Part shown: positions 1 to 64,000 of the stretch, one piece after another
Position numbering within the stretch: the stretch's first letter is position 1
Layout of the letters: every line of letters begins with the position of its first letter
Assembly: GCF_030704205.1 (NCBI RefSeq)
Contig: NZ_CP131913.1
Location: 744,001 to 808,000 of the forward strand
Source of the DNA: Halomonas alkalicola
Lineage (GTDB): Bacteria; Pseudomonadota; Gammaproteobacteria; Pseudomonadales; Halomonadaceae
Direction: 5' to 3'
Length of the DNA: 64,000 nucleotides
The notes under the pieces: generated by a model
Databases searched by the model: none
The model's input: only the letters and a program-made list of their open reading frames with translations
What the model was told of the DNA's origin: nothing
Program-made: the position numbers and the translations under genes

Positions 1-840
1 ACCCGGCGCCAGCAGCTCCACCTCGCCGATGGGCGCCACGAACAGGCTGAGGGTGGCGAGCCCATCGCTGTAGAGGCGGTGAATCACGCCTTCGCCGTGG
101 CGGGCACTGCGGGTATCCGCCGGCTGGGGGGCGAAGCCGTCGGGCAGCCAGCCCAGCCGCCAGGGGTCTGCCGGGGCTTCGCGCAGGCGGTCGAGACGCA
201 CCTCGCCCTGATAGAGGCGGGGACGCTCCAGCGCCGTCAGCTGAAAGGTCTCAAGGGGGCGCCCGGTCTCGTCGAGCAGCGACTGCTTGAGCGTCAGGCC
301 GGTGGCCTGATCGAGCCACAGCCGATGCCCGAAGCGGAAACTGTCCAGGGGGGCGATATCCAGGCGCAGGACGCGGCGGTTGGCGATGCGCTCCTCGCCA
401 CCGAGCTGCAGGCGATAGAGGCCGTCGACCCGCTCGGCGATCCCAGCCGGGGACGGCAGCGCCTCGCCGCCCTCCCCCGACCCACCCAGGCGACCGACGC
501 GCCCGCGGCGTTCGAACACCATGGGCGGCCCGTCGAGGTAGCTGGCCACGCCCCGCTCGATGCCATCACGCACATCATGGCTGAGGGTCAGGGTACGCAC
601 GCCATCGTGGCCGATGCGCACGGCATGGGCATCGTAGAGGTAGCAGTGGCCCGCCCACAGGCTGCGCTCGAGCCACTGCCGGGCCGTCTCGGGGGCCTCG
701 GCCTCGGCCAGGCTCCGGCAATCGAAGGCTTCCTCCCCGGGTCCATTGGTCTCTGCCATCGGGGCGGCCATCAGGGCGCTGCTGAACAGCAGGCCACTCA
801 GGCAGCTCGCGGCGAGGAGGCACAGGCGTGACGCACTCAT
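1..840 (-). CDS. rseB: RseB/MucB sigma-E regulatory protein, 3' end cut off
   Basis: Periplasmic regulator that binds the anti-sigma factor RseA (MucA) and, in this family, senses mislocalised lipoproteins or LPS to control its proteolysis. The visible 280 codons start at an ATG with a signal peptide (MSASRLCLLAASCLSGLLFS, cleavage near an AxA motif around residue 26). They continue into the MucB N-terminal domain: an early WLERSLWAGHCYLYDAHAVR segment, VFERRGRVGRLGG, then LWLDQATGLTLKQSLLDETG, the typical lipoprotein-fold strand pattern. The last visible residues (HRLYSDGLATLSLFVAPIGE) lie in the C-terminal domain. The gene lies 16 nt downstream of rseA, in the order rpoE-rseA-rseB, which supports the call. 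The reading frame is open to base 1, so the end lies outside the window. Confidence 0.9.
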   Translation of the reverse strand, partial: MSASRLCLLAASCLSGLLFSSALMAAPMAETNGPGEEAFDCRSLAEAEAPETARQWLERSLWAGHCYLYDAHAVRIGHDGVRTLTLSHDVRDGIERGVASYLDGPPMVFERRGRVGRLGGSGEGGEALPSPAGIAERVDGLYRLQLGGEERIANRRVLRLDIAPLDSFRFGHRLWLDQATGLTLKQSLLDETGRPLETFQLTALERPRLYQGEVRLDRLREAPADPWRLGWLPDGFAPQPADTRSARHGEGVIHRLYSDGLATLSLFVAPIGEVELLAPG

Positions 841-856
841 CGTCACCCCGCCTCGC

Positions 857-1546
857 TCAGCGCTGACCGAGGCCGTCGGCGCCGGAGGCGCGCAGCAGCG
901 GCATCCAGGTATCGCCGCTGCGGTAGGCGGCCCCCTCGGCGTGGCGATCCAGGTAGGACTGCAGCAGGCGGGCCTGCTCCTCGTCGGCGAGCAGCGACTG
1001 ACGCTGCCCCGGCGCCATGAACATGGGGGAGGCGTCAGCGCCGGCCCCCACGGTCATCAGCCCCTGTCCGGCGCCCTGAGGCAGCTGGAAGAGGGGCAGG
1101 TCGACCAGCGAGGGACGCGCGGCACTCTCGCCGGCCGCCAGGCTGGCGGGTGCCGGCTGAGCGGCGCTGCCGCCGGCGACACTCGGCTGAGTACCATCGG
1201 AGCCGCCGCCCCCGTAGAACTGCACGCCGGTGATGACCATCAGCGACACCGCGGCGGCGATGCCGGCGCTGCGCGCGAAGGGCAACGAGCGGCGGGCGGT
1301 GGGCGCAGCAGCCTCCATCTGGGGCGGCTGCTCGTCCTTGAGGCGTGCCATGATGCCGGCGGAGAGATCGGTGGTGACGTCGATATCGGGTTCCCGACGC
1401 ATCAGGCTGCGCATCAGGTGGTAACGCCGCCACGCCTCGGCGGCGTCGGGGGAGGCCTCCAGCGCCTTGAGCACTCGGCGCAGCTCCAGCTCGTCCCCCT
1501 CGTTATCCATCAGGGCAGAAAGCGACTCCCGTGCGTTCTGACTCAT
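857..1546 (-). CDS. rseA: RseA/MucA anti-sigma-E factor
   Basis: Inner-membrane anti-sigma factor that holds RpoE/AlgU inactive until cleaved by site-1 and site-2 proteases. The N-terminal cytosolic domain (MSQNARESLSALMDNEGDEL, then ELRRVLKALEASPDAAEAWRRYHLMR) matches the RseA/MucA sigma-binding fold. One membrane segment follows at about residues 94-112 (RSAGIAAAVSLMVITGVQFYG), with a periplasmic tail to residue 229. I chose the ATG at 1546 because a GAGGG ribosome site lies 8 nt upstream; a GTG three codons earlier is possible but overlaps that site. The gene sits between rpoE and rseB on the same strand. Confidence 0.9.
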   Translation of the reverse strand: MSQNARESLSALMDNEGDELELRRVLKALEASPDAAEAWRRYHLMRSLMRREPDIDVTTDLSAGIMARLKDEQPPQMEAAAPTARRSLPFARSAGIAAAVSLMVITGVQFYGGGGSDGTQPSVAGGSAAQPAPASLAAGESAARPSLVDLPLFQLPQGAGQGLMTVGAGADASPMFMAPGQRQSLLADEEQARLLQSYLDRHAEGAAYRSGDTWMPLLRASGADGLGQR

Positions 1547-1607
1547 TCTCAACACCCTCTACAGTGGCAGGACGCTCCGCCCTGCTCCCTCGATTTCAGC
1601 CTGGAAT

Positions 1608-1637
1608 CGGCATTCCCGGAATGGGCCGGGAATGCCG
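1608..1637. other. Hairpin in the rpoE-rseA gap
   Basis: A perfect 12-bp inverted repeat (CGGCATTCCCGG ... CCGGGAATGCCG, 6-nt loop) lies in the 185-nt gap between the rpoE stop and the rseA start. A second, shorter inverted repeat (TCCGCCTG/CAGGCGGA) follows at about 1647-1663. Neither is followed by a T run on the minus strand, so they are more likely RNA stabilisers or attenuators that set the ratio of sigma to anti-sigma factor than full terminators. The function is an inference. Confidence 0.45.
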
Positions 1638-1731
1638 ACGCGATCTCCGCCTGGCAGGCGGATCGAACACAGCTTCTGACGTCAAAGGCGGCGGACAGTT
1701 CAGCCAATCGGCAAAAAGTGTGCACTCGCCC

Positions 1732-2337
1732 CTACTCCTCCACGGCCTCGCGGTTGCGCGAGGTGGTGACCAGCGGCTGGATATGCTGATCTACCGCCTC
1801 CCGGGCACGAAAGATCCGCGAACGCACCGTGCCCACCGGGCACTGCATGATGTTGGCGATATCCTCGTAGGAGAGCCCCTCGAGCTCACGCAGGGTGATC
1901 GCCGTGCGCAGGTCATCGGGCAGATTGTCGATCGCCTCGAAGACCGCCGCCTCGAGCTGGTCGCGGGCCATGGCCGCCTCCGGCGTCTCGGAATCCGCCA
2001 GGCGTCCGCTGCGGTCGACGATCTCGGCATCCACGATATCCAGGTCGCTGCCCGGCGGACGGCGCCCTCGGGAGACCAGGTGGTTCTTGGCGGTGTTGAT
2101 GGCGATGCGATACATCCAGGTATAGAAGGCGCTCTCGGCGCGAAACTTGCCCAGTGCCCGGTAGGCCTTGATGAAGGCCTCCTGGGCCACGTCCTGCACC
2201 TCGGCATGGTCGTGGACGTAGCGCCCGATCAGCCCGATGATCTTGTGTTGGTACTTCCTCACCAGCAGGTCAAAGGCCTGGTTGTCGCCCTTCTGGGCGC
2301 GCTCGACGAGCTGCTGGTCGGTCTCCCTGGCACCCAT
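1732..2337 (-). CDS. rpoE: ECF sigma factor RpoE/AlgU
   Basis: Envelope-stress sigma factor of the extracytoplasmic-function group; its name in Pseudomonas is AlgU. The 201-residue length is typical. Region 2 is visible as DLLVRKYQHKIIGLIGRYV then DVAQEAFIKAYRALGKF and AFYTWMYRIAINTAKNHL. Region 4 is visible as LPDDLRTAITLRELEGLSYE followed by DIANIMQCPVGTVRSRIFRA, the helix-turn-helix that reads the -35 element. The start ATG follows GGGGAGG at 6 nt. It is followed by rseA and rseB. I found no clear GAACTT/TCTGA autoregulatory promoter upstream. Confidence 0.95.
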   Translation of the reverse strand: MGARETDQQLVERAQKGDNQAFDLLVRKYQHKIIGLIGRYVHDHAEVQDVAQEAFIKAYRALGKFRAESAFYTWMYRIAINTAKNHLVSRGRRPPGSDLDIVDAEIVDRSGRLADSETPEAAMARDQLEAAVFEAIDNLPDDLRTAITLRELEGLSYEDIANIMQCPVGTVRSRIFRAREAVDQHIQPLVTTSRNREAVEE

Positions 2338-2677
2338 TCACGGCCTCCCCGACAGACGGCGAGGAGAGCGTGACGAGTGCGCTCGGGGAGCGGCGGTCAT
2401 GTTCAAGAGTGCGTGCATGGCATCAACCCGAAGCCCTGAAGGGGCAGCAAAAGATCCAAGGCCGTAGCCCAAAGTCGCACAAGTGTTCCCTTTTCCTGGC
2501 CATCCATCAACCCGGGGCGGGTCATCGCGACATCGACAGGACGAACCGCGCTGTGACCACCAGGCCCCGGCGGGGGTTCCGTGATTGATCTGATGCGGCC
2601 CCACCGGTGTATAGTAGGGGGAAAAACTCTCCCTCGCCCCCGGGCCATCAGCGCAGACACGACACACAGGTAGCCGA
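2338..2677. promoter_or_regulatory. Divergent promoter region between rpoE and aroG
   Basis: This 340-nt non-coding stretch must carry the promoters of both divergent genes. On the plus strand a candidate sigma-70 promoter for aroG is TTGATC (2585-2590), 19 nt, TATAGT (2610-2615), about 60 nt before the aroG ATG. On the minus strand I see no convincing promoter for rpoE. Short reading frames here have no recognisable content. No leader peptide or Trp/Phe/Tyr-rich attenuator is visible before aroG. Confidence 0.4.
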
Positions 2678-3766
2678 ATGACAGATCAGCAGGTCAGCAA
2701 CCTCAACGTCCTCTCCCAGGACGTCCTTATCACTCCCGAGGCCCTGAAGCAGGAGATCCCCCTCACCGAGGCCGCCGAGCGCACCGTCATCGAAGGGCGC
2801 GAGACCATCCAGCGCATCCTCGACGGCGAGGATCCCCGCCTGCTGGTGGTGGTGGGCCCCTGCTCCATCCACGATGTGGATGCCGCCCTCGACTACGCCC
2901 GCCGCCTGCGCCGCCTGGCCGACGAGGTCAAGGAGAGCCTCTACATCGTGATGCGGGTCTACTTCGAGAAGCCGCGCACCACCGTGGGCTGGAAGGGCCT
3001 GATCAACGACCCGCACCTCAACGGCTCCTTCGAGATCGAGGAGGGCCTGCACATCGCCCGCCGGCTGCTGGTGGAGCTGGCCGAGATGGGCCTGCCACTG
3101 GCCACCGAGGCGCTGGACCCGATCTCGCCGCAGTACATCCAGGACTGCATCAGCTGGTCGGCCATCGGGGCGCGCACCACCGAGTCCCAGACCCACCGCG
3201 AGATGTCCTCCGGCCTCTCCTGCCCGGTCGGCTTCAAGAACGGCACCGACGGCAGCCTGGAGGTGGCGGTCAACGCCCTGCAGTCGGTGGCCCACCCGCA
3301 CAACTTCCTGGGCATCGACTATGCCGGCCGGGTGGCGATCATCCGCACCCGCGGCAATGCCTACGGCCACGTGGTGCTGCGCGGCGGCAACGGCAAGCCC
3401 AACTACGACAGCGTCAGCGTGGCCCTGGCCGAGCAGGAGCTCAAGAAGGCCGGCATCAAGCCCAACATCATGATCGACTGCTCCCACGCCAACTCCAACA
3501 AGGACCCGGCGCTGCAGCCCCTGGTGCTGGAGAATGTCACCAACCAGATCCTCGAGGGCAACCGCTCGATCATCGGCCTGATGGTGGAGTCGAACATCGG
3601 CTGGGGCGCCCAGAAGGTGCCCGAGGACCTCAACCAGCTGCAGTACGGCGTCTCCATCACCGATGCCTGCATCGACTGGGATGCCACCGAGCGCGCTTTC
3701 AAGGCGATGAACGAGAAGCTCGCCCCGGCGCTGGCCAAGCGGCTCGAGGCGGCACAGACTGCCTAG
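2678..3766 (+). CDS. aroG: 3-deoxy-7-phosphoheptulonate synthase (class I DAHP synthase)
   Basis: Condenses phosphoenolpyruvate and erythrose 4-phosphate to DAHP, the first step of the shikimate pathway. The 362-residue protein has the type I-alpha (AroF/G/H) signature: LLVVVGPCSIHDVDAALDYA near residues 56-75, RVYFEKPRTTVGWKGLINDP, GARTTESQTHREMSSGLSCP, GFKNGTDG, and MIDCSHANSNKD with metal-binding histidine. The length and motifs fit the E. coli paralogue group. I cannot tell from sequence alone which amino acid inhibits it, so the symbol aroG is a best guess over aroF or aroH. It starts at ATG with a weak AGGT site. A strong hairpin follows the stop codon. Confidence 0.92.
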   Translation: MTDQQVSNLNVLSQDVLITPEALKQEIPLTEAAERTVIEGRETIQRILDGEDPRLLVVVGPCSIHDVDAALDYARRLRRLADEVKESLYIVMRVYFEKPRTTVGWKGLINDPHLNGSFEIEEGLHIARRLLVELAEMGLPLATEALDPISPQYIQDCISWSAIGARTTESQTHREMSSGLSCPVGFKNGTDGSLEVAVNALQSVAHPHNFLGIDYAGRVAIIRTRGNAYGHVVLRGGNGKPNYDSVSVALAEQELKKAGIKPNIMIDCSHANSNKDPALQPLVLENVTNQILEGNRSIIGLMVESNIGWGAQKVPEDLNQLQYGVSITDACIDWDATERAFKAMNEKLAPALAKRLEAAQTA

Positions 3767-3782
3767 TCGCGGCGCTTCCAGA

Positions 3783-3820
3783 ACGCAAGCGGGCCCGCCA
3801 GTTGGCGGGCCCGCTTGCGT
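3783..3820. terminator. Bidirectional terminator between aroG and dinG
   Basis: Perfect 17-bp inverted repeat (3783-3799 with 3804-3820) around an AGTT loop. It sits exactly between the convergent ends of aroG (plus) and dinG (minus). The flanking T content is low, but stem strength and position support termination in both directions. Confidence 0.75.
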
Positions 3821-3832
3821 GTTCCCTGCGCC

Positions 3833-5971
<2,139 letters not shown>

Positions 5972-5975
5972 GGGC

Positions 5976-7253
5976 TCAGAGCAGGCCTTCGGGCGGATGC
6001 TCGCAGGGCAGCTTGTCGCCGATGAAGCGCTCGATCTCGGGGAGCGAGAAGGCGTCCTCCTCACCGACGAAGCTGATCGAGACCCCCTTGGCGCCGGCGC
6101 GGCCGGTGCGGCCGATGCGGTGAACGTAGTCCTCCGGGTCTTCCGGCAGGGTGTAGTTGATCACGTGGCTGACATCCTCGATATGGATGCCGCGGCCGGC
6201 CACGTCGGTGGCCACCAGCACCTGGATCTCGCCTTCGCGGAACTTCTCGAGGGTGGAGATGCGCTGGTTCTGGGGCACATCGCCGGAGAGCATGGCGGCG
6301 TTGATGCCGGCCTTGGTCAGCAGCTCGTCGAGCTTGCGTACCAGGTCGCGGCGGTTGCCAAACACCATCACTCGGTCGAAGCTCTCTTGCCCGAGCAGGT
6401 TGACCAGCAGACGCTGCTTGTCGGCGTCGCTGACCAGGTAGACCCGCTGGTCGATATCGGCGGCATTCTCCACCGTGACCGCGATCTCGACGTGGGTCGG
6501 CTCATGGGTCCACTGGCTGGCAAGGTTGAGGATGTCCTCGGTGAAGGTGGCCGAGAAGAGGAAGGTCTGACGCTCCTCCTTCTTCGGAGTGTGGCGGATG
6601 ATGCGCTTGACGTCCGGGATGAAGCCCATGGAGAGCATGCGGTCGGCTTCGTCGAGCACCAGCACCTCGACCTGGGTCAGGTCGACGTCGCGCTTCTGGT
6701 GGAAGTCGAGCAGGCGGCCGGGGGTGGCCACCAGCAGGTCGAGCCGGCCGCCCAGGGCTTCCCGCTGCTTCTGGTAGTCCATGCCGCCGACGACGCTGGC
6801 CACCTTGAGGTCGGTAAAGCGGGCCAGGGCCCTGGCGTCCTTCTCGATCTGCAGGGCCAGCTCCCGGGTCGGGGCGACGATCAGGGCCCGCGGGGCGCCG
6901 GGCTTCTGGGCGTTCGGCGCCTCCTCCTCGAGGAAGTAGGCGAGGATCGAGATCAGGAAGGCGGCGGTCTTGCCGGTGCCGGTCTGGGCCTTGCCGACCA
7001 CGTCGCCGCCCAGCAGGGTGTGGGTCAGCGCCTCGGCCTGGATCGGGGTGCAGTACTCGAAGCCCAGGGCATGAATGGCATGCATCAGCGGCAGCGGCAG
7101 ATCGAAGTCATGGAAGCGCCACTTGCCTGCCACGGCAGGCACCTGGAACTGGCGCAGGTCCCAGCCGGAGGCGTTGCGGCGCCGCGGCTTGCGACGACGA
7201 CGCTTGGGCTTGTGATCCTGGGCCGGTGCGTTGATCTGATCCGACTCGCTCAT
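5976..7253 (-). CDS. rhlB: DEAD-box RNA helicase RhlB
   Basis: ATP-dependent RNA helicase; in enterobacteria it works with RNase E in the degradosome. The 425-residue protein has a basic N-terminal tail ([12 protein letters not shown]), the Q-motif region ([12 protein letters not shown]), Walker [31 protein letters not shown] in [14 protein letters not shown], and [10 protein letters not shown]. The short C-terminus ([16 protein letters not shown]) is typical of RhlB and excludes the longer-tailed RhlE and DeaD. The start is uncertain: ATG at 7253 is preferred by comparison, ATG at 7289 is also open. An RNase E gene is present at 46.5 kb. Confidence 0.88.
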
Positions 7254-7405
7254 AGGCTGCTGTCTGTCCGTTTGGGTGGTTGAGTGCATGACACAAACGC
7301 GCATTGTAACAGCCAATGCGACGAAGGGCGCGTCTCGTGAGCGCTTCGCCTGTGGTAGGCGCGGCGGGACTGGTAGAATGCGCGCCAGACCAGAGGAGTT
7401 GATCC

Positions 7406-7660
7406 ATGACCCGTCGCAAGAAGACCCGTTCGCTCGCCGACAAGGTGACCATCCGCACCGGTCGGCGCAAGGACTACAAGAAATGGCGCCACGAGAATCC
7501 CGACCAGGTTACCTCGTCGACCCGCTACACCCAGAAGAAGCGCCAGCAGCGCAAGCTCCAGGCCGCCCGCAAGCTGGCCCGCCAGGAGAGCGGCGAGAGC
7601 ATCGCCATCCACCCCGAACCGCAGACCGAGCCCCCCGAGCAGGGAGGTCCGCAGAGCTGA
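7406..7660 (+). CDS. Small basic protein of unknown function
   Basis: An 84-residue lysine/arginine-rich protein ([20 protein letters not shown] then [13 protein letters not shown]) whose tail turns acidic and proline-rich ([14 protein letters not shown]). It has no membrane segment, signal peptide or cysteine motif. It is supported as a real gene by a strong GAGGAG site 7 nt before the ATG and by its TGA overlapping the ATG of the exonuclease III gene by one base, implying translational coupling. Charge suggests nucleic-acid or ribosome contact; that is inference. I do not recognise the family with confidence. Confidence 0.7.
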
Positions 7661-8487
7661 TGCGCCTGGTGTCCTTCAACATCAACGGCATTCGCGCCCG
7701 GCTCCACCAGCTCGAGGCGCTGGTGGCCACCCCGCGCCCGGCGGTGATCGGCCTGCAGGAGACCAAGGTCCAGGACAGCGAGTTTCCCCGCGAGGCGGTG
7801 GAGGCGCTGGGCTACCGAGTGTTCTTTCACGGCCAGAAGGGGCACTACGGGGTGGCGCTGATGATCGACGCCGGCCAGTGCGGCGAGCCCGAGGCGGTCC
7901 ACTACGGCTTTCCCGACGATGGCGAGGAGGCCCAGCGGCGCATGATCGGCGCGCGCCTGGTGCTGGCCGACGGCGAGGCGCTGACGGTGTGGAACGGCTA
8001 CTTCCCCCAGGGGGAGAACCTTGACCATCCGGTGAAGTTTCCCCACAAGCGCGAGTTCTACGCCCAGCTCAGGCGACTGCTGGAGACGCAGCACCGCCCC
8101 GACGAGCGCCTCGCGGTGATGGGCGACTTCAACATCTCCCCCGAGGAGATCGACATCGGTATCGGCGAGGCCAACCGCAAGCGCTGGCTGCGCGAGGGCA
8201 AGACCAGCTTCCAGCCGGTGGAGCGGGAGTGGCTCGACGGCATCAAGGCCTGGGGGCTCGTCGACAGCTACCGGGTGCGCTACCCGGCAGTGGACGACCG
8301 CTACAGCTGGTTCGACTATCGCTCGAAGGGCTTCGACCGCGAGCCCAGGCGCGGGCTGCGCATCGATCATATCCTGGTCACCGCACCGCTGGCCGAGCGG
8401 GTCGTGGACGCCGGCATCGACTATGACCTGCGCGGCATGGAGAGGCCCTCCGACCACGCCCCGGTGTGGACCGACCTCGCGCTCTGA
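7660..8487 (+). CDS. xthA: Exodeoxyribonuclease III
   Basis: AP endonuclease/3'-5' exonuclease of base-excision repair. The 275-residue protein shows the exonuclease-endonuclease-phosphatase fold: [11 protein letters not shown] at the start, [10 protein letters not shown] (metal-binding Glu), [24 protein letters not shown] (catalytic Asp/Asn), RIDHILVT and SDHAPVW at the end (catalytic His). The order and length agree with E. coli XthA (268 residues). The ATG overlaps the stop of the small basic gene; an AGGGAGGT site lies about 11 nt upstream. Confidence 0.95.
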
Positions 8488-8495
8488 GCCTGCCC

Positions 8496-8518
8496 CCGCC
8501 GGGCGGCTGACCCGGCGG
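8496..8518 (+). terminator. Weak hairpin after xthA
   Basis: An 8-bp GC stem (CCGCCGGG/CCCGGCGG) with a 7-nt loop begins 9 nt after the xthA stop. There is no T run, so termination is uncertain. Confidence 0.35.
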
Positions 8519-8547
8519 TTGGCCCGGCCCAGGCGGGGCCCTATAGT
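8519..8547 (+). promoter_or_regulatory. Sigma-70-like promoter before an orphan 21-codon frame
   Basis: TTGGCC (8519-8524), exactly 17 nt, then TATAGT (8542-8547). This is a good match for this GC-rich sequence, yet the only frame downstream before the convergent tonB gene is the 21-codon one at 8600. Confidence 0.4.
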
Positions 8548-8599
8548 GAGGGGTCATGCCCACCACGCCAGGGATCGCCACCATGCCCGCGGCGGCAGC

Positions 8600-8665
8600 A
8601 TGGCCACCAACCCCCTGGTGCTCAGCGACGAGGCCTTGACCGCCCTGCTTGCCGGCCGACTGTAG
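8600..8665 (+). pseudogene. 21-codon frame, possibly the 5' remnant of a lost gene
   Basis: Encodes MATNPLVLSDEALTALLAGR plus one leucine, then stops at TAG, 4 nt before the tonB stop on the other strand. The sequence reads like the first residues of a globular protein and loosely recalls the N-terminus of pterin-4a-carbinolamine dehydratases, from memory only. A promoter-like sequence lies about 50 nt upstream, but no clear ribosome site. It may be a decayed gene end or chance. Confidence 0.25.
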
Positions 8666-8669
8666 GCCC

Positions 8670-9419
8670 CTAGCGCAGCTGGAACTCGAGTCGCTGACGG
8701 GCGCGCCGCAGGCGGCCGTCGGCCTCGAAGCGCCACTGCCCTACCGCCTCCTCGGCGGCCTCCTCGAAGACCTGACGCGGCCGGGCGTCCAGCACCCGGA
8801 TGCTGGCACGATCGACGCTGCCATCGGGCCGAATCAGGAACTCCAGTTCCACATGCCCCTCGAGCCCACGACGCTGGGCGCGTCGCGGATAGCCGGGCGG
8901 CACGCGGCTGAGCGGCACTGCCTCCCCCACCTCCACCGGTCCGCCATCGACGACCGCCAACTCTCCACGCTCCTCGTCCGCCCTGCGCTCCCGGACCTGC
9001 TCTGCCCCGGGCGCTTCGACTGGCTCGGCGACCGGCGCTGGCTGCGGCTGCGGTTGCGGTTCGGGCACAGGCTCCGGCGTGGGATCGGGCGCTGGCTCCG
9101 GCTTGGGCTCGGACGTGGGCTCGGGTACGGGCTCGGGTGCGGGCACAGGCGCCGCTTCGGCCGCGGCGCTATCGACAGGGTCGCTCTCGACAGGCTCGCT
9201 ATCGACCGCCGCGGCGGGCAATGCCGGCGCGTCGGCGACCTCCTCGGGTGCCGGCTCGCCCGGCTCGTCGCTCTCCGCCAGCGACGCCATCCGCAGCGGC
9301 ATCGCTGCCTCCAGCGGCGCCACCTCCTCCATCGGCGGCGTCACCAGCAGCGCCAGCAGCCAGAACAGCCCCATGGCCAGGGCGGCACCGCCGAGCCCCG
9401 AGAGGGCCAGCCGCATCAT
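8670..9419 (-). CDS. tonB: TonB energy transducer
   Basis: Periplasm-spanning protein that carries ExbB/ExbD-derived energy to outer-membrane siderophore or vitamin receptors. The 249 residues comprise an N-terminal signal anchor (ALSGLGGAALAMGLFWLLAL), a long proline/glutamate-rich spacer (PEPVPEPTSEPKPEPAPDPT), and a C-terminal TonB domain (SRVPPGYPRRAQRRGLEGHV, then LEFLIRPDGSVDRASI and WRFEADGR). The ATG at 9419 overlaps the exbD stop as ATGA, so the two are translationally coupled. Last gene of the ttpC-exbB-exbD-tonB operon, with a Fur-like box at its head. Confidence 0.92.
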   Translation of the reverse strand: MMRLALSGLGGAALAMGLFWLLALLVTPPMEEVAPLEAAMPLRMASLAESDEPGEPAPEEVADAPALPAAAVDSEPVESDPVDSAAAEAAPVPAPEPVPEPTSEPKPEPAPDPTPEPVPEPQPQPQPAPVAEPVEAPGAEQVRERRADEERGELAVVDGGPVEVGEAVPLSRVPPGYPRRAQRRGLEGHVELEFLIRPDGSVDRASIRVLDARPRQVFEEAAEEAVGQWRFEADGRLRRARQRLEFQLR

Positions 9420-9778
9420 GGACCGCCCCGGGTGGCCGCCACCGCCACGTCATCGACGCCCGACTCCCGCAGCCGGTCCATCACCTCCACCAGCAGTCCG
9501 GTAGTAGAACGGCGGTCGGCCTGGATCACCACGCCGCCCTCGCTGCCGAGCAGCCCGGCCACCTCGGCGCCGACCCGGTGCAGGTCCACCGGGCGCCCGT
9601 CGACCCACACCGCCCCTTCCGCGGTGAGTGCCACCATGACCTGGGCCTCGGGCCTCGGGGTCGCGGCGCTGGAGTCGGGGCGCTCGATCTCCACCCCGCT
9701 CTCCTTGATGAAGCTGGTGGTGACGATGAAGAAGATCAGCATGATGAAGACCACGTCGAGCATCGGCGTGAGGTTCAC
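9416..9778 (-). CDS. exbD: ExbD biopolymer transport protein, 5' end apparently frameshifted
   Basis: Inner-membrane partner of ExbB in the TonB motor. The readable frame starts at GTG 9778 with MNLTPMLDVVFIMLIFFIVT, holding the membrane helix and the essential Asp (residue 8 here, usually near 25). A periplasmic domain follows, ending near residue 120. The expected cytoplasmic N-terminus is present just upstream in another frame: ATG 9821 reads MRRRRLEADSER and then stops, while the main frame upstream of GTG reads GSEV. One extra base (or two missing) near 9784-9790 would explain this. Translation from GTG is possible because GAGAGG lies 7 nt upstream, but would lack about 18 residues. Confidence 0.75.
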   Translation of the reverse strand: MNLTPMLDVVFIMLIFFIVTTSFIKESGVEIERPDSSAATPRPEAQVMVALTAEGAVWVDGRPVDLHRVGAEVAGLLGSEGGVVIQADRRSTTGLLVEVMDRLRESGVDDVAVAATRGGP

Positions 9779-9813
9779 TTCACTGCCTCTCGCTGTCGGC
9801 CTCCAGGCGGCGT

Positions 9814-10380
9814 CTACGCATCCTGCTCTTCTCCCCTCTCCTCGACGGCACGGGCCAGGCGGTCATGCAGCCGCTGGCGCTCGCGCCGAATGATCACTTC
9901 CAGGCGCGTGGTGGCCAGCAGGCCCGCCACGGCCACCGCCATGCCGGTCAGGGTGGGCAGGGTGGCCCGGGCCACCCCGTCGGCCATGGCCCGCGCCTGG
10001 TGGGTCTCGCTGAGCGCCAGGCCGTCGAACACCACGATCATGCCGGTCACGGTCCCCAGCAGGCCGAGCAGCGGACAGAGCGCCACCAGCAGCTTCATCC
10101 ACGGCAGGGGGCGGTGCAGCCGAGCCACCAGCTCGCGGCTCCAGGCCTCGCGCAGGGTGCGCGCGCTCCAGCTCGCGTGGTCCCGACGGGCCGACCAGCG
10201 GCGCAGCAGGGCGCGGCGCTCCGCACGCCAGGTGACCCGAAAGTACCACCAGCGCTCCAGGGTCAGGGCGAAGAGCAGCGCGGCCACCAGCATGATGCCC
10301 ACCAGCACGGCACCGCCCGCCTCCACCAGGCGTTGAAGAGGCGCGGTCCAGCCCCACCAGGCCTCAGGCGGAAAGGGCAT
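9814..10380 (-). CDS. exbB: ExbB/TolQ-type proton channel protein (second ExbB of a TonB2 system)
   Basis: A 188-residue MotA/TolQ/ExbB family inner-membrane protein. Helices are visible at about 20-42 (AGGAVLVGIMLVAALLFALT), 95-118 (LLVALCPLLGLLGTVTGMIV) and 140-160 (ATLPTLTGMAVAVAGLLATT). The GLLGTVTGM motif is the family signature. It overlaps the upstream ttpC-like gene by 17 nt and the probable original exbD start by 8 nt. In Vibrio TonB2 operons the same order (ttpC, exbB2, exbD2, tonB2) occurs. Confidence 0.88.
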   Translation of the reverse strand: MPFPPEAWWGWTAPLQRLVEAGGAVLVGIMLVAALLFALTLERWWYFRVTWRAERRALLRRWSARRDHASWSARTLREAWSRELVARLHRPLPWMKLLVALCPLLGLLGTVTGMIVVFDGLALSETHQARAMADGVARATLPTLTGMAVAVAGLLATTRLEVIIRRERQRLHDRLARAVEERGEEQDA

Positions 10381-12073
10381 GGGACTCTCGCGACGACGCC
10401 TTGGCGGGGGCGGAATGGGCCTCCAGGTGGTCGGCCAGGGTCGCGCTGGCGTGACCCTCCAGCAGGCCCACCAGGCGTCGGCTGCGGCTGACCAGGGCGG
10501 TATGAGCGAACAGCAGCGGCACCGCAGTGATCAGGCCCAGCACCGTGGTGACCAGCGCCTGGCTGATGCCGCCGGCCATCAGCTGCGGGTCCCCGGTGCC
10601 GAACACCGTGATCGCCTGAAAGGTGACGATCATGCCGGTGACGGTGCCGAGCAGGCCCAGCAGTGGCGCCACGGCGGCCAGCAGCTTGACCAGCCCCTGG
10701 CCACGCTCGAGACGCGGCAGCTCTGCCAACAGCGCCTCGTCCAGGCGCGCCTCGAGCGCTTCGGGCGGCAGGCCATCGGGGAGTGCCTCGAAGCGTGCCA
10801 GCACCCGCCCCAGGGGGTTGTCATCGCGCAGCCGTTCGGGGGTCCTGCACTGGCGGCGCAGCCGCAGGGTGACCCCCAGCAGGTAGGTGTACTGCAGCAG
10901 CGCGGCGAACAGGCCGAGCCCGCCCAGCGTCACTACCACGTAGCCCACGGCCCCACCCTGGTGGAAGCGCTCCACCAGGGTGGGCTGGGCCGACAGGGCG
11001 TCCAGCAGCCGGCCTGCGGTGGGGTCCAGCAGCAGCGCCTCGCCGCCGGACCAGGCCGCCGCCAGGCGGGCGCGTTGCTCGGCGGAGAGCCCTTCGACCA
11101 CCGCCAGGCGCGGTATATCGCCATTCTCGGCGGTGCCGCGGCGCAGCAGATCGCCGCCGCCGAAGGCCATCAGGTCGCCCAGGCGGGCAACCTCGCGCGG
11201 CGCGATATGGCCCGCGAGGTCGGCCACCGGCGCCTCGAAGCGCCGCCAGCGTCCGCTCTCCGCGGTCCAGGCCTCCAGCCCACGCAGCAGCTCCGCACTC
11301 GCCTCGATGCCGCTCGCCTCCTGTGAGGGTCGCGCCGGCAGCTCGAGCCCGCTGCCCAGGCGCAGCCAGCTCTCGGCGAGGCCGTCACGCAGCTCGCCGG
11401 CCTGGCGATCCACCCGCGCCAGCAGCTCGGCGTCGCCGCCATCCTCGGCGACCGGGGTCCCGGGCAGCGGCACGCTGGCGGGGGCGCCGGCCTCCTCGGC
11501 CTCAGGCAACAGGGAGACCGGCAGCGCCAGCAGCTCGGGGGCACGCCGCTCGCGGGCAATGGCCAGCCCCTTGCGCAGCTCGGCCAGCGCGGCCGCATCA
11601 AGGGGCTGCCAGCCCGCCTCCGCGCGGGACCAGACGCCCCCTTCACGACCATCCGGGCTCAGGAAATAGAGCCCGACCCGACCCAGTCGCAGGTAGTCCA
11701 CCTCCCGGGACGCGTTACCCACCAGCAGTCCACGCCAGCTGTCGATCTCTCGCCCGTAGGCGAGCTCCTGGCGCCAGGCGGCCACCAGGCCCTCCCACTG
11801 CTCATGGGCCAGCAGCGGCTCGGCGGCCAGCGCCTGGCGCAGATCACCCACCCGCGCCCGGCGCTGCTCGACCAGAAAGGGCAGGTCGCCAGCGATGAAG
11901 GCCTCCAGCCGCTCCAGGCTGCGTGCCATCTCGGCGGCCAGCGGCAAGGCCGGGCCGAGGGCGCCTGGCTCGACCCCCGGGTCCGTTTCCTCCGGCGATG
12001 CCCCGCTGGCCATGCCCGATGTCATCAGCAGGGTCAGGCACAGGCAGGCGGACCCGACCCACTGCCTCGCCAT
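10364..12073 (-). CDS. DUF3450-TtpC (ExbB-like) fusion protein of the TonB2 system
   Basis: A 569-residue protein beginning with a signal peptide (ARQWVGSACLCLTLLMTSGM, cleavage near ASG-AS). Residues about 30-180 match the C-terminal half of DUF3450: AFIAGDLPFLVEQRRARVGD, WRQELAYGREIDSWRG, VDYLRLGRVGLYFLSPDG and LAELRKGLAIARER. The long coiled coil that normally opens DUF3450 is missing. The rest is TtpC-like: periplasmic linker, then three membrane helices with VAPLLGLLGTVTGMIVTFQA and GGISQALVTTVLGLITAVPL. In Vibrio and Pseudomonas-type operons these are two genes, so this looks like a fusion. I start at ATG 12073, which has AGAGGA about 6 nt upstream; a GTG at 12097 is less likely. Confidence 0.82.
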   Translation of the reverse strand: MARQWVGSACLCLTLLMTSGMASGASPEETDPGVEPGALGPALPLAAEMARSLERLEAFIAGDLPFLVEQRRARVGDLRQALAAEPLLAHEQWEGLVAAWRQELAYGREIDSWRGLLVGNASREVDYLRLGRVGLYFLSPDGREGGVWSRAEAGWQPLDAAALAELRKGLAIARERRAPELLALPVSLLPEAEEAGAPASVPLPGTPVAEDGGDAELLARVDRQAGELRDGLAESWLRLGSGLELPARPSQEASGIEASAELLRGLEAWTAESGRWRRFEAPVADLAGHIAPREVARLGDLMAFGGGDLLRRGTAENGDIPRLAVVEGLSAEQRARLAAAWSGGEALLLDPTAGRLLDALSAQPTLVERFHQGGAVGYVVVTLGGLGLFAALLQYTYLLGVTLRLRRQCRTPERLRDDNPLGRVLARFEALPDGLPPEALEARLDEALLAELPRLERGQGLVKLLAAVAPLLGLLGTVTGMIVTFQAITVFGTGDPQLMAGGISQALVTTVLGLITAVPLLFAHTALVSRSRRLVGLLEGHASATLADHLEAHSAPAKASSRESHALSA

Positions 12074-12178
12074 CGATCTTCCTCTGCGCTCGTTCACCCT
12101 CGTCTCCCGAAACAGCGACTGGCGTGATCTTCCCCCATGGCGCGCTGCTCTGCCATGGCCCAGATCAACCGCGATATT

Positions 12179-12197
12179 AATGCAAATGATTCTCTAT
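12179..12197. promoter_or_regulatory. Fur-box-like site upstream of the TonB2 operon
   Basis: AATGCAAATGATTCTCTAT resembles the iron-regulator Fur box; the core TGCAAATGATTCTC is close to common half-site arrangements. It lies about 105 nt upstream of the ttpC-like ATG, in an AT-rich island that stands out from the GC-rich surroundings. Iron-repressed expression of the TonB system fits its role, but binding is inferred. Confidence 0.6.
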
Positions 12198-12217
12198 TTT
12201 ATCCTGGCGACGCCCCA

Positions 12218-12246
12218 TAAAAAACCGGCCCTCGTTCGAGGGCCGG
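12218..12246 (-). terminator. Rho-independent terminator after etfA
   Basis: On the minus strand a 9-10 bp GC hairpin (CCGGCCCTCG/CGAGGGCCGG) is followed by TTTTTTATG, a classic intrinsic terminator 45 nt after the etfA stop. Confidence 0.88.
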
Positions 12247-12290
12247 CAACGGTGTGTTCGATGCGCCTGTCGAGAGCAAGGCTCTCTTGC

Positions 12291-13241
12291 TTACAGCTTG
12301 CTTTCCAACTCGGGCAGGGCCTCGAAGAGATCGGCCACGAGTCCATAGTCAGCCACCTGGAAGATCGGCGCCTCCTCGTCCTTGTTGATGGCGACGATCA
12401 CCTTGGAGTCCTTCATGCCGGCCAGGTGCTGGATGGCACCGGAAATGCCCACGGCGATGTAGAGCTCAGGCGCGACGATCTTACCGGTCTGGCCCACCTG
12501 CATGTCATTGGGCACGAAGCCAGCGTCCACTGCGGCGCGGGAGGCCCCGATGGCCGCGCCCAGCTTGTCGGCGATGCCGTCGAGCAGCTTGAAGTTCTCG
12601 CCGTTGCCCATGCCGCGGCCACCGGAGATCACCACCCGGGCGGCACCCAGCTCGGGGCGGTCGGACTTGGCCAGCTCCTCCTTGAGGAAGGTGGACTGGG
12701 CGTTGTCGGCCCCTTTCGTGAAGGACAGGTCCACCGCCTCGATGGCGGCGCTGCCACCCTCGGTCCCTCTATCAGGGCAGGCATCGAAGCCGGTGGTGCG
12801 CACGGTGATCACCTTGAGGGCGTCCTCGCTCTGCACGGTGGCGATGGCGTTGCCGGCGTAGATCGGGCGCTTGAAGGTGTCCGGGGACTCCACCGCGATG
12901 ATCTCGGAGATCTGGGCGACGTCGCGCAGGGCGGCGACGCGGGGCAGCACGTTCTTGCCGGTGGTGGAGGCGGCCGCCAGCAGGTGAGTGTAATCGCCGG
13001 CCAGCTCGTTGAGCAGCGCCGCGGTGGGCTCGGCCAGCAGATGGGCGTAGGCGGCGTGGTCGGCCACGCGCACGCGGGAGACGCCGTCCAGCCTGGCGGC
13101 GGCCTCGGCGATGGCGGCGACGTTCTCGCCTGCCACCAGCACGTCGATATCGCCACCGATGGCCTTAGCAGCGGCGACCACATGGGCGGTGGCGCCGGCC
13201 AGGGCGCCGTCGTGATGTTCAGCGAGTACCAGAATGCTCAT
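12291..13241 (-). CDS. etfA: Electron transfer flavoprotein alpha subunit
   Basis: FAD-binding subunit of the soluble ETF that collects electrons from acyl-CoA and other dehydrogenases and passes them to ETF:ubiquinone oxidoreductase. The 316-residue protein opens with [14 protein letters not shown] and ends with the FAD domain: [60 protein letters not shown], then [23 protein letters not shown] 13241 is chosen because AGGAG lies 8 nt upstream. It is 14 nt downstream of etfB, the usual pair, and is followed by a strong terminator. Confidence 0.96.
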
Positions 13242-13255
13242 GAGATCCGCTCCTA

Positions 13256-14005
13256 TCAAAGCACTTTGGCTTCGTTCTTGAGTTTGTCGACCAGCTCATC
13301 CACGGAGCCCACCTTGACGCCGCCCTGGCGCTCGGCCGGCGGCTCGACCTTGAGCAGCTTGACCTTCGAGGCCACCTCGACGCCGAGATCCGCCGGGGTC
13401 TTGACGTCCAGCGGCTTCTTCTTGGCCTTCATGATGTCCGGCAGCTTGGCGTAGCGCGGCTCGTTGAGGCGCAGGTCGGTGGTGACGATGGCGGGCAGGG
13501 TCAGCTCGACGGTCTGCAGGCCGCCGTCGACCTCGCGGGTCACCTGTACCTTCTCTCCATCCACGTCCACGGCGGAGGCGAAGGTGCCCTGGGGCAGGCC
13601 GGTCAGGGCGGCGAGCATCTGGCCGGTCTGGTTGTTGTCGGTGTCGATGGCCTGCTTGCCGAGGATCACAAGGCCCGGCTGCTCCTCTTCCACCAGCTTG
13701 GCCAGCGCCTTGGCGGCGCCCAGGGACTCGACGCGCTCGTCGGTCTCGACGTGGATGGCGCGGTCGGCACCCAGCGCCAGCGCGGTGCGCAGCTGCTCCT
13801 GGGCGGCCTTGGGGCCGATGGTCACGGCGACGATCTCGGTCGCCACGCCCTTCTCCTTCAGGCGCACCGCCTCTTCCACGGCGATCTCGCAGAAGGGGTT
13901 CATGGCCATCTTGACGTTGGTGAGGTCGACGTCGGAGTGATCCGGCTTGACCCGGATCTTGACGTTGTAGTCGATGACGCGTTTGACCGCGACGAGTACT
14001 TTCAT
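13256..14005 (-). CDS. etfB: Electron transfer flavoprotein beta subunit
   Basis: AMP-binding partner of EtfA, 249 residues, the standard length. It starts [20 protein letters not shown] and shows [45 protein letters not shown] and the conserved [20 protein letters not shown] near the end. ATG 14005 is preceded by GAGGACACC; the open frame continues 54 codons further up without family similarity, so the longer start is rejected. It is divergent from the ETF-QO gene, separated by 350 nt. Confidence 0.96.
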
Positions 14006-14355
14006 GGTGTCCTCGCTTGGCTCTTCGAGTATGGAACCATCCTGGTGACTGGGCGCGACGCTGACCGCCGGCCTCCGCCTGTTGGGGCCGCTTATAACGG
14101 GCCGGCATGCCCTTGTTCGAAATTCATGCGAGCGTTTGATAGGCGCCGCACGGATAAACATTTCCAATGTGCCATAGCCGATGGCCCGGCAACAATCCTC
14201 TCTTCACCCCCCCTCATCGCCTAATCCACATCGAAGGGGTGACCTGAGTCGGCTATTATGCCTATCATGGAGCCAGGCAAGAAGCAAACGACCGTTTTAA
14301 TTACTGTCGACGTTGGTAGCAGGCCAGCGGAGGCGGAGCGAGGGAGGAGAAGCAG
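14006..14355. promoter_or_regulatory. Divergent promoter region of etfBA and ETF-QO
   Basis: A 350-nt non-coding stretch. On the plus strand TATTAT (14254-14259) is a possible -10 element for the ETF-QO gene without a good -35. On the minus strand TTATAA lies around 14095 as a possible element for etfB. The region is less GC-rich around 14110-14300. I see no clear operator palindrome. Confidence 0.35.
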
Positions 14356-16020
14356 GTGGAACAGGTAGAACGCGATTCGATGGAGTTCGATGTGGTCATC
14401 GTCGGCGCCGGCCCCTCGGGCCTGGCCGCCGCGTGCCGGCTGATGCAGCAGGCCAATGAGGCCGAGCAGGAGCTTTCGGTATGCGTGGTGGAGAAGGGCT
14501 CCGAGGTGGGCGCCCATATCCTCTCCGGCGCCGTCTTCGAGCCCCGCGCCCTGGCCGAGCTCTTCCCCGACTGGGAGGCGCGCGGCGCCCCGCTGACCAC
14601 CCCGGCGACCCGCGACGAGGTGTACCTGCTCAAGGACGCCGAGAAGGCTCAGAAGCTGCCCAACGCCCTGGTGCCGAAGAGCATGCATAACACCGGCGGC
14701 GACATGCCCCGCTACGTGATCAGCGCCGGCAACCTGTGCCGCTGGCTGGCCGAGCAGGCCGAGGGCCTGGGCGTGGAGATCTTCCCCGGCTTCGCCGCCC
14801 AGGAGGCGATCGTCGAGGAGGGGGTGGTCAAAGGCATCCTGATCGGCGACATGGGCGTGGGCGCCGACGGCGAGCCCAAGGACAGCTACATGCCGGGCAT
14901 GGAGCTGCGCGCCAAGTACACCCTGTTCGCCGAGGGCGCCCGCGGCCATATCGGCAAGCGCCTGATCCAGCAGTATGACCTGGCGGCCGGCCGCGACCCC
15001 CAGCACTACGGCATCGGCCTGAAGGAGCTGTGGGATATCCCCGCCGAGCAGCACGAGCCCGGCCTGGTGCTGCACGGCTCCGGCTGGCCGCTGGACAAGT
15101 CCACCCACGGTGGCTGGTTCCTCTACCACGCCGAGAACCAGCAGGTGGTGGTGGGCCTGATCATGGACCTCTCCTACCAGAACCCCTGGCTCTCGCCCTT
15201 CGACGAGTTCCAGCGCATGAAGCACCATCCGGTGCTGGCCAAGCACCTCGCGGGCGGCAAGCGCATCGCCTACGGCGCCCGCGCCATCACCAAGGGCGGC
15301 CTCAACTGCCTGCCGAAGATGACCTTCCCGGGTGGCCTCTTGATCGGCTGCGACGCCGGCACCCTCAACTTCGCCAAGATCAAGGGGCTGCACACCGCCA
15401 TGAAGTCGGGCCTGGTGGCCGCCGAGGCGGTGTTCGAAGCCATCAAGGGGGGTGACGAGGGGGGCGCCGAGCTGACCGCCTTCACCGAGAAGTGGGAGGC
15501 GAGCTGGGCCTACGCCGAGCTCAAGGAGAGCGCGAGCTTCGGCCCGGCGATCCACAAGTACGGTACCGTGGGCGGCGGCGCCTACAACTTCGTCAACCAG
15601 CTGCTCGGCGGCAAGCTGCCCAACGTCCACGACACCACGCCGGATCACGCAGCGCTCAAGCCGGCCGCCGAATTCGAGAAGATCGACTACCCCAAGCCCG
15701 ACGGCAAGCTCTCCTTCGACAAGCTCTCCTCGGTGTTCCTGTCGAACACCAACCACGAGGAGGATCAGCCCTGCCACCTGCGCCTGGCGGACCGTGAGCT
15801 TCCGATCCGCGACAACCTGCCGACCTATGCCGAGCCTGCCCAGCGCTACTGCCCGGCCGGGGTCTACGAGGTGATCGAGGGGGACGACGGCAAGCCGCAG
15901 TTCCAGATCAACTTCCAGAACTGCGTGCACTGCAAGACCTGCGATATCAAGGACCCGGCCCAGAACATCACCTGGGTGGCGCCGGAAGGCGGCGGCGGAC
16001 CCAACTACCCGAATATGTAG
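14356..16020 (+). CDS. Electron transfer flavoprotein-ubiquinone oxidoreductase (ETF-QO)
   Basis: Membrane-associated FAD and 4Fe-4S enzyme that moves electrons from ETF to ubiquinone. The 554-residue protein has the N-terminal dinucleotide motif DVVIVGAGPSGLAAACRLMQ, GLKELWDIPAEQHEPGLVLH, GGWFLYHAENQQVVVGLI and the C-terminal ferredoxin-like cluster region NFQNCVHCKTCDIKDPAQNI with a further upstream cysteine in RYCPAGVYE. The GTG start at 14356 has AGGAG 7-8 nt upstream; an ATG at codon 9 is an alternative. Divergent from etfBA. A cluster of REP-like repeats and a hairpin follow. Confidence 0.95.
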   Translation: MEQVERDSMEFDVVIVGAGPSGLAAACRLMQQANEAEQELSVCVVEKGSEVGAHILSGAVFEPRALAELFPDWEARGAPLTTPATRDEVYLLKDAEKAQKLPNALVPKSMHNTGGDMPRYVISAGNLCRWLAEQAEGLGVEIFPGFAAQEAIVEEGVVKGILIGDMGVGADGEPKDSYMPGMELRAKYTLFAEGARGHIGKRLIQQYDLAAGRDPQHYGIGLKELWDIPAEQHEPGLVLHGSGWPLDKSTHGGWFLYHAENQQVVVGLIMDLSYQNPWLSPFDEFQRMKHHPVLAKHLAGGKRIAYGARAITKGGLNCLPKMTFPGGLLIGCDAGTLNFAKIKGLHTAMKSGLVAAEAVFEAIKGGDEGGAELTAFTEKWEASWAYAELKESASFGPAIHKYGTVGGGAYNFVNQLLGGKLPNVHDTTPDHAALKPAAEFEKIDYPKPDGKLSFDKLSSVFLSNTNHEEDQPCHLRLADRELPIRDNLPTYAEPAQRYCPAGVYEVIEGDDGKPQFQINFQNCVHCKTCDIKDPAQNITWVAPEGGGGPNYPNM

Positions 16021-16086
16021 GCATCCAGCAACCTCGCCGAGGTCGTTGCTTCTGATGGAAAGTGGCCACTGAGGCTGTTGATTGTG

Positions 16087-16263
16087 GTGGGAGCAACGCT
16101 TTGCGGAGCGAATGGAGACCGAAGGGCTCCCAGGCGGTGTTCGCCAACGCAAGCGACACCGCCGAGGCGCCTGCGGCGCCATTCGCCCGGCAGAGCCGAG
16201 CTCCCACCAGTGATGACAAACCTTGGCAACGCAGCCATTCGCCCGGCGGAGCCGAGCTCCCAC
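16087..16263. repeat. Cluster of three REP-like 29-nt elements
   Basis: Three related 29-nt copies lie between ETF-QO and sseA: 16087-16115 on the plus strand and 16179-16207 and 16235-16263 on the minus strand. Read in the same sense, each starts GTGGGAGC and ends GCGAATGG, with an imperfect palindrome in the middle (CGGCTCTGCCG type). The two minus-strand copies differ at one base; the plus copy differs at several. Orientation and palindromic core resemble the REP/BIME elements common in Pseudomonas-like intergenic regions. Between copies lies a further inverted repeat GGCGGTGT...ACACCGCC (about 16133-16163). Confidence 0.65.
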
Positions 16264-16270
16264 CATCCCA

Positions 16271-16302
16271 CCAGTAGCCTCGAGCCTCAGCGAGGCTACT
16301 GG
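16271..16302. terminator. Hairpin between convergent ETF-QO and sseA genes
   Basis: A perfect 12-bp inverted repeat (CCAGTAGCCTCG/CGAGGCTACTGG) with an 8-nt loop, 9 nt past the sseA stop. No T run, but its place between convergent genes suggests termination in both directions. Confidence 0.55.
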
Positions 16303-16311
16303 GTGCGGACG

Positions 16312-17136
16312 CTACTCGCCGGTGGCCACCTCTCGCGACGGGTCGCGAATCCATTCGCTCCAGGAGCCGGGGTAGAGCCGCGGCAGCGGGCGGCCGGCCA
16401 CGGCGTAAGCCAGGATGTTATGGCAGGCGGTGACGCCGGAGCCGCAGTAGGCGATCACCGCCTCGGCCTCCGGCAGCTCCCGCGCGAGCTCGGCGGCGGA
16501 CTTGAAGCGACCGAAGGGGGTCAGGTTGTCGGCGCTGGGTCGACACACCGCCGCGGGGATATGCCCCGCCACCGGATCGATGGGCTCGACCTCGCCGCGG
16601 AAGCGCTCGCGGCTGCGCGCATCCACCAGCAGCGCCCCGCTCGCCTGAAGCCCGACGGCGTCCACCCACTGGTCGTCACGGAACTCCGGCACCCAGCGGC
16701 TGGCAGGCGGCGCGGCACGGTCGCCTTCCGAGAGCTCCTCACCGGCCCCCAGCCAGGCCTTGATGCCGCCATCGAAGACCCGCACCTCCGGATGGCCGGC
16801 CCAGCAGGCCAGCATCCACCAGGCCCGCGCCGCGGCCAGCTGCCCCCCCATATCGTCATAGAGCACCACCGGCACCTCGGGCGTGATGCCGAGGCGCTGC
16901 AGCGTCGCGGTGAAGGCCTCGCGGCTCGGCAGCGGGTGGCGACCGCCCTGCCCCGGCGGACCCGCCAGATCGCGGTCCAGGTCGAGGTGGTAGCTGCCGG
17001 GCAGATGGGCCTCCCACCACAGGGTGTGGCCGGCATCGGGATCGCCCAGGCGGGCACGGCAGTCCAGCAGCCTCGGCGGCAGGCGACTGTCGACGGCCTC
17101 GGCCAGTTCGGAAGCGGTGATCAAGGGGGGGCTCAT
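16312..17136 (-). CDS. sseA: 3-mercaptopyruvate (thiosulfate) sulfurtransferase
   Basis: Two-domain rhodanese, 274 residues. The N-terminal inactive domain has LLDCRARLGDPDAGHTLWWE and the link ARAWWMLACWAGHPEVRVFD. The C-terminal domain has DARSRERFRGEVEPIDPVAG and the active loop AVIAYCGSGVTACHNILAYA. The CGSGVTA loop is the mercaptopyruvate type, where rhodaneses have CRKGVTA. The ATG overlaps the stop of the upstream helicase frame as ATGA, so sseA is translationally coupled to that gene, which carries a frameshift in this sequence. Confidence 0.9.
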   Translation of the reverse strand: MSPPLITASELAEAVDSRLPPRLLDCRARLGDPDAGHTLWWEAHLPGSYHLDLDRDLAGPPGQGGRHPLPSREAFTATLQRLGITPEVPVVLYDDMGGQLAAARAWWMLACWAGHPEVRVFDGGIKAWLGAGEELSEGDRAAPPASRWVPEFRDDQWVDAVGLQASGALLVDARSRERFRGEVEPIDPVAGHIPAAVCRPSADNLTPFGRFKSAAELARELPEAEAVIAYCGSGVTACHNILAYAVAGRPLPRLYPGSWSEWIRDPSREVATGE

Positions 17137-19357
17137 GGGCGGTCTCCTTCCAGCAGTTCGATGGGCGCCCGGCGCGCGATCAGGCGCCGGCGGCCGGCAT
17201 GGCGGAAGCGCACCTCGATCACCGGGTTGTCCGGGTCGCCCTCCACCAGGTCGATCTCGCCCTCACCAAAGACAGCATGGCGCAGGCGCTGCCCCACGTC
17301 GAAGGCGCGATAGTCGACGGTACCCTCGGCCACCCCCGGCGAGGCCGCCGAGGCCAGCGGCAGCGAGGTGCCGAGCCTCGCCAGATAGCGCTCGACCAGG
17401 ACGGGACGCGACACTGCCAGCGGCGCCTCGGCCCTGGCGGCCGGCGCTGGCGGCTCCTCGTCAAGCCGCTCGGCCACCCGCTGGCACTCCTCCCAGGCGC
17501 TCTCGGCGAGGAAGCGGCTCGGCCGGTGGTCGCCACCGTCGTGGAGCAGCAGCAGCCGCTCCCGGGCCCGGGTGATGGCCACGTAGAAGAGCCGGCGCTC
17601 CTCCTCCAGACGCTGGGCGGTCAAGGGGTTGTCGCGGCTGTAGTGGGGAAAGTCCTGCTCGTTGGCCCCGGCCAGCGCCACCAGCGGCCACTCCAGCCCC
17701 TTGGCGCCGTGCACCGTGGTGATCAGCACGCCCTGTGCATCGCTCTGCACCGGCCGCTGCAGCAGTTCGATGAAGGCCGCCGGGTCGTTGCGAGCTCGGC
17801 GAGCTCGGCGGCCTGCTCCAGCAGCACGTCGAGCAGCCGCACGTCCTCCTCGCCCTTGTCACGCCGGGCCGCGGCGCGCTTGAGCACCTTCTCGGCCTCC
17901 ACCGCCTCCACCACGTGCTCGAGCAGCCGCGCGGGCGGCCAGGCCGAGCGCTTGGGCAGCTCGCAGAGCAGCGCCCAGCGCTTCTTGAGGGTGCGCTGCT
18001 GGTGGGGCTTGAGGCCGGCCAGCAGCGGGTCGTGGCGCTCCGGCCAGCGCTGGGTGTCGGCCAGCACGGCGGCGAGGCGCTCCAGTCGCTCCCGGGCCAC
18101 GAAGGGGGTCGGCTGGCTCAGCAGCAACGCCAGGTGGGCGGGATCTGCCAGCAGGGCCGGTTCCCGCGCCAGGCGCAGGTAGCCGGCCAGGGCCTGGACC
18201 AGCGGCAGGCGGAAGACGAAGCGATCCTGGCGCGAGAGCCGGAAGGGTATTCCCTCGCGCAGCAGCGCCAGCTGCAGCGGCACCGAGAGCGACCAGCTGC
18301 GCACCAGCACGCAGGCCTCGCTGAGCCGGCGGCCATCCGCCTGCCAGGCCGACAGGGCCTCGAGCAGGGCTCGGCTGCCCTGGGCCTGGGCCAGGCGGGT
18401 CTTCGGGTTGCCCGGTGCGGCCAGGCAGAGCTGGTCGGGGCGGCGCCGATTGGCCTCGATGGCGTGGTTGGCGGCCAGGGCCAGGGCGTGGCCATGGCGA
18501 AAGGTGGTGGAGAGTGGGTAGTCGAGCGCGGCGCCGAAGGTGGCGGTGAAGCGCTCCAGCATGGTGTCCGGATGGGCGCCGCGCCACTCGTAGATGCACT
18601 GGTTGGCGTCGCCCACCGCCATCACCTCGGCGCGATCACCGGCCAGCACCGCCAGCAGGCGCTGCTGGGCGACGTTGATGTCCTGGTACTCGTCGATGAT
18701 CACGTGGTCGAGAAAGCCCTGCACGCGACTGCGTAGCCTGTCGTCGGCCTCCAGGGCGCGCAGCGGGCGGTAGGGCAGGTCCGCATAGCCCATCAGGCCA
18801 TGCTCGTCGAGCAGCGCCTCGGCGTGGTCGAAGGCCACCACGAAGTGCTCGGTGGCCTCGCCGAAATCGAGCCGCGCGTAGAGCTCCGCCGGCGGCAGCA
18901 TCTCGGCCTTCACCAGGGCGCAGAAGTGGGCCAGGGCCTCGAGGCGTTCGGCGTCCAGGGCCGCTTCTCCCGCCTCGGGGCTATCGACCAGGGCGCGCTG
19001 GGTGGCCTGGCGCAGCAGCCGCTCGGCCTGCCAGTCGGCGGTGAGCAGCGTGCGCGGCGAGAGCGCCCCCCAGCGGGTCAGGCTGGCGGTGAGGCGGTGA
19101 CCCAGGGAGTGGAAGGTACGCACGTCGGGCAGCGTCTGCCCGGCAGGCGCCATGGCGGCCAGGCGCGCCTGAAAATCCTCGCGGGCCGAGCGGTTGAACA
19201 TCAGCACCAGGATCCGCTCCGGCGCCACGCCCCGGGCCAGCAGCTGCAGCACCCGGGCCACCATGGTGGTGGTCTTGCCCGAGCCGGCCACCGCCGCCAC
19301 CCGTGCGTGACCGCCCGCGTGCTCGACGACGGCACGCTGTTCGGGGGTCAGCCTCAC
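17133..19357 (-). pseudogene. UvrD/Rep-family ATP-dependent DNA helicase, interrupted by a frameshift
   Basis: Superfamily 1 3'-5' helicase of about 741 residues if one base is added. Visible motifs in order: LTPEQRAVVEHAG (Q motif), VAAVAGSGKTTTM (motif I, GSGKT at 25-29), HVIIDEYQDINVAQQRLLAV (motif II), VMAVGDANQCIYEWRGA (III), then after the break TTVHGAKGLEWPLVAL (V) and RRLFYVAITRARERLLLL (VI). The first frame runs to about 17793 with ...LLEQAAELAELA; the homologous continuation NDPAAFIELLQRP is in another frame, and one missing base there restores a single protein. The GTG start at 19357 overlaps the stop of the DUF1285 gene (GTGA). Truncation would remove motifs V and VI and destroy activity, unless this is a sequencing error. 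Confidence 0.82.
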
Positions 19358-19911
19358 GCCGTGTCGCCGCTGTCCAGGCGCCCCAGGGGCTGCCAGACGC
19401 CGGCGCTGACCAGGCCCAGCTCCTCGCCGCCGCCTTGCAGCGGGCGGTGCTCGGCGGCCTCCACCAGCCGGTAGTAGACGTTGCGCCCGAGGCGCGCGGC
19501 GAGGCCGAAGCGTACCGGCACCTCGGGCACCGTCTCGCCGGCAGGCGTCTCGCTCAGCGACAGGCGGAGGTCCTCGCCCAGCGCCAGACGGTCGCCGACG
19601 TTGGTGGTGAGCCACCAGGTGCCCTGTGCATCCGGGTCGGCGTCCACCACCACGAAGGGACGATCCTCCACCCGGATGAACTGCTTCTCGGCCGGGGTCA
19701 CCAGGGCATGGCGGCCGTCATCCTCGCGGCGCAGGATCGTCGAGAGCAGCCGCACCAGTCGCGGACGTGCGATCGGCGTCCCCTCATGGAGCCAGCGTCC
19801 GTCGGCGACGATCACCAGGTCCATCTCGCCGACCTGCTCGGGATGCCAGAGATCCACCGGCGGGATCTCGCCCTCGGGATCGAGTTGGGCCAGCAGCGGG
19901 TCGAGGTTCAT
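19354..19911 (-). CDS. DUF1285 domain protein
   Basis: A 185-residue protein of the DUF1285 family, whose function is not established to my knowledge. Recognisable parts: EIPPVDLWHPEQVGEMDLVI, DGRWLHEGTPIARPRLVRLL, STILRRED, HALVTPAEKQFIRVEDRPFV and WWLTTNVGDRLALGEDLRL. No membrane segment or signal peptide. It lies between tatD and the helicase gene, overlapping the latter's start by 4 nt. In Pseudomonas the same neighbour pair (tatD, DUF1285) follows pilZ. Confidence 0.85.
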   Translation of the reverse strand: MNLDPLLAQLDPEGEIPPVDLWHPEQVGEMDLVIVADGRWLHEGTPIARPRLVRLLSTILRREDDGRHALVTPAEKQFIRVEDRPFVVVDADPDAQGTWWLTTNVGDRLALGEDLRLSLSETPAGETVPEVPVRFGLAARLGRNVYYRLVEAAEHRPLQGGGEELGLVSAGVWQPLGRLDSGDTA

Positions 19912-19934
19912 GGTGGCTCCAGCCTTGCAGTGAA

Positions 19935-20783
19935 TCAGCCCAGCAGGCCCGCGCCGCGCAGCGTCTCGCGCAGCTCGGCGGGCGCCTCAGGGGCCGCGGC
20001 CCGGAACAGGCGGTAGAAGTTGGCGGTGGTCTGCATGGCAACCTCCTCCACGCTGATGCCTCGCTCGGCGGCGATGCACTCGGCGACCTCCACCACCCAG
20101 GCCGGCTCGTTGGGCTTGCCGCGATGGGGCACTGGCGCCAGGTAGGGGCTGTCGGTCTCGATCAGCAGCCGATCCAGCGGCACCTTGCGCGCCACCTCGC
20201 GCAGCGCCTCGGCGTTGCGGAAGGTGACGATGCCGGAGAGCGAGATGTAGAAGCCGTGGCGCACCGCCTCCCGGGCCATTTCGAGATCCTCGGTAAAGCA
20301 GTGCAGCACGCCGCCGATGGCCGGGTCGGTGTGCTCGCGGATCATCGCCAGGGTCTCCTCGCGGGCCTCCCGGGTGTGGATGATCACCGGCAGCTCGAGT
20401 TCGGTGGCGGCGATCAGCTGGCGGCGGAAGCGCTCGCGCTGCACCTCGCGGGAGGGCACCTTGTCCGGCGCCTTCTCCAGATAATGGTAGTCCAGGCCAC
20501 ACTCGCCGATGGCCACGGCGCCGAAGCGCTCGGCGGCCTCCTTGATCGCCTCGAGGCTCGGTTCCTCGGCGACGCTGTGCAGCGGGTGAACCCCGGCGGA
20601 GATCACCACGTCGTCATGCTCCCGGGCGATGGCCGCCACGCCGGGCACCTCGTCGAGGGTGACGCCGATGGCCAGGAACTGCTTCACCCCCCGGGCACGG
20701 GCGGCATCCAGGGCGGCGGCGAGGTCACCGCCGTGGGTACGTGGGTCGAGGCGGTCGAGATGGCAGTGGGAATCGACGAACAT
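19935..20783 (-). CDS. tatD: TatD-family metal-dependent deoxyribonuclease/hydrolase
   Basis: A 282-residue TIM-barrel hydrolase of the TatD/YcfH group. Metal-binding and catalytic residues sit in the expected motifs: MFVDSHCHLDRL, ISAGVHPLH, AIGECGLDYHYLEKAP, LPVIIHTREAREETL, GGVLHCFTEDLEMAR and LLIETDSPYLAPVPHRGKPN. In related genomes this gene directly follows holB-pilZ; here pilZ lies 12.4 kb away, on the far side of the men/frd block. Because the promoter that once served holB-pilZ-tatD cannot reach it, tatD must now use a new promoter near 20.8 kb. Confidence 0.9.
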   Translation of the reverse strand: MFVDSHCHLDRLDPRTHGGDLAAALDAARARGVKQFLAIGVTLDEVPGVAAIAREHDDVVISAGVHPLHSVAEEPSLEAIKEAAERFGAVAIGECGLDYHYLEKAPDKVPSREVQRERFRRQLIAATELELPVIIHTREAREETLAMIREHTDPAIGGVLHCFTEDLEMAREAVRHGFYISLSGIVTFRNAEALREVARKVPLDRLLIETDSPYLAPVPHRGKPNEPAWVVEVAECIAAERGISVEEVAMQTTANFYRLFRAAAPEAPAELRETLRGAGLLG

Positions 20784-20891
20784 CGGGGCTCTTCTTCATC
20801 GTTCAACATCGAGCCAGGCAGGGTACCACGAAAGCGCCGCGGCGATGGACAAAAGGGCCGCCGCGCCGCGCGCCACCGCGGCCGGCCCGGC

Positions 20892-20920
20892 TTCTCATCG
20901 CCCGGGCCATCCAGTATTCT
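20892..20920 (+). promoter_or_regulatory. Candidate promoter of menF
   Basis: TTCTCA (20892-20897), 17 nt, TATTCT (20915-20920), each four of six matches to sigma-70 consensus, about 30 nt before the menF ATG. It lies in the 168-nt gap between the divergent tatD and menF, where no other promoter is obvious. No FNR palindrome was found here. Confidence 0.4.
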
Positions 20921-20951
20921 GCTCGCTCACTTCATGGACCGAACGGACGAC

Positions 20952-22256
20952 ATGCGAGTACCTCCCCGTATCATGCGGCGCCTGGACACGCTGGGGAAAC
21001 GCCCGCCGAGCGGACTCCTTCGCCTGACCTGGCGCGTCGACATCGACAGTCCCCTGGACTGGCTCCGCGCCCAGCCGCTGCTGCCCCGCCTGTACTGGCG
21101 CTCGCGCGGCCCCGACGCCGTCGAGCATGCGGCGGTCGGCGCCGCCGACGAGCGCCCGGCCGAGGACGGCCTGCCGCCCGCCCTGCCCGCCTGCCTGGAG
21201 GACGCGGAAGCCCGCTACTTCGGGGGCCTGGCCTTCGACCCCCGGGACGCCGGCTGGCAAGGGTTCGGCGCCGGCCGCTTCGTGCTGCCACGCCTGGAGC
21301 TGGTGCGGCGCAAGCATGCCGCCGAGCTGTGCCTGAACCTGCTCTTCGACGGCCGCGATCCCGACGCGGAGCTGGAAGCCGCCCGCGCGGCGCTGCTGGC
21401 CCTGCGCGATGCGCGGCCCGCCGAGCCGCTGTCGCCGGTCGTCACCGGGCGCCACGACACCCCCTGCCGCGACGACTGGGCCGGCTGGGTCGACCGGGCC
21501 ACCTCGTCCGAGGAACAGGCCCGGGCCGCCAAGGTGGTGCTGTCGCGGCAGAGCCGGCTGCTCACCCGCGTCCCCGTCGATCCCTGGGTGCTGCTGGACG
21601 CCTGGCGCCGGCGTGCCCGGCACTGCTTCCATTTCGGCTTCCAGTTCTCCCCGGAGGCAACCTTCATCGGCTGCTCGCCGGAACGCCTCTACCGGCGCGA
21701 CGGCGCCCGGCTGCTCAGCGAGGCGCTGGCCGGCACCTGCCGGCGCGACGGCGACGCCGCCCGGGACGCGGCCCTGGCGGCCACCCTGCTCGCCGATCCC
21801 AAGAACCGCCGGGAGAACCAACTGGTGCACGCCGACATCCTGGCGCGCCTCGCCCCGCTCGCCCGCCACGCCAGCCTCGCCGAGCCCGGCGTCGTCAGGC
21901 TGCGCGCGCTGCAGCACATCCGGCGCGACATCGAGGCCGAGCTGCATCCCTGGGTGCGCGACCGGCACCTGCTGGCCGCGCTGCATCCCACGCCGGCGGT
22001 CGGCGGCACGCCCCGCGACGCGGCGCTGGCGTTCATCCGCCGCCACGAGCGCCACCGGCGTGGCTGGTACGCCGGCGCCTGCGGCATGCTGAGCCGCGAG
22101 GCCGCCGAACTGACGGTGGCGATCCGCTGCGCCCTGGTCACCGCCGAGGCAGTGAGCCTCTACGCCGGCGCCGGCATCGTCGACGGCTCCGTCCCCGACG
22201 ACGAGTGGGACGAGCTGGAGGCCAAGATCGCCGACGTCATGTCCCTGCTGGTATGA
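20952..22256 (+). CDS. menF: Isochorismate synthase MenF
   Basis: Converts chorismate to isochorismate, the entry to menaquinone synthesis. About 434 residues, close to E. coli MenF (431). The chorismate-binding domain is visible: [14 protein letters not shown] (catalytic Lys), [79 protein letters not shown] and [21 protein letters not shown] siderophore-type EntC is unlikely because menD and menH follow at once. ATG 20952 is preferred; ATG 20934 is six codons earlier. First gene of the men block. Confidence 0.92.
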
Positions 22257-22263
22257 GACCGCC

Positions 22264-23991
22264 ATGTCCAACGACGCCGCCACGCCCCCCTTTCCCCGCC
22301 ACCACGACACCTTCAACCATCTGTGGGCCGCGCTGCTGCTGGAGGAGCTGTACCGCCACGGCGTGCGCGACCTGGCGCTGGCGCCCGGCTCGCGCTCCTC
22401 GCCGCTGACCATGGCCGCCGCGGCCCACCCGGGGCTGCGCCGCCACCTGCACTTCGACGAGCGCGGCCTGGGCTTTCTGGCGCTGGGCCTGGCCAGGAGC
22501 TCCCGCCGCCCGGTCGCCATCGTCACCACCTCGGGCACGGCGGTCGCCAACCTGTTGCCGGCCGTGGTGGAGGCTCACCTGAGCGGCGTCCCCCTCGTGC
22601 TGCTCTGCGCCGACCGCCCGCCGGAGCTGTTCGACAACGGCAGCAACCAGGCGATCGACCAGCGCGACCTGTTCGCCCGCCACGTGGCGTTCCACCGCGA
22701 CCTGCCCAGCCCCGCCCCCGACATCGCCGCCGCCTTCGTGCTCGGCACGGTGGATCAGGCCATGGCCAGCCAGCGCCTGGCGCCCGGTCCCATCCACCTC
22801 AACTGCCGCTACCCCGAGCCGCTCTACCCCGGCGACCGGGCCATCGACGCCGGCGACTACCTGGCGCCGCTGGGCGACTGGCCCCGCGACCGGCGCCCCT
22901 GGGGGCCTTGGGTCGCCACGCCGCCGGGCTGCCCCGTGCAGCCGGACTGGGAGGCGTTTCGCGGAAGACGCGGCCTGATCGTCGCCGGACGCATCGACGA
23001 GCCCGAGCGGGCCCGCGCGGTGGCCGAGGCGTCCGAGCGCCTCGGCTGGCCGCTGTTCGCCGACCTGCAGAGCCAGATCCGCTTCGATGCGCGCAACCTG
23101 ATCCACGGCGACCTGGCGCTCCACGACGCGGCCTTCGTCGCCGAGCTGTCGCGGGCCGAGGTGCTGCTGCAGTTCGGCGGGCGCCTGATCTCCAAGCGCC
23201 TGAGCCGCTTCATCGCCCATCATCCCTGGCGCGACTACTGGCTGGTGGACCCCCTGCCCGCCCGCCTCGACCCCGACCACCGGGTGCGTCGCCGCCTGAC
23301 CTGCCGGGCGGACGACTTCCTCGCCGTCCACCCCGCGCCGCCCGCCGATGCGCCCTGGCACCAGCTGCCAGCGCGGCAGAGGCGGGCCAGCGAGCACGTC
23401 GAACGCGCCTGCGGGCGCTTCTCGGAGCTGGGCGTCTGTCATCGACTGAGCCGCCTCGCCGAGGGGCTGCTGGTGGTCGGCAACAGCCTGCCGGCGCGGC
23501 TGATGGACATGCTGGGCGGCGCCGGCACGGGCCCGGCGCGGGTGCTGGTCAACCGCGGCGCCTCCGGCATCGACGGCCTGATCGCCACCGCCTGCGGCGC
23601 CGCCCGGGGCAGCGGGATGCCGACGACCCTGCTGCTCGGCGACCTGAGCGCCCTGCACGACCTCAACAGCCTGGCACTGCCGAATCGGGACGGGCCGCCG
23701 CTGGTGGTGATCGTGCTCAACAACGACGGCGGCAGCATCTTCCACATGCTGCCGGTGCCCGACCGGGGCGAGCTGCTCGATGCCTGCTATCGCCTGCCCC
23801 ACGGGCTGTCGTTCGCCCGGGCCGCCGCCATGTTCGGCCTGGACTACGCGGCGCCGGAGACGCTGGAGGCCTTCGAGGAGAGCTACCGGAACGCCCTGCG
23901 CCGGGGCGCCACGCTGATCGAGGTCCGCGTGCCCAGCCGGCAGGTGGCCGAGGATCTCGAGGCCCTGGGAGCCCGGCTGCGTGAGCGCTGA
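22264..23991 (+). CDS. menD: SEPHCHC synthase MenD
   Basis: ThDP-dependent enzyme that joins 2-oxoglutarate to isochorismate, giving SEPHCHC and CO2. The 575 residues carry [77 protein letters not shown], and the ThDP/Mg motif [15 protein letters not shown] then [17 protein letters not shown]. All agree with E. coli MenD. It starts 7 nt after the menF stop and overlaps menH by 11 nt, so menF-menD-menH form one transcription and translation unit. Confidence 0.95.
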
Positions 23992-24745
23992 AGCGCGCAC
24001 CGCGACGCCCATCGTGCTGCTGCACGGCCTGCTGGGCGAGCGCCGCGACTGGGACGCGCTCATCGCGCGGCTGGACGGCCTCAGGTGCCTGGCCCTCGAC
24101 CTGCCGGGTCACGGCGACAATCGCCGGCTGCACGTCCGCTCCTTCGACGAGGCCCGGCGCTGGCTGTGCGGCGAGCTGGAGAGGCGCGGCATCCGGCGCT
24201 ACCGCCTGCTGGGCTACTCCCTCGGCGGGCGGCTGGCACTCCATCACGCCAGCCATCGGCCCGCCGGACTCGGGGTGCTGATGCTGGAGAGCGCGCACCC
24301 GGGCCTGCCCGAGCAGCAGCGCCCGGCGCGCCTCGCCCACGACGACGCCTGGGCCGAGCGCTTCGAGGAGGAGCCGCTGGAGAGCGTGCTGACCGACTGG
24401 TATCGCCAGCCGGTCTTCGCCGATCTGGACGAGTCGACCAGAACCCGCCAGGTCGCCAGGCGGCTCGGCAACCACGGCCCGGCCGTGGCGGCCATGCTGC
24501 GCGCCACCTCGCTGGGCCGGCAGCCCGCGCTCGGCGCATGGCTGGCGGGCACCGGGCTGCCGGTCTGGTATCTCTCGGGGAGTCGCGACGCGAAGTTCCA
24601 CGGCATCGGCTCGGAGCTGGCCCGGCGCTGCCGCCGTCTCAGGCACCTGAGCCTGCCCGGGGGGCACGATCTGCACCTCGACCGCCCCGACGACGTGGCC
24701 GAGGCGGTACGCGCCTGGTGCCGCGACGGCGCCGGCGATCCGTGA
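23981..24745 (+). CDS. menH: SHCHC synthase MenH
   Basis: Alpha/beta-hydrolase fold lyase that eliminates pyruvate from SEPHCHC. 254 residues: oxyanion region [28 protein letters not shown], nucleophile elbow [36 protein letters not shown], and the final histidine in [16 protein letters not shown]. The GTG start lies inside the menD end (11-nt overlap). The gene ends 18 nt before the convergent transporter gene. In E. coli menB would follow directly; here menB is 5.1 kb further on. Confidence 0.88.
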
Positions 24746-24763
24746 GGGTGAGCGCTCAGCGCG

Positions 24764-26233
24764 TCACAGGATCAGCGCCAGCCAGGGCATGCCAATCGCC
24801 AGCCAGACCACCAGGAACAGCAGCCCGAAGATCGCCCCGAGGCGCCAGAAGAGTGCGCTGGGCAGATAGCCGCTGCCATAGTAGACCGGGCTCGGGCCGG
24901 TGCCGTAGGGGGTCAGGATGCCCATGAAGCCCAGGGTCGGCAGCAGCAGCAGCACGAACATCTGCATGTCGAGGCCCTGAATGCCCGAGGCGGCGGCGAG
25001 GATCACCGGCAGCAGCGCCGTCACGTGGGCGGTGATGCTGGCGAAGAAGTAGTGCAGGGCGTAGAACAGCACGACCAGCGCCACCATGGCCATCAGCGGG
25101 TTGAAGTGGCTGATCTGCCCACCCACCACGGTGCCGAACCAGTGCACGAAGCCCACCTGGCTCAGCCCGCCCGCCAGCGCCACCAGCGTGGCGAACCATA
25201 CCAGAGTGTTCCAGGCCGGATTGTTGTTGAGGATATCGTCCCAGGTGACGATGCCGGTCAGCAGCATGCCGCAAATCACCACCAGCCCTACCAGCGATGC
25301 GGAGATGATGTCGCCGCCAAAGATCCACAGCAGCAGGGCCGTGACGACCATCAGCACCAGCACGATCTCCTTGCGAGTGAGAGCGCCCAGCTTCTTGAGT
25401 TCGTCTCTCGCCCAGTCGGAGACTTCATGGCCCGCCTTCACTTCGGGGGCGCATAGCCAGTAGCACAGCAGCGGTACCAGAAGCAGCAGCAGGATACCCG
25501 CCGGGGCAATCGCCATGAACCACTGTCCCCAGTTGACCTGAATGCCGGTGGCGCTCTCGGTCAGCGCGATGGCCAACAGGTTCGGGGCCATGGCGGTCAG
25601 AAACAGCGAACTGGTAACGCAGGTAGAGGCCAGCGCCGTCCACATCAAGAAGCTGCCCATACGCTTCATGCTCGGGTCATTGGGATGCGAATCGTAAAGG
25701 GGCGGAAGGTTGCGAATGACCGGATAGATGGTGCCCGCACTACGCGCCGTATTGGAGGGTGTGAAAGGGGCAAGAATGGTATCCGAGATCATCACCGCGT
25801 AGCCAAGCGTCAGGGTGCGCCTGCCCATGGCGTTCACGAGCCAGAGGGAAATGCGTCTGCCGAGGCCGGTCTTCTCATAGCCCAGGGCGAACATGAAGGC
25901 GCCGAAGATCAGCCACACGGTGGAGTTGGTGAACCCGGACACCGCCCAGGCAAAGGCCTGGTTGGCCGCGTTGAAGTTGGGCGCCGCGAGCTGCTCCGGC
26001 GAGAACAGCACCCAGGGCGCGAGCAGCGCCGCCGCGGTGACGCCGATCAGCCCGATCACCGCCCCCGGCAGGGGCTCGAGGATCAGGCCCACCACGCAGC
26101 CGAGGAAGATGGCGAAGAAATACCAGGCGTGGGGAGACAGCCCGTCGGGGGTCGGCCACAGCGCCACTACGACGGTGACGATGAGCGGCGCCAGAGACTT
26201 CCAGGAGGGGAAAGATATCCCGTTGAGGTTCAT
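24764..26233 (-). CDS. DASS-family (CitT-like) dicarboxylate:anion transporter
   Basis: A 489-residue inner-membrane protein with about a dozen hydrophobic helices. It matches the divalent anion:sodium symporter/CitT-TtdT group: GLILEPLPGAVIGLIGVTAA, SGFTNSTVWLIFGAFMFALG, ISDTILAPFTPSNTARSAGT (the SNT substrate/ion motif), LASTCVTSSLFLTAMAPNLL (second hairpin) and SITAHVTALLPVILAAASGI. ATG 26233 has AAGGA 7-8 nt upstream. It is divergent from frdA, sharing an FNR-like site, so uptake of fumarate or malate in exchange for succinate is the likely role; citrate or tartrate exchange cannot be excluded. Confidence 0.85.
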   Translation of the reverse strand: MNLNGISFPSWKSLAPLIVTVVVALWPTPDGLSPHAWYFFAIFLGCVVGLILEPLPGAVIGLIGVTAAALLAPWVLFSPEQLAAPNFNAANQAFAWAVSGFTNSTVWLIFGAFMFALGYEKTGLGRRISLWLVNAMGRRTLTLGYAVMISDTILAPFTPSNTARSAGTIYPVIRNLPPLYDSHPNDPSMKRMGSFLMWTALASTCVTSSLFLTAMAPNLLAIALTESATGIQVNWGQWFMAIAPAGILLLLLVPLLCYWLCAPEVKAGHEVSDWARDELKKLGALTRKEIVLVLMVVTALLLWIFGGDIISASLVGLVVICGMLLTGIVTWDDILNNNPAWNTLVWFATLVALAGGLSQVGFVHWFGTVVGGQISHFNPLMAMVALVVLFYALHYFFASITAHVTALLPVILAAASGIQGLDMQMFVLLLLPTLGFMGILTPYGTGPSPVYYGSGYLPSALFWRLGAIFGLLFLVVWLAIGMPWLALIL

Positions 26234-26246
26234 GAGCCGTTCCTTT

Positions 26247-26280
26247 CGTTGTCGTTTGCCAGCCGTTGTCGTTGACCAGC
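26247..26280. repeat. Two tandem 17-bp repeats in the transporter leader
   Basis: CGTTGTCGTTTGCCAGC (26247-26263) followed at once by CGTTGTCGTTGACCAGC (26264-26280), 15 of 17 identical, with a third partial CGTTG. They lie just upstream of the transporter ribosome site, in its leader or promoter. Direct repeats of this size are often binding sites for response regulators, but no regulator gene is in the block. Confidence 0.5.
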
Positions 26281-26391
26281 CGTTGCGAGACATGACGTAC
26301 CGGGAACGTCGAGAGACGGGACGTCTGCTCCACTCCCTAGACGGAGGCTAGGTGACGAACCCCCAGCGGAGAAGCCGAAACGGGAGCAATC

Positions 26392-26405
26392 TTGACGTGC
26401 GTCAA
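26392..26405. promoter_or_regulatory. FNR/Anr-like site between the transporter gene and frdA
   Basis: TTGACGTGCGTCAA is a perfect palindrome, TTGAC-N4-GTCAA, matching eight of ten defined positions of the FNR/Anr consensus TTGAT-N4-ATCAA. It is placed in the 339-nt divergent region, 168 nt before the frdA ATG and 159 nt before the transporter ATG. The TTGACG half could also act as a -35 element, with CATAAG 18 nt downstream (26416-26421). Oxygen control of both genes is the expected consequence. Confidence 0.6.
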
Positions 26406-26572
26406 GACCGGCATGCATAAGGATGCGCTCAAGTGGTCCCCTCTCGGAGCTGCATGCTAGACTCGATTCGAGACGTACGCCAACCGAGCTACGCGGACTC
26501 CCGCCGGCCCTTCGCGGCCGATGCCGCAACCCGGGCGCGGGAGACCAAGGACCGGACAGGGGCCGCATCACC

Positions 26573-28357
26573 ATGCAGCATCGAGATTTCGATATCGTCA
26601 TCGTGGGGGGAGGCGGAGCCGGACTGCGCGCCGCGATCGCCGCCGCCGAGCAGGCCAGGAGCGACCATCGGCCACAGCGCGTCGCCCTGCTCTCCAAGGT
26701 CTATCCCATGCGTTCGCACACGGTGGCCGCCGAGGGCGGAGCCGCCGCGGTCACCAGTCCGGACGACACGCTGCAGGCGCACTTCGACGACACCGTGTCC
26801 GGCGGCGACTGGCTCGTCGAACAGGGCGTGGCGGACTACTTCGTGCGCCACGCCCACCGGGAGCTGGTGCAGATGGAGCGCTGGGGCTGTCCCTGGAGCC
26901 GCAGGGACGACGGCAACGTGCAGGTACGCCGGTTCGGCGGCATGAAGACCGCCAGGACCTGGTTCGCGGCGGACAAGACCGGCTTCCACATGCTGCATAC
27001 CCTGTTCCAGACCTCGCTGAAATACCCCGAGATCGAGCGGCTCGACGAGTACTTCGTCCTCGACCTGGCCGTCCACGACGGCGCCGTGGCCGGCATCGTC
27101 GCCCTGGAGGTGGCCACCGGCGAGATGGTGCTGCTGCGCGCCAGGTCCGTGATCCTGGCCACCGGCGGAGCGGGACGGCTGTTCCGCTTCAACACCAACG
27201 CCGGCATCGTCACCGGCGACGGCATGGCCATCGCCTATCGCCACGGCGTCGCCCTGCGCGACATGGAGTTCGTGCAGTATCACCCCACCGGCCTGCCCGG
27301 CTCCGGCATCCTGATCACCGAGGCCTGCCGCGGCGAGGGCGGCATCCTGCTGAACAAGGACGGCTACCGCTACCTTCAGGACTACGGCCTCGGCCCCGAG
27401 ACCCCGCTGGGCCAGCCGCAGAACAAGTACATGGAGCTCGGTCCCCGGGACAAGCTGTCCCAGGCCTTCTGGCAGGAGCAGCAGGCGGGGCGCACCGGCA
27501 CCTTCGCCGGCAGCGACGTGGTCTATCTCGACCTGCGCCACCTGGGCGAGGCCTTCCTGCACGAGCGGCTGCCCTTCATCTGCGAGCTCGCCAAGGCCTA
27601 CATCAACGTCGACCCGGTGCGCGAGCCCATTCCGATCCGCCCGGCGGTGCACTACACCATGGGCGGCATCGAGACCGACCCGCAGTGCGAGACCAGCGTG
27701 GCAGGGCTGTTCGCCGCCGGAGAGTGCGCCTCGGTGGGGCTGCACGGCGCCAACCGGCTCGGCTCCAACTCGCTCACCGAGCTGCTGGTCTTCGGCCGCC
27801 TGGCCGGGGAGCGGGCCAGCCAGCGCGCGGCCCGGACGGAGTTCGCCGACCCGCGCGCCCTGCGGGAGCAGGCCGACGACCAGCGCGCCCGGCTGGCCCG
27901 GATGTGCGACGGCCGCGAGAGCGAGCACTGGGTCGAACTCAAGCGCGAGCTGGTTCAGGCCATGGAGTCGGGCTGCGGCATCTACCGCACCGAGGACGGC
28001 ATGGGCCACGCCCTGCAGACCGTGCGCCGGCTGCGGGAGCGCTACCGCGAGATCAGGGTCGGGGACACCAGCAAGGTCTACAACACCGAGCTGCTGGAGT
28101 GCATCGAGCTCGGCTTCGGCCTGGACATCGCCGAGGCGACCTGCCTGGGCGCCCTGGAGCGGCGGGAGTCGCGCGGCGCCCACCAGCGCCTCGACGAAGG
28201 CATGCAGGCGCGGGACGACGACCGCTACCTGCGGCACAGCCAGGTCTTCCATCGCCACGACGGCCCGGCCGAGCTGCGCTGGCAGGAGGTGGACACCCGC
28301 TTCTCCGCTCCCGCGGCACGGGTCTATGGCGACGCCGGCAAAGGATCAAGCGCATGA
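26573..28357 (+). CDS. frdA: Fumarate reductase flavoprotein subunit FrdA
   Basis: Catalytic FAD subunit of quinol:fumarate reductase, 594 residues. N-terminal motif [20 protein letters not shown]; covalent FAD histidine in [17 protein letters not shown]; active-site region [52 protein letters not shown], and [20 protein letters not shown]. The text after HPTG is almost the same as E. coli FrdA, which separates it from SdhA. Two membrane anchors, FrdC and FrdD, follow, also as in FRD. ATG 26573 lacks a strong ribosome site (AGGGG about 11 nt upstream). Its TGA overlaps the frdB ATG. Confidence 0.95.
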
Positions 28358-29079
28358 CCACCAAGCAGATCAGCATCAGACGCTATCTTCCCGAGCGCGA
28401 CGACGCTCCCTTCTGGCAGCCGTTCGAGGTGCCAGTCGACGACAGCACCTCGCTGCTGGACGCGCTCCATCACGTCAAGGAGAGCCTGGACGGCAGCCTG
28501 AGCTACCGCTGGTCGTGCCGCATGGCGATCTGCGGCTCCTGCGGGGTGATGGTGAACGGCATTCCCAAGCTGGGCTGCAAGACCTTCCTGCGCGACTACG
28601 ACGGAGAGATCCGCATCGAGCCGCTGGCCCACTTCCCGGTGCGTCGCGACCTGGTCGTCGACATGGAGATCTTCCTCGAGCACCTGGCCGCCGTGAAGCC
28701 CTACCTGATCGACGACGCCCAGACCCAGGAGACGGCCGAGACCTACCGGCAGACGCCGCAGCAGCTCGCCCGCTACCGGCAGTTCTCCAACTGCATCAAC
28801 TGCGGGCTGTGCTACTCGGCCTGTCCGCAGTTCGGCCTCAATCCGGAGTTCCTGGGCCCGGCGGCGCTGACCCTCGCCCACCGCTACAACCTCGACAGCC
28901 GCGACCGGGGCAAGGCGCAGCGCATGCCCGAGCTCAACCGCCACGACGGCGTCTGGAGCTGCACCTTCGTCGGCTTCTGCTCCCAGGTCTGCCCGAAGCA
29001 CGTCGACCCGGCCGCCGCCGTCAACCAGGGCAAGGTGGAAGCCGCCAAGCATACGCTGATCGCGCTGTTCAAAGGTTAA
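28354..29079 (+). CDS. frdB: Fumarate reductase iron-sulfur subunit FrdB
   Basis: Carries electrons from the membrane quinol site to FrdA. 241 residues with three cluster motifs: 2Fe-2S in [19 protein letters not shown] with GCKTF, 4Fe-4S in [20 protein letters not shown], and 3Fe-4S in [17 protein letters not shown]. The length matches E. coli FrdB (244). ATGA overlap with frdA; 9 nt to frdC. Confidence 0.95.
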
Positions 29080-29088
29080 GGAGATCGC

Positions 29089-29481
29089 ATGCACAAGCCG
29101 CCGAGAGCCCATCCGCCGCTGCCGCGGAACTGGTGGCTCAAGCACCGCTTCTTCATCGCCTACATGGCGCGGGAGGCCACGGTGCTGCCGCTGGTGTTCT
29201 TCATCGTCTGCCTGCTGGCCGGCACCCTCGCCCTCTCGCGAGGCCCCGACGCCTGGCAGGGCTGGCTCGGCTTCATGGGATCGCCGCCGGTCGTCGCCCT
29301 CAACGCGCTGGCACTGGTGGCCAGCCTCTATCACGCCTGGACCTTCTTCCAGCTCTTCCCCCGCGTGATGCCGCTGCGCCTGGGAGATCGCAGCGTCCCG
29401 GCCAGCCTCATGGTGGCGGGCCAGTGGGCGGGAGTGCTGGCCGTGCTGCTGCTGTTCGTCTGGGTATTCGGGAGGGCATGA
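29089..29481 (+). CDS. frdC: Fumarate reductase membrane anchor FrdC
   Basis: A 130-residue inner-membrane protein with three helices at about 28-50 (ATVLPLVFFIVCLLAGTLAL), 64-86 (PPVVALNALALVASLYHAWT) and 105-127 (SLMVAGQWAGVLAVLLLFVW). The opening NWWLKHRFFIAYMAREATVL and the GPDAWQGWLGFM segment match enterobacterial FrdC. With FrdD it forms the haem-free quinol-binding anchor that oxidises menaquinol. AAGGAG lies about 6 nt before the ATG. Confidence 0.9.
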   Translation: MHKPPRAHPPLPRNWWLKHRFFIAYMAREATVLPLVFFIVCLLAGTLALSRGPDAWQGWLGFMGSPPVVALNALALVASLYHAWTFFQLFPRVMPLRLGDRSVPASLMVAGQWAGVLAVLLLFVWVFGRA

Positions 29482-29482
29482 C

Positions 29483-29863
29483 ATGACCCAGCATCATCCG
29501 GACCGCCGTCAGGCATACGACGAGCCGCTGTGGTGGGCCCTGTTCAGCGCCGGCGGCGTCTGCTTCGCGCTGTTCGTGCCCTCGGCGGCACTGTTCCTGG
29601 CCTTGCTGCTGCCCGCCGGGCTGCTGCCGGCGGATGCGCTGAGCTACGAGCGCGCCTCTTCCCTGCTGTTCGGCCTGCCCGGCCTGATCTTCGTCGGGGC
29701 GACGATCTGCCTGCCGCTCTTCCACGCCGCCCACCGGATCCGTCACGGCCTGTTCGACCTGACGCTGGGCAGCGACGGCACCAACAAGTGGCTCATGTAC
29801 GGCGCCGCCGCCCTGCTCAGCGCCCTGGCGCTGGGCGTCGTGCTGCTGGGCATGCTGCGCTGA
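29483..29863 (+). CDS. frdD: Fumarate reductase membrane anchor FrdD
   Basis: A 126-residue inner-membrane protein with three helices at about 17-45, 60-83 and 104-124. Family features are [20 protein letters not shown] at the start, [17 protein letters not shown] (histidine-rich segment near the quinone site) and a final helix. It begins 1 nt after the frdC stop. menB follows 28 nt later, so frdABCD and menBCE probably share one transcript. Confidence 0.9.
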
Positions 29864-29891
29864 GCCTCACCCCGACGAAAAGAGAGAACCC

Positions 29892-30752
29892 ATGATCGAA
29901 GGCATCACGGAAGCGGAACTCTACGCGCCCATCGAATGGCGGGACCGTTCCGACGGCTATCGGGACATCCGCTACCACACCTCGCCCGACGGCATCGCCA
30001 GGATCACCATCGACCGGCCCGAGGTGCGCAACGCCTTCCGTCCGCGCACCGTGGCGGAGATGATCCAGGCCCTCGACGCGGCCCGTCGCGACAGCGCGAT
30101 CGGCGCGATCATCCTCACCGGCGCCGGCGACGAGGCCTTCTGCTCCGGCGGCGACCAGCGCATCCGCGGCGACTACGGCGGCTACCGCGACGACGAGGGA
30201 GTCCACCACCTCAACGTCCTGGACTTCCAGCGCGACATCCGCACCTGCCCCAAGCCGATCGTCGCCATGGTCGCCGGCTACGCCATCGGCGGCGGCCACG
30301 TGCTGCACATGATGTGCGACCTCACCATCGCCGCCGACAACGCCGTCTTCGGCCAGACCGGGCCCAAGGTGGGCTCCTTCGACGGCGGCTGGGGCGCCTC
30401 CTACATGGCGCGCATCGTCGGCCAGAAGAAGGCCCGGGAGATCTGGTTCCTGTGCCGCCGCTACGACGCCCGCCAGGCCCTGGAGATGGGGCTGGTCAAC
30501 CAGGTCGTGCCGCTGGCCGAACTGGAGCGGGAGAGCGTGCGCTGGTGCCGCGAGATGCTGCAGCACAGCCCCATGGCGCTGCGCTGCCTGAAGGCCGCGC
30601 TCAACGCCGACTGCGACGGCCAGGCCGGGCTGCAGGAGCTGGCGGGCAACGCCACCATGCTCTTCTACATGACCGAGGAGGGCCAGGAGGGGCGAAACGC
30701 CTTCAACGAGAAGCGCCGCCCCGACTTCTCGCGCTATCCTCGCAATCCCTGA
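29892..30752 (+). CDS. menB: 1,4-dihydroxy-2-naphthoyl-CoA synthase MenB
   Basis: Crotonase-fold enzyme that closes the naphthoate ring from O-succinylbenzoyl-CoA. The 286 residues include [55 protein letters not shown] and [20 protein letters not shown]. The C-terminal third, for example [20 protein letters not shown], is nearly identical to the E. coli protein from memory, supporting an enterobacterial-type origin. AGAGAGAA precedes the ATG. Followed by menC after 19 nt. Confidence 0.95.
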
Positions 30753-30771
30753 GCCGGGCTCACGGGACCCG

Positions 30772-31755
30772 ATGCGCCTCGCCCTCTACCGCTATCGCCT
30801 GCCCCTTACACGTCCGCTGATGCCGGGCGACGCGCAGCCCGGAAAACGGGAAGGCCCGACACAAAAGAGCCCGATACGAGAGGGCCTGCTGCTGGAGATC
30901 GACGGCCAGTGGGGGGAAATCGCCCCGCTGCCCGGCTTCTCCCGGGAGAGTCTGGACGAGGCCGAGGCGGAGAGCCTGGCCTGTCTCGAGGCCCTGGCGC
31001 GCGGCCGCGCCATCGCCCCGCGCCTGCCGTCCGTGAGCTTCGGCTTCGACTGCGCGCTCAGGCGCTCGCCCCCCGCCGTCGCGACGCCTCCCGAGCCCTG
31101 TCCGCTGCTGCAGGGCCCGCCCCTCGAGCTGCTGGCCGGCCTCGACGATCTGGCGCGGGCCTGGGAGACGGCGGCGGTTCGCAAGGCCAAGCTGAAGGTG
31201 GCCCGCCACGCCACGCAGGACGAGCTGGCGCTGATCCGCCGGCTCACCGAGCGCTTCCCGGCGCTCATGCTGGTGCTCGACGCCAACGGCGGCTGGTCCC
31301 GGGCGCAGGCCCTCGCCTTCTGCTCGCGGCTGCCGGTCGGGCGCATCGACTATCTCGAGGACCCCTGCGCCGACTTCGCCGACAGCGCCGCCGTCGCCGC
31401 CGCCAGCGGCGTGCCCATCGCCGTCGACGAGCCCCTGGCGCGCGGCCTGCCCTGGCACCCCGTCCCGCAGCTCGCGGCGCTGGTGATCAAGCCCACCCTG
31501 GTGGGCTCCCTGGCCCGCTGCGAGGCCCTGGTGCGGGAGGCGCGGCGGCTGGGCCTCAGGACGGTGGTCTCCTCGAGCTTCGAGTCCGACCTGGGGCTCG
31601 GGCTGCTGGACAGGCTCGCCGCCGAATGGGCGCCGGACGAGCCTCCGGGGCTCGATACCCGCCGCTGGCTGGCGAAGGGCCTGCTGGCCCCGGACGGCCT
31701 GCCCGAGCGCGACGCCCTGATCCGCCTCCACCGGAGCGACGGCCACCATGAATGA
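30772..31755 (+). CDS. menC: o-Succinylbenzoate synthase MenC
   Basis: Enolase-superfamily dehydratase making o-succinylbenzoate from SHCHC. 327 residues with the expected catalytic set: KxK in RKAKLKVARH, metal ligands in VLDANGGWS, YLEDPC and IAVDEPLARG, and the second lysine in LVIKPTLVGSLARC. An SSSFESDLGL segment closes the barrel. E. coli MenC is 320 residues. Overlaps menE by 8 nt. Confidence 0.9.
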   Translation: MRLALYRYRLPLTRPLMPGDAQPGKREGPTQKSPIREGLLLEIDGQWGEIAPLPGFSRESLDEAEAESLACLEALARGRAIAPRLPSVSFGFDCALRRSPPAVATPPEPCPLLQGPPLELLAGLDDLARAWETAAVRKAKLKVARHATQDELALIRRLTERFPALMLVLDANGGWSRAQALAFCSRLPVGRIDYLEDPCADFADSAAVAAASGVPIAVDEPLARGLPWHPVPQLAALVIKPTLVGSLARCEALVREARRLGLRTVVSSSFESDLGLGLLDRLAAEWAPDEPPGLDTRRWLAKGLLAPDGLPERDALIRLHRSDGHHE

Positions 31756-33169
31756 CATGCCCTGCCCCATCCATCACTGGGCCGGCGAGGCCCCTTCGCG
31801 CATCGCCGTGCGAAGCGAGACGACGACCCTCGACTACCGCACCCTGGACAGACGCCTCGCCTCGCTCCAGTCGCAGCTGAGCGAGGCCGGGGTGGCGCCC
31901 GGCGCCCGGCTGGTCGCGCCGGTCCGGGGCAGCCTGGAGGATCTGCTGCTGGCCTGGACCTGCCTGCGCGCGGGCCTCCTGTTCTGCCCGCTCAACCCCG
32001 CCTTTCCCGCCGAGACGCAGGTCGGGATGGCCCGGCGGCTGCGCGCGGACGCCTTCTACTCCATAGAGGGCTCATGTGCGGAGGGCTCGCCGGCCCCGGA
32101 CTGGCGGCCGCTGCGGCTCGACTTCTCCCGGGAGGCGGCCGCCGTTCCCCCGCCCCGCCTCGATCCCGAGCGGCCCTGCAACACCATCCTGACCTCGGGG
32201 TCGAGCGGGCCGCCCAAGGCGGTGCTGCACCGGCTCGGCAACCATCTCGCCTCGGCCCGCGGCTCGGCCGCCGTGCTGCCCCTGGACGCCGACTGCGGAT
32301 GGCTGCTGTCGCTGCCGCTGTTCCACATCGGCGGCTACGCCATTCCGTTCCGGGTCTTCCTCGCCGGGGCCTGCCTGATCCTCGATTCCCGCGCGCGGCC
32401 GCTCGGGGAGCGCCTGGAGCGGGAGCCCATCACCCACCTCTCCCTGGTGCCGACTCAGCTGTGGCGGCTGCTGCGGGAGGGCTTCCGCCCCGAGCGCACG
32501 CGGCTGCGGGAGCTGTTGCTGGGCGGCGCGGCGATACCCGCCCCGTTGGTGGAACGGCTGAGCGCCCTCGGGCTCGCGCCCAAGGTGAGCTACGGCCTCT
32601 CCGAGATGGCCAGCCAGGTGTGCACGGGGGAGCCGACGGCGCCCGGCGTGGTGGGCAGGCCGCTGCCCGGTCGGGAGGTGAGGATCGTCGACGACGAGAT
32701 CCAGGTGCGCGGCGACACCCTGTTCGTCGGCTATCTGGAAGGAGAGAATCTCGTGCCCGCCCGCGACCCCGAGGGCTGGTTCGCGACCCGCGACCGGGGG
32801 CGCTTCACCGACGGGGGCGAGCTGGTGGTGGAGGGACGGCTCGACAACCGCTTCGTCTCGGGGGGCGAGAACATTCAGCCGGAGACGATCGAGCAGCGCC
32901 TGGTGGATCATCCCGGGGTGGCCCAGGCCCTGGTGGTGCCGGTGCCCAGCGAGGAGTGGGGGCAGCGGCCGGTCGCCTTCGTCGACTGGCACGACCATCC
33001 GCTGCCGGCCCGCGCGCTCGAGGCCTGGCTGCGCGAGACGCTGCCCGGCTACATGGTGCCCGACGCCTGGCTGCCCTGGCCCGATGCCGACCAGGGACTC
33101 AAGCCGTCACGCCGGCGGCTGAGCGCGCTGGCCGCCGAACGGCTGGGCGCGCGGCCTCACAGCGTGTAG
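31748..33169 (+). CDS. menE: o-Succinylbenzoate-CoA ligase MenE
   Basis: Adenylate-forming enzyme that activates o-succinylbenzoate with ATP and CoA. 473 residues: P-loop TILTSGSSGPPKAVLHRLG, SLPLFHIGGYAIPFRV, VSYGLSEMASQVCTGEPTAP, FATRDRGRFTDGGEL and the C-terminal catalytic lysine in DQGLKPSRRRLSAL. The last gene of the men block. Its final 13 nt overlap the 3' end of pilZ on the other strand, marking the right edge of the inserted block. Confidence 0.9.
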   Translation: MNDMPCPIHHWAGEAPSRIAVRSETTTLDYRTLDRRLASLQSQLSEAGVAPGARLVAPVRGSLEDLLLAWTCLRAGLLFCPLNPAFPAETQVGMARRLRADAFYSIEGSCAEGSPAPDWRPLRLDFSREAAAVPPPRLDPERPCNTILTSGSSGPPKAVLHRLGNHLASARGSAAVLPLDADCGWLLSLPLFHIGGYAIPFRVFLAGACLILDSRARPLGERLEREPITHLSLVPTQLWRLLREGFRPERTRLRELLLGGAAIPAPLVERLSALGLAPKVSYGLSEMASQVCTGEPTAPGVVGRPLPGREVRIVDDEIQVRGDTLFVGYLEGENLVPARDPEGWFATRDRGRFTDGGELVVEGRLDNRFVSGGENIQPETIEQRLVDHPGVAQALVVPVPSEEWGQRPVAFVDWHDHPLPARALEAWLRETLPGYMVPDAWLPWPDADQGLKPSRRRLSALAAERLGARPHSV

Positions 33170-33492
33170 GTGGGCGCGCCCTTGTCCAGGCGGCCGGCCA
33201 ACAGGTTCTCGATGCGATCGCGCACCGACTGGTCACCGGCACTGAAGTGGATGCCTACGCCGGGCATGCGCCGCCCGCTGACCCCTTCCGGGGAGACCCA
33301 CACCACCTGGCCGGTGACCGGGACCCGGTCGCTCTCGCCGGGCAGGGTGAGCAGCAGGTAGATCTCCTGCCCCAGCTCGTAGCGCTCCCGGGTGGGCACG
33401 AAGATGCCCCCCCGCTCGAGCATCGGCATGTAGGCCGAGAGCAGGGTCTGGACATCCTGGATATTCAGCGACAGGGCCTTCTGGGCAGCCAT
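33157..33492 (-). CDS. pilZ: PilZ-domain type IV pilus protein
   Basis: A 111-residue protein of the original PilZ group, needed for type IV pilus assembly in Pseudomonas. It begins LSLNIQDVQTLLSAYMPMLE and RGGIFVPTRERYELGQEIYL, then VWVSPEGVSGRRMPGVGIHF and SVRDRIENLLAGRL. It lacks the RxxxR motif of c-di-GMP-binding PilZ domains, as this subgroup does. ATG 33492 follows GAGGAGAGG; upstream in-frame sequence lies in holB. Located 14 nt after holB. Its 3' end overlaps menE by 13 nt, yet the C-terminus looks normal (GRLDKGAPTYTL). Confidence 0.88.
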   Translation of the reverse strand: MAAQKALSLNIQDVQTLLSAYMPMLERGGIFVPTRERYELGQEIYLLLTLPGESDRVPVTGQVVWVSPEGVSGRRMPGVGIHFSAGDQSVRDRIENLLAGRLDKGAPTYTL

Positions 33493-33506
33493 GGGCCTCT
33501 CCTCGT

Positions 33507-36155
<2,649 letters not shown>

Positions 36156-36176
36156 CGGCGTCCTCATCATCTCAGG

Positions 36177-36992
36177 TCAGGTCGGATCGGGCAGTGGATA
36201 GCCCAGCAGGCGATGGGCCTCGGCCTGGAAGCCCCGGTGCAGCGGCGCAAGGGACCAGCGCTGCCGCTCGACGCCATCGGCATCATCGAGGCGCACCACC
36301 GGCCAGATCCCCTGCACCGAGTTGCCGAGCCACACCGCTTCGGCCGCGATGAGCGCCTCGGGCCCGGCCTCCACCTCGGCGATGGAAAGGCGCTCCCTCA
36401 GGGCCTCGCGCAGGGTGCCCGCCACGCCGCAGCGGTCGAGGCGGGGCGTCTCCAGGCGGCCGTCACGCTGCCAGAAGAGGTTCATGGCGGTCGCCTCCAC
36501 CAGCCGGCCATCGCTGTCGCAGAGCAGCCCCTCGGCAACTCCTTCGTCGTCCCACTCCGAGCGGGCCAGCACATTCTCCAGGCGATTGAGGTGCTTGAGG
36601 CCGGCCAGCGCCGGCTGGATACCCAGCCGCAGGCGGCAGTGTCGCACTCGCACGCCCTCCCGCCAGCGGTTTTCCGCAGGGACGAAGGTCGCCAGCTGCC
36701 AGCGCAGGCGAGGCTCGGGGGACGCCGGCGGCCGGTAACCGCGGCCACCGCTGCCGCGGGTCAGGATCAGCTTGAGTACCACGAGCCCCGGCCCCGCCTC
36801 GGCCAGGGGAGCGGCCAGTTCACGCTCGGCGGGCATCGGAATGCCCAGGGCATGGCAGCCGCGCACCAGCCTCGCCAGGTGCTCATCCCACAGCAGCGGA
36901 CTGCCATCGCGCAGCAGCACGGTCTCGAACAGGCCGTCGCCGTAGGCGGCCCCGCGGTCGTCCAGCGGCCAGCCACCCTGCCCGTCACGCAT
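36177..36992 (-). CDS. pabC: Aminodeoxychorismate lyase PabC
   Basis: PLP fold-type IV enzyme producing p-aminobenzoate for folate. 271 residues: DRGAAYGDGLFETVLLRDGS at the start, LILTRGSGGRGYRPP, GLKHLNRLENVLARSEWDDE (catalytic lysine in LKHLNRL), VEATAMNLFW and WLGNSVQGIWPV. It lies between fabF (19 nt upstream) and mltG, as in E. coli and Pseudomonas. Confidence 0.92.
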   Translation of the reverse strand: MRDGQGGWPLDDRGAAYGDGLFETVLLRDGSPLLWDEHLARLVRGCHALGIPMPAERELAAPLAEAGPGLVVLKLILTRGSGGRGYRPPASPEPRLRWQLATFVPAENRWREGVRVRHCRLRLGIQPALAGLKHLNRLENVLARSEWDDEGVAEGLLCDSDGRLVEATAMNLFWQRDGRLETPRLDRCGVAGTLREALRERLSIAEVEAGPEALIAAEAVWLGNSVQGIWPVVRLDDADGVERQRWSLAPLHRGFQAEAHRLLGYPLPDPT

Positions 36993-37011
36993 CGGCTTGC
37001 CTACCCCCGGG

Positions 37012-38250
37012 TCAGACCCGGGAGAAGATCAGGGTGCCGTTGGTGCCGCCGAAGCCGAAGGAGTTCGACAGCGCCACGTCGATCTTCATCTCGCGAGCGG
37101 TGTGCGGCACGTAGTCGAGGTTGCAGCCCTCCTGGGGGTTATCCAGGTTGATGGTGGGCGGCGCCACCTGGTCGCGGATGGCCAGGATCGAGAAGATCGC
37201 CTCCACGGCGCCGGCGGCGCCCAGCAGGTGGCCGATCATCGACTTGGTGGAGCTCACCGCCACGGACTTCGCCGCCGCGCCCATCACCTTCTCCACGGCG
37301 CGGCTCTCGGCAAGGTCGCCGGCCGGGGTGGAGGTGCCGTGGGCATTGATGTAGTGGATGGCCGAGGCATCGATGCCGGCATCCCTCACGGCATTGGCCA
37401 TGGAGAGCGCCGCGCCGCTGCCGTCCTCGGGCGGGGCGGTCATGTGATAGGCGTCGTCGCTCATGCCGAAGCCGGTCAGCTCGGCGTAGATGGTCGCCCC
37501 GCGCGCCCTGGCGTGCTCGTACTCCTCCAGCACCAGCACCCCGGCGCCATCGGAGAGCACGAAGCCGTCGCGGTCGCGGTCCCAGGGGCGGCTGGCCGCC
37601 TCGGGCGCCTCGTTGCGGGTCGACAGCGCCCGCGCCGCGGAGAAGCCGCCCAGGCCCAGGGGCGTGGTGGCCATCTCGGCTCCACCGCAGATCATCACGT
37701 CGGCGTCACCGTAGGCGATGGTGCGGGCGCTGTAGCCGATATTGTGGGTGCCGGTGGTACAGGCGGTGGTGATGGCGATGTTGGGGCCACGGAAGCCGTG
37801 CTGGATGGCCAGGTTGCCGGAGATCATGTTGATGATCGAACCGGGCACGAAGAAGGGCGAGATGCGCCGCGGGCCGCTCTTGAGCATGGCGCTGTGGTTG
37901 TGCTCGATCATCGGCAGGCCGCCGATGCCGGAGCCGATGGCCACGCCGATGCGCGCGGCGTTCTCCTCGGTGCACTCGATCCCGGAATCCTGAATCGCCT
38001 GGGCCCCTGCCGCCACCCCGTACTGGATAAAGAGGTCCATCTTGCGGGCCTCCTTGGGATTCAGGTAGGGACTGATGTCGAAGTCCTTCACCGAGCCGCC
38101 GAAGCGGGTATTGAAGCCGCTGGCATCGAAGTGCTCAATGGGGGCGATACCGCTCTTGCCGGCCTTGATGCTGGACCAGCTCTCCTCGACGCTATTCCCC
38201 ACCGGCGTGACCAGTCCCAGGCCGGTCACCACAACCCTTCTACGTGCCAT
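37012..38250 (-). CDS. fabF: 3-oxoacyl-ACP synthase II FabF
   Basis: Condensing enzyme of fatty-acid elongation; controls cis-vaccenate content. 412 residues beginning [20 protein letters not shown]. Catalytic triad: cysteine in [20 protein letters not shown], histidines in [12 protein letters not shown] and [20 protein letters not shown]. The [11 protein letters not shown] end is typical. ATG 38250 has GGAGGA 6 nt upstream. Separated from acpP by a terminator and preceded by its own -10 box. Confidence 0.96.
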
Positions 38251-38312
38251 CAGTGTTCCTCCAGACATCCAGTATGACAGGGCTCCCCCGCGAGGAGCCG
38301 TCCTTTGCGCGC

Positions 38313-38318
38313 ATTATA
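38313..38318 (-). promoter_or_regulatory. fabF promoter -10 element
   Basis: A perfect TATAAT on the minus strand, 63 nt before the fabF ATG and just after the acpP terminator. The -35 is poor. A short hairpin (GGCTCC...GGAGCC, 38281-38299) lies in the resulting leader. This suggests fabF is transcribed separately from acpP. Confidence 0.55.
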
Positions 38319-38372
38319 CCGAGTCTCCCCGCCATGCGCTGCCCTGACAAGCCTCGTATCACCCTGCCACGA

Positions 38373-38398
38373 AAAAGCCGCCTCGCGAGGCGGCTTTT
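38373..38398. terminator. Rho-independent terminator after acpP
   Basis: A 26-nt perfect palindrome (AAAAGCCGCCTCG/CGAGGCGGCTTTT) with flanking T run on the minus strand (TTTTTC), about 50 nt after the acpP stop. Typical for the abundant acpP mRNA. Confidence 0.88.
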
Positions 38399-38447
38399 CT
38401 CCGGGGAAGCGGTTCCCCGCGTCAGGCGGCATCGACCGCCACCAGGC

Positions 38448-38681
38448 TTACTGGTGGGCGTTGACGTAGTCGATGGCTTCCTGGACGGTGGTGATCTTCT
38501 CGGCTTCTTCGTCCGGGATCTCGGTATCGAACTCTTCCTCGAGCGCCATGACCAGCTCGACGGTATCCAGGGAGTCGGCGCCCAGGTCCTCGGTGAAGGA
38601 GGAGCTGTTCTGGATGTCCTCTTCCTTGACGTTCAGGCGCTCGGCCACAACCTTCTTCACGCGCTCTTCGATGGTGCTCAT
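38448..38681 (-). CDS. acpP: Acyl carrier protein
   Basis: 77-residue acidic carrier of fatty-acid intermediates. The 4'-phosphopantetheine serine is in [20 protein letters not shown]. It starts [20 protein letters not shown] and ends AIDYVNAHQ, nearly the E. coli sequence. ATG 38681 has GGAG 9 nt upstream; the frame is open further up into fabG but without similarity. Flanked by its own promoter-like box and a strong terminator. Confidence 0.97.
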
Positions 38682-38766
38682 TATGACGTACTCCAGTCGT
38701 TCAAATTGGCCGTCCAGATGACCAGCCGTTGGGGTTCCAGATCCGCAGACGGAAGCTGCGGGGTAG

Positions 38767-38772
38767 TTTATA
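38767..38772 (-). promoter_or_regulatory. Candidate acpP promoter -10 element
   Basis: TATAAA on the minus strand with a TTGCGC-like -35 about 15-17 nt upstream, in the 131-nt fabG-acpP gap, about 85 nt before the acpP ATG. A separate acpP promoter is usual in related bacteria. Confidence 0.45.
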
Positions 38773-38812
38773 GACGCCCCGGGGCCGGCGCAACCGCCGC
38801 CCCGGAAGGGTC

Positions 38813-39556
38813 TCAACGCATGTTCATCCCGCCGTTGACGTGCAGCGTCTCGCCGGTGATGTAGCTCGCCGTGTCGCCGGTAAGGAAGCCCACCGCCGCG
38901 GCAATTTCCTCCGGCTGGCCCAGCCGCGCCAGGGGAATCTGGCCCAGCAGCATCTTGTGCTGCTCCTCGGGCAGCGCCTCGGTCATGTCGGTGGCGATGA
39001 AGCCCGGGGCCACCGCATTGACGGTGATGGCGCGAGAGGCGACCTCGCGGGCCAGGGCCCGGGTGAACCCCTCCATGCCCGCCTTGGCGGCAGCATAGTT
39101 GGTCTGCCCAAGGTTGCCCATGGTGGCCACCACCGAGCTGATGTTGACGATGCGGCCGAAGCGCGCCCGCGTCATGCCGCGCAGGCAGGCCTTGCTGACG
39201 CGATAGATCGAGGTGAGGTTGGTGTCGACGACGTCGCTCCACTCCTCTTCCTTCATGCGCATCAGCAGGTTGTCGCGGGTGATCCCGGCATTGTTGACCA
39301 GGATGGTCGGCGCTCCGAACTCCTCGGTGACCGCCTTGACCAGGGCCTCGACGCTGGCCGCGTCGGTGACATCGAGCCGGCGCCCGGCGCCCTGGATCCC
39401 CTGGGCCTTGAGATCGGCGTCGATCTTCTCGGCGCCGGCATCGCTGGTCGCGGTGCCGATCACGATGCGCCCCTGACGGCCCAGCTCATGGGCGATGGCC
39501 CGGCCGATGCCGCGGCTGGCGCCGGTGATCAGGGCAACTCTCGTTTCGGTTGTCAT
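38813..39556 (-). CDS. fabG: 3-oxoacyl-ACP reductase FabG
   Basis: NADPH-dependent short-chain dehydrogenase of fatty-acid elongation. 247 residues: cofactor motif [40 protein letters not shown], catalytic Ser in [20 protein letters not shown], Tyr-Lys in [17 protein letters not shown], and [12 protein letters not shown]. Between fabD and acpP in the standard order. Confidence 0.96.
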
Positions 39557-39586
39557 GGTGTTTTCGCCTTCGTCCTGAGGAATGGT

Positions 39587-40555
39587 TCAGCCGTTGGTCG
39601 AGCCGCCGTTGGCGACGCTGCGGGCCAGCTCCAGTGCCGCCTCGAGGCTGTCCGGGTCGTTGACGGCCAGCCCCTTGCTGCCCCGGGCGATGCGCTTGCC
39701 GAGGCCGGTGAGCACCTTGCCGGGCCCGCACTCGATGAACACCTCAGCGCAGCCCTCGACCATGGCCTCGACGCAGGAGGTCCAGCGCACCGGGCGATAG
39801 AGCTGCTCGATCAGCCGGGTACGCAGGGTCTCGGTATCGGCGTGGGCCTGGGCATCGACGTTCTGGAAGACGGTATAGCGCGGGGCACGCAGCTCGATGG
39901 CGGCCATCGCCTCGGCCAGGCGCTCAGCGGCGGGCTCCATCAGCGCACAGTGGGAGGGCACCGAGACAGGCAGCGCCATGGCACGCTTGGCACCGGCCGC
40001 CTGGCAGGCGGCGATGGCGCGCTCCACGGCGGCACTGCCGCCGGCGATCACTACCTGACCGGGGGCATTGTAGTTGACCGCGGAGACCACCTCGCCCTGG
40101 GCGGCCTCGGCGCAGGCCTGTTCCACCACGCCATCGTCGAGACCGAGGATCGCCGCCATAGCGCCCTGACCCACCGGCACCGCCGCCTGCATCGCCTCGC
40201 CGCGCAGGCGCACCAGCTTGACGCCCTCGGCGAAGCTCATCACGCCGGCGCACACCATGGCGCTGTACTCGCCGAGGCTGTGACCGGCCATGGCACCGGG
40301 GCGCGGCCCCTCCAGCTCCTGCCAGACCCGCCAGATGGCGACGCTGGCGGTGAGCAGGGCCGGCTGGGTACAGGCGGTGGCATTGAGGGCGTCTGCCGGG
40401 CCCTCCTGCACCACCTGCCAGAGGTCATAGCCCAGCGCGTCGGAGGCCTCCTCGAAGGAGGTACGCACCACGCTGTAGCGTTCCGCCAGCTCCCGCAGCA
40501 TGCCGATCTGCTGGGAACCCTGCCCGGGGAACACGAGGGCGAGGGATTGAGTCAT
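39587..40555 (-). CDS. fabD: Malonyl-CoA:ACP transacylase FabD
   Basis: Loads malonyl groups onto ACP. 322 residues: LALVFPGQGSQQIGMLRELA, catalytic serine in AMAGHSLGEYSAMVCAGVMS, catalytic histidine in LPVSVPSHCALMEPAAERLA and the final VFIECGPGKVLTGLGKRIAR. ATG 40555 is preferred (AAGG 8 nt upstream) over the GTG three codons earlier, which would lie only 3 nt from the plsX stop. Same operon as plsX and fabG. Confidence 0.95.
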   Translation of the reverse strand: MTQSLALVFPGQGSQQIGMLRELAERYSVVRTSFEEASDALGYDLWQVVQEGPADALNATACTQPALLTASVAIWRVWQELEGPRPGAMAGHSLGEYSAMVCAGVMSFAEGVKLVRLRGEAMQAAVPVGQGAMAAILGLDDGVVEQACAEAAQGEVVSAVNYNAPGQVVIAGGSAAVERAIAACQAAGAKRAMALPVSVPSHCALMEPAAERLAEAMAAIELRAPRYTVFQNVDAQAHADTETLRTRLIEQLYRPVRWTSCVEAMVEGCAEVFIECGPGKVLTGLGKRIARGSKGLAVNDPDSLEAALELARSVANGGSTNG

Positions 40556-40560
40556 CTTGG

Positions 40561-41684
40561 TCACCTTTGCTCTTGTTGGCTGTCATCACCACCGGAAATC
40601 CCCGGCGTGAGGAAGTCGGGATCGCTGGCGACTCGACCGGCTCTGCCGATCGACTCGCCAACGCCCCGCCGTGGGGCCAGACCCGCCGCCAGGCAGCGCG
40701 GCAGGTCATGCCGGACCTCCTGCACTGCCCGCTGTACCGCATAGTGGAAGCCTGCGGCGTCGGCACTGCCGTGGCTCTTGACCACGATACCGGCCAGGCC
40801 CAGCAGGCTGGCGCCATTGTAGCGCACCGGGTCGAGTTCGCCGCGCAGGCGGCGCAGCGCCGGTCGCGCCAGCAGCCCCACCAGCCGGCTGCTCCAGTGG
40901 GCCTCGAAGGTCGCCTGGACCCGCGCCACCAGCATGCGTGCCAACCCCTCGCTGGCCTTGAGCACGGCGTTGCCGACGAAGCCGTCGCACACCACCACGT
41001 CCACCTGGCCGGCGAAGATGCCATCACCCTCCACGTAGCCGCGATAGTCGAGCCCACCCATGGCGCGCAGCCGCGCATCCGCCTCGCGAACGCTAGCCGT
41101 GCCCTTGGTGCCCTCGACCCCGACGTTGAGCAGCGCCACCCGGGGGGCCTCGATCCCGTCCACATGACGAGCCATCAGCTCACCCATCAGGGCAAAGTCC
41201 ACCAGCCGCTCGGCGGAGGCCTCGACGTTGGCCCCCAGATCGAGCAGATAGCAGCGCCCCTGGCTGCGGGTCGGAATGGCAGTGCTGATCGCCGGACGCG
41301 GAATGCCGGCCACGGTGCCCAGCGCCTGGCGCCCCAGCGCCACCAGGGCACCGGTGTTGCCGGCGCTGACCCCCGCCGCGGCGTCGCCGGCCGCTACCGC
41401 GGCCAGCATCCTGGCCATGCTGCTGGCCTGGCCATGGCGCAGGGCGTCGGCGGGGCGCTGACCGGGGGCGATTACCTCGGCGGAATCCACGACCTCCAGA
41501 CGCGAACCAGCCAGCGCGACGCGACGAGACGCCGCGGCAGGCAGGAGATCTCTCCCTCCAGCTGTCGACGCGGGCCGAACAGCAGGAGCGAGAGACGGGA
41601 GTCCTGGAGGGCCGCACTGGCCGCTCCTCGCACGGTGGCGCGGGGACCGAGGTCACCGCCCATCGCATCGATGGCGATTCGCAC
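40561..41684 (-). pseudogene. plsX: Phosphate acyltransferase PlsX, reading frame broken by one base
   Basis: PlsX makes acyl-phosphate from acyl-ACP for phospholipid synthesis. The 5' part (ATG 41684) reads [20 protein letters not shown], the family start, to LEGEISCLP at codon 50, then drifts and stops near 41472. The rest is in another frame: [90 protein letters not shown]. One missing base near 41530-41540 restores a protein of about 374 residues without loss (CLP then [18 protein letters not shown]). Since plsX heads the fab operon, a true knockout would be surprising; a sequence error is likely. Confidence 0.85.
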
Positions 41685-41727
41685 GGGGAGTCAGCGGCCA
41701 GGCGTCACCGAGAGATGCGTCGTCGCT

Positions 41728-41898
41728 TCAGGCGTCGACGACCTTGCGACCACGGTAGAAGCCGTCCGGAGAGACGTGGTGGCGCAGGTGAGTGGTACCG
41801 GTTTCCTTGTCCTGGGACAGGGCCGGAGCGCTCAGGGCGTCGTGGCTACGACGCATGCCGCGCTTGGAACGGGTCTTGCGGTTCTGTTGAACTGCCAT
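41728..41898 (-). CDS. rpmF: Ribosomal protein bL32
   Basis: 56 residues: [20 protein letters not shown], then a loop with [20 protein letters not shown] and RKVVDA. This is the cysteine-free L32 form of gammaproteobacteria. GGAG lies 9 nt before the ATG. It follows yceD and precedes plsX, the conserved yceD-rpmF-plsX order. Confidence 0.97.
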
Positions 41899-41930
41899 GG
41901 GATGTCACTCCAGAGTAAAACGATGATGAA

Positions 41931-42458
41931 TCAGGATTTGCCCTTGAGGTGCCTGAGCACATCGAAGGGGCTCGCTGCGGGCTCCCGGGATGCCACGGCA
42001 TCCTCCCCGCTGGTCAGCTGGTCGCGAGAGACCTCACAGTCGGCCTCATCGTGGTAAACCACCTGAGGCAGGCTGAGGATCAGTTCGTCCTCGACCACCG
42101 TCAGCAGGTTCAGCTGTTCGTCTTCCACCAGCACCGGCTCATGAGTGCTCGGCAACTCGGCTGCCAGATCGTCGCTGGTGACCATCCCCAGCAGGAACTC
42201 GCTCTCCACATGCTGCGCCAGGGGCGACAGGCAGCGCCGGCACGGCAGCTGCAGGTCGGCCTCCAGGCGGCCATGGATCACTCGGCGTCCCTGGGCGTCG
42301 ATGCCGAAATCGAGGGTGACGCGAATATCGCCGGTCTGGGCACCGACCTCTTCGGCCAGACGTGCAAAATCGGCGAGGGCCATCAGGCCCTCGAGTCGCT
42401 CGGCGCGGGCTGCAAGCTTGTAGGGCTCGACCCTGCTGGGAAGTCGTGTGGTCAACAT
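41931..42458 (-). CDS. yceD: YceD family protein (DUF177), 23S rRNA accumulation protein
   Basis: A 175-residue protein linked to 23S rRNA accumulation in E. coli and plants. It shows MLTTRLPSRVEPYKLAARAE at the start, the cysteine pair LQLPCRRCLSPLAQHVESEF, and an acidic VEDELILSLPQVVYHDEADC region. I start at ATG 42458, which fits the family; the open frame upstream reads unrelated sequence. First gene of the rpmF-plsX-fab operon, divergent from maf. Confidence 0.88.
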   Translation of the reverse strand: MLTTRLPSRVEPYKLAARAERLEGLMALADFARLAEEVGAQTGDIRVTLDFGIDAQGRRVIHGRLEADLQLPCRRCLSPLAQHVESEFLLGMVTSDDLAAELPSTHEPVLVEDEQLNLLTVVEDELILSLPQVVYHDEADCEVSRDQLTSGEDAVASREPAASPFDVLRHLKGKS

Positions 42459-42560
42459 AGGCGCGCAATGATAGGCACTCCCCCCTCCCCTGTCAAAGCC
42501 GCCGTTGACCGTTCGGCTCATGCTACCCTCGTTCATCCATCCGCCACCGGAAAAGCCCCC

Positions 42561-43142
42561 ATGCCACGACTCGTCCTCGCCTCAGGTTCTCGCTGGCGCC
42601 GCCAGCTCCTGGATCGCCTGGAAATCCCCTACGCCTGGCAGAGCCCCGACATCGACGAGACCCCGCACCCGGGGGAGGCGCCGGCCACCCTGGTGCACCG
42701 GCTGGCGCTGGGCAAGGCCCAGGCCCTGGCCGAGGCGTGGCCCGACCACCTGATCATCGGCTCCGACCAGGTGGCCCTGTTCGACGGCGAGATCCTCGGC
42801 AAGCCAGCCGATGCCGCCGCCGCAAGACGCCAGCTGGCGCGCTTCTCCGGACAGCGGGTGCGCTTCCTGACCGGCTTGGCCCTGCTGGACACGCGCCGTG
42901 GGCGCCATCGGGTGACCCACGAGACCTATGACGTGGTGTTTCGCCGGCTCGGCGAGGGCGAGATCGCCCGCTACGTGGAGAAGGAGCTGCCGCTGGAGTG
43001 CGCCGGCAGCTTCCGCATGGAGGGGCTGGGGATCACCCTGTTCGAGAAACTCGAGGGCGACGACCCCAACACCCTGATCGGCCTGCCGCTGATCCGCCTC
43101 TGCGCCATGCTGCGCGAGGCAGGCCTCGACCCGCTAGGGTAG
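42561..43142 (+). CDS. maf: Maf/YceF-type nucleoside triphosphate pyrophosphatase
   Basis: House-cleaning pyrophosphatase; the YceF subgroup prefers m7GTP. 193 residues: LVLASGSRWRRQLLDRLEIP, the PDIDETPHPGE segment, LIIGSDQVALFDGEILGKP (catalytic Asp in GSDQ), FRMEGLGITLFEKLEGDDPN and TLIGLPLIRLCAMLREAG. The SDQV form fits YceF rather than the dTTP/UTP-specific group. Its stop overlaps the sppA end by 9 nt on the opposite strand. Confidence 0.9.
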   Translation: MPRLVLASGSRWRRQLLDRLEIPYAWQSPDIDETPHPGEAPATLVHRLALGKAQALAEAWPDHLIIGSDQVALFDGEILGKPADAAAARRQLARFSGQRVRFLTGLALLDTRRGRHRVTHETYDVVFRRLGEGEIARYVEKELPLECAGSFRMEGLGITLFEKLEGDDPNTLIGLPLIRLCAMLREAGLDPLG

Positions 43143-44240
43143 CTGATAGCGCAGCGGCGAATCGGCGCGGGGCACGCCCAGCAGCTCCATGGCGACGCGG
43201 CCGAACTGCCGGGAGAAGCGCTCGAAGGGATCCGGGCGCGGAGTGTAGTCCCGCACCCTGGGCTCGGCCAGCCGCTCCCGGGCCAGGCCGCCCAGGCTGC
43301 CGATGCCGTCCACCAGGCCGAGCGCCACGGCCTGCTCGCCGCTCCACACCAGGCCGCTGAACAGTCGCTCATCCTCGCTCAGGCGATCGCCCCGCCCTTC
43401 GCGCACGGCCTCGATGAACTGGCGGTGGGTGGTGGCCAGCACCGATTGCCAGAAGTCGCGCTGCTCGGGCGCCAGCTCCGAGAAGGGGTCGAGGAAGGCC
43501 TTGTTGTCACCGGCGGCAAAGACACGCCGCTCCACGCCCAGGCGCTCGATCGCCTCCTCGAAGCCGAAGCTGGCCGAGATCACCCCGATGGACCCCACCA
43601 GGCTGGCGGGAGCCACCAGGATCTCGTCGGCCGCCGCGGCTATATAGTAGGCGCCGCTGGCCCCCACATCCTCGATCACCGCGATGATCGGCTTGTCGCC
43701 CTCGCCGCGCAGCCGCATGATCTCGTCGAAGATGCGCTGGGACTGCACCGGGCTGCCGCCGGGACTGTCGATCTGCAGCACCACCGCCACACTCTCCTCG
43801 GCCTCCCAGGCGCGATTGAGCCCGGTGATGATGCGCTCGGCACTGGCCGGCGACTCCGAATCGATCACGCCGCGCACCTTGACCACGCCCAGGTGCGGCC
43901 CGGAAGCGGCACTGCTGCCGGGGGGGCCGGCCACCAGGCTGTAGAGGGTCGCCGAGAGCGAGGCCAGGATCAGCGCCGCGAACAGGAAGCGGAAGAAGAG
44001 CTTCCAGCGTCGCGCGCGACGCTGCTCCGTCAGCACCCCGCCGATCCAGCGGTCCATCATCTCCAGCTGCTGGAGGCGCTGGCGCTCGCGCAGGGCCTCG
44101 GCGCTCTCGGCCTGGGCCGCGACCGGCTCCGCCGGGGTGCGGCGCGCCTCGCGCTCCTCGCGGGCCTGCTCGGGGCTGCGCTCCTCCCCCTGGGTCCAGG
44201 GGTCCTGTGTGGTGCCATGCTTCTGGTCGTCGTCACTCAT
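43134..44240 (-). CDS. sppA: Signal peptide peptidase SppA (S49, short form)
   Basis: Inner-membrane serine protease that degrades released signal peptides. 368 residues: charged cytosolic N-terminus, one helix at about 82-107 (LFFRFLFAALILASLSATLY), then the S49 domain with VVLQIDSPGGSPVQSQRIFD, VGASGAYYIAAAADEILVAP (nucleophile Ser), LVGSIGVISASFGFEEAIER and AAGDNKAFLDPFSELAPEQR (general-base Lys). It is the short 36K type. The gene follows the HAD gene after 3 nt. Confidence 0.9.
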   Translation of the reverse strand: MSDDDQKHGTTQDPWTQGEERSPEQAREEREARRTPAEPVAAQAESAEALRERQRLQQLEMMDRWIGGVLTEQRRARRWKLFFRFLFAALILASLSATLYSLVAGPPGSSAASGPHLGVVKVRGVIDSESPASAERIITGLNRAWEAEESVAVVLQIDSPGGSPVQSQRIFDEIMRLRGEGDKPIIAVIEDVGASGAYYIAAAADEILVAPASLVGSIGVISASFGFEEAIERLGVERRVFAAGDNKAFLDPFSELAPEQRDFWQSVLATTHRQFIEAVREGRGDRLSEDERLFSGLVWSGEQAVALGLVDGIGSLGGLARERLAEPRVRDYTPRPDPFERFSRQFGRVAMELLGVPRADSPLRYQLP

Positions 44241-44243
44241 GCC

Positions 44244-44897
44244 TTACCTTCCCTGCAGCCAGTCGAAGAGCTCGGGCACCGCCTCGGCGGTGAAGGTCGG
44301 CCGGCTGGCCGCCAACCGCGCGGGCGCATGCACCCCCCAGGTCACCGCCACCCGGTCCATGCCGATGGCCCGGGCCATCTCCAGGTCATACTCGGTATCC
44401 CCCACCATCACCGCCTCCGCCACGTCCACCTCGAGCTGGGCCAGCAGCTCGTCGAGCATCTGCGGGTGCGGCTTGGAGCGGGTCTCATCGGCGGTGCGGC
44501 TGGCGTGGAACCAGCGACCGCTGCCGCTCTCGTGAAAGACGCGGTCGAGGCCTCGGCGACTCTTGCCCGTGGCCACCGCCAGACGCTGCCCGCCACGGCC
44601 ATGCAGGTCGGCAAGCCCCGCCTCCACCCCGGAGAAAAAGCGCATGGGCGTGTCGCTGCCCTCGACGAAGTGCCAGGAGTAGCGGCTGCGCAGCAGCTCG
44701 GCGCGCTCCGCGTCGATGCCGGGACACAGGGTGGCGATCGCCTCGGGCAGCCCCAGGCCGATGATGTTGCGGATGCTCTGGGGCGAGAGCTCGCCCCAGC
44801 CGGCGTCCCGCGACGCCGCCTGCATGCAGTCGACGATGCGAGCCGCCGAGTCCATCAGGGTGCCATCCCAGTCGAAGATCACCAGTCGATAGCGCAT
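44244..44897 (-). CDS. HAD-family phosphatase (phosphoglycolate phosphatase-like)
   Basis: 217-residue haloacid dehalogenase-type hydrolase. Motif I is LVIFDWDGTLMDSAARIVDC (nucleophile Asp), motif II LAVATGKS, motif III SKPHPQML, motif IV VMVGDTEYDLEMARAIGMDR. The cap is the helical Gph type. Substrate is uncertain: the family includes phosphoglycolate phosphatase and pyrophosphatase PpaX. It sits between rluC and sppA as in Pseudomonas. GAGAGGACA precedes the ATG. Confidence 0.85.
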   Translation of the reverse strand: MRYRLVIFDWDGTLMDSAARIVDCMQAASRDAGWGELSPQSIRNIIGLGLPEAIATLCPGIDAERAELLRSRYSWHFVEGSDTPMRFFSGVEAGLADLHGRGGQRLAVATGKSRRGLDRVFHESGSGRWFHASRTADETRSKPHPQMLDELLAQLEVDVAEAVMVGDTEYDLEMARAIGMDRVAVTWGVHAPARLAASRPTFTAEAVPELFDWLQGR

Positions 44898-44963
44898 TGT
44901 CCTCTCCGTGTGGTCGATGCCCGAGGTCGATGAATCGGGTCGTTGAATCGAGTCGAACAGGGC

Positions 44964-45911
44964 TCAGGCGTCGCGACGGGCCCGGGCCAGCACCGCCTGA
45001 AGCTCATCGGGCAGCGGCGCCTTGATCTGCACCGGGCGGCCGCTGGTGGGCTCGGGGAAGCTCAGCGATTCGGCGTGCAGGAAGAGCCGCGTCACGCCGA
45101 GGGACTCGCTGAGCCGCTGGCTGTCGCGACTGGCATACTTGTCGTCGCCCAGCAGCGGATGACCGGCGTGGGCCGCATGCACGCGGATCTGGTGGGTCCG
45201 CCCGGTGACCGGTTCGGCCTCCAGCAGGGTCACCCTCGGAAAGGCCTCGCGCACCGCGAAACGGGTGCGGGAGACCTTCCCTGCCGGATCGACCCGCACC
45301 CGACGCTCGCCGTTGGCCAGGGTGTAGCGGTCCAGCCGCGCCGCCACGTAGTCGCGCCGCGCCGGCCAGCGACCGGCCACCAGGGCCAGGTAACGCTTGT
45401 CCATTTGCTGCTGCTTGAGGGCCTCGTTCAGTGCCAGCAGCGCCGGGCGCGACTTGGCCAGCAGCAGACAGCCGGAGGTGTCGCGATCCAGGCGGTGCAC
45501 CAGCTCCAGGAAGTCGAGATCCTCGCGCACCTGGCGCAGCGCCTCGATCAGGCCGATCTTGACCCCGCTGCCGCCGTGCACGGCGAGCCCCGCCGGCTTG
45601 TTGATCACCAGCCAGTCGCGTCCCTCGACCAGCACGCTGCCGGCCAGCAGGTTGCGCAGGTTGTCACTCACCTCCCGCACCGCCTCGCGGGGCGAGAGCT
45701 TGAGAGGCGGTATGCGCACCAGAACACCGACCGCCAGGCGGGTGTCCGGCTTGACGCGCTTCTTGTTCACCCGCACCTCGCCCTTGCGCACGATGCGGTA
45801 GATGAGCGCCCGCGGCGCCCCCTTGATCCGGGTCATCAGGAAATTGTCGACCCGCTGGCCATCCTGACCTTCCGTCACCTCGACCCACTGTACGTCGCGC
45901 CCTTCGGCCAT
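44964..45911 (-). CDS. rluC: 23S rRNA pseudouridine synthase RluC
   Basis: Modifies uridines 955, 2504 and 2580 (E. coli numbering). 315 residues: S4-like domain QRVDNFLMTRIKGAPRALIY with RKGEVRVNKKRVKPDTRLAV, WLVINKPAGLAVHGGSGVKI, catalytic ELVHRLDRDTSGCLLLAKSR, and GRTHQIRVHAAHAGHPLLGD. Divergent from rne, the E. coli arrangement. Confidence 0.94.
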   Translation of the reverse strand: MAEGRDVQWVEVTEGQDGQRVDNFLMTRIKGAPRALIYRIVRKGEVRVNKKRVKPDTRLAVGVLVRIPPLKLSPREAVREVSDNLRNLLAGSVLVEGRDWLVINKPAGLAVHGGSGVKIGLIEALRQVREDLDFLELVHRLDRDTSGCLLLAKSRPALLALNEALKQQQMDKRYLALVAGRWPARRDYVAARLDRYTLANGERRVRVDPAGKVSRTRFAVREAFPRVTLLEAEPVTGRTHQIRVHAAHAGHPLLGDDKYASRDSQRLSESLGVTRLFLHAESLSFPEPTSGRPVQIKAPLPDELQAVLARARRDA

Positions 45912-46464
45912 GCCGAGACTCCACTGCCGGAAACTGCCAAAAGGCGCATTCTATCGCAGTGGGCTCCCCGGCGCGCCAATTGCTGGCGCGGCCCGGTTGC
46001 TGTTATATTGCCAGTTCGCTCCAATGGGCCAAACCAGGCCCTCTGGCGCCTGCCCGACAGACACGCAGGCCGGAGCGAAAAGATCAGGCCGCGACGACGT
46101 CGACACGTCCCGCCCCCCGCAGCAACGGAAACACAGCGATACAGCGCCACGCCCGGATCCCCCCGATGTTTCCCCCGTCATGGAACTTCGGCAGGCCACG
46201 GGACACGTTCAACAGCGTGCCGGCGACCGGCGGCGGCGAATCGATGAATGCCAGGTGTTGGCGGTGACCGCAGGGCCGGATGGGTGACCCCCACCGAGAC
46301 ATGTCCTGCCTCCGCCCCGTACTCAACAACTCGTGCCGTGACGCGTCGTCATCGAACCGCCACGGCCGTAGATATGCGTATTCCTGCGATACGCTGAGCA
46401 CAGGCACGCAGCACACAGAGGTTCGCCACGTCGTACTCGCCGGCACCCCATAGTGCGAGACAAC
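45912..46464 (+). promoter_or_regulatory. Long leader and promoter region of rne
   Basis: A 553-nt non-coding stretch between divergent rluC and rne. A sigma-70-like promoter TTGCTG (45980-45985), 17 nt, TTATAT (46003-46008) would give a leader of about 450 nt. A small hairpin GCGTAT...ATACGC is at about 46375-46393. In E. coli a 361-nt rne leader folds and lets RNase E cut its own mRNA; similar autoregulation is an inference here. No convincing gene lies inside. Confidence 0.55.
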
Positions 46465-49400
46465 ATGAAACGGATGCTCATCAATGCGACCCAGCCCGAA
46501 GAGCTGCGCGTCGCGCTGGTCGATGGACAACGCCTCTACGACCTGGACATCGAATCCGGTGCCCGGGAACAGAAGAAAGCCAATATCTACCGCGGCAAGA
46601 TCACCCGCATCGAGCCCTCCCTGGAAGCCGCCTTCGTCGACTTCGGCGCGGATCGCCACGGCTTCCTGCCGCTGAAGGAGATCTCCCGCGAGTACTTCGT
46701 CAAGGAGCCCGCCTCCGGCCGCCCCAGCATCAAGGAGGTGCTCAAGGAGGGGCAGGAGGTCATCGTCCAGGTCGACAAGGAGGAGCGCGGCAACAAGGGC
46801 GCGGCGCTGACCACCTTCATCAGTCTGGCCGGTCGCTTCCTGGTACTGATGCCCAACAACCCCAAGGCCGGCGGCATCTCGCGCCGCATCGAGGGGGAGG
46901 AGCGCAGCCAGCTCAAGGAGGCCATGGGGCAGCTCACCATTCCCGACCGCATGGGCCTGATCGTGCGCACCGCCGGCATCGGCCGCTCCCCCGAAGAGCT
47001 GCAGTGGGACCTGGACTACCTGGTCCAGGTGTGGGAATCGATCACCGCCGAGGCCGGCAAGCGCTCCGCTCCCTTCCTGATCTACCGCGAGTCCAACGTC
47101 ATCATCCGCGCCATGCGCGACTACCTGCGCCAGGACATCGGCGAGGTGCTGATCGACAGCGAGGCGGTGCACCAGGAGGCGCTGGCCTTCATCCGCCAGG
47201 TGATGCCCTCCTACCAGCAGAAGATCAAGCTCTACGTCGACGAGGTGCCGCTCTTCTCGCGCTTCCAGATCGAGTCGCAGATCGAGACTGCCTACGAGCG
47301 TGAGGTGAAGCTGCCCTCCGGCGGCTCCATCGTCATCGATCACACCGAGGCGCTGGTCTCCATCGACATCAACTCGGCGCGCGCCACCCGCGGCAGCGAT
47401 ATCGAGGAGACCGCCCTGCAGACCAACCTGGAGGCGGCCGACGAGATCGCCCGCCAGCTGCGTTTGCGCGATATCGGCGGCCTGGTGGTGATCGACTTCA
47501 TCGACATGAGCCCGGCACGCAACCAGCGCGAGGTCGAGAACCGCGTGCGGGATGCGCTGAAGCTGGACCGCGCCCGGGTGCAGATCGGCCGCATCTCGCG
47601 CTTCGGCCTGATGGAAATGTCCCGCCAGCGCCTGCGCCCGTCACTCGGCGAGACCAGCGGCGTGGTCTGCCCGCGCTGCGACGGCCAGGGCACCATCCGC
47701 GACGTCCGCTCCATCTCCCTCTCGATCATGCGCCTGATCGAGGAAGAGGCCATGAAGGAGCGCAGCGCCCAGATCCGCGCCATCCTCCCGGTGCCGGTAG
47801 CCACCTACCTGCTCAACGAGAAGCGCAACGTGCTGGCCGACATCGAGCGCCGCCAGGGCGTGCGGGTGGTGCTGCTGCCCAGCCCGGACATGGATACGCC
47901 CCACTACGATGTCCAGCGGCTGCGCGACGACCACGTGGACGAGGAGGGCACCGCCACCCTCTCCAGCTTCGAGCTCTCCACCGACACCGAGGTCGGCCGC
48001 GAGCCGGAACCCACCTTCGGCAAGCCGGTGCAGCGCGCCGAGGCCGCGGTGAAGACGGTCATCCACCACGAGCCGGCCCCCGCCTCCCTGCAGCAGGAAG
48101 AGGCCCCGGCACCCAAGGCCCCCGCCAAGCCCCCTGCCCCGGCAGCCAGGGCGCCGGCCCGCCCGCCCGCGGTGCAGCAGCCGGTCGCCGAGCCCCAGGC
48201 CGGCGTGCTGGGCCGCCTGGTCAAGGGCCTGGCCAAGTTGCTCGGCGGCGACGAAGCGCCTGCCGACAGCGGCAAGGCCCCCGCCGCCCGCGGCGAGGAG
48301 TCACGCGCTGACCAGGGCGCCCGCAAGCCCGCGCAGCGCGACGACGAGCGCAGCGGGCGCAATCAGCGTCAGCGCCGCCCGCGCAGCGAGGAGCGCCGCG
48401 GCGCGCCGCGCCAGGAGAGCGAGCGCGGCGACAGCAGGGCCGAGTCCGCCGACAACCGCGGTGGCCGTGGCGGCCGTGGGCGCGGCCGCCAGGACGATGC
48501 CCGTCAGGCGCGTCAGCCCGAGGCACCCAAGCGCGATGAAAGGCCGCGCGACGAGAAGCCCCGGGACGACGCGCGTCGCCAACGCGGCGGCGACAGGCGT
48601 GACGAGCGCCCGGCCGAGAAGCCGGTAGAGGCGAAGAGCAACGCGCCCAGGGCCGAGGCGCCGGTGGACGACGGCAAGCCCAAGCGTACCCGCAACAACC
48701 CGCGCAGCCGCAGCCGTCAGCACGCCATCAGCCCGAAGGCCCTGGAGGAGCAGCAGCGCCTCCAGGCCCAGGCGGCCGAGGCCCAGCCGGAAACGGCAGC
48801 CGAGGCGCCCAAGGCCGAGGTAAAGGCTGAAGCGCCCAAGGCAGCGCCGCAGCCCGCCGAGCCGAAGGCCGAGGCACCGAAGCCCGACGCGCCGAAGGCC
48901 GAGGCTCCGAAAGCCGCCGAGCCGAAGGCCGAGGCTCCGAAAGCCGCCGAGCCGAAGGCCGAGGCTCCGAAGCCCGCCGAGCCGAAGGCCGAAGCGCCCA
49001 AGCCCGAGGTAGCCAAGCCCGACGCACCGAAGGCCGAAGCGCCCAAGTCCGCCGAGCCGAAGGCCGAGGCGCCCAAGCCCGAGGTAGCCAAGCCGACCGA
49101 GCAGAAGGCCGAAGCGCCCAAGCCCGACGCGCCGAAAGCCGAGGCACCCAAGCCCGACGCGCCGAAGGCCGAGGCACCGAAGCCCGACGCGCCGAAGGCC
49201 GAGGCACCCAAGCCCGACGCGCCGAAGGCCGAGGCACCCAAGCCCGACGCGCCGAAGGCCGAGGCACCGAAGCCCGACGCGCCGAAGGCCGAGGCACCGA
49301 AGCCCGACGCGCCGAAGGCCGAGGCACCGAAGCCCGACGCGCCGAAGGCCGAAGCGCCTAAGCCCGACGCGCCGAAAGCCGAGGCACCGAAGCCGGCGGC

Positions 49401-49611
49401 GCAAGCACCGGTCGAGGCCAAGGCCGAGGTAAAAGCCGAAGCGCCCAAGGCAGAACCGAAGCCCGCCGAGGCACCGAAGGCCGACGCCAAGGCCGAAGAG
49501 ACGCCAGAGGAGCGCCGCGCCAACCGCCGTCGCCGCCGCGCGCACAATGACCCGCGCGAGATCCGCCGTCGCGAGCTCGAGGCCAAGGCCCAGGAGAGCC
49601 CTCAGCGCTAG
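46465..49611 (+). CDS. rne: Ribonuclease E
   Basis: Essential endoribonuclease and degradosome scaffold, 1048 residues. Catalytic half: [21 protein letters not shown]1 domain around 36-119, [40 protein letters not shown] (metal-binding Asp) and the zinc-link CPRCDGQG. The C-terminal half is disordered: arginine-rich RNA-binding stretches (about 600-750), then a long Lys-Ala-Glu-Pro region with nine exact-length 10-residue repeats, and an arginine-rich end ([14 protein letters not shown]). ATG 46465 matches E. coli; GTG 46453 is less likely. RhlB, its usual partner, is at 6-7 kb. Confidence 0.95.
49111..49380 (+). repeat. Nine tandem 30-bp repeats inside rne
   Basis: Nine consecutive 30-bp units, each encoding [10 protein letters not shown], in frame in the RNase E C-terminal region (residues 883-972). 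Units differ only at a few wobble positions (GAGGCACCC, GAGGCACCG or GAAGCGCCC openings). Degenerate copies extend upstream to about 48800. Nearly identical DNA implies recent expansion and length instability. Confidence 0.9.
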
Positions 49612-49656
49612 GAGATAGGCCAAGCAGGGCTGAGGCCCCGCTTGACCCTCTTTGAG

Positions 49657-49694
49657 ACGACCGCGCCCGCAGCCATGGCTGCGGGCGCGGTCGT
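49657..49694. terminator. Bidirectional terminator between rne and murB
   Basis: A 38-nt perfect palindrome (19 bp each side, centre CCATGG) 45 nt after the rne stop and 27 nt past the murB stop. Position between convergent genes and stem strength support termination in both directions. Confidence 0.75.
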
Positions 49695-49720
49695 TATGGC
49701 ATGGCCGTCGAGTCAGGCCA

Positions 49721-50749
49721 TCAGCGCTCGCCGGCCAGCCGGGGCTCCCGCTCGAGGGTCACGCCGAAGCGCTCGTGCACGCGGCTCGCCACCCGCTTGG
49801 CGAAGCCGAGCAGCTCCGCCGCACTGCCGCCACCGAAGTGAACCAGCACCAGCGCCTGGCGCTCATGCACCCCGAAGTGCCCCTCGCGCAGGCCCTTGAG
49901 GCCGCAGCGGTCGATCAGCCAGCCGGCGGCCAGCTTGACCCGCCCGTCGGGCTGGGGGAAGTGGGGCATCTCGGGGTGCTCGGCCAGCAGTCGCTCGGCC
50001 AGCGCCTGCGACACCACCGGGTTCTTGAAGAAGCTGCCGGCGTTGCCGAGCACCGCGGGGTCGGGCAGCTTCTCGCGGCGAATGGCACACACCGCCTCGG
50101 CCACTGCCAGCGGCGTCGGGGCCTTCCCCACCCGACTGGCCAGATCGCCATAGCCCAGGTGCGCCCGCGCAGTGCGCGACAGCCGAAGCACCAGCCGGGT
50201 GATCACCACCCGCCCCGCGAGAGCCCCCTTGAAGATGCTGTCGCGGTAGCCGAAGGCGCACTCCTGCGGCGTCATCCAGCGCTCACGTCCGTCCGCGAGA
50301 TCCACCACCTGCAGCGCCTCCAGCACCTCGCAGAGCTCGACGCCATAGGCGCCGATATTCTGGATCGGCGCCGCCCCGCAGTGGCCGGGAATCAGCGCCA
50401 GGTTCTCGGTGCCCCACAGGCCGAGGCGCGCCAGGGCCATCACCAGCGCGTGCCAGACCACCCCCGCCTCGGCGTGGACCCGTACCTCGTCCTCCTCGTC
50501 CTCCTCGCCCTCCTCGAGCCACCAGGCCGCCATGGCAGGCCGGATGACCAGCCCAGGCAGGCGCTCGGGCAGGATCAGGTTGCTGCCGCCGCCGAGCAGG
50601 GTCAGCGGCCAGTCTCGGGCGCGCGCCTCTGCCAGGGCCATCTGCAGCTCGGCCAGGCTTGCAGGCGCGACGAAATGCTCCGCCATGCAGGGCAGGCCCA
50701 GGGTGTTCGACGAGGCCAGGTCACGCGCGGGATAAGCCACCGGACTCAA
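49721..50749 (-). CDS. murB: UDP-N-acetylenolpyruvoylglucosamine reductase MurB
   Basis: FAD enzyme making UDP-MurNAc. 342 residues from a TTG start that overlaps the upstream phosphatase stop (TTGA). The early NTLGLPCMAEHFVAPASL segment is family sequence, so the ATG at codon 22 is too late; a GTG at codon 4 is also possible. Motifs: LTLLGGGSNLILPERLPGLV, IPGHCGAAPIQNIGAYGVEL, GYRDSIFK, and GNAGSFFKNPVVS (catalytic serine). It is the E. coli-like type I form by length. Confidence 0.93.
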   Translation of the reverse strand: MSPVAYPARDLASSNTLGLPCMAEHFVAPASLAELQMALAEARARDWPLTLLGGGSNLILPERLPGLVIRPAMAAWWLEEGEEDEEDEVRVHAEAGVVWHALVMALARLGLWGTENLALIPGHCGAAPIQNIGAYGVELCEVLEALQVVDLADGRERWMTPQECAFGYRDSIFKGALAGRVVITRLVLRLSRTARAHLGYGDLASRVGKAPTPLAVAEAVCAIRREKLPDPAVLGNAGSFFKNPVVSQALAERLLAEHPEMPHFPQPDGRVKLAAGWLIDRCGLKGLREGHFGVHERQALVLVHFGGGSAAELLGFAKRVASRVHERFGVTLEREPRLAGER

Positions 50750-51225
50750 GGGCGGCGCTCCAGCCGCGCCTCGATCTCGGCCAGCAGGCCGCGGGCCCCC
50801 TGCTCCACCAGGTCGAGCACCTCCTCGAAGCCCTGCTCACCGCCATAGTAGGGGTCGGGCACCGCACGATCCGGCATGCCGGCGAAGGCGAGGAAGAGCC
50901 CGAGATGGGCGTCGAGGGTCGCGGGGGCTCGGGCCCGCATGGCCGCCAGGTTGTCGTGGTCCATGGCCAGCAGGTAGTCGAAGGCGTCGAAGTCCGCATC
51001 ATCCAGCTGGCGGGCACGCAGCGTCGAGAGGTCGATGCCGCGGCGGGCGGCGGCCTCTCGGGTGCGCGGATCCGGCGCCTTGCCCTCGTGCCAGCCCGCG
51101 ATGCCGCAGGAGTCGACCTCGACCCGGTGAGCCAGGCCGCGCTCGTCGAGCAGGCGACGGAACACCCCCTCGGCGGTGGGCGAGCGGCAGATATTGCCCA
51201 GGCAGACGAAGAGTACCCGCCTCAC
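50746..51225 (-). CDS. Low-molecular-weight protein-tyrosine phosphatase
   Basis: 159-residue enzyme. P-loop [20 protein letters not shown] holds the CX5R catalytic site; the general acid Asp is in [20 protein letters not shown]. Related to Wzb/PtpA. Substrate unknown. It overlaps kdsB by 4 nt and murB by 4 nt, so it is translationally coupled within the kdsB-ptp-murB run found in Pseudomonas. Confidence 0.92.
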
Positions 51226-52022
51226 TCCCCTCCCCCGCGTTCGGCGGCGTCCAGCAGGGCCCTCACCCGGGCCAGGTCCTCGGCGGTATCGACCCCGGCG
51301 GGATGCGGCTCCCTGGCCAGGGCCACCTGAATCGCGTGGCCGTGATGGAGCGCGCGCAGCTGCTCCAGGTGCTCGAGCCGCTCCAGGGGCGACGGCACCC
51401 AGTCGCGATACTCGGCCAGGAAGCCGGCGCGATAGGCGTAGAGACCGATATGGCGCAGCCAGGCGTCGGTCTCGAGCAGCTCGGGGCGGGCGGTGAAGGC
51501 GTCACGGTCCCAGGCCTCTCTATCCCAGGGCAGGGGCGCCCGGGAGAAGTAGAGCGCCCGCCCGGAGAGGGCGCGCACCACCTTCACCACGTTGGGATTG
51601 AAGAGGCTCTCCACGTCGCTGATCGGCTCGGCGAGGGTGGCGATGGAGGCCTCCGGGTCGTCGAACAGCCGGTCGGCCACCTGGTCGATCAGCGTCGCCG
51701 GGATCAGCGGCTCGTCGCCCTGGACATTGACCAGCACGGCGTCATCGGCCAGGCCCAGCCGCTCGGCCACCTCGGCCAGGCGGTCGGTGCCGGAGGGGTG
51801 GTCGGCGCGGGTCATCACCACCTCGGCGCCCTCGGCCCGCATGGCCTGCTCGATGCGGCCATCGTCGGTGGCTACCACCACCCGGGCGGCGCGACTCTCG
51901 CAGGCGCGCTGCCAGACGTGGGCCACCATGGGCCGGCCGGCGATCTGGGCCAGGGGCTTGCCGGGCAGGCGCGAGGAGGCGAAGCGCGCCGGAATGACGG
52001 CGATGAAGTCGCGCTCGGCCAT
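51222..52022 (-). CDS. kdsB: 3-deoxy-manno-octulosonate cytidylyltransferase KdsB
   Basis: Activates Kdo as CMP-Kdo for LPS inner core. 266 residues: [80 protein letters not shown] and [19 protein letters not shown] 52022 is favoured by GGAGG 4-5 nt upstream; a GTG one codon earlier is possible. One-base overlap with the Trm112-like gene. Confidence 0.94.
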
Positions 52023-52234
52023 CACGCCTCCCCCGTGCGTCCAGGGGAGGCGCGGAGCTTCTCGTCGGCGGAGAGCTGACGCGCCTCCTCGGGCAGCATC
52101 ACCGGGATGCCGTCGCGCACCGGATAGGCCAGGCCATCATAGAGACAGTGCAGCTCCTCGGCCTCGCGCTGGTACTTCAGCTTGCCCTTGCACAGCGGGC
52201 AGACCAGCATGGCCAGCAGTTCCTTGTCCATCAT
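52022..52234 (-). CDS. ycaR: Trm112/YcaR family small zinc-ribbon-like protein
   Basis: About 70 residues: [20 protein letters not shown], then a [20 protein letters not shown] segment. Two cysteines (CPLC) are kept and the second pair is reduced to a single cysteine, as in E. coli YcaR. GAGGTGAAC precedes the ATG at 52234. Lies between lpxK and kdsB as in E. coli. The role is not well defined; Trm112 relatives activate methyltransferases. Confidence 0.88.
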
Positions 52235-52241
52235 GTTCACC

Positions 52242-53312
52242 TCACTCCTGGTGGTGAGCCGGCGCACTGCCGGCTCGCGAATTCATGTCGGGCGCCGCGG
52301 CATCCAGGGCGGCCAGCCGCGCCTCGAGCCAGCGAACGAAGGCGGGATCCGGCGTGGCCGCCACCTCCAGCACCCAGCTGTCGCGGGGCGCCAGGTCACG
52401 GCACTTCACGGCGTCCTTGGCGGTCATCACCAGCGGGCGACCGTCGGCGAAGGCGAGCTCCTCGGCGCGATAGGTGTGGTGGTCGTCGAAGGGGTGGGCC
52501 ATCGCCTCGACGCCGAGCTCGGCCAGGGTCTCGAAGAAGCGCGCCGGACGGCCGATGCCGGCCACGGCGTGCACCGGCCCCGTGAACGGCAGCGGTAGCG
52601 GTGGAGAGCGCTTGCCGTCACCCAGCCGGCGCCAGGCGACCGGGGCCAGCGTCATCGCGAAGCCCCCCGGCGGCGGGGTGAAGGCCGGCTGGCCGCCGAC
52701 CGCCACGCCATTGATCACGACCGCGTCGACACTGGCCAGTCGCGAGAGCGGCTCGCGCAGCGGCCCCGCCGGCAGGCAGCGGCCGTTGCCGAAGCCCCGG
52801 GCCCCGTCCACCACCACCAGCTCGAGGTCGCGCCCCAGGGCCAGGTGCTGGAGGCCATCGTCGCTGACCAGGATGTCACAGCCCGCCGCCAGCAGCCTGC
52901 CTGCCCCGCGGGGACGGTCCGGGTCCACCACCACCGGCACGCCGGTCTGGTCGGCCAGCATGCGCGGCTCGTCGCCGCACTGCGCCGCGGGGGTCCGGTC
53001 ATCGACCCACAGCGGATAGGCGTCGCTCTGCCCACCATAGCCGCGGGAGAGGATGCCCGGACGATGGCCGCGCTCGACGAGGTGGCGCACCAGCCAGGCC
53101 ACCAGCGGCGACTTGCCGGTGCCGCCGAGCGTCAGGTTGCCCACCACGATCACCGGCACCGGAGCCCGCCACACCGTGCGGCGCCCCTCGGCATAGGCGG
53201 CGGTGCGACGCGCCACCGCGGCGCGGTAGAGAGCCTCCAGGGGACGCAGCAGCGCCAGCCAGGGCGCCCCCCCATAGGCGGCCGCCAGCCAGCGCTCGCC
53301 CAGTCCGCTCAT
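52242..53312 (-). CDS. lpxK: Tetraacyldisaccharide 4'-kinase LpxK
   Basis: Phosphorylates lipid A disaccharide to lipid IVA. 356 residues: [20 protein letters not shown] (Walker A GGTGKSP at 63-69), [34 protein letters not shown] (catalytic Asp-Asp) and [23 protein letters not shown] 53312 is chosen by similarity, with GGGAGG about 11 nt upstream. An 80-nt gap separates it from msbA, bounded by a 20-nt direct repeat; in relatives the two genes are closer. Confidence 0.92.
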
Positions 53313-53410
53313 GCGGGGCCGGCCTCCCGGTGCGGCAAGCGATGCAGCGACACTGCCGTGGCCATCACCGGCCGGCACGCTTGCGGGCCTCTCATGCGGG
53401 GTCGGCCTCC
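53308..53410. repeat. 20-nt direct repeat spanning the msbA-lpxK junction
   Basis: Copies at 53308-53327 (across the lpxK start) and 53391-53410 (across the msbA stop), 19 of 20 identical, 83 nt apart. On the coding strand each reads GGAGGCCGRCCCCGCATGAG: the msbA copy contains its stop TGA within ATGA, the lpxK copy contains its start ATGA. Confidence 0.7.
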
Positions 53411-55152
53411 TGGAACTGCAGGCGGTGCAGCGCGGCGTAGGCGCCGTCGCGGGCCAGCAGCTCGGCATGGCTACCCTGCTCGATCACCTCGCCCTGCTCC
53501 ATGACCAGGATCCGGTCGGCGCGCTCGATGGTGGAGAGACGGTGGGCGATCACCAGGGTGGTGCGCCCGCGGCACACCTCCTCCAGGGCCGCCTGGATAT
53601 GGCGCTCGGACTCGGTGTCCAGCGCCGAGGTGGCCTCGTCGAGGATCAGCAGCGGCGAGTCCTTGAAGATCGCCCGGGCGATGGCCACGCGCTGACGCTG
53701 GCCGCCGGAGAGCATCACGCCGTTGTCGCCCACCACGGTGGCGTAGCCGCCGGGCAGGCGCTCGATGAACTCGTGGGCATGGGCGGCCCGGGCGGCGGCC
53801 TCGATGGCCGCAGGGTCGGCGTCGGGTACGCCATAGGCGATGTTGTCGGCGATGCTGGCGTTGAACAGGGTCACCTGCTGGGAGACCAGGGCGATCTGGC
53901 GGCGCAGCGGCGTCAGGCGGTAGTCGTCCAGGGGCACGTCATCGACCAGCACCCGCCCCTCGGTGGGCCGATAGAAGCGCGGCAGCAGCCCCACCAGGGT
54001 CGACTTGCCGCTGCCCGAGCGGCCCACGATGGCGATCATCTCGCCCGGCGCCACCTCGAGGTCGATGCCCTTGAGCACCTCGGGCTGACCCTCGCCGTAG
54101 CGGAAGCGCACGCCCTCGAAGCGGACCCTGCCGACCAGCCGGCCCGGCTCGTGGTGCCCCTCGTCCCGCTCGGCGGGCACCTGCAGCAGGCCGAACAGCT
54201 CGGCGGCGGCGGCCAGCCCCTTCTGGATCTCGCTGTTGATCTCGGTGAGCTGGCGCACCGGCTTGGCCATCAACGAGGCGGCGGTGATGAAGGCGACGAA
54301 CTCGCCGGCGGTCATGTTGTCCATCAGCGTCGGCGACATGGCCAGCCACACCAGCACCGCCAGGGCCAGGGCCACCAGCAGCTGAATCACCGGAGTGCTG
54401 ATCGCCTTGGTCAGCGCCTCCTTCATGCTCTGCTGGCGGTTGTACTCGCTGGCGGCGGCGAAGCGAGCCTTCTCGAAGCCCTCGGCGCCGTGGGTGCGCA
54501 CCACCCGGTAGCCGGAGAGCGCCTCGGAGGCCACGTGGGTGACGTCCCCCATGGAGGCCTGGATGCGCATCGAGATGCGCCGGAAGCGCTTGCTGGCGTA
54601 GCTGACCACCCCGCCGATCAGCGGCGTGACGGTCAGGAAGAGCAGCGTCAGCATCCAGTTGGTCCACAGCAGGTAGCCCACCAGGCCGAGGACGAAGAGC
54701 CCCTCGCGCAGCAGGATGGTCAGCGCCTTGGTGGCCGCGCCGGTGACCTGCTCCACGTGGTAGGTGACCCGCGAGATCAGGTGGCCGCTGGAGTGGCTGT
54801 CGAAGAAGCGCCCCGGGAGGTGGAGCATATGGTTGAAGACGTTGCAGCGCAGGGCGTGGACCACGTTGCGCGCCACGTTGCTCATGAAGTAGGTGCCGAG
54901 GAAGGTGCCGAGGCCCCGGGCGGCGAACATGCCGACCACGAACAGCGGCAGGAAGAGCCGGAAGGCGGCATCGGGGTTCTGGATGCCATCGATCAGGCGC
55001 TTCATCATCTCGGCGAGTGCCGTGCTGGAAGCGGCATAGATGACGTAGCCGACAATGGCCAGGCCAAAGGAGCGCCAGTGGGGGCGCACATAGCTCAGCA
55101 GGCGCTTGTAGAGCGTCCAGCCGGAGTGTTGGGGGGTCCCGTCCTGATTCAC
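53392..55152 (-). CDS. msbA: Lipid A/LPS flippase MsbA (ABC transporter)
   Basis: Half-transporter that flips lipid A-core across the inner membrane. 586 residues: six-helix membrane domain to about 320, then the ATPase domain with IAIVGRSGSGKSTLVGLLPR (Walker A), LVSQQVTLFNASIADNIAYG (Q loop), [20 protein letters not shown] (signature and following) and PLLILDEATSALDTESERHI (Walker B). GTG start overlaps the exbD stop (GTGA). Upstream of lpxK, as in other gammaproteobacteria. Confidence 0.95.
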   Translation of the reverse strand: MNQDGTPQHSGWTLYKRLLSYVRPHWRSFGLAIVGYVIYAASSTALAEMMKRLIDGIQNPDAAFRLFLPLFVVGMFAARGLGTFLGTYFMSNVARNVVHALRCNVFNHMLHLPGRFFDSHSSGHLISRVTYHVEQVTGAATKALTILLREGLFVLGLVGYLLWTNWMLTLLFLTVTPLIGGVVSYASKRFRRISMRIQASMGDVTHVASEALSGYRVVRTHGAEGFEKARFAAASEYNRQQSMKEALTKAISTPVIQLLVALALAVLVWLAMSPTLMDNMTAGEFVAFITAASLMAKPVRQLTEINSEIQKGLAAAAELFGLLQVPAERDEGHHEPGRLVGRVRFEGVRFRYGEGQPEVLKGIDLEVAPGEMIAIVGRSGSGKSTLVGLLPRFYRPTEGRVLVDDVPLDDYRLTPLRRQIALVSQQVTLFNASIADNIAYGVPDADPAAIEAAARAAHAHEFIERLPGGYATVVGDNGVMLSGGQRQRVAIARAIFKDSPLLILDEATSALDTESERHIQAALEEVCRGRTTLVIAHRLSTIERADRILVMEQGEVIEQGSHAELLARDGAYAALHRLQFQEADPA

Positions 55153-55586
55153 GGCGTCTCCGCTTGTGGGGAAATGGTCTCGCCGGTGCGGCTTTCGGTG
55201 GTGGCGATACGCACCCGCTCGATGCCCTGCAGGCCGGCCTGGTCGAGCACGCGGACCACATCGGCGTGGCTGGCGCGGCCATCGGCCTCCACCACCAGAC
55301 CGTGCTCGCGGGCCTGCTCGGCCTCGGCGGCCAGCGCCGAGGCCAGCTCGGCCGGCGTCAGCTCGCGCTCGCCGAGGCGGTAGACGCCGGCCGCGGTGAC
55401 CACCAGGGTGACCGGCGAGACCTCGGCGGCGGCCCCGCTGGTCGTCTCGGGCAGTTCGAGCTCCAGCGCCTGACGGGTCTCGAAGGTGGTGGAGACCATG
55501 AAGAAGATCAGCAGCAGGAACACCACGTCGATCAGCGGCGTGAGGTTGACCTCCACCGGGTCGCGGCGGGTACGCGCAAACCTCAC
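55149..55586 (-). CDS. ExbD/TolR-family protein (second system)
   Basis: 145 residues with intact family start: RRDPVEVNLTPLIDVVFLLL and IFFMVSTTFETRQALELELP, one helix with the conserved Asp, then a periplasmic domain (VTLVVTAAGVYRLGERELTP). It is paired with the ExbB/TolQ-like gene by an ATGA overlap and with msbA by GTGA. No tonB or tolA is adjacent. The same pair lies before msbA/lpxK in Pseudomonas; its client is unclear. Confidence 0.88.
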   Translation of the reverse strand: MRFARTRRDPVEVNLTPLIDVVFLLLIFFMVSTTFETRQALELELPETTSGAAAEVSPVTLVVTAAGVYRLGERELTPAELASALAAEAEQAREHGLVVEADGRASHADVVRVLDQAGLQGIERVRIATTESRTGETISPQAETP

Positions 55587-56281
55587 GAGCGCTTCACCCG
55601 GGGCGCCATCCGCCCGTCGGCCTCGAGGCGCTCCTCCTCGGCGGCGGCCTCGTGGCGCTCGGCCAGGGTCAGCTCGCCGCCGTAGTGGGCGAGGAACTCC
55701 ATCACCTGGCCCGACTGCTCCTCCATGCGCACGGTGATGTCCTCGACCCGGCGCAGGAAGTAGCGGTGGAACATCAGGGCGGGAATCGCCACGGTCAGGC
55801 CCGCCGCGGTGGTCACCAGGGCGCGGGAGATGCCGCCGGCCAGATCGGCGGTGCGGCTGGCGCCGTCGCCGGCGACGATCACCGAGAAGACCTCGATCAT
55901 CCCCACCACGGTGCCCAGCAGCCCGATCAGCGGAGCGATGGCAGCGATGGTGCCGAGGGGGCTCAGGAAGCGCTCCATGTCATGGATCACCGCGGTGCCC
56001 GCCTCCTGGAGACGCGCCCGCACCTGTTCATGGCCGAGGCGCGCGTTGCGCAGCCCCGCGGCCAGCACGCCGCCCAGCGGCGAGTGGCTCTCCAGCCAGA
56101 AGAGGTTGACCTGGCCCCGGGAGACCAGGGTGCAGACCTCCTGGCCGAGCCCCCGGGGCGCGATGCGCCCGGCACGCAAGGTCCAGAGGCGTTCGATGAT
56201 GATCACCGTGGCCAGCAGCGAACAGCCCAGCAGTGGCAGCATCAGCCAGCCCCCGGCGATCAGGGCCTCCATCATGTCCAT
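55583..56281 (-). CDS. MotA/TolQ/ExbB proton channel family protein (second system)
   Basis: 232 residues with three helices: 8-30 (AGGWLMLPLLGCSLLATVII), 108-132 (SPLGTIAAIAPLIGLLGTVV) and 150-175 (ISRALVTTAAGLTVAIPALM). The motif LIGLLGTVVGMIEVF is characteristic. GAGGGAAAGCGC precedes the ATG. Located between comEC and the exbD-like gene. It probably forms a proton-driven motor with that protein. Confidence 0.88.
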   Translation of the reverse strand: MDMMEALIAGGWLMLPLLGCSLLATVIIIERLWTLRAGRIAPRGLGQEVCTLVSRGQVNLFWLESHSPLGGVLAAGLRNARLGHEQVRARLQEAGTAVIHDMERFLSPLGTIAAIAPLIGLLGTVVGMIEVFSVIVAGDGASRTADLAGGISRALVTTAAGLTVAIPALMFHRYFLRRVEDITVRMEEQSGQVMEFLAHYGGELTLAERHEAAAEEERLEADGRMAPRVKRS

Positions 56282-56323
56282 GCGCTTTCCCTCGAAGATG
56301 CCCCGTGAACCGTGATCCCGAAC

Positions 56324-58612
56324 TCAGGGCGATTCTAACGCAAGGCAGTCGGCTCCGACACCGCCCCGCCGCCAGGGCAGTGGCCGTGTGCTCTCGACGA
56401 CCCGACCCGCCTCGCCCCCCAGCCGGAACGTCAGCGCGCCATCCAGCGCCGTGCTCCACTGGCAGCTGCCGGCGCCGCGGAAGCGCCTGACCACCTCGTC
56501 GTGGGGATGGCCGAAGGCGTTGCGCCGCCCGGCGCTGTAGACCACCTGACGCGGGGTGAGCCACTGCACCAGCTGAGGCCCGGAGCTGGTCTGGCTGCCG
56601 TGGTGGCCGGCCACCAGCAGGGTCACCGGCGCCTCGGCCTCGAGCAGGAAGGCGCGCTCCACCCGGCGCCCCACGTCGCCGGTGATCAGCAAGCGCTGCC
56701 CGCCCACGCTCGCCTCCAGCACGCAGGAGCGGTCATTGCTGGAGAGCGCGGCGGTCTCCTCCGGCGGCCACAGGAAACGGAAGCGCACGCCGTCCCGCTC
56801 CCAGCTGTCGCCGCGCCGGCAGGCGGCGAAGGGAACGCCGATCTCCTCGCCAGGCGGCGCCAGGAAGCGCCCCACGCGATGGCGCTCCGCCAGCAGCGCC
56901 ACCCCGCCGGCATGATCGATGTCATCGTGGCTGACGATCACCTCGTCGAAGCGCTGACCCGGCGGCCACAGCACGCTGACCGGGACGAACCCCGAGGCGA
57001 AGCGTGGCCCCGCATCATAGAGCGCCCGATAGCCGGCGGTGCGCAGCTCCACCAGCTGCCCCTGGCCCACGTCCAGCACGCGCACCTCCAGCTGGCCGGG
57101 GGGGATGCCCGCCGGCGCAAGGCTCAGCGCCACTGCGGCCAGCGCCAGGCTGCCCGTGGCGCGCAGCGGGGCCGCAAGCCCGGGCAGCACCCAGAGCAGC
57201 GCCATCAGCCCCAGGCAGAGCGCCAGGGGCGTCACCAGGGCCGGCTCGGGGAGCCACAGCGGCAACCAGGCCACGGCGGCCTCCAGGCCTCGGGCCAGGG
57301 CCTCGCTCAGGTGCGCGAAGAGCCACCAGCAGAGCGCGGAGAGCGGCGGCAGCGGCGCCAGCAGCCAGCCGAGCAGCCCCAGCGGCACCAGCAGGCTGCT
57401 GACCACGGGCACCGCCACCAGGTTGACCAGCGGTGCGGCCGGGGCCAGCCGCGCGAAGGCCAGCAGCACCGCCGCCGCCATCAGCGGCGCCAGCAGCAGT
57501 TGGGTCCTGACCAGCGCCCACAGCCAGCCGCGCACGCCACGGGGACGCGGCCGGCCCTGCCAGGCCAGGATCAGCAGCGCCACCGCCAGGAAGGAGAGCC
57601 AGAGCCCCGGGCGCCAGGCGCTCAGCGGGTCGATGGCCAGCACCACGGCCAGCGCCAGCCACCACCCCTGCCAGGGCCCCGGGGCGTGGCGCCCGCTGGC
57701 GACCCACAGCCCCACCAGCGCCATCACCAGAGCGCGCAGCGCCGGGGGCTCCAGACCGGCGAGGGTCGCATAGCCCGCCGCCGCGACGCCGGCCATCCAC
57801 CAGGGCCACACCGCCAGGCGCCATCCCCCCGGGGTCGCCAACCGCGCGGCTCCCCGGCCCAGCAGCAGGGCAAACCCCGCAACCAGCCCCACATGCAGCC
57901 CGGAGATCACCATCAGGTGGGTGGTGCCGCTGGCGTTGAGCAGGGCCCAGTCATCGGCCGTCAACCGATCGCCGGCGCCCAGGGTCAGGGCCGCCAGCCA
58001 GCGCTCGGCGCGAGGCGGCAGCGCCCGGCCCTCCAGATGCGTGAGGGCATGTTCGCGCAGGCCGGGCGCGGACTCGGCCAACCGCTGCGGCGGCGGCTCA
58101 TGGCGCACATAGCCGGTGGCCTGGATTCCCTCGCGCCACAGCCAGGCCTCGTAGTCAAAGGTGTGGGGATTGGCGAATCCCGCCGGCGGACGCAGCCGCA
58201 CGGTGAGCGCCCAGTGCTCGCCGGGCTGCAGGGGGGGCGCCTCGAAGGCGCTCAGGCGCACGCGTCGCAGGCGTTCGCAGGCGGGGCGCGCCGCGGCAAG
58301 CGGGCGGCAATCGCTCACCGCCAGGGTGAGGCGGGTCAGCCGCTCCTCCTCCGTCACCTCCACCAGCCGCCCCTGGATGGCGAGATCCTCGCGCAGCAGC
58401 CCATCGGGCAGGACCGCCCCGCGTGCCAGCAGTACGGCGGCCGTCACGCCGACCAGTGCCGCCAGAGGCAGCCAGTCGGCCGGTCGCCGCCTGGCCAGCG
58501 CGCCCAGGGCGAGGAGTCCCAGCCCCTCGAGCAGCCCCGGCGGCGGCTGGCTGCCCAGTCCCAGGCCGGCGAGCACGGCCAGGGCCAGGAGGATGGCCAT
58601 TCCAGGTCGCAT
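56324..58612 (-). CDS. comEC: DNA uptake channel protein ComEC/Rec2
   Basis: Inner-membrane channel for incoming single-stranded DNA. About 762 residues in three parts: N-terminal helices and DUF4131 (to about 200), the competence domain with many helices (LNASGTTHLMVISGLHVGLV near 240, the family hallmark), and a C-terminal metallo-beta-lactamase-like domain with VRVLDVGQGQLVELRTAGYR, IVSHDDIDHAGGVALLAERH and LLVAGHHGSQTSSGPQLVQW. ATG 58612 has GGAG 7 nt upstream; ATG 58675 is the longer option. Divergent from the DUF2062 gene. Confidence 0.9.
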   Translation of the reverse strand: MRPGMAILLALAVLAGLGLGSQPPPGLLEGLGLLALGALARRRPADWLPLAALVGVTAAVLLARGAVLPDGLLREDLAIQGRLVEVTEEERLTRLTLAVSDCRPLAAARPACERLRRVRLSAFEAPPLQPGEHWALTVRLRPPAGFANPHTFDYEAWLWREGIQATGYVRHEPPPQRLAESAPGLREHALTHLEGRALPPRAERWLAALTLGAGDRLTADDWALLNASGTTHLMVISGLHVGLVAGFALLLGRGAARLATPGGWRLAVWPWWMAGVAAAGYATLAGLEPPALRALVMALVGLWVASGRHAPGPWQGWWLALAVVLAIDPLSAWRPGLWLSFLAVALLILAWQGRPRPRGVRGWLWALVRTQLLLAPLMAAAVLLAFARLAPAAPLVNLVAVPVVSSLLVPLGLLGWLLAPLPPLSALCWWLFAHLSEALARGLEAAVAWLPLWLPEPALVTPLALCLGLMALLWVLPGLAAPLRATGSLALAAVALSLAPAGIPPGQLEVRVLDVGQGQLVELRTAGYRALYDAGPRFASGFVPVSVLWPPGQRFDEVIVSHDDIDHAGGVALLAERHRVGRFLAPPGEEIGVPFAACRRGDSWERDGVRFRFLWPPEETAALSSNDRSCVLEASVGGQRLLITGDVGRRVERAFLLEAEAPVTLLVAGHHGSQTSSGPQLVQWLTPRQVVYSAGRRNAFGHPHDEVVRRFRGAGSCQWSTALDGALTFRLGGEAGRVVESTRPLPWRRGGVGADCLALESP

Positions 58613-58735
58613 TCCCTTGCTCCGGATGGGTGCATGTCTGCCCGTGCCCCGCGCCTTGCGTGGAAGCGCAGTCATGGCAAAGGCAGGCCCTTGTATGGAT
58701 AATAGCTCGCGTCACGATGCCGCGAGCCCGACGAC

Positions 58736-59278
58736 ATGCCGCGCCGCTTTCTCCAGCGCTACATGCCCCACCCCGAGACACTCAGGCGCCAGCGCTCGCT
58801 GCGTTTCATGAGTCACCTGATCGGCAACCCCGCCCTGTGGGTGCTGAGTCGTCGCAGTGTGGCCAACGCCTTTTCGGTGGGCCTGTTCAGCGCCATGCTG
58901 CCGATTCCCTTCCAGATGGTGGTGGCTGCCTTCGGCGCCTGGCTGGCGCGCGCCAACCTGCCCCTCTCCGTGGGCCTGGTGTGGATCACCAACCCTCTGA
59001 CCATGCCGGTGATCTTCTACGCCAACTACCGCCTCGGCGCCTGGCTGATGAACACGCCGGCCCGGGAGGTGCCCGAACGCCTCTCCACCCGCTGGATCGC
59101 CGAACAGATGGCCGATATCCTGCCCGCCCTGGCGGTGGGCTCGGTGGTCACCGCCGTCGTCCTGGCGCTGCTCGGCAACCTAGTGATCCGGCTGATCTGG
59201 CGTTGGCAGGTCTCGCGCAGCTGGAAGGCCCGGCGGCGCCGGCGGCGCAAGGCGCCCTGCGACAAGGACCTGCGCTGA
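58736..59278 (+). CDS. DUF2062 membrane protein
   Basis: 180 residues. N-terminal MPRRFLQRYMPHPETLRRQR, then helices with NAFSVGLFSAMLPIPFQMVV and VGLVWITNPLTMPVIFYANY, the DUF2062 signature, and a third helix at about 130-155 (ILPALAVGSVVTAVVLALLG). A very basic tail (WKARRRRRRKAPCDK) follows. Function unknown. Divergent from comEC and convergent with lolD, with a strong hairpin after its stop. Confidence 0.85.
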   Translation: MPRRFLQRYMPHPETLRRQRSLRFMSHLIGNPALWVLSRRSVANAFSVGLFSAMLPIPFQMVVAAFGAWLARANLPLSVGLVWITNPLTMPVIFYANYRLGAWLMNTPAREVPERLSTRWIAEQMADILPALAVGSVVTAVVLALLGNLVIRLIWRWQVSRSWKARRRRRRKAPCDKDLR

Positions 59279-59323
59279 GGCGCCGCTGCTCCTTTCCTGT
59301 CGCTGCCCTATCGACTGCCCCTA

Positions 59324-59360
59324 CGCGAACGGCCGGCCCCCTTGGGGCCGGCCGTTCGCG
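59324..59360. terminator. Bidirectional terminator between the DUF2062 gene and lolD
   Basis: Perfect 17-bp inverted repeat (59324-59340 with 59344-59360) with a 3-nt loop, between convergent genes. No long T run, but the stem is very stable. Confidence 0.75.
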
Positions 59361-59394
59361 GTTGCCGGACGATGGCGGCGCCTCGCCTGCGGGC

Positions 59395-60147
59395 TCACTC
59401 CACCGGGGTGGGCCGCGGCTGCTCGCTCAGGCGCCCCTCGTCCAGGCGCATGACCCGGTCCTGATGGGCCGCCAGCCCCGGGTCGTGGGTCACGATCACG
59501 AAGGCGCAGGCGGAGGTGCGCGCCAGCTCATCCATCAGCGCCAGGATGCTCGCCGCGGTGTGCTGGTCCAGGTTGCCGGTGGGCTCGTCCATCAGCACCA
59601 GGCTCGGGTCGGTGACCAGGGCCCGGGCAATGGCCACCCGCTGGCGCTCGCCGCCGGAGAGTTCACCCGGCTTGTGGTCGGCGCGGGCGGCCATGCCGAC
59701 CCGCTCCAGCAGCTGGCGGGCGCGCGCCTCGGCGACCTTCTTGCGCTGCCCGCGCACGATCAGCGGCAGCGCGGCGTTCTCCAGGGCGGTGAACTCGGCC
59801 AGCAGGTGGTGGAACTGGTAGACGAAGCCGATATGGCGGTTGCGGAAGTGGCCGAGGGCCGCGTCGCCCAGCGCCAGCAGCGACTCGCCGGCGATGCGCA
59901 CCTCACCGCGGGTGGGCTGGTCCAGGCCGCCCAGCAGGTTGAGCAGGGTGGTCTTGCCGGAGCCGGAGCTGCCGACGATGGCGACCCGCTCGCCGGCGTG
60001 CACGGTGAGCTCGAGGCCGTCCAACACGGTGACGTCCTGGGGACCCTCGTGGTAGATGCGGGTCAGGTCGCGGCACTCCAGCATCGGCGCCCCCGGCGCC
60101 GTGGCGGCGCCCTGCTCGGCAGTGGCTTGCATGGTCGTCTCACTCAT
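59395..60147 (-). CDS. lolD: Lipoprotein-releasing system ATPase LolD
   Basis: ATPase of LolCDE, which moves outer-membrane lipoproteins from the inner membrane to LolA. 250 residues: [20 protein letters not shown] (Walker A), [20 protein letters not shown] (Q loop; the FQ-type YQFHHLL is LolD-specific), [20 protein letters not shown] (signature) and [20 protein letters not shown]. Overlaps lolC by 8 nt. Confidence 0.94.
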
Positions 60148-61381
60148 AGCGCAGCACCTCGGCCGGCTGGACCTTGGCCGCCCGCCAGGCCGGATAGAGG
60201 GTGGAAAGGAAGGTCAGGCCCAGGGCCGCGGCGACGATGTCGCGCACGTCCGTCCAGTCGAGGCGCGACGGCAGGTTGCTGATGAAGTAGACCCCCGCGT
60301 CGAGGAACTGGATGCCGAACAGGCTCTCGACCCCGTCGATGATGTCGGAGATGGTCAGCGCCAGCAGCACCCCGAGCGCCACCCCGACCAGGATGCCGAT
60401 CACCCCGATGGCCAGCCCCTGGACGATGAAGATACCCATGATCGAGCGCGGCGTGGCGCCGATGGTGCGCAGGATGGCGATGTCGGCGTGCTTGTCGGTG
60501 ACCACCATCACCAGGGTGGAGACGATGTTGAAGGCCGCCACGGCGATGATCACCGTCAGCAGCAGCGCGATCATGCGCTTCTCCATCTGGATCGCCTGGA
60601 AGAGGTTGCCGTGGGAGAAGGTCCAGTCGATGCCGCGGTAGCCCGGCCCCAGCTCGTTGACGATGCTGCGGGTCTCGGCGGCGGCCAGGAAGAGGTCGTC
60701 GAGCTCCAGGCGCAGGCCGCCCACGGCGTCACCGAGGCGCGCCAGGGTCTGCATGTCCTCGATATTGGCGTAGGCCAGCGCGGCATCCAGGTCGGCACCG
60801 ACGCTGAACACCCCGCTCACCGTGAAGCGCTTGAGTCTCGGGAAGACCCCGGCCGGAGTGATCGAGGCCTCGGGCACCAGCAGGGTCACGGTATCACCCA
60901 CGCCGACCCCCAGCCGCCTGGCCAGGATGGAGCCCAGCACGATGTTCCACTCGCCGGGCTGCAGGTCGTCGAGCCCGCCCTGCTGCATGTGCCGACCGAT
61001 GATCGAGACGCGGTCCTCCCAATCGGGGTGGATGCCGTTGACCATGGCGCCCTCGTTGCGGCCGCCCACCGAGAACATGCCCTGCTGCTCCACGAAGGGG
61101 GCGGCGCCGATCACCCGCTCGCGCTCCATCAGCTGGGCGGCCAGGGACTCCCACTCCACCATGCCGGTACGCGATTCGATCTTGGTGTGCGGCACCATGC
61201 CGAGGATGCGGGTGCGCAGCTCGTGGTCGAAGCCGTTCATCACCGAGAGCACCAGGATCAGCACCGCCACGCCCAGCATCAGGCCCAGCATGGAGGTCAG
61301 CGTGATGAAGGAGATGAAGTGGTTGCGGCGCTTGGCGCGCACGTAGCGCAGCCCAATCAGGAATGGCAGACGGTCAAGCAT
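60140..61381 (-). CDS. lolC: Lipoprotein-releasing system permease LolC/LolE
   Basis: 413-residue permease with four helices: one at about 23-48 ([20 protein letters not shown]), a large periplasmic domain (50-270), then three near the C-terminus ([40 protein letters not shown], and the last near 375-395). [20 protein letters not shown] is the family start, placed at ATG 61381 with AAGGA about 8 nt upstream. Only one permease gene is present here; a LolF-type single permease or a distant lolE are both possible. Confidence 0.9.
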
Positions 61382-61478
61382 GGAGGCGTTCCTTGTCAGC
61401 GGGCACCCATGGTACGGCTTTTTGGACGCCGCTGCACCGGGGCGGCGGCGCCTTGCCGCGGATTTGCACGACTCCCGC

Positions 61479-63740
61479 TCAGGCCAGACGAGGCTCGGTG
61501 ATCGGCTGCGCCTCGGGCATGCCGATGCAGGCGCCCTGGGCATGGTCGATGCCCAGCTCGCGCACCCGCGCCAGCACCTCGGGGCTATGCACGAACTCCG
61601 CCACCGTCTCGATGCCCAGCTCCCGGGCGAAGCGCACGATGCCACGGGTCAGGGTCAGCGCCTGGGGGTCGCTGTCCAGATGGCGGATCAGGCTGCCGTC
61701 GATCTTGAGCAGGTCCACGTCGAGGCGCAGCAGGTGCTCGAAGTTGGCGTAGCCGGTGCCGAAGTCGTCGATGGCGATGCGCCCCCCCAGCGCACGGGCA
61801 CGGGCGATGGCGTCGCTGACCGCCACATAGCTGTCGATGCTGTGCGACTCGAGGATCTCGAGGATGAGCCGGCTGCCCAGGCCGCTCTCGGCTACCCGAG
61901 CGAGCAGCGGCTCGCTCACCTCGGGATCCACCAGGTCCTCGGCGGAGAGGTTCAGCGAGAAGGAGTGGTCGCCCTGCGCCATGGCCGAGAGACAGCACTC
62001 GAGCATGGTCAGGGTCAGGCGCCGGTGCAGCCGGCTGCGCCGCGCCACCTCCAGGAACTGGGCGGGGCTCACCGCCTCGCCCTGCTCGTCGATCAGGCGC
62101 ATCAGACACTCGTGCTTGATGATCCGGCCGCTGGCAAGCTCGAGGATCGGCTGGAAGTAGGCGACGATGCGCCCCTCCTCCAGGGCGGCGGAGAGGCGGT
62201 TGGCCCAGGCCAGGTTCTGCTCGTAGCCCTCCCGCACCCGCTTGGCGGGGTCATAGAGGCCGCTGCCCGTCTGCTGCTCGCGGGCCTGGCGCAGCGCCAT
62301 CCCGGCGGCGGAGATCAGCGCCTCGCGTCCCTCGTCCGCGAGCTGCCAGGTGGCGGCCAGCCCCAGGGTGGCGTGCAGCGCCAGCTCCTGCCCCCGCCAG
62401 GTCAGGCGCGAGGTCCCCACCGCCACCTGCAGGGCCGCGAGCCGTCGCGCCAGCGCCTCGTGCGAGAAGCGGCCTGGCAGCCAGATCGCCTGCTCGTCGG
62501 CAGGCATGCGGTAGAGCCGGCTGCCGCGCCACTCCACCCCCTGCAGCTCGGCGGCGAGGCATGACACCATGTGGCGGATCACCTGGTCGCCGCAGGCCTG
62601 GCCGAAGACGCCGTTGAACTGCTTGAAGCCGTCGACGTTGACCAGCACCAGGGCACCCGGCTTGTGCCCTTCCAGGTCGGCCAGCAGCCGGGCCCGGTTG
62701 GGCAGGCCGGTCAGGGGGTCGGTATAGAGGGTGCGCAGCTGACGCAGCATGCCGGCCACCAGCAGCAGGATGACCAGCGCCAGCAGCAGCACCCCCGCCC
62801 CCACCGTGGCCATGATGCGAAGGTTGGCCTGGCGCATCGGGGTGAGCACCGCGTCGATCTCGGCCTGGGGCACGCCGATACCGAACACCATGCCGGCCCG
62901 GGTGGTGGCATGCAGCAGGACCCAGGCCTCCCCCTGCAGGGCCAGGGGGCTCAGGGTCATCTCGGGACTGGTCTCGCGGTGCAGCTGCTGGTCGATGACC
63001 GCCTCGATCAGCGGCTGGGCGCGGGCCTGGTCCTCGGCCCGGGCCAGGCTCGAGAGGTTGCGGTTCTCGCGGTCGACCAGGAAGGTGAAGGCGCGCGGCG
63101 TCAGTTCCACCTCGCTGATCAGGCCGATGATGTCCCCGGCCACCCAGTCGCTGGCCGCCATGCCGAGCACGCGCCCCTCGGCGTCGCGCACCGGGGCGCT
63201 GGCGCTGATCACCACGTCGTCGATGCGTTCCTTGAAGTAGGCGGCGGTCCAGTGCATGGGCGTCGCCCCCTCGCGCCAGGCGTCGAGCCGCCGGGCCAGC
63301 CAGTCGGCCGCTTCCCAGCCCGGCTCCAGGGGAGCGACCCGCAGCTCGCCTCCCCGACGCCAGGCGTGCATGCCCAGCGGCGGCGTCACGCCGGCGAGCC
63401 ACAGGGTGACCCCCTGGGCATCGGGAAAGTCGGTCAGTGCCTGGCGCAGGGCCTCCTCGGCCGCTGCTGCCCCCCCGCCCAGCTCGATCAACAGCTGGCC
63501 GACCCGCGCCAGGTCCTGGGTGTTCTGCTCCATGCGCCGATGGTGGGCGTTGATGCGCCCCAGGTTGGCCTCGAAGCTCTCGTGAATCTGGCGCTCACGC
63601 AGTTCGGCCAGGGAGGATTCGGCCATGCGCAGGTTCAGCCCCGAGAGCAGCCACATGCCGCCGAGGAAGAGCGCCACCAGCAGAGCCAGCAGCAGCATGA
63701 TGACGTGGCGCCCGCCCAGTCCGAGGGCGGGCGGCTTCAT
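61479..63740 (-). CDS. Membrane GGDEF/EAL protein with degenerate GGDEF
   Basis: 753 residues. Helix at 12-34, periplasmic Cache-like sensor (40-300), helix at 311-331, GGDEF domain from DPLTGLPNRARL (341) to about 495, EAL domain from about 505 to the end. The GGDEF signature is replaced by PADEQ (413-417), so cyclase activity is not expected. The EAL motif reads ECL (544-546); the glutamate is kept, as are DDFGTGYANFEHLLRL, LLKIDGSLIR and a glutamate in ETVAEFV. Phosphodiesterase activity on c-di-GMP is therefore possible. ATG overlaps the Sel1-like gene stop (ATGA). Confidence 0.88.
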   Translation of the reverse strand: MKPPALGLGGRHVIMLLLALLVALFLGGMWLLSGLNLRMAESSLAELRERQIHESFEANLGRINAHHRRMEQNTQDLARVGQLLIELGGGAAAAEEALRQALTDFPDAQGVTLWLAGVTPPLGMHAWRRGGELRVAPLEPGWEAADWLARRLDAWREGATPMHWTAAYFKERIDDVVISASAPVRDAEGRVLGMAASDWVAGDIIGLISEVELTPRAFTFLVDRENRNLSSLARAEDQARAQPLIEAVIDQQLHRETSPEMTLSPLALQGEAWVLLHATTRAGMVFGIGVPQAEIDAVLTPMRQANLRIMATVGAGVLLLALVILLLVAGMLRQLRTLYTDPLTGLPNRARLLADLEGHKPGALVLVNVDGFKQFNGVFGQACGDQVIRHMVSCLAAELQGVEWRGSRLYRMPADEQAIWLPGRFSHEALARRLAALQVAVGTSRLTWRGQELALHATLGLAATWQLADEGREALISAAGMALRQAREQQTGSGLYDPAKRVREGYEQNLAWANRLSAALEEGRIVAYFQPILELASGRIIKHECLMRLIDEQGEAVSPAQFLEVARRSRLHRRLTLTMLECCLSAMAQGDHSFSLNLSAEDLVDPEVSEPLLARVAESGLGSRLILEILESHSIDSYVAVSDAIARARALGGRIAIDDFGTGYANFEHLLRLDVDLLKIDGSLIRHLDSDPQALTLTRGIVRFARELGIETVAEFVHSPEVLARVRELGIDHAQGACIGMPEAQPITEPRLA

Positions 63741-64000
63741 CGGGCGGCCTCGGCGGTCTCGTCACCACCGGCCCGGGAGAGCTGCTCCAGGCGGGCCGCC
63801 GCGGCTTCATCGCCACCGTCGGCGGCGCGCTGCAACCAGCCCAGCGCCTCCTCGCGCTCCCCCGCCAGCTCCGCCAGACTGCCCATATGGTGCTGGGCCC
63901 TGGTATCCCCCTGCTCCGCCGGCGCGGCACAGGCCTCGCGGGCCTGCTGGAGGTTGCGAATGGTGAAGTAGAGGTAGCAGTCGCTGGCGCCGCGGCGTGC
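63737..64000 (-). CDS. Sel1-like/TPR repeat protein, 5' end cut off
   Basis: The last 87 codons of a gene whose start is beyond the window. It reads IRNLQQAREACAAPAEQGDT, then AQHHMGSLAELAGEREEALG and WLQRAADGGDEAAAARLEQL: helical repeats with the alanine/glycine spacing of Sel1-like modules. A cysteine pair (SDCYLYF and EACAAP) may form a disulfide if periplasmic. Coupled by ATGA overlap to the GGDEF/EAL gene, so it may modulate that sensor. Confidence 0.7.
   Translation of the reverse strand, partial: ARRGASDCYLYFTIRNLQQAREACAAPAEQGDTRAQHHMGSLAELAGEREEALGWLQRAADGGDEAAAARLEQLSRAGGDETAEAAR

Follow-up and report, generated by a model that had tools for sequence, protein, structure and literature searches.

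A predicted fumarate-respiration island without its own menA between tatD and pilZ in Halomonas alkalicola

Introduction

The chromosome of Halomonas alkalicola carries genes for menaquinone synthesis and fumarate reductase between tatD and pilZ, and the locus raises the question of how this block arrived, from which source, and whether it can supply the quinone that its fumarate reductase would use. The window analysed is a stretch of 64,000 nucleotides (contig NZ_CP131913.1, positions 744,001 to 808,000), within which the coordinates below are counted. A 2024 survey of quinone pathways in Pseudomonadota (PMC11707229) describes how the Men pathway was gained repeatedly in this phylum, and proposes asking whether fumarate reductase came along with the gain of menaquinone; the term "Halomonad" has no match in its main text. 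A literature search, judged by titles and the beginnings of abstracts, found no paper on menaquinone or fumarate respiration in Halomonadaceae.

Gene content of the block

The genes and gene order described in an earlier note on this DNA, menF-menD-menH, a transporter, frdABCD, and menB-menC-menE between tatD and pilZ, were all confirmed, and the gene calls agree with its limits of 20784-33169. The left flank is tatD (19935-20783, minus strand). Beyond an intergenic gap lie three plus-strand genes, menF for a predicted isochorismate synthase (20952..22256; TIGR00543, 322 bits, cut-off 225, scanned from 21033), menD for SEPHCHC synthase (22264..23991; TIGR00173, 428 bits, cut-off 244), and menH for SHCHC synthase (23981..24745; TIGR03695, 239 bits, cut-off 209). 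The dct gene, on the minus strand (24764..26233; TIGR00785, 497 bits), encodes a putative DASS-family dicarboxylate carrier, whose solved-structure relatives are DASS and chloroplast dicarboxylate transporters.

The remaining genes of the block are all on the plus strand. Fumarate reductase is represented by frdA for the flavoprotein (26573..28357; NF006686, 986 bits, cut-off 854), frdB for the iron-sulfur subunit (28354..29079; NF009051, 411 bits, cut-off 333), and the membrane-anchor genes frdC (29089..29481; NF003445, the best-named match, 114 bits, below the cut-off of 143) and frdD (29483..29863; NF003977, 99 bits, cut-off 60). They are followed by menB for DHNA-CoA synthase (29892..30752; TIGR01929, 479 bits, cut-off 343), menC for o-succinylbenzoate synthase (30772..31755; TIGR01927, 188 bits, cut-off 131), and menE for o-succinylbenzoate-CoA ligase (31748..33169). 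Both MenE scores are below the NCBIfam cut-offs (NF006539, 383 against 494; TIGR01923, 314 against 330), yet these are its top matches. With that qualification, menF, D, H, C, E, and B were all found with NCBIfam profiles, and every reading frame of the block is open, including those of the six men genes and frdABCD. The final codons of menE overlap the 3′ end of pilZ (33157..33492, minus strand; PF07238, 43 bits), which forms the right flank of the insertion and is followed by holB, tmk, and a YceG-like gene.

FrdA scores above the cut-offs of both NF006686 and TIGR01176, and the contiguous frdABCD genes correspond to the quinol:fumarate reductase set of the E. coli type. The four subunits and their order are those of the E. 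coli enzyme (1KF6), whose FrdA is matched over nearly the full length (849 bits) and whose FrdC (1kf6_C) aligns with 78 bits. The present locus differs in the sub-threshold score of FrdC, and in that frd is embedded, together with a DASS carrier, in a block of menaquinone genes. The menF-D-H and menB-C-E genes are shared with the gammaproteobacterial Men pathway, of the Aeromonas type as judged by MenD, whereas here the men set is split by dct-frdABCD and menA is deleted. Elsewhere in the genome, UbiE (278 bits), SdhA, and a pair of U32-protease genes (UbiU/V being a candidate reading) were found. As in cases described in PMC11707229, a men locus has moved into a ubiquinone lineage, here one with a U32-protease gene pair; at the present locus, the men and fumarate reductase genes form one block. 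The parts are known and their arrangement is new.

Insertion site and mode of arrival

Comparison of the pilZ-tatD interval revealed that tatD adjoins pilZ, with the site empty, in 20 of 20 genus genomes, namely the same-species genome G030 and the 19 next by HolB score (a sample picked by that score, with 65 of the 90 genus sites left out). The 5′ end of tatD carries a foreign tract (20589..20783, minus strand), which resembles genome G073 and not G030, and stops 165-195 nt into the gene. At sites that differ between G030 and G073, the window agrees with G073 at 22 of 25 between 20619 and the junction, compared with 28 of 319 leftward, and none of 2000 permutations was as extreme. Horizontal arrival of the block, as the earlier note had proposed, is therefore well supported by sequence comparison, because the site is otherwise empty in G030 and its 19 neighbours and because tatD contains foreign DNA. 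G073 itself was rejected as the donor: although it shares the tatD tract, it lacks FrdA and any MenD above the cut-off.

A donor tract was also sought on the pilZ side and none was found there, so the recombination tract was detected on the left side only and no right breakpoint was located. A second change point, near 35.1 kb on the pilZ side (0 of 2000 permutations), coincides with the border between tmk and mltG; because the alignment of G030 with G000 is poor there, it was set aside. Hallmarks of an integrative mobile element (an integrase, a tRNA site, flanking repeats) did not appear: the 64-kb window contains no tRNA, the eight flanking genes scanned include no mobile-element families, and the longest word common to the two edges is 10 bases, similar to random pairs (mean 9.8). 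The same absence of integrase, IS, and tRNA at the edges had been noticed before.

The absence of the block from a same-species genome could also reflect an assembly artefact or contamination. This explanation is hardly credible, given that the sequence lies on one 3.61-Mb contig, that its flanks match G030 at 94-100% apart from the tatD tract, and that a cluster of 99%-identical MenD proteins comprises nine member sequences and three contigs, which may or may not be other strains.

Related blocks and mosaic structure

The block is common to many Halomonadaceae, a mosaic, and without menA, all of which the earlier note overlooked. It occupies the same tatD|pilZ site in G049 and G190, which belong to another genus, and the order menFDH-dct-frdABCD-menBCE is found in G049 and in 30 of 32 menD-positive Vreelandella loci. 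The Vreelandella blocks lie in other flanks, with tatD and pilZ absent from the stretch fetched; 30 left and 28 right flanks were grouped, and in G258 and G237, where menA is 8 kb distant, the left flank was taken to start at menF. A home-made gene finder, which is poor on lower-G+C loci, served for orientation only. The G049 and Vreelandella blocks differ from the present one in keeping menA. Across the genomes, frdA is present in 36 of the 37 with menD and in 19 of 238 others (counts uncorrected for kinship). With men and frd in one block, the Halomonadaceae thus bear directly on the question that the quinone survey raised.

The similarity to G049 is uneven along the block. DNA identity is 92-96% for dct-frdABCD and 89% for menB, compared with 74-79% for the other men genes and 73-82% for the flanks (tatD, pilZ, holB, tmk, mltG). 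At fourfold sites, the corresponding values are 82-95% (dct-frdABCD), 74% (menB), 60-73% (other men genes), and 50-62% (flanks). The G+C content is 64-71% in dct, frd, and menB, versus 74-76% in the other men genes. In the FrdA tree (32 halomonad and 15 outside rows, from 134 FrdA hits), the window groups with G049 (100/99), as it does in a concatenated dct-frd tree (100/100). G046, G066, and G097 group with the window in the FrdA tree (95/93) and fall outside the window and Vreelandella in the concatenated dct-frd tree; G190, which has the block at the same site, is placed elsewhere among halomonads by FrdA. The MenD tree (11 of 43 halomonad-set MenD hits, 8 proteins from a list of 120, and 8 outside loci) joins the window and G049 (88/88), and resolution near the window is weak in a concatenated men tree (80/44). 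By these sequence comparisons the block is a mosaic, in which dct-frdABCD, and perhaps menB, appear to have been exchanged recently, while the other men genes appear older.

An alternative is that the genus inherited the block at tatD|pilZ from its ancestor, that most lineages then lost it, and that no transfer took place recently. The shared site in G049 and G190 would fit such a history, as would the men genes, which are barely closer to those of G049 than the flanks are. It is nevertheless quite improbable: dct-frdABCD is much closer than the flanks, tatD contains the foreign tract, the short tatD-pilZ junction of G030 resembles those of G096, G088, and G087, and FrdA is absent at E ≤ 1e-230 from 82 of the 90 genus genomes.

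The source of the genes was addressed with the same FrdA and MenD phylogenies. FrdA and MenB had been thought enterobacterial in appearance, and FrdA does fall in the E. coli-type family; however, in both trees the nearest copies are from other halomonads, and Enterobacterales sit on distant branches. FrdA is about 62-65% identical to those of Enterobacterales among the matches listed, compared with 94% for G049, and for MenD the values are 43-48% and 73%. An enterobacterial donor was thus rejected on the two trees, and direct import from Enterobacterales is given next to no weight. Outside the family, the nearest FrdA proteins among the matches listed, in a scan of the best 80 loci, are from Aliidiomarina, a gammaproteobacterial MAG, and Oceanisphaera, and the nearest MenD is from Aeromonas (joint MenD clade, 100/100). 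Both trees flag long branches among the outside rows.

Loss of menA and the orphan MenA-type enzyme

In 30 of 37 menD genomes, menA lies ≤ 2.5 kb from menD. No menA was found in the present block except for a 3′ remnant in the tatD-menF gap (20784..20951, minus strand), which contains a tatD-menA junction. Local alignment of this gap with the tatD-menA junction of G049 scored 116, compared with maxima of 54 for shuffled sequences (n = 500) and 56 for control stretches; the tatD-side junction and the menA 3′ end are common to both. As read from this alignment, an internal deletion took out the block's own menA. The earlier proposal of a fumarate-respiration unit therefore stands as regards the genes for fumarate respiration, which are present, and falls short as regards menaquinone, whose synthesis the block cannot complete by itself because menA is missing.

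With menA lost, menaquinone must either rely on an orphan MenA-type enzyme or not be made. The orphan, at 1511538, is the single match to TIGR00751 in the genome (178.7 bits, above the cut-off) and keeps both prenyltransferase motifs; against its nearest NCBIfam model it scores 224 bits, below the cut-off of 264. It is also present in genomes without menD, including the same-species G030, so its substrate may differ from 1,4-dihydroxy-2-naphthoate (DHNA). Among the 21 genomes with a hit in the score range of the orphan, five have frd, no clear excess (the type being assigned by score alone).

One possible, though doubtful, consequence is that the block reaches DHNA and yields no menaquinone, with the orphan acting on another substrate, and with Frd idle or using another quinol, or DHNA exported. 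The menA remnant is consistent with this outcome, as is the occurrence of the orphan type in MenD-less genomes and in Thioalkalivibrio. In PMC6687433, Shewanella and E. coli strains mutated in menA are further described as having made 2.5-fold more ACNQ, a DHNA-derived shuttle. On the other side, the six men frames and frdABCD have stayed open, the orphan has kept its two motifs, and G092, the only further genome of the genus to have menD but lack a block-type menA, likewise has an orphan-type protein as its sole TIGR00751 match. The use of the orphan for menaquinone is preferred here.

A predicted FNR/ANR box upstream of frdA

A box TTGACGTGCGTCAA (26392..26405), located 181 nt 5′ of frdA, is the sole match in the 64 kb (0.04 expected) to the FNR/ANR consensus. 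Of 53 halomonad loci (57 were listed, four of them without a usable FrdA hit), 45 have such a box ≤ 300 nt ahead of frdA, compared with 48 of 3502 windows, a count that includes those frdA boxes. The strict box is absent in the other 8 of 53, including G190. The genome also encodes an Fnr-type regulator (NF008365, 288 bits, cut-off 228). A predicted box at the promoter and an Fnr-type protein thus occur together, and frd would belong to an FNR/ANR regulon.

Proposed function

Taken together, the block is probably a Halomonadaceae fumarate-respiration island, a mosaic acquired by recombination, from which menA was deleted, and whose menaquinone would come from the orphan enzyme. MenF, D, H, C, E, and B would produce DHNA-CoA, a putative thioesterase would release DHNA, and a prenyltransferase and UbiE would convert DHNA to menaquinone; following the menA deletion, the prenyltransferase is probably the orphan encoded elsewhere in the chromosome. 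FrdABCD would reduce fumarate with electrons taken from menaquinol, the DASS carrier may take up C4-dicarboxylates or exchange them for succinate, and an FNR/ANR protein would turn on frd without oxygen via the box before frdA. The genes themselves are present, and the roles assigned to them are predictions. The donor was probably a second halomonad in which the block already lay between tatD and pilZ; homologous recombination, one end of which fell in tatD, would have brought it into this strain, and the dct-frdABCD core, possibly with menB, would have been swapped among halomonads more recently than the other men genes.

Possible reciprocal loss in the family

Within the family there are full blocks, frd with no men genes, menA and frd without DHNA synthesis, and the present block without menA. 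With these variants, some of which are in named strains, one can test directly in which order the genes were gained and lost and whether foreign DHNA is used. Six genomes (G136, G137, G194, G234, G241, G254) have menA and frd with no MenD or MenB over the cut-off, and no futalosine gene was found in them; in G194, MenB had no match at E ≤ 1e-50. A speculative and rather unlikely extension is that halomonads divide menaquinone synthesis, with DHNA makers that lack the block menA feeding genomes that have menA and frd without MenD or MenB. If true, fumarate respiration would be a community trait, resting on copies of a single mobile block that are broken in reciprocal ways.

The men-frd block and its insertion site

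The individual parts of the system are already known; the novelty lies in the linkage of men and frd in one block, in how this block has spread, and in its reciprocally broken versions. A literature search of open-licence papers found no paper on a halomonad men-frd block. Gene calls and family matches confirmed the genes of the block, menFDH-dct-frdABCD-menBCE (20784-33169), at the positions named in an earlier note; the carrier gene, dct, is the only minus-strand gene inside the block. The gene row YceG-tmk-holB-pilZ-tatD-DUF1285 lies on the opposite strand to the block, which splits it between pilZ and tatD, and the 3′ end of pilZ contains the end of menE.

The proposal of horizontal acquisition was borne out by comparison of the pilZ-tatD interval. 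tatD adjoins pilZ in a genome of the same species (G030) and in the 19 genomes that rank next on HolB score; the site holds the block in G049, of the same genus, and in G190, and holds dct-frdABCD, with the men genes absent, in G046, G066, and G097, in a comparison that covers 25 of the 90 sites of the window's genus. The window's tatD was found to be like that of G030, except at its 5′ end. Among the positions that distinguish G030 from G073, the window agrees with G073 at 28 of 319 as far as 20589, and at 22 of 25 between 20619 and the junction; none of 2000 permutations was as extreme. This foreign tract indicates that the block arrived together with part of tatD, donated by a genome related to G073; G073 itself is without the block. 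The pilZ side showed no comparable donor tract.

The window (744001-808000) belongs to a one-contig genome of 3.61 Mb, which elsewhere encodes SdhA (961 bits) and also contains UbiE (278 bits), an Fnr-type regulator, and two neighboring U32-protease matches; this pair suggests an oxygen-independent ubiquinone pathway. AT skew is very strong at 48001-50000 and 57001-58000 (0.60, 0.53, and 0.45); elsewhere in the window it stays below 0.22.

Distribution and mosaic structure

MenD scored above the cut-off in 37 of 275 Halomonadaceae genomes: three of the 90 in the window's genus (the window, G049, and a partial match in G092), G190, G191, and 32 of 82 Vreelandella (genus g23). FrdA (E <= 1e-230) was found in 55 of 275 (8 of 90 in the window's genus, 40 in Vreelandella, and 7 elsewhere), including 36 of the 37 menD genomes, compared to 19 of the 238 others, as raw genome counts that ignore kinship. 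The order menFDH-dct-frdABCD-menBCE is present in 30 of 32 Vreelandella menD loci, two of them with broken men frames in poor assemblies; of the other two, one lacks dct there and one ends at a contig end. G049 shares the window's order, the parts are rearranged in G190, and G191 has a distant men cluster with no frd beside it. Neither tatD nor pilZ was found in the examined Vreelandella menD stretches, where the contexts are several: one group accounts for 22 of 30 left flanks, and one for 22 of 28 right flanks, while the rest differ.

Alignment of the window with G049 in 250-base steps revealed 82-98% identity over 24784-30783, a stretch running from the carrier gene to menB. To either side, identity is 63-83%, apart from 82-92% at 21534-22283 in menF. 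Fourfold-site identity is 82-95% in dct-frdABCD, 74% in menB, 60-73% in the other men genes, and 50-62% in six flanking genes (a UvrD-like gene with 4 sites was excluded). The G+C pattern agrees with this mosaic. Exchange of the core is more recent than that of the remaining men genes.

Phylogenetic origin

In the FrdA tree, 31 of 32 halomonad rows form a single clade (100/99); G136 falls just outside, with Oceanisphaera and a MAG, followed by Aliidiomarina, and Vibrio and Enterobacterales are far away. In the MenD tree, the halomonads used share a single clade with Aeromonas (100/100), well apart from Enterobacterales and Vibrio; within it, Aeromonas is placed next to G190 (88/83). The enterobacterial type attributed to these genes was not upheld: the nearest copies lie in the same family, MenD is Aeromonas-type, and FrdA is non-enterobacterial. 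The earlier interpretation was half right, in that the transfer was horizontal; the trees do not support a source in Enterobacterales, and the pathway is no longer complete inside the block (see below).

FrdA of G044, G071, and G087, from the window's genus, groups with that of G230 and G231 of Vreelandella (100/100), which is another sign of exchange. A second frd lineage (L125, L130, L131, L133, and L134) is close between the two genera; there has been more than one transfer of frd across genera.

Loss of menA and the reciprocal case

A block-type MenA is present in 34 of 37 menD genomes (266-308 bits, though split in two in one poor assembly), and missing in the window, G092, and G191. In 30 genomes, the gene is no more than 2.5 kb upstream of menD; it is 8 kb off in G258 and G237, beside menF in the rearranged G190 block, and on another contig in G253. 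The 168-base tatD-menF gap of the window aligns to the G049 tatD-menA junction with a score of 116, where the highest scores were 54 among 500 shuffles and 56 among control stretches, indicating that menA was deleted from the window's copy.

The sole TIGR00751 match in the window's genome is an orphan MenA-type prenyltransferase gene at G000:C1:1511538 (L076:9506-10747; 178.7 bits), which retains the ND..D and NN.RD...D motifs seen in block-type MenA, and has no quinone genes among its scanned neighbors. Orphan-type genes also occur in G030 and other MenD-less genomes, and in Thioalkalivibrio. The men locus of G092, which is related to the window strain, is a different one (35-69% identical): menF-D (L081) and menH-B-C-E (L261) are on separate contigs, and no frd matches were found in the stretches read. 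The only MenA of G092 is of the orphan type.

Conversely, G136, G137, G194, G234, G241, and G254 have block-type MenA and FrdA, without MenD above the cut-off, and a search of 17 genomes found in them neither MenB above the cut-off nor a futalosine-gene match. The MenB-family match of G254 (326 bits; cut-off 343) is probably a relative, since G046 and G097 have like matches, as does G049 in the form of a second copy. G234, G241, and G254 are single-contig assemblies. dct lies between menA and frd in L084-L087 (G194, G241, G234, and G254); in G136 and G137, menA and frd are on separate contigs. Lactiplantibacillus plantarum is described as using external 1,4-dihydroxy-2-naphthoate (DHNA) (PMC10746273), and these strains could likewise be scavengers that take DHNA from outside.

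In L122, L123, and L124 (G146, G152, and G170), frdABCD lies near a weakly MenA-like UbiA-family prenyltransferase gene, accompanied in L122 and L124 by an aspartate ammonia-lyase fused to a cyclic-nucleotide-binding domain; none of the three genomes has MenD above the cut-off. Might these strains use a different quinone, or an aspartate-fed fumarate respiration?

Proposed regulation and function

In 45 of 53 halomonad loci, an FNR/ANR-type box precedes frdA by no more than 300 nt; by comparison, 48 of the 3502 windows taken from these loci contain one. The block would be induced without oxygen, fumarate would be taken up or exchanged, and DHNA made by the men genes would be prenylated by the orphan enzyme, allowing electrons to flow to fumarate. 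In G049, a short frame between menA and menF (L043:2500-3635) resembles, by eye, a DoxX-type membrane protein, and an FNR-type box is found at 2862 of the same locus.
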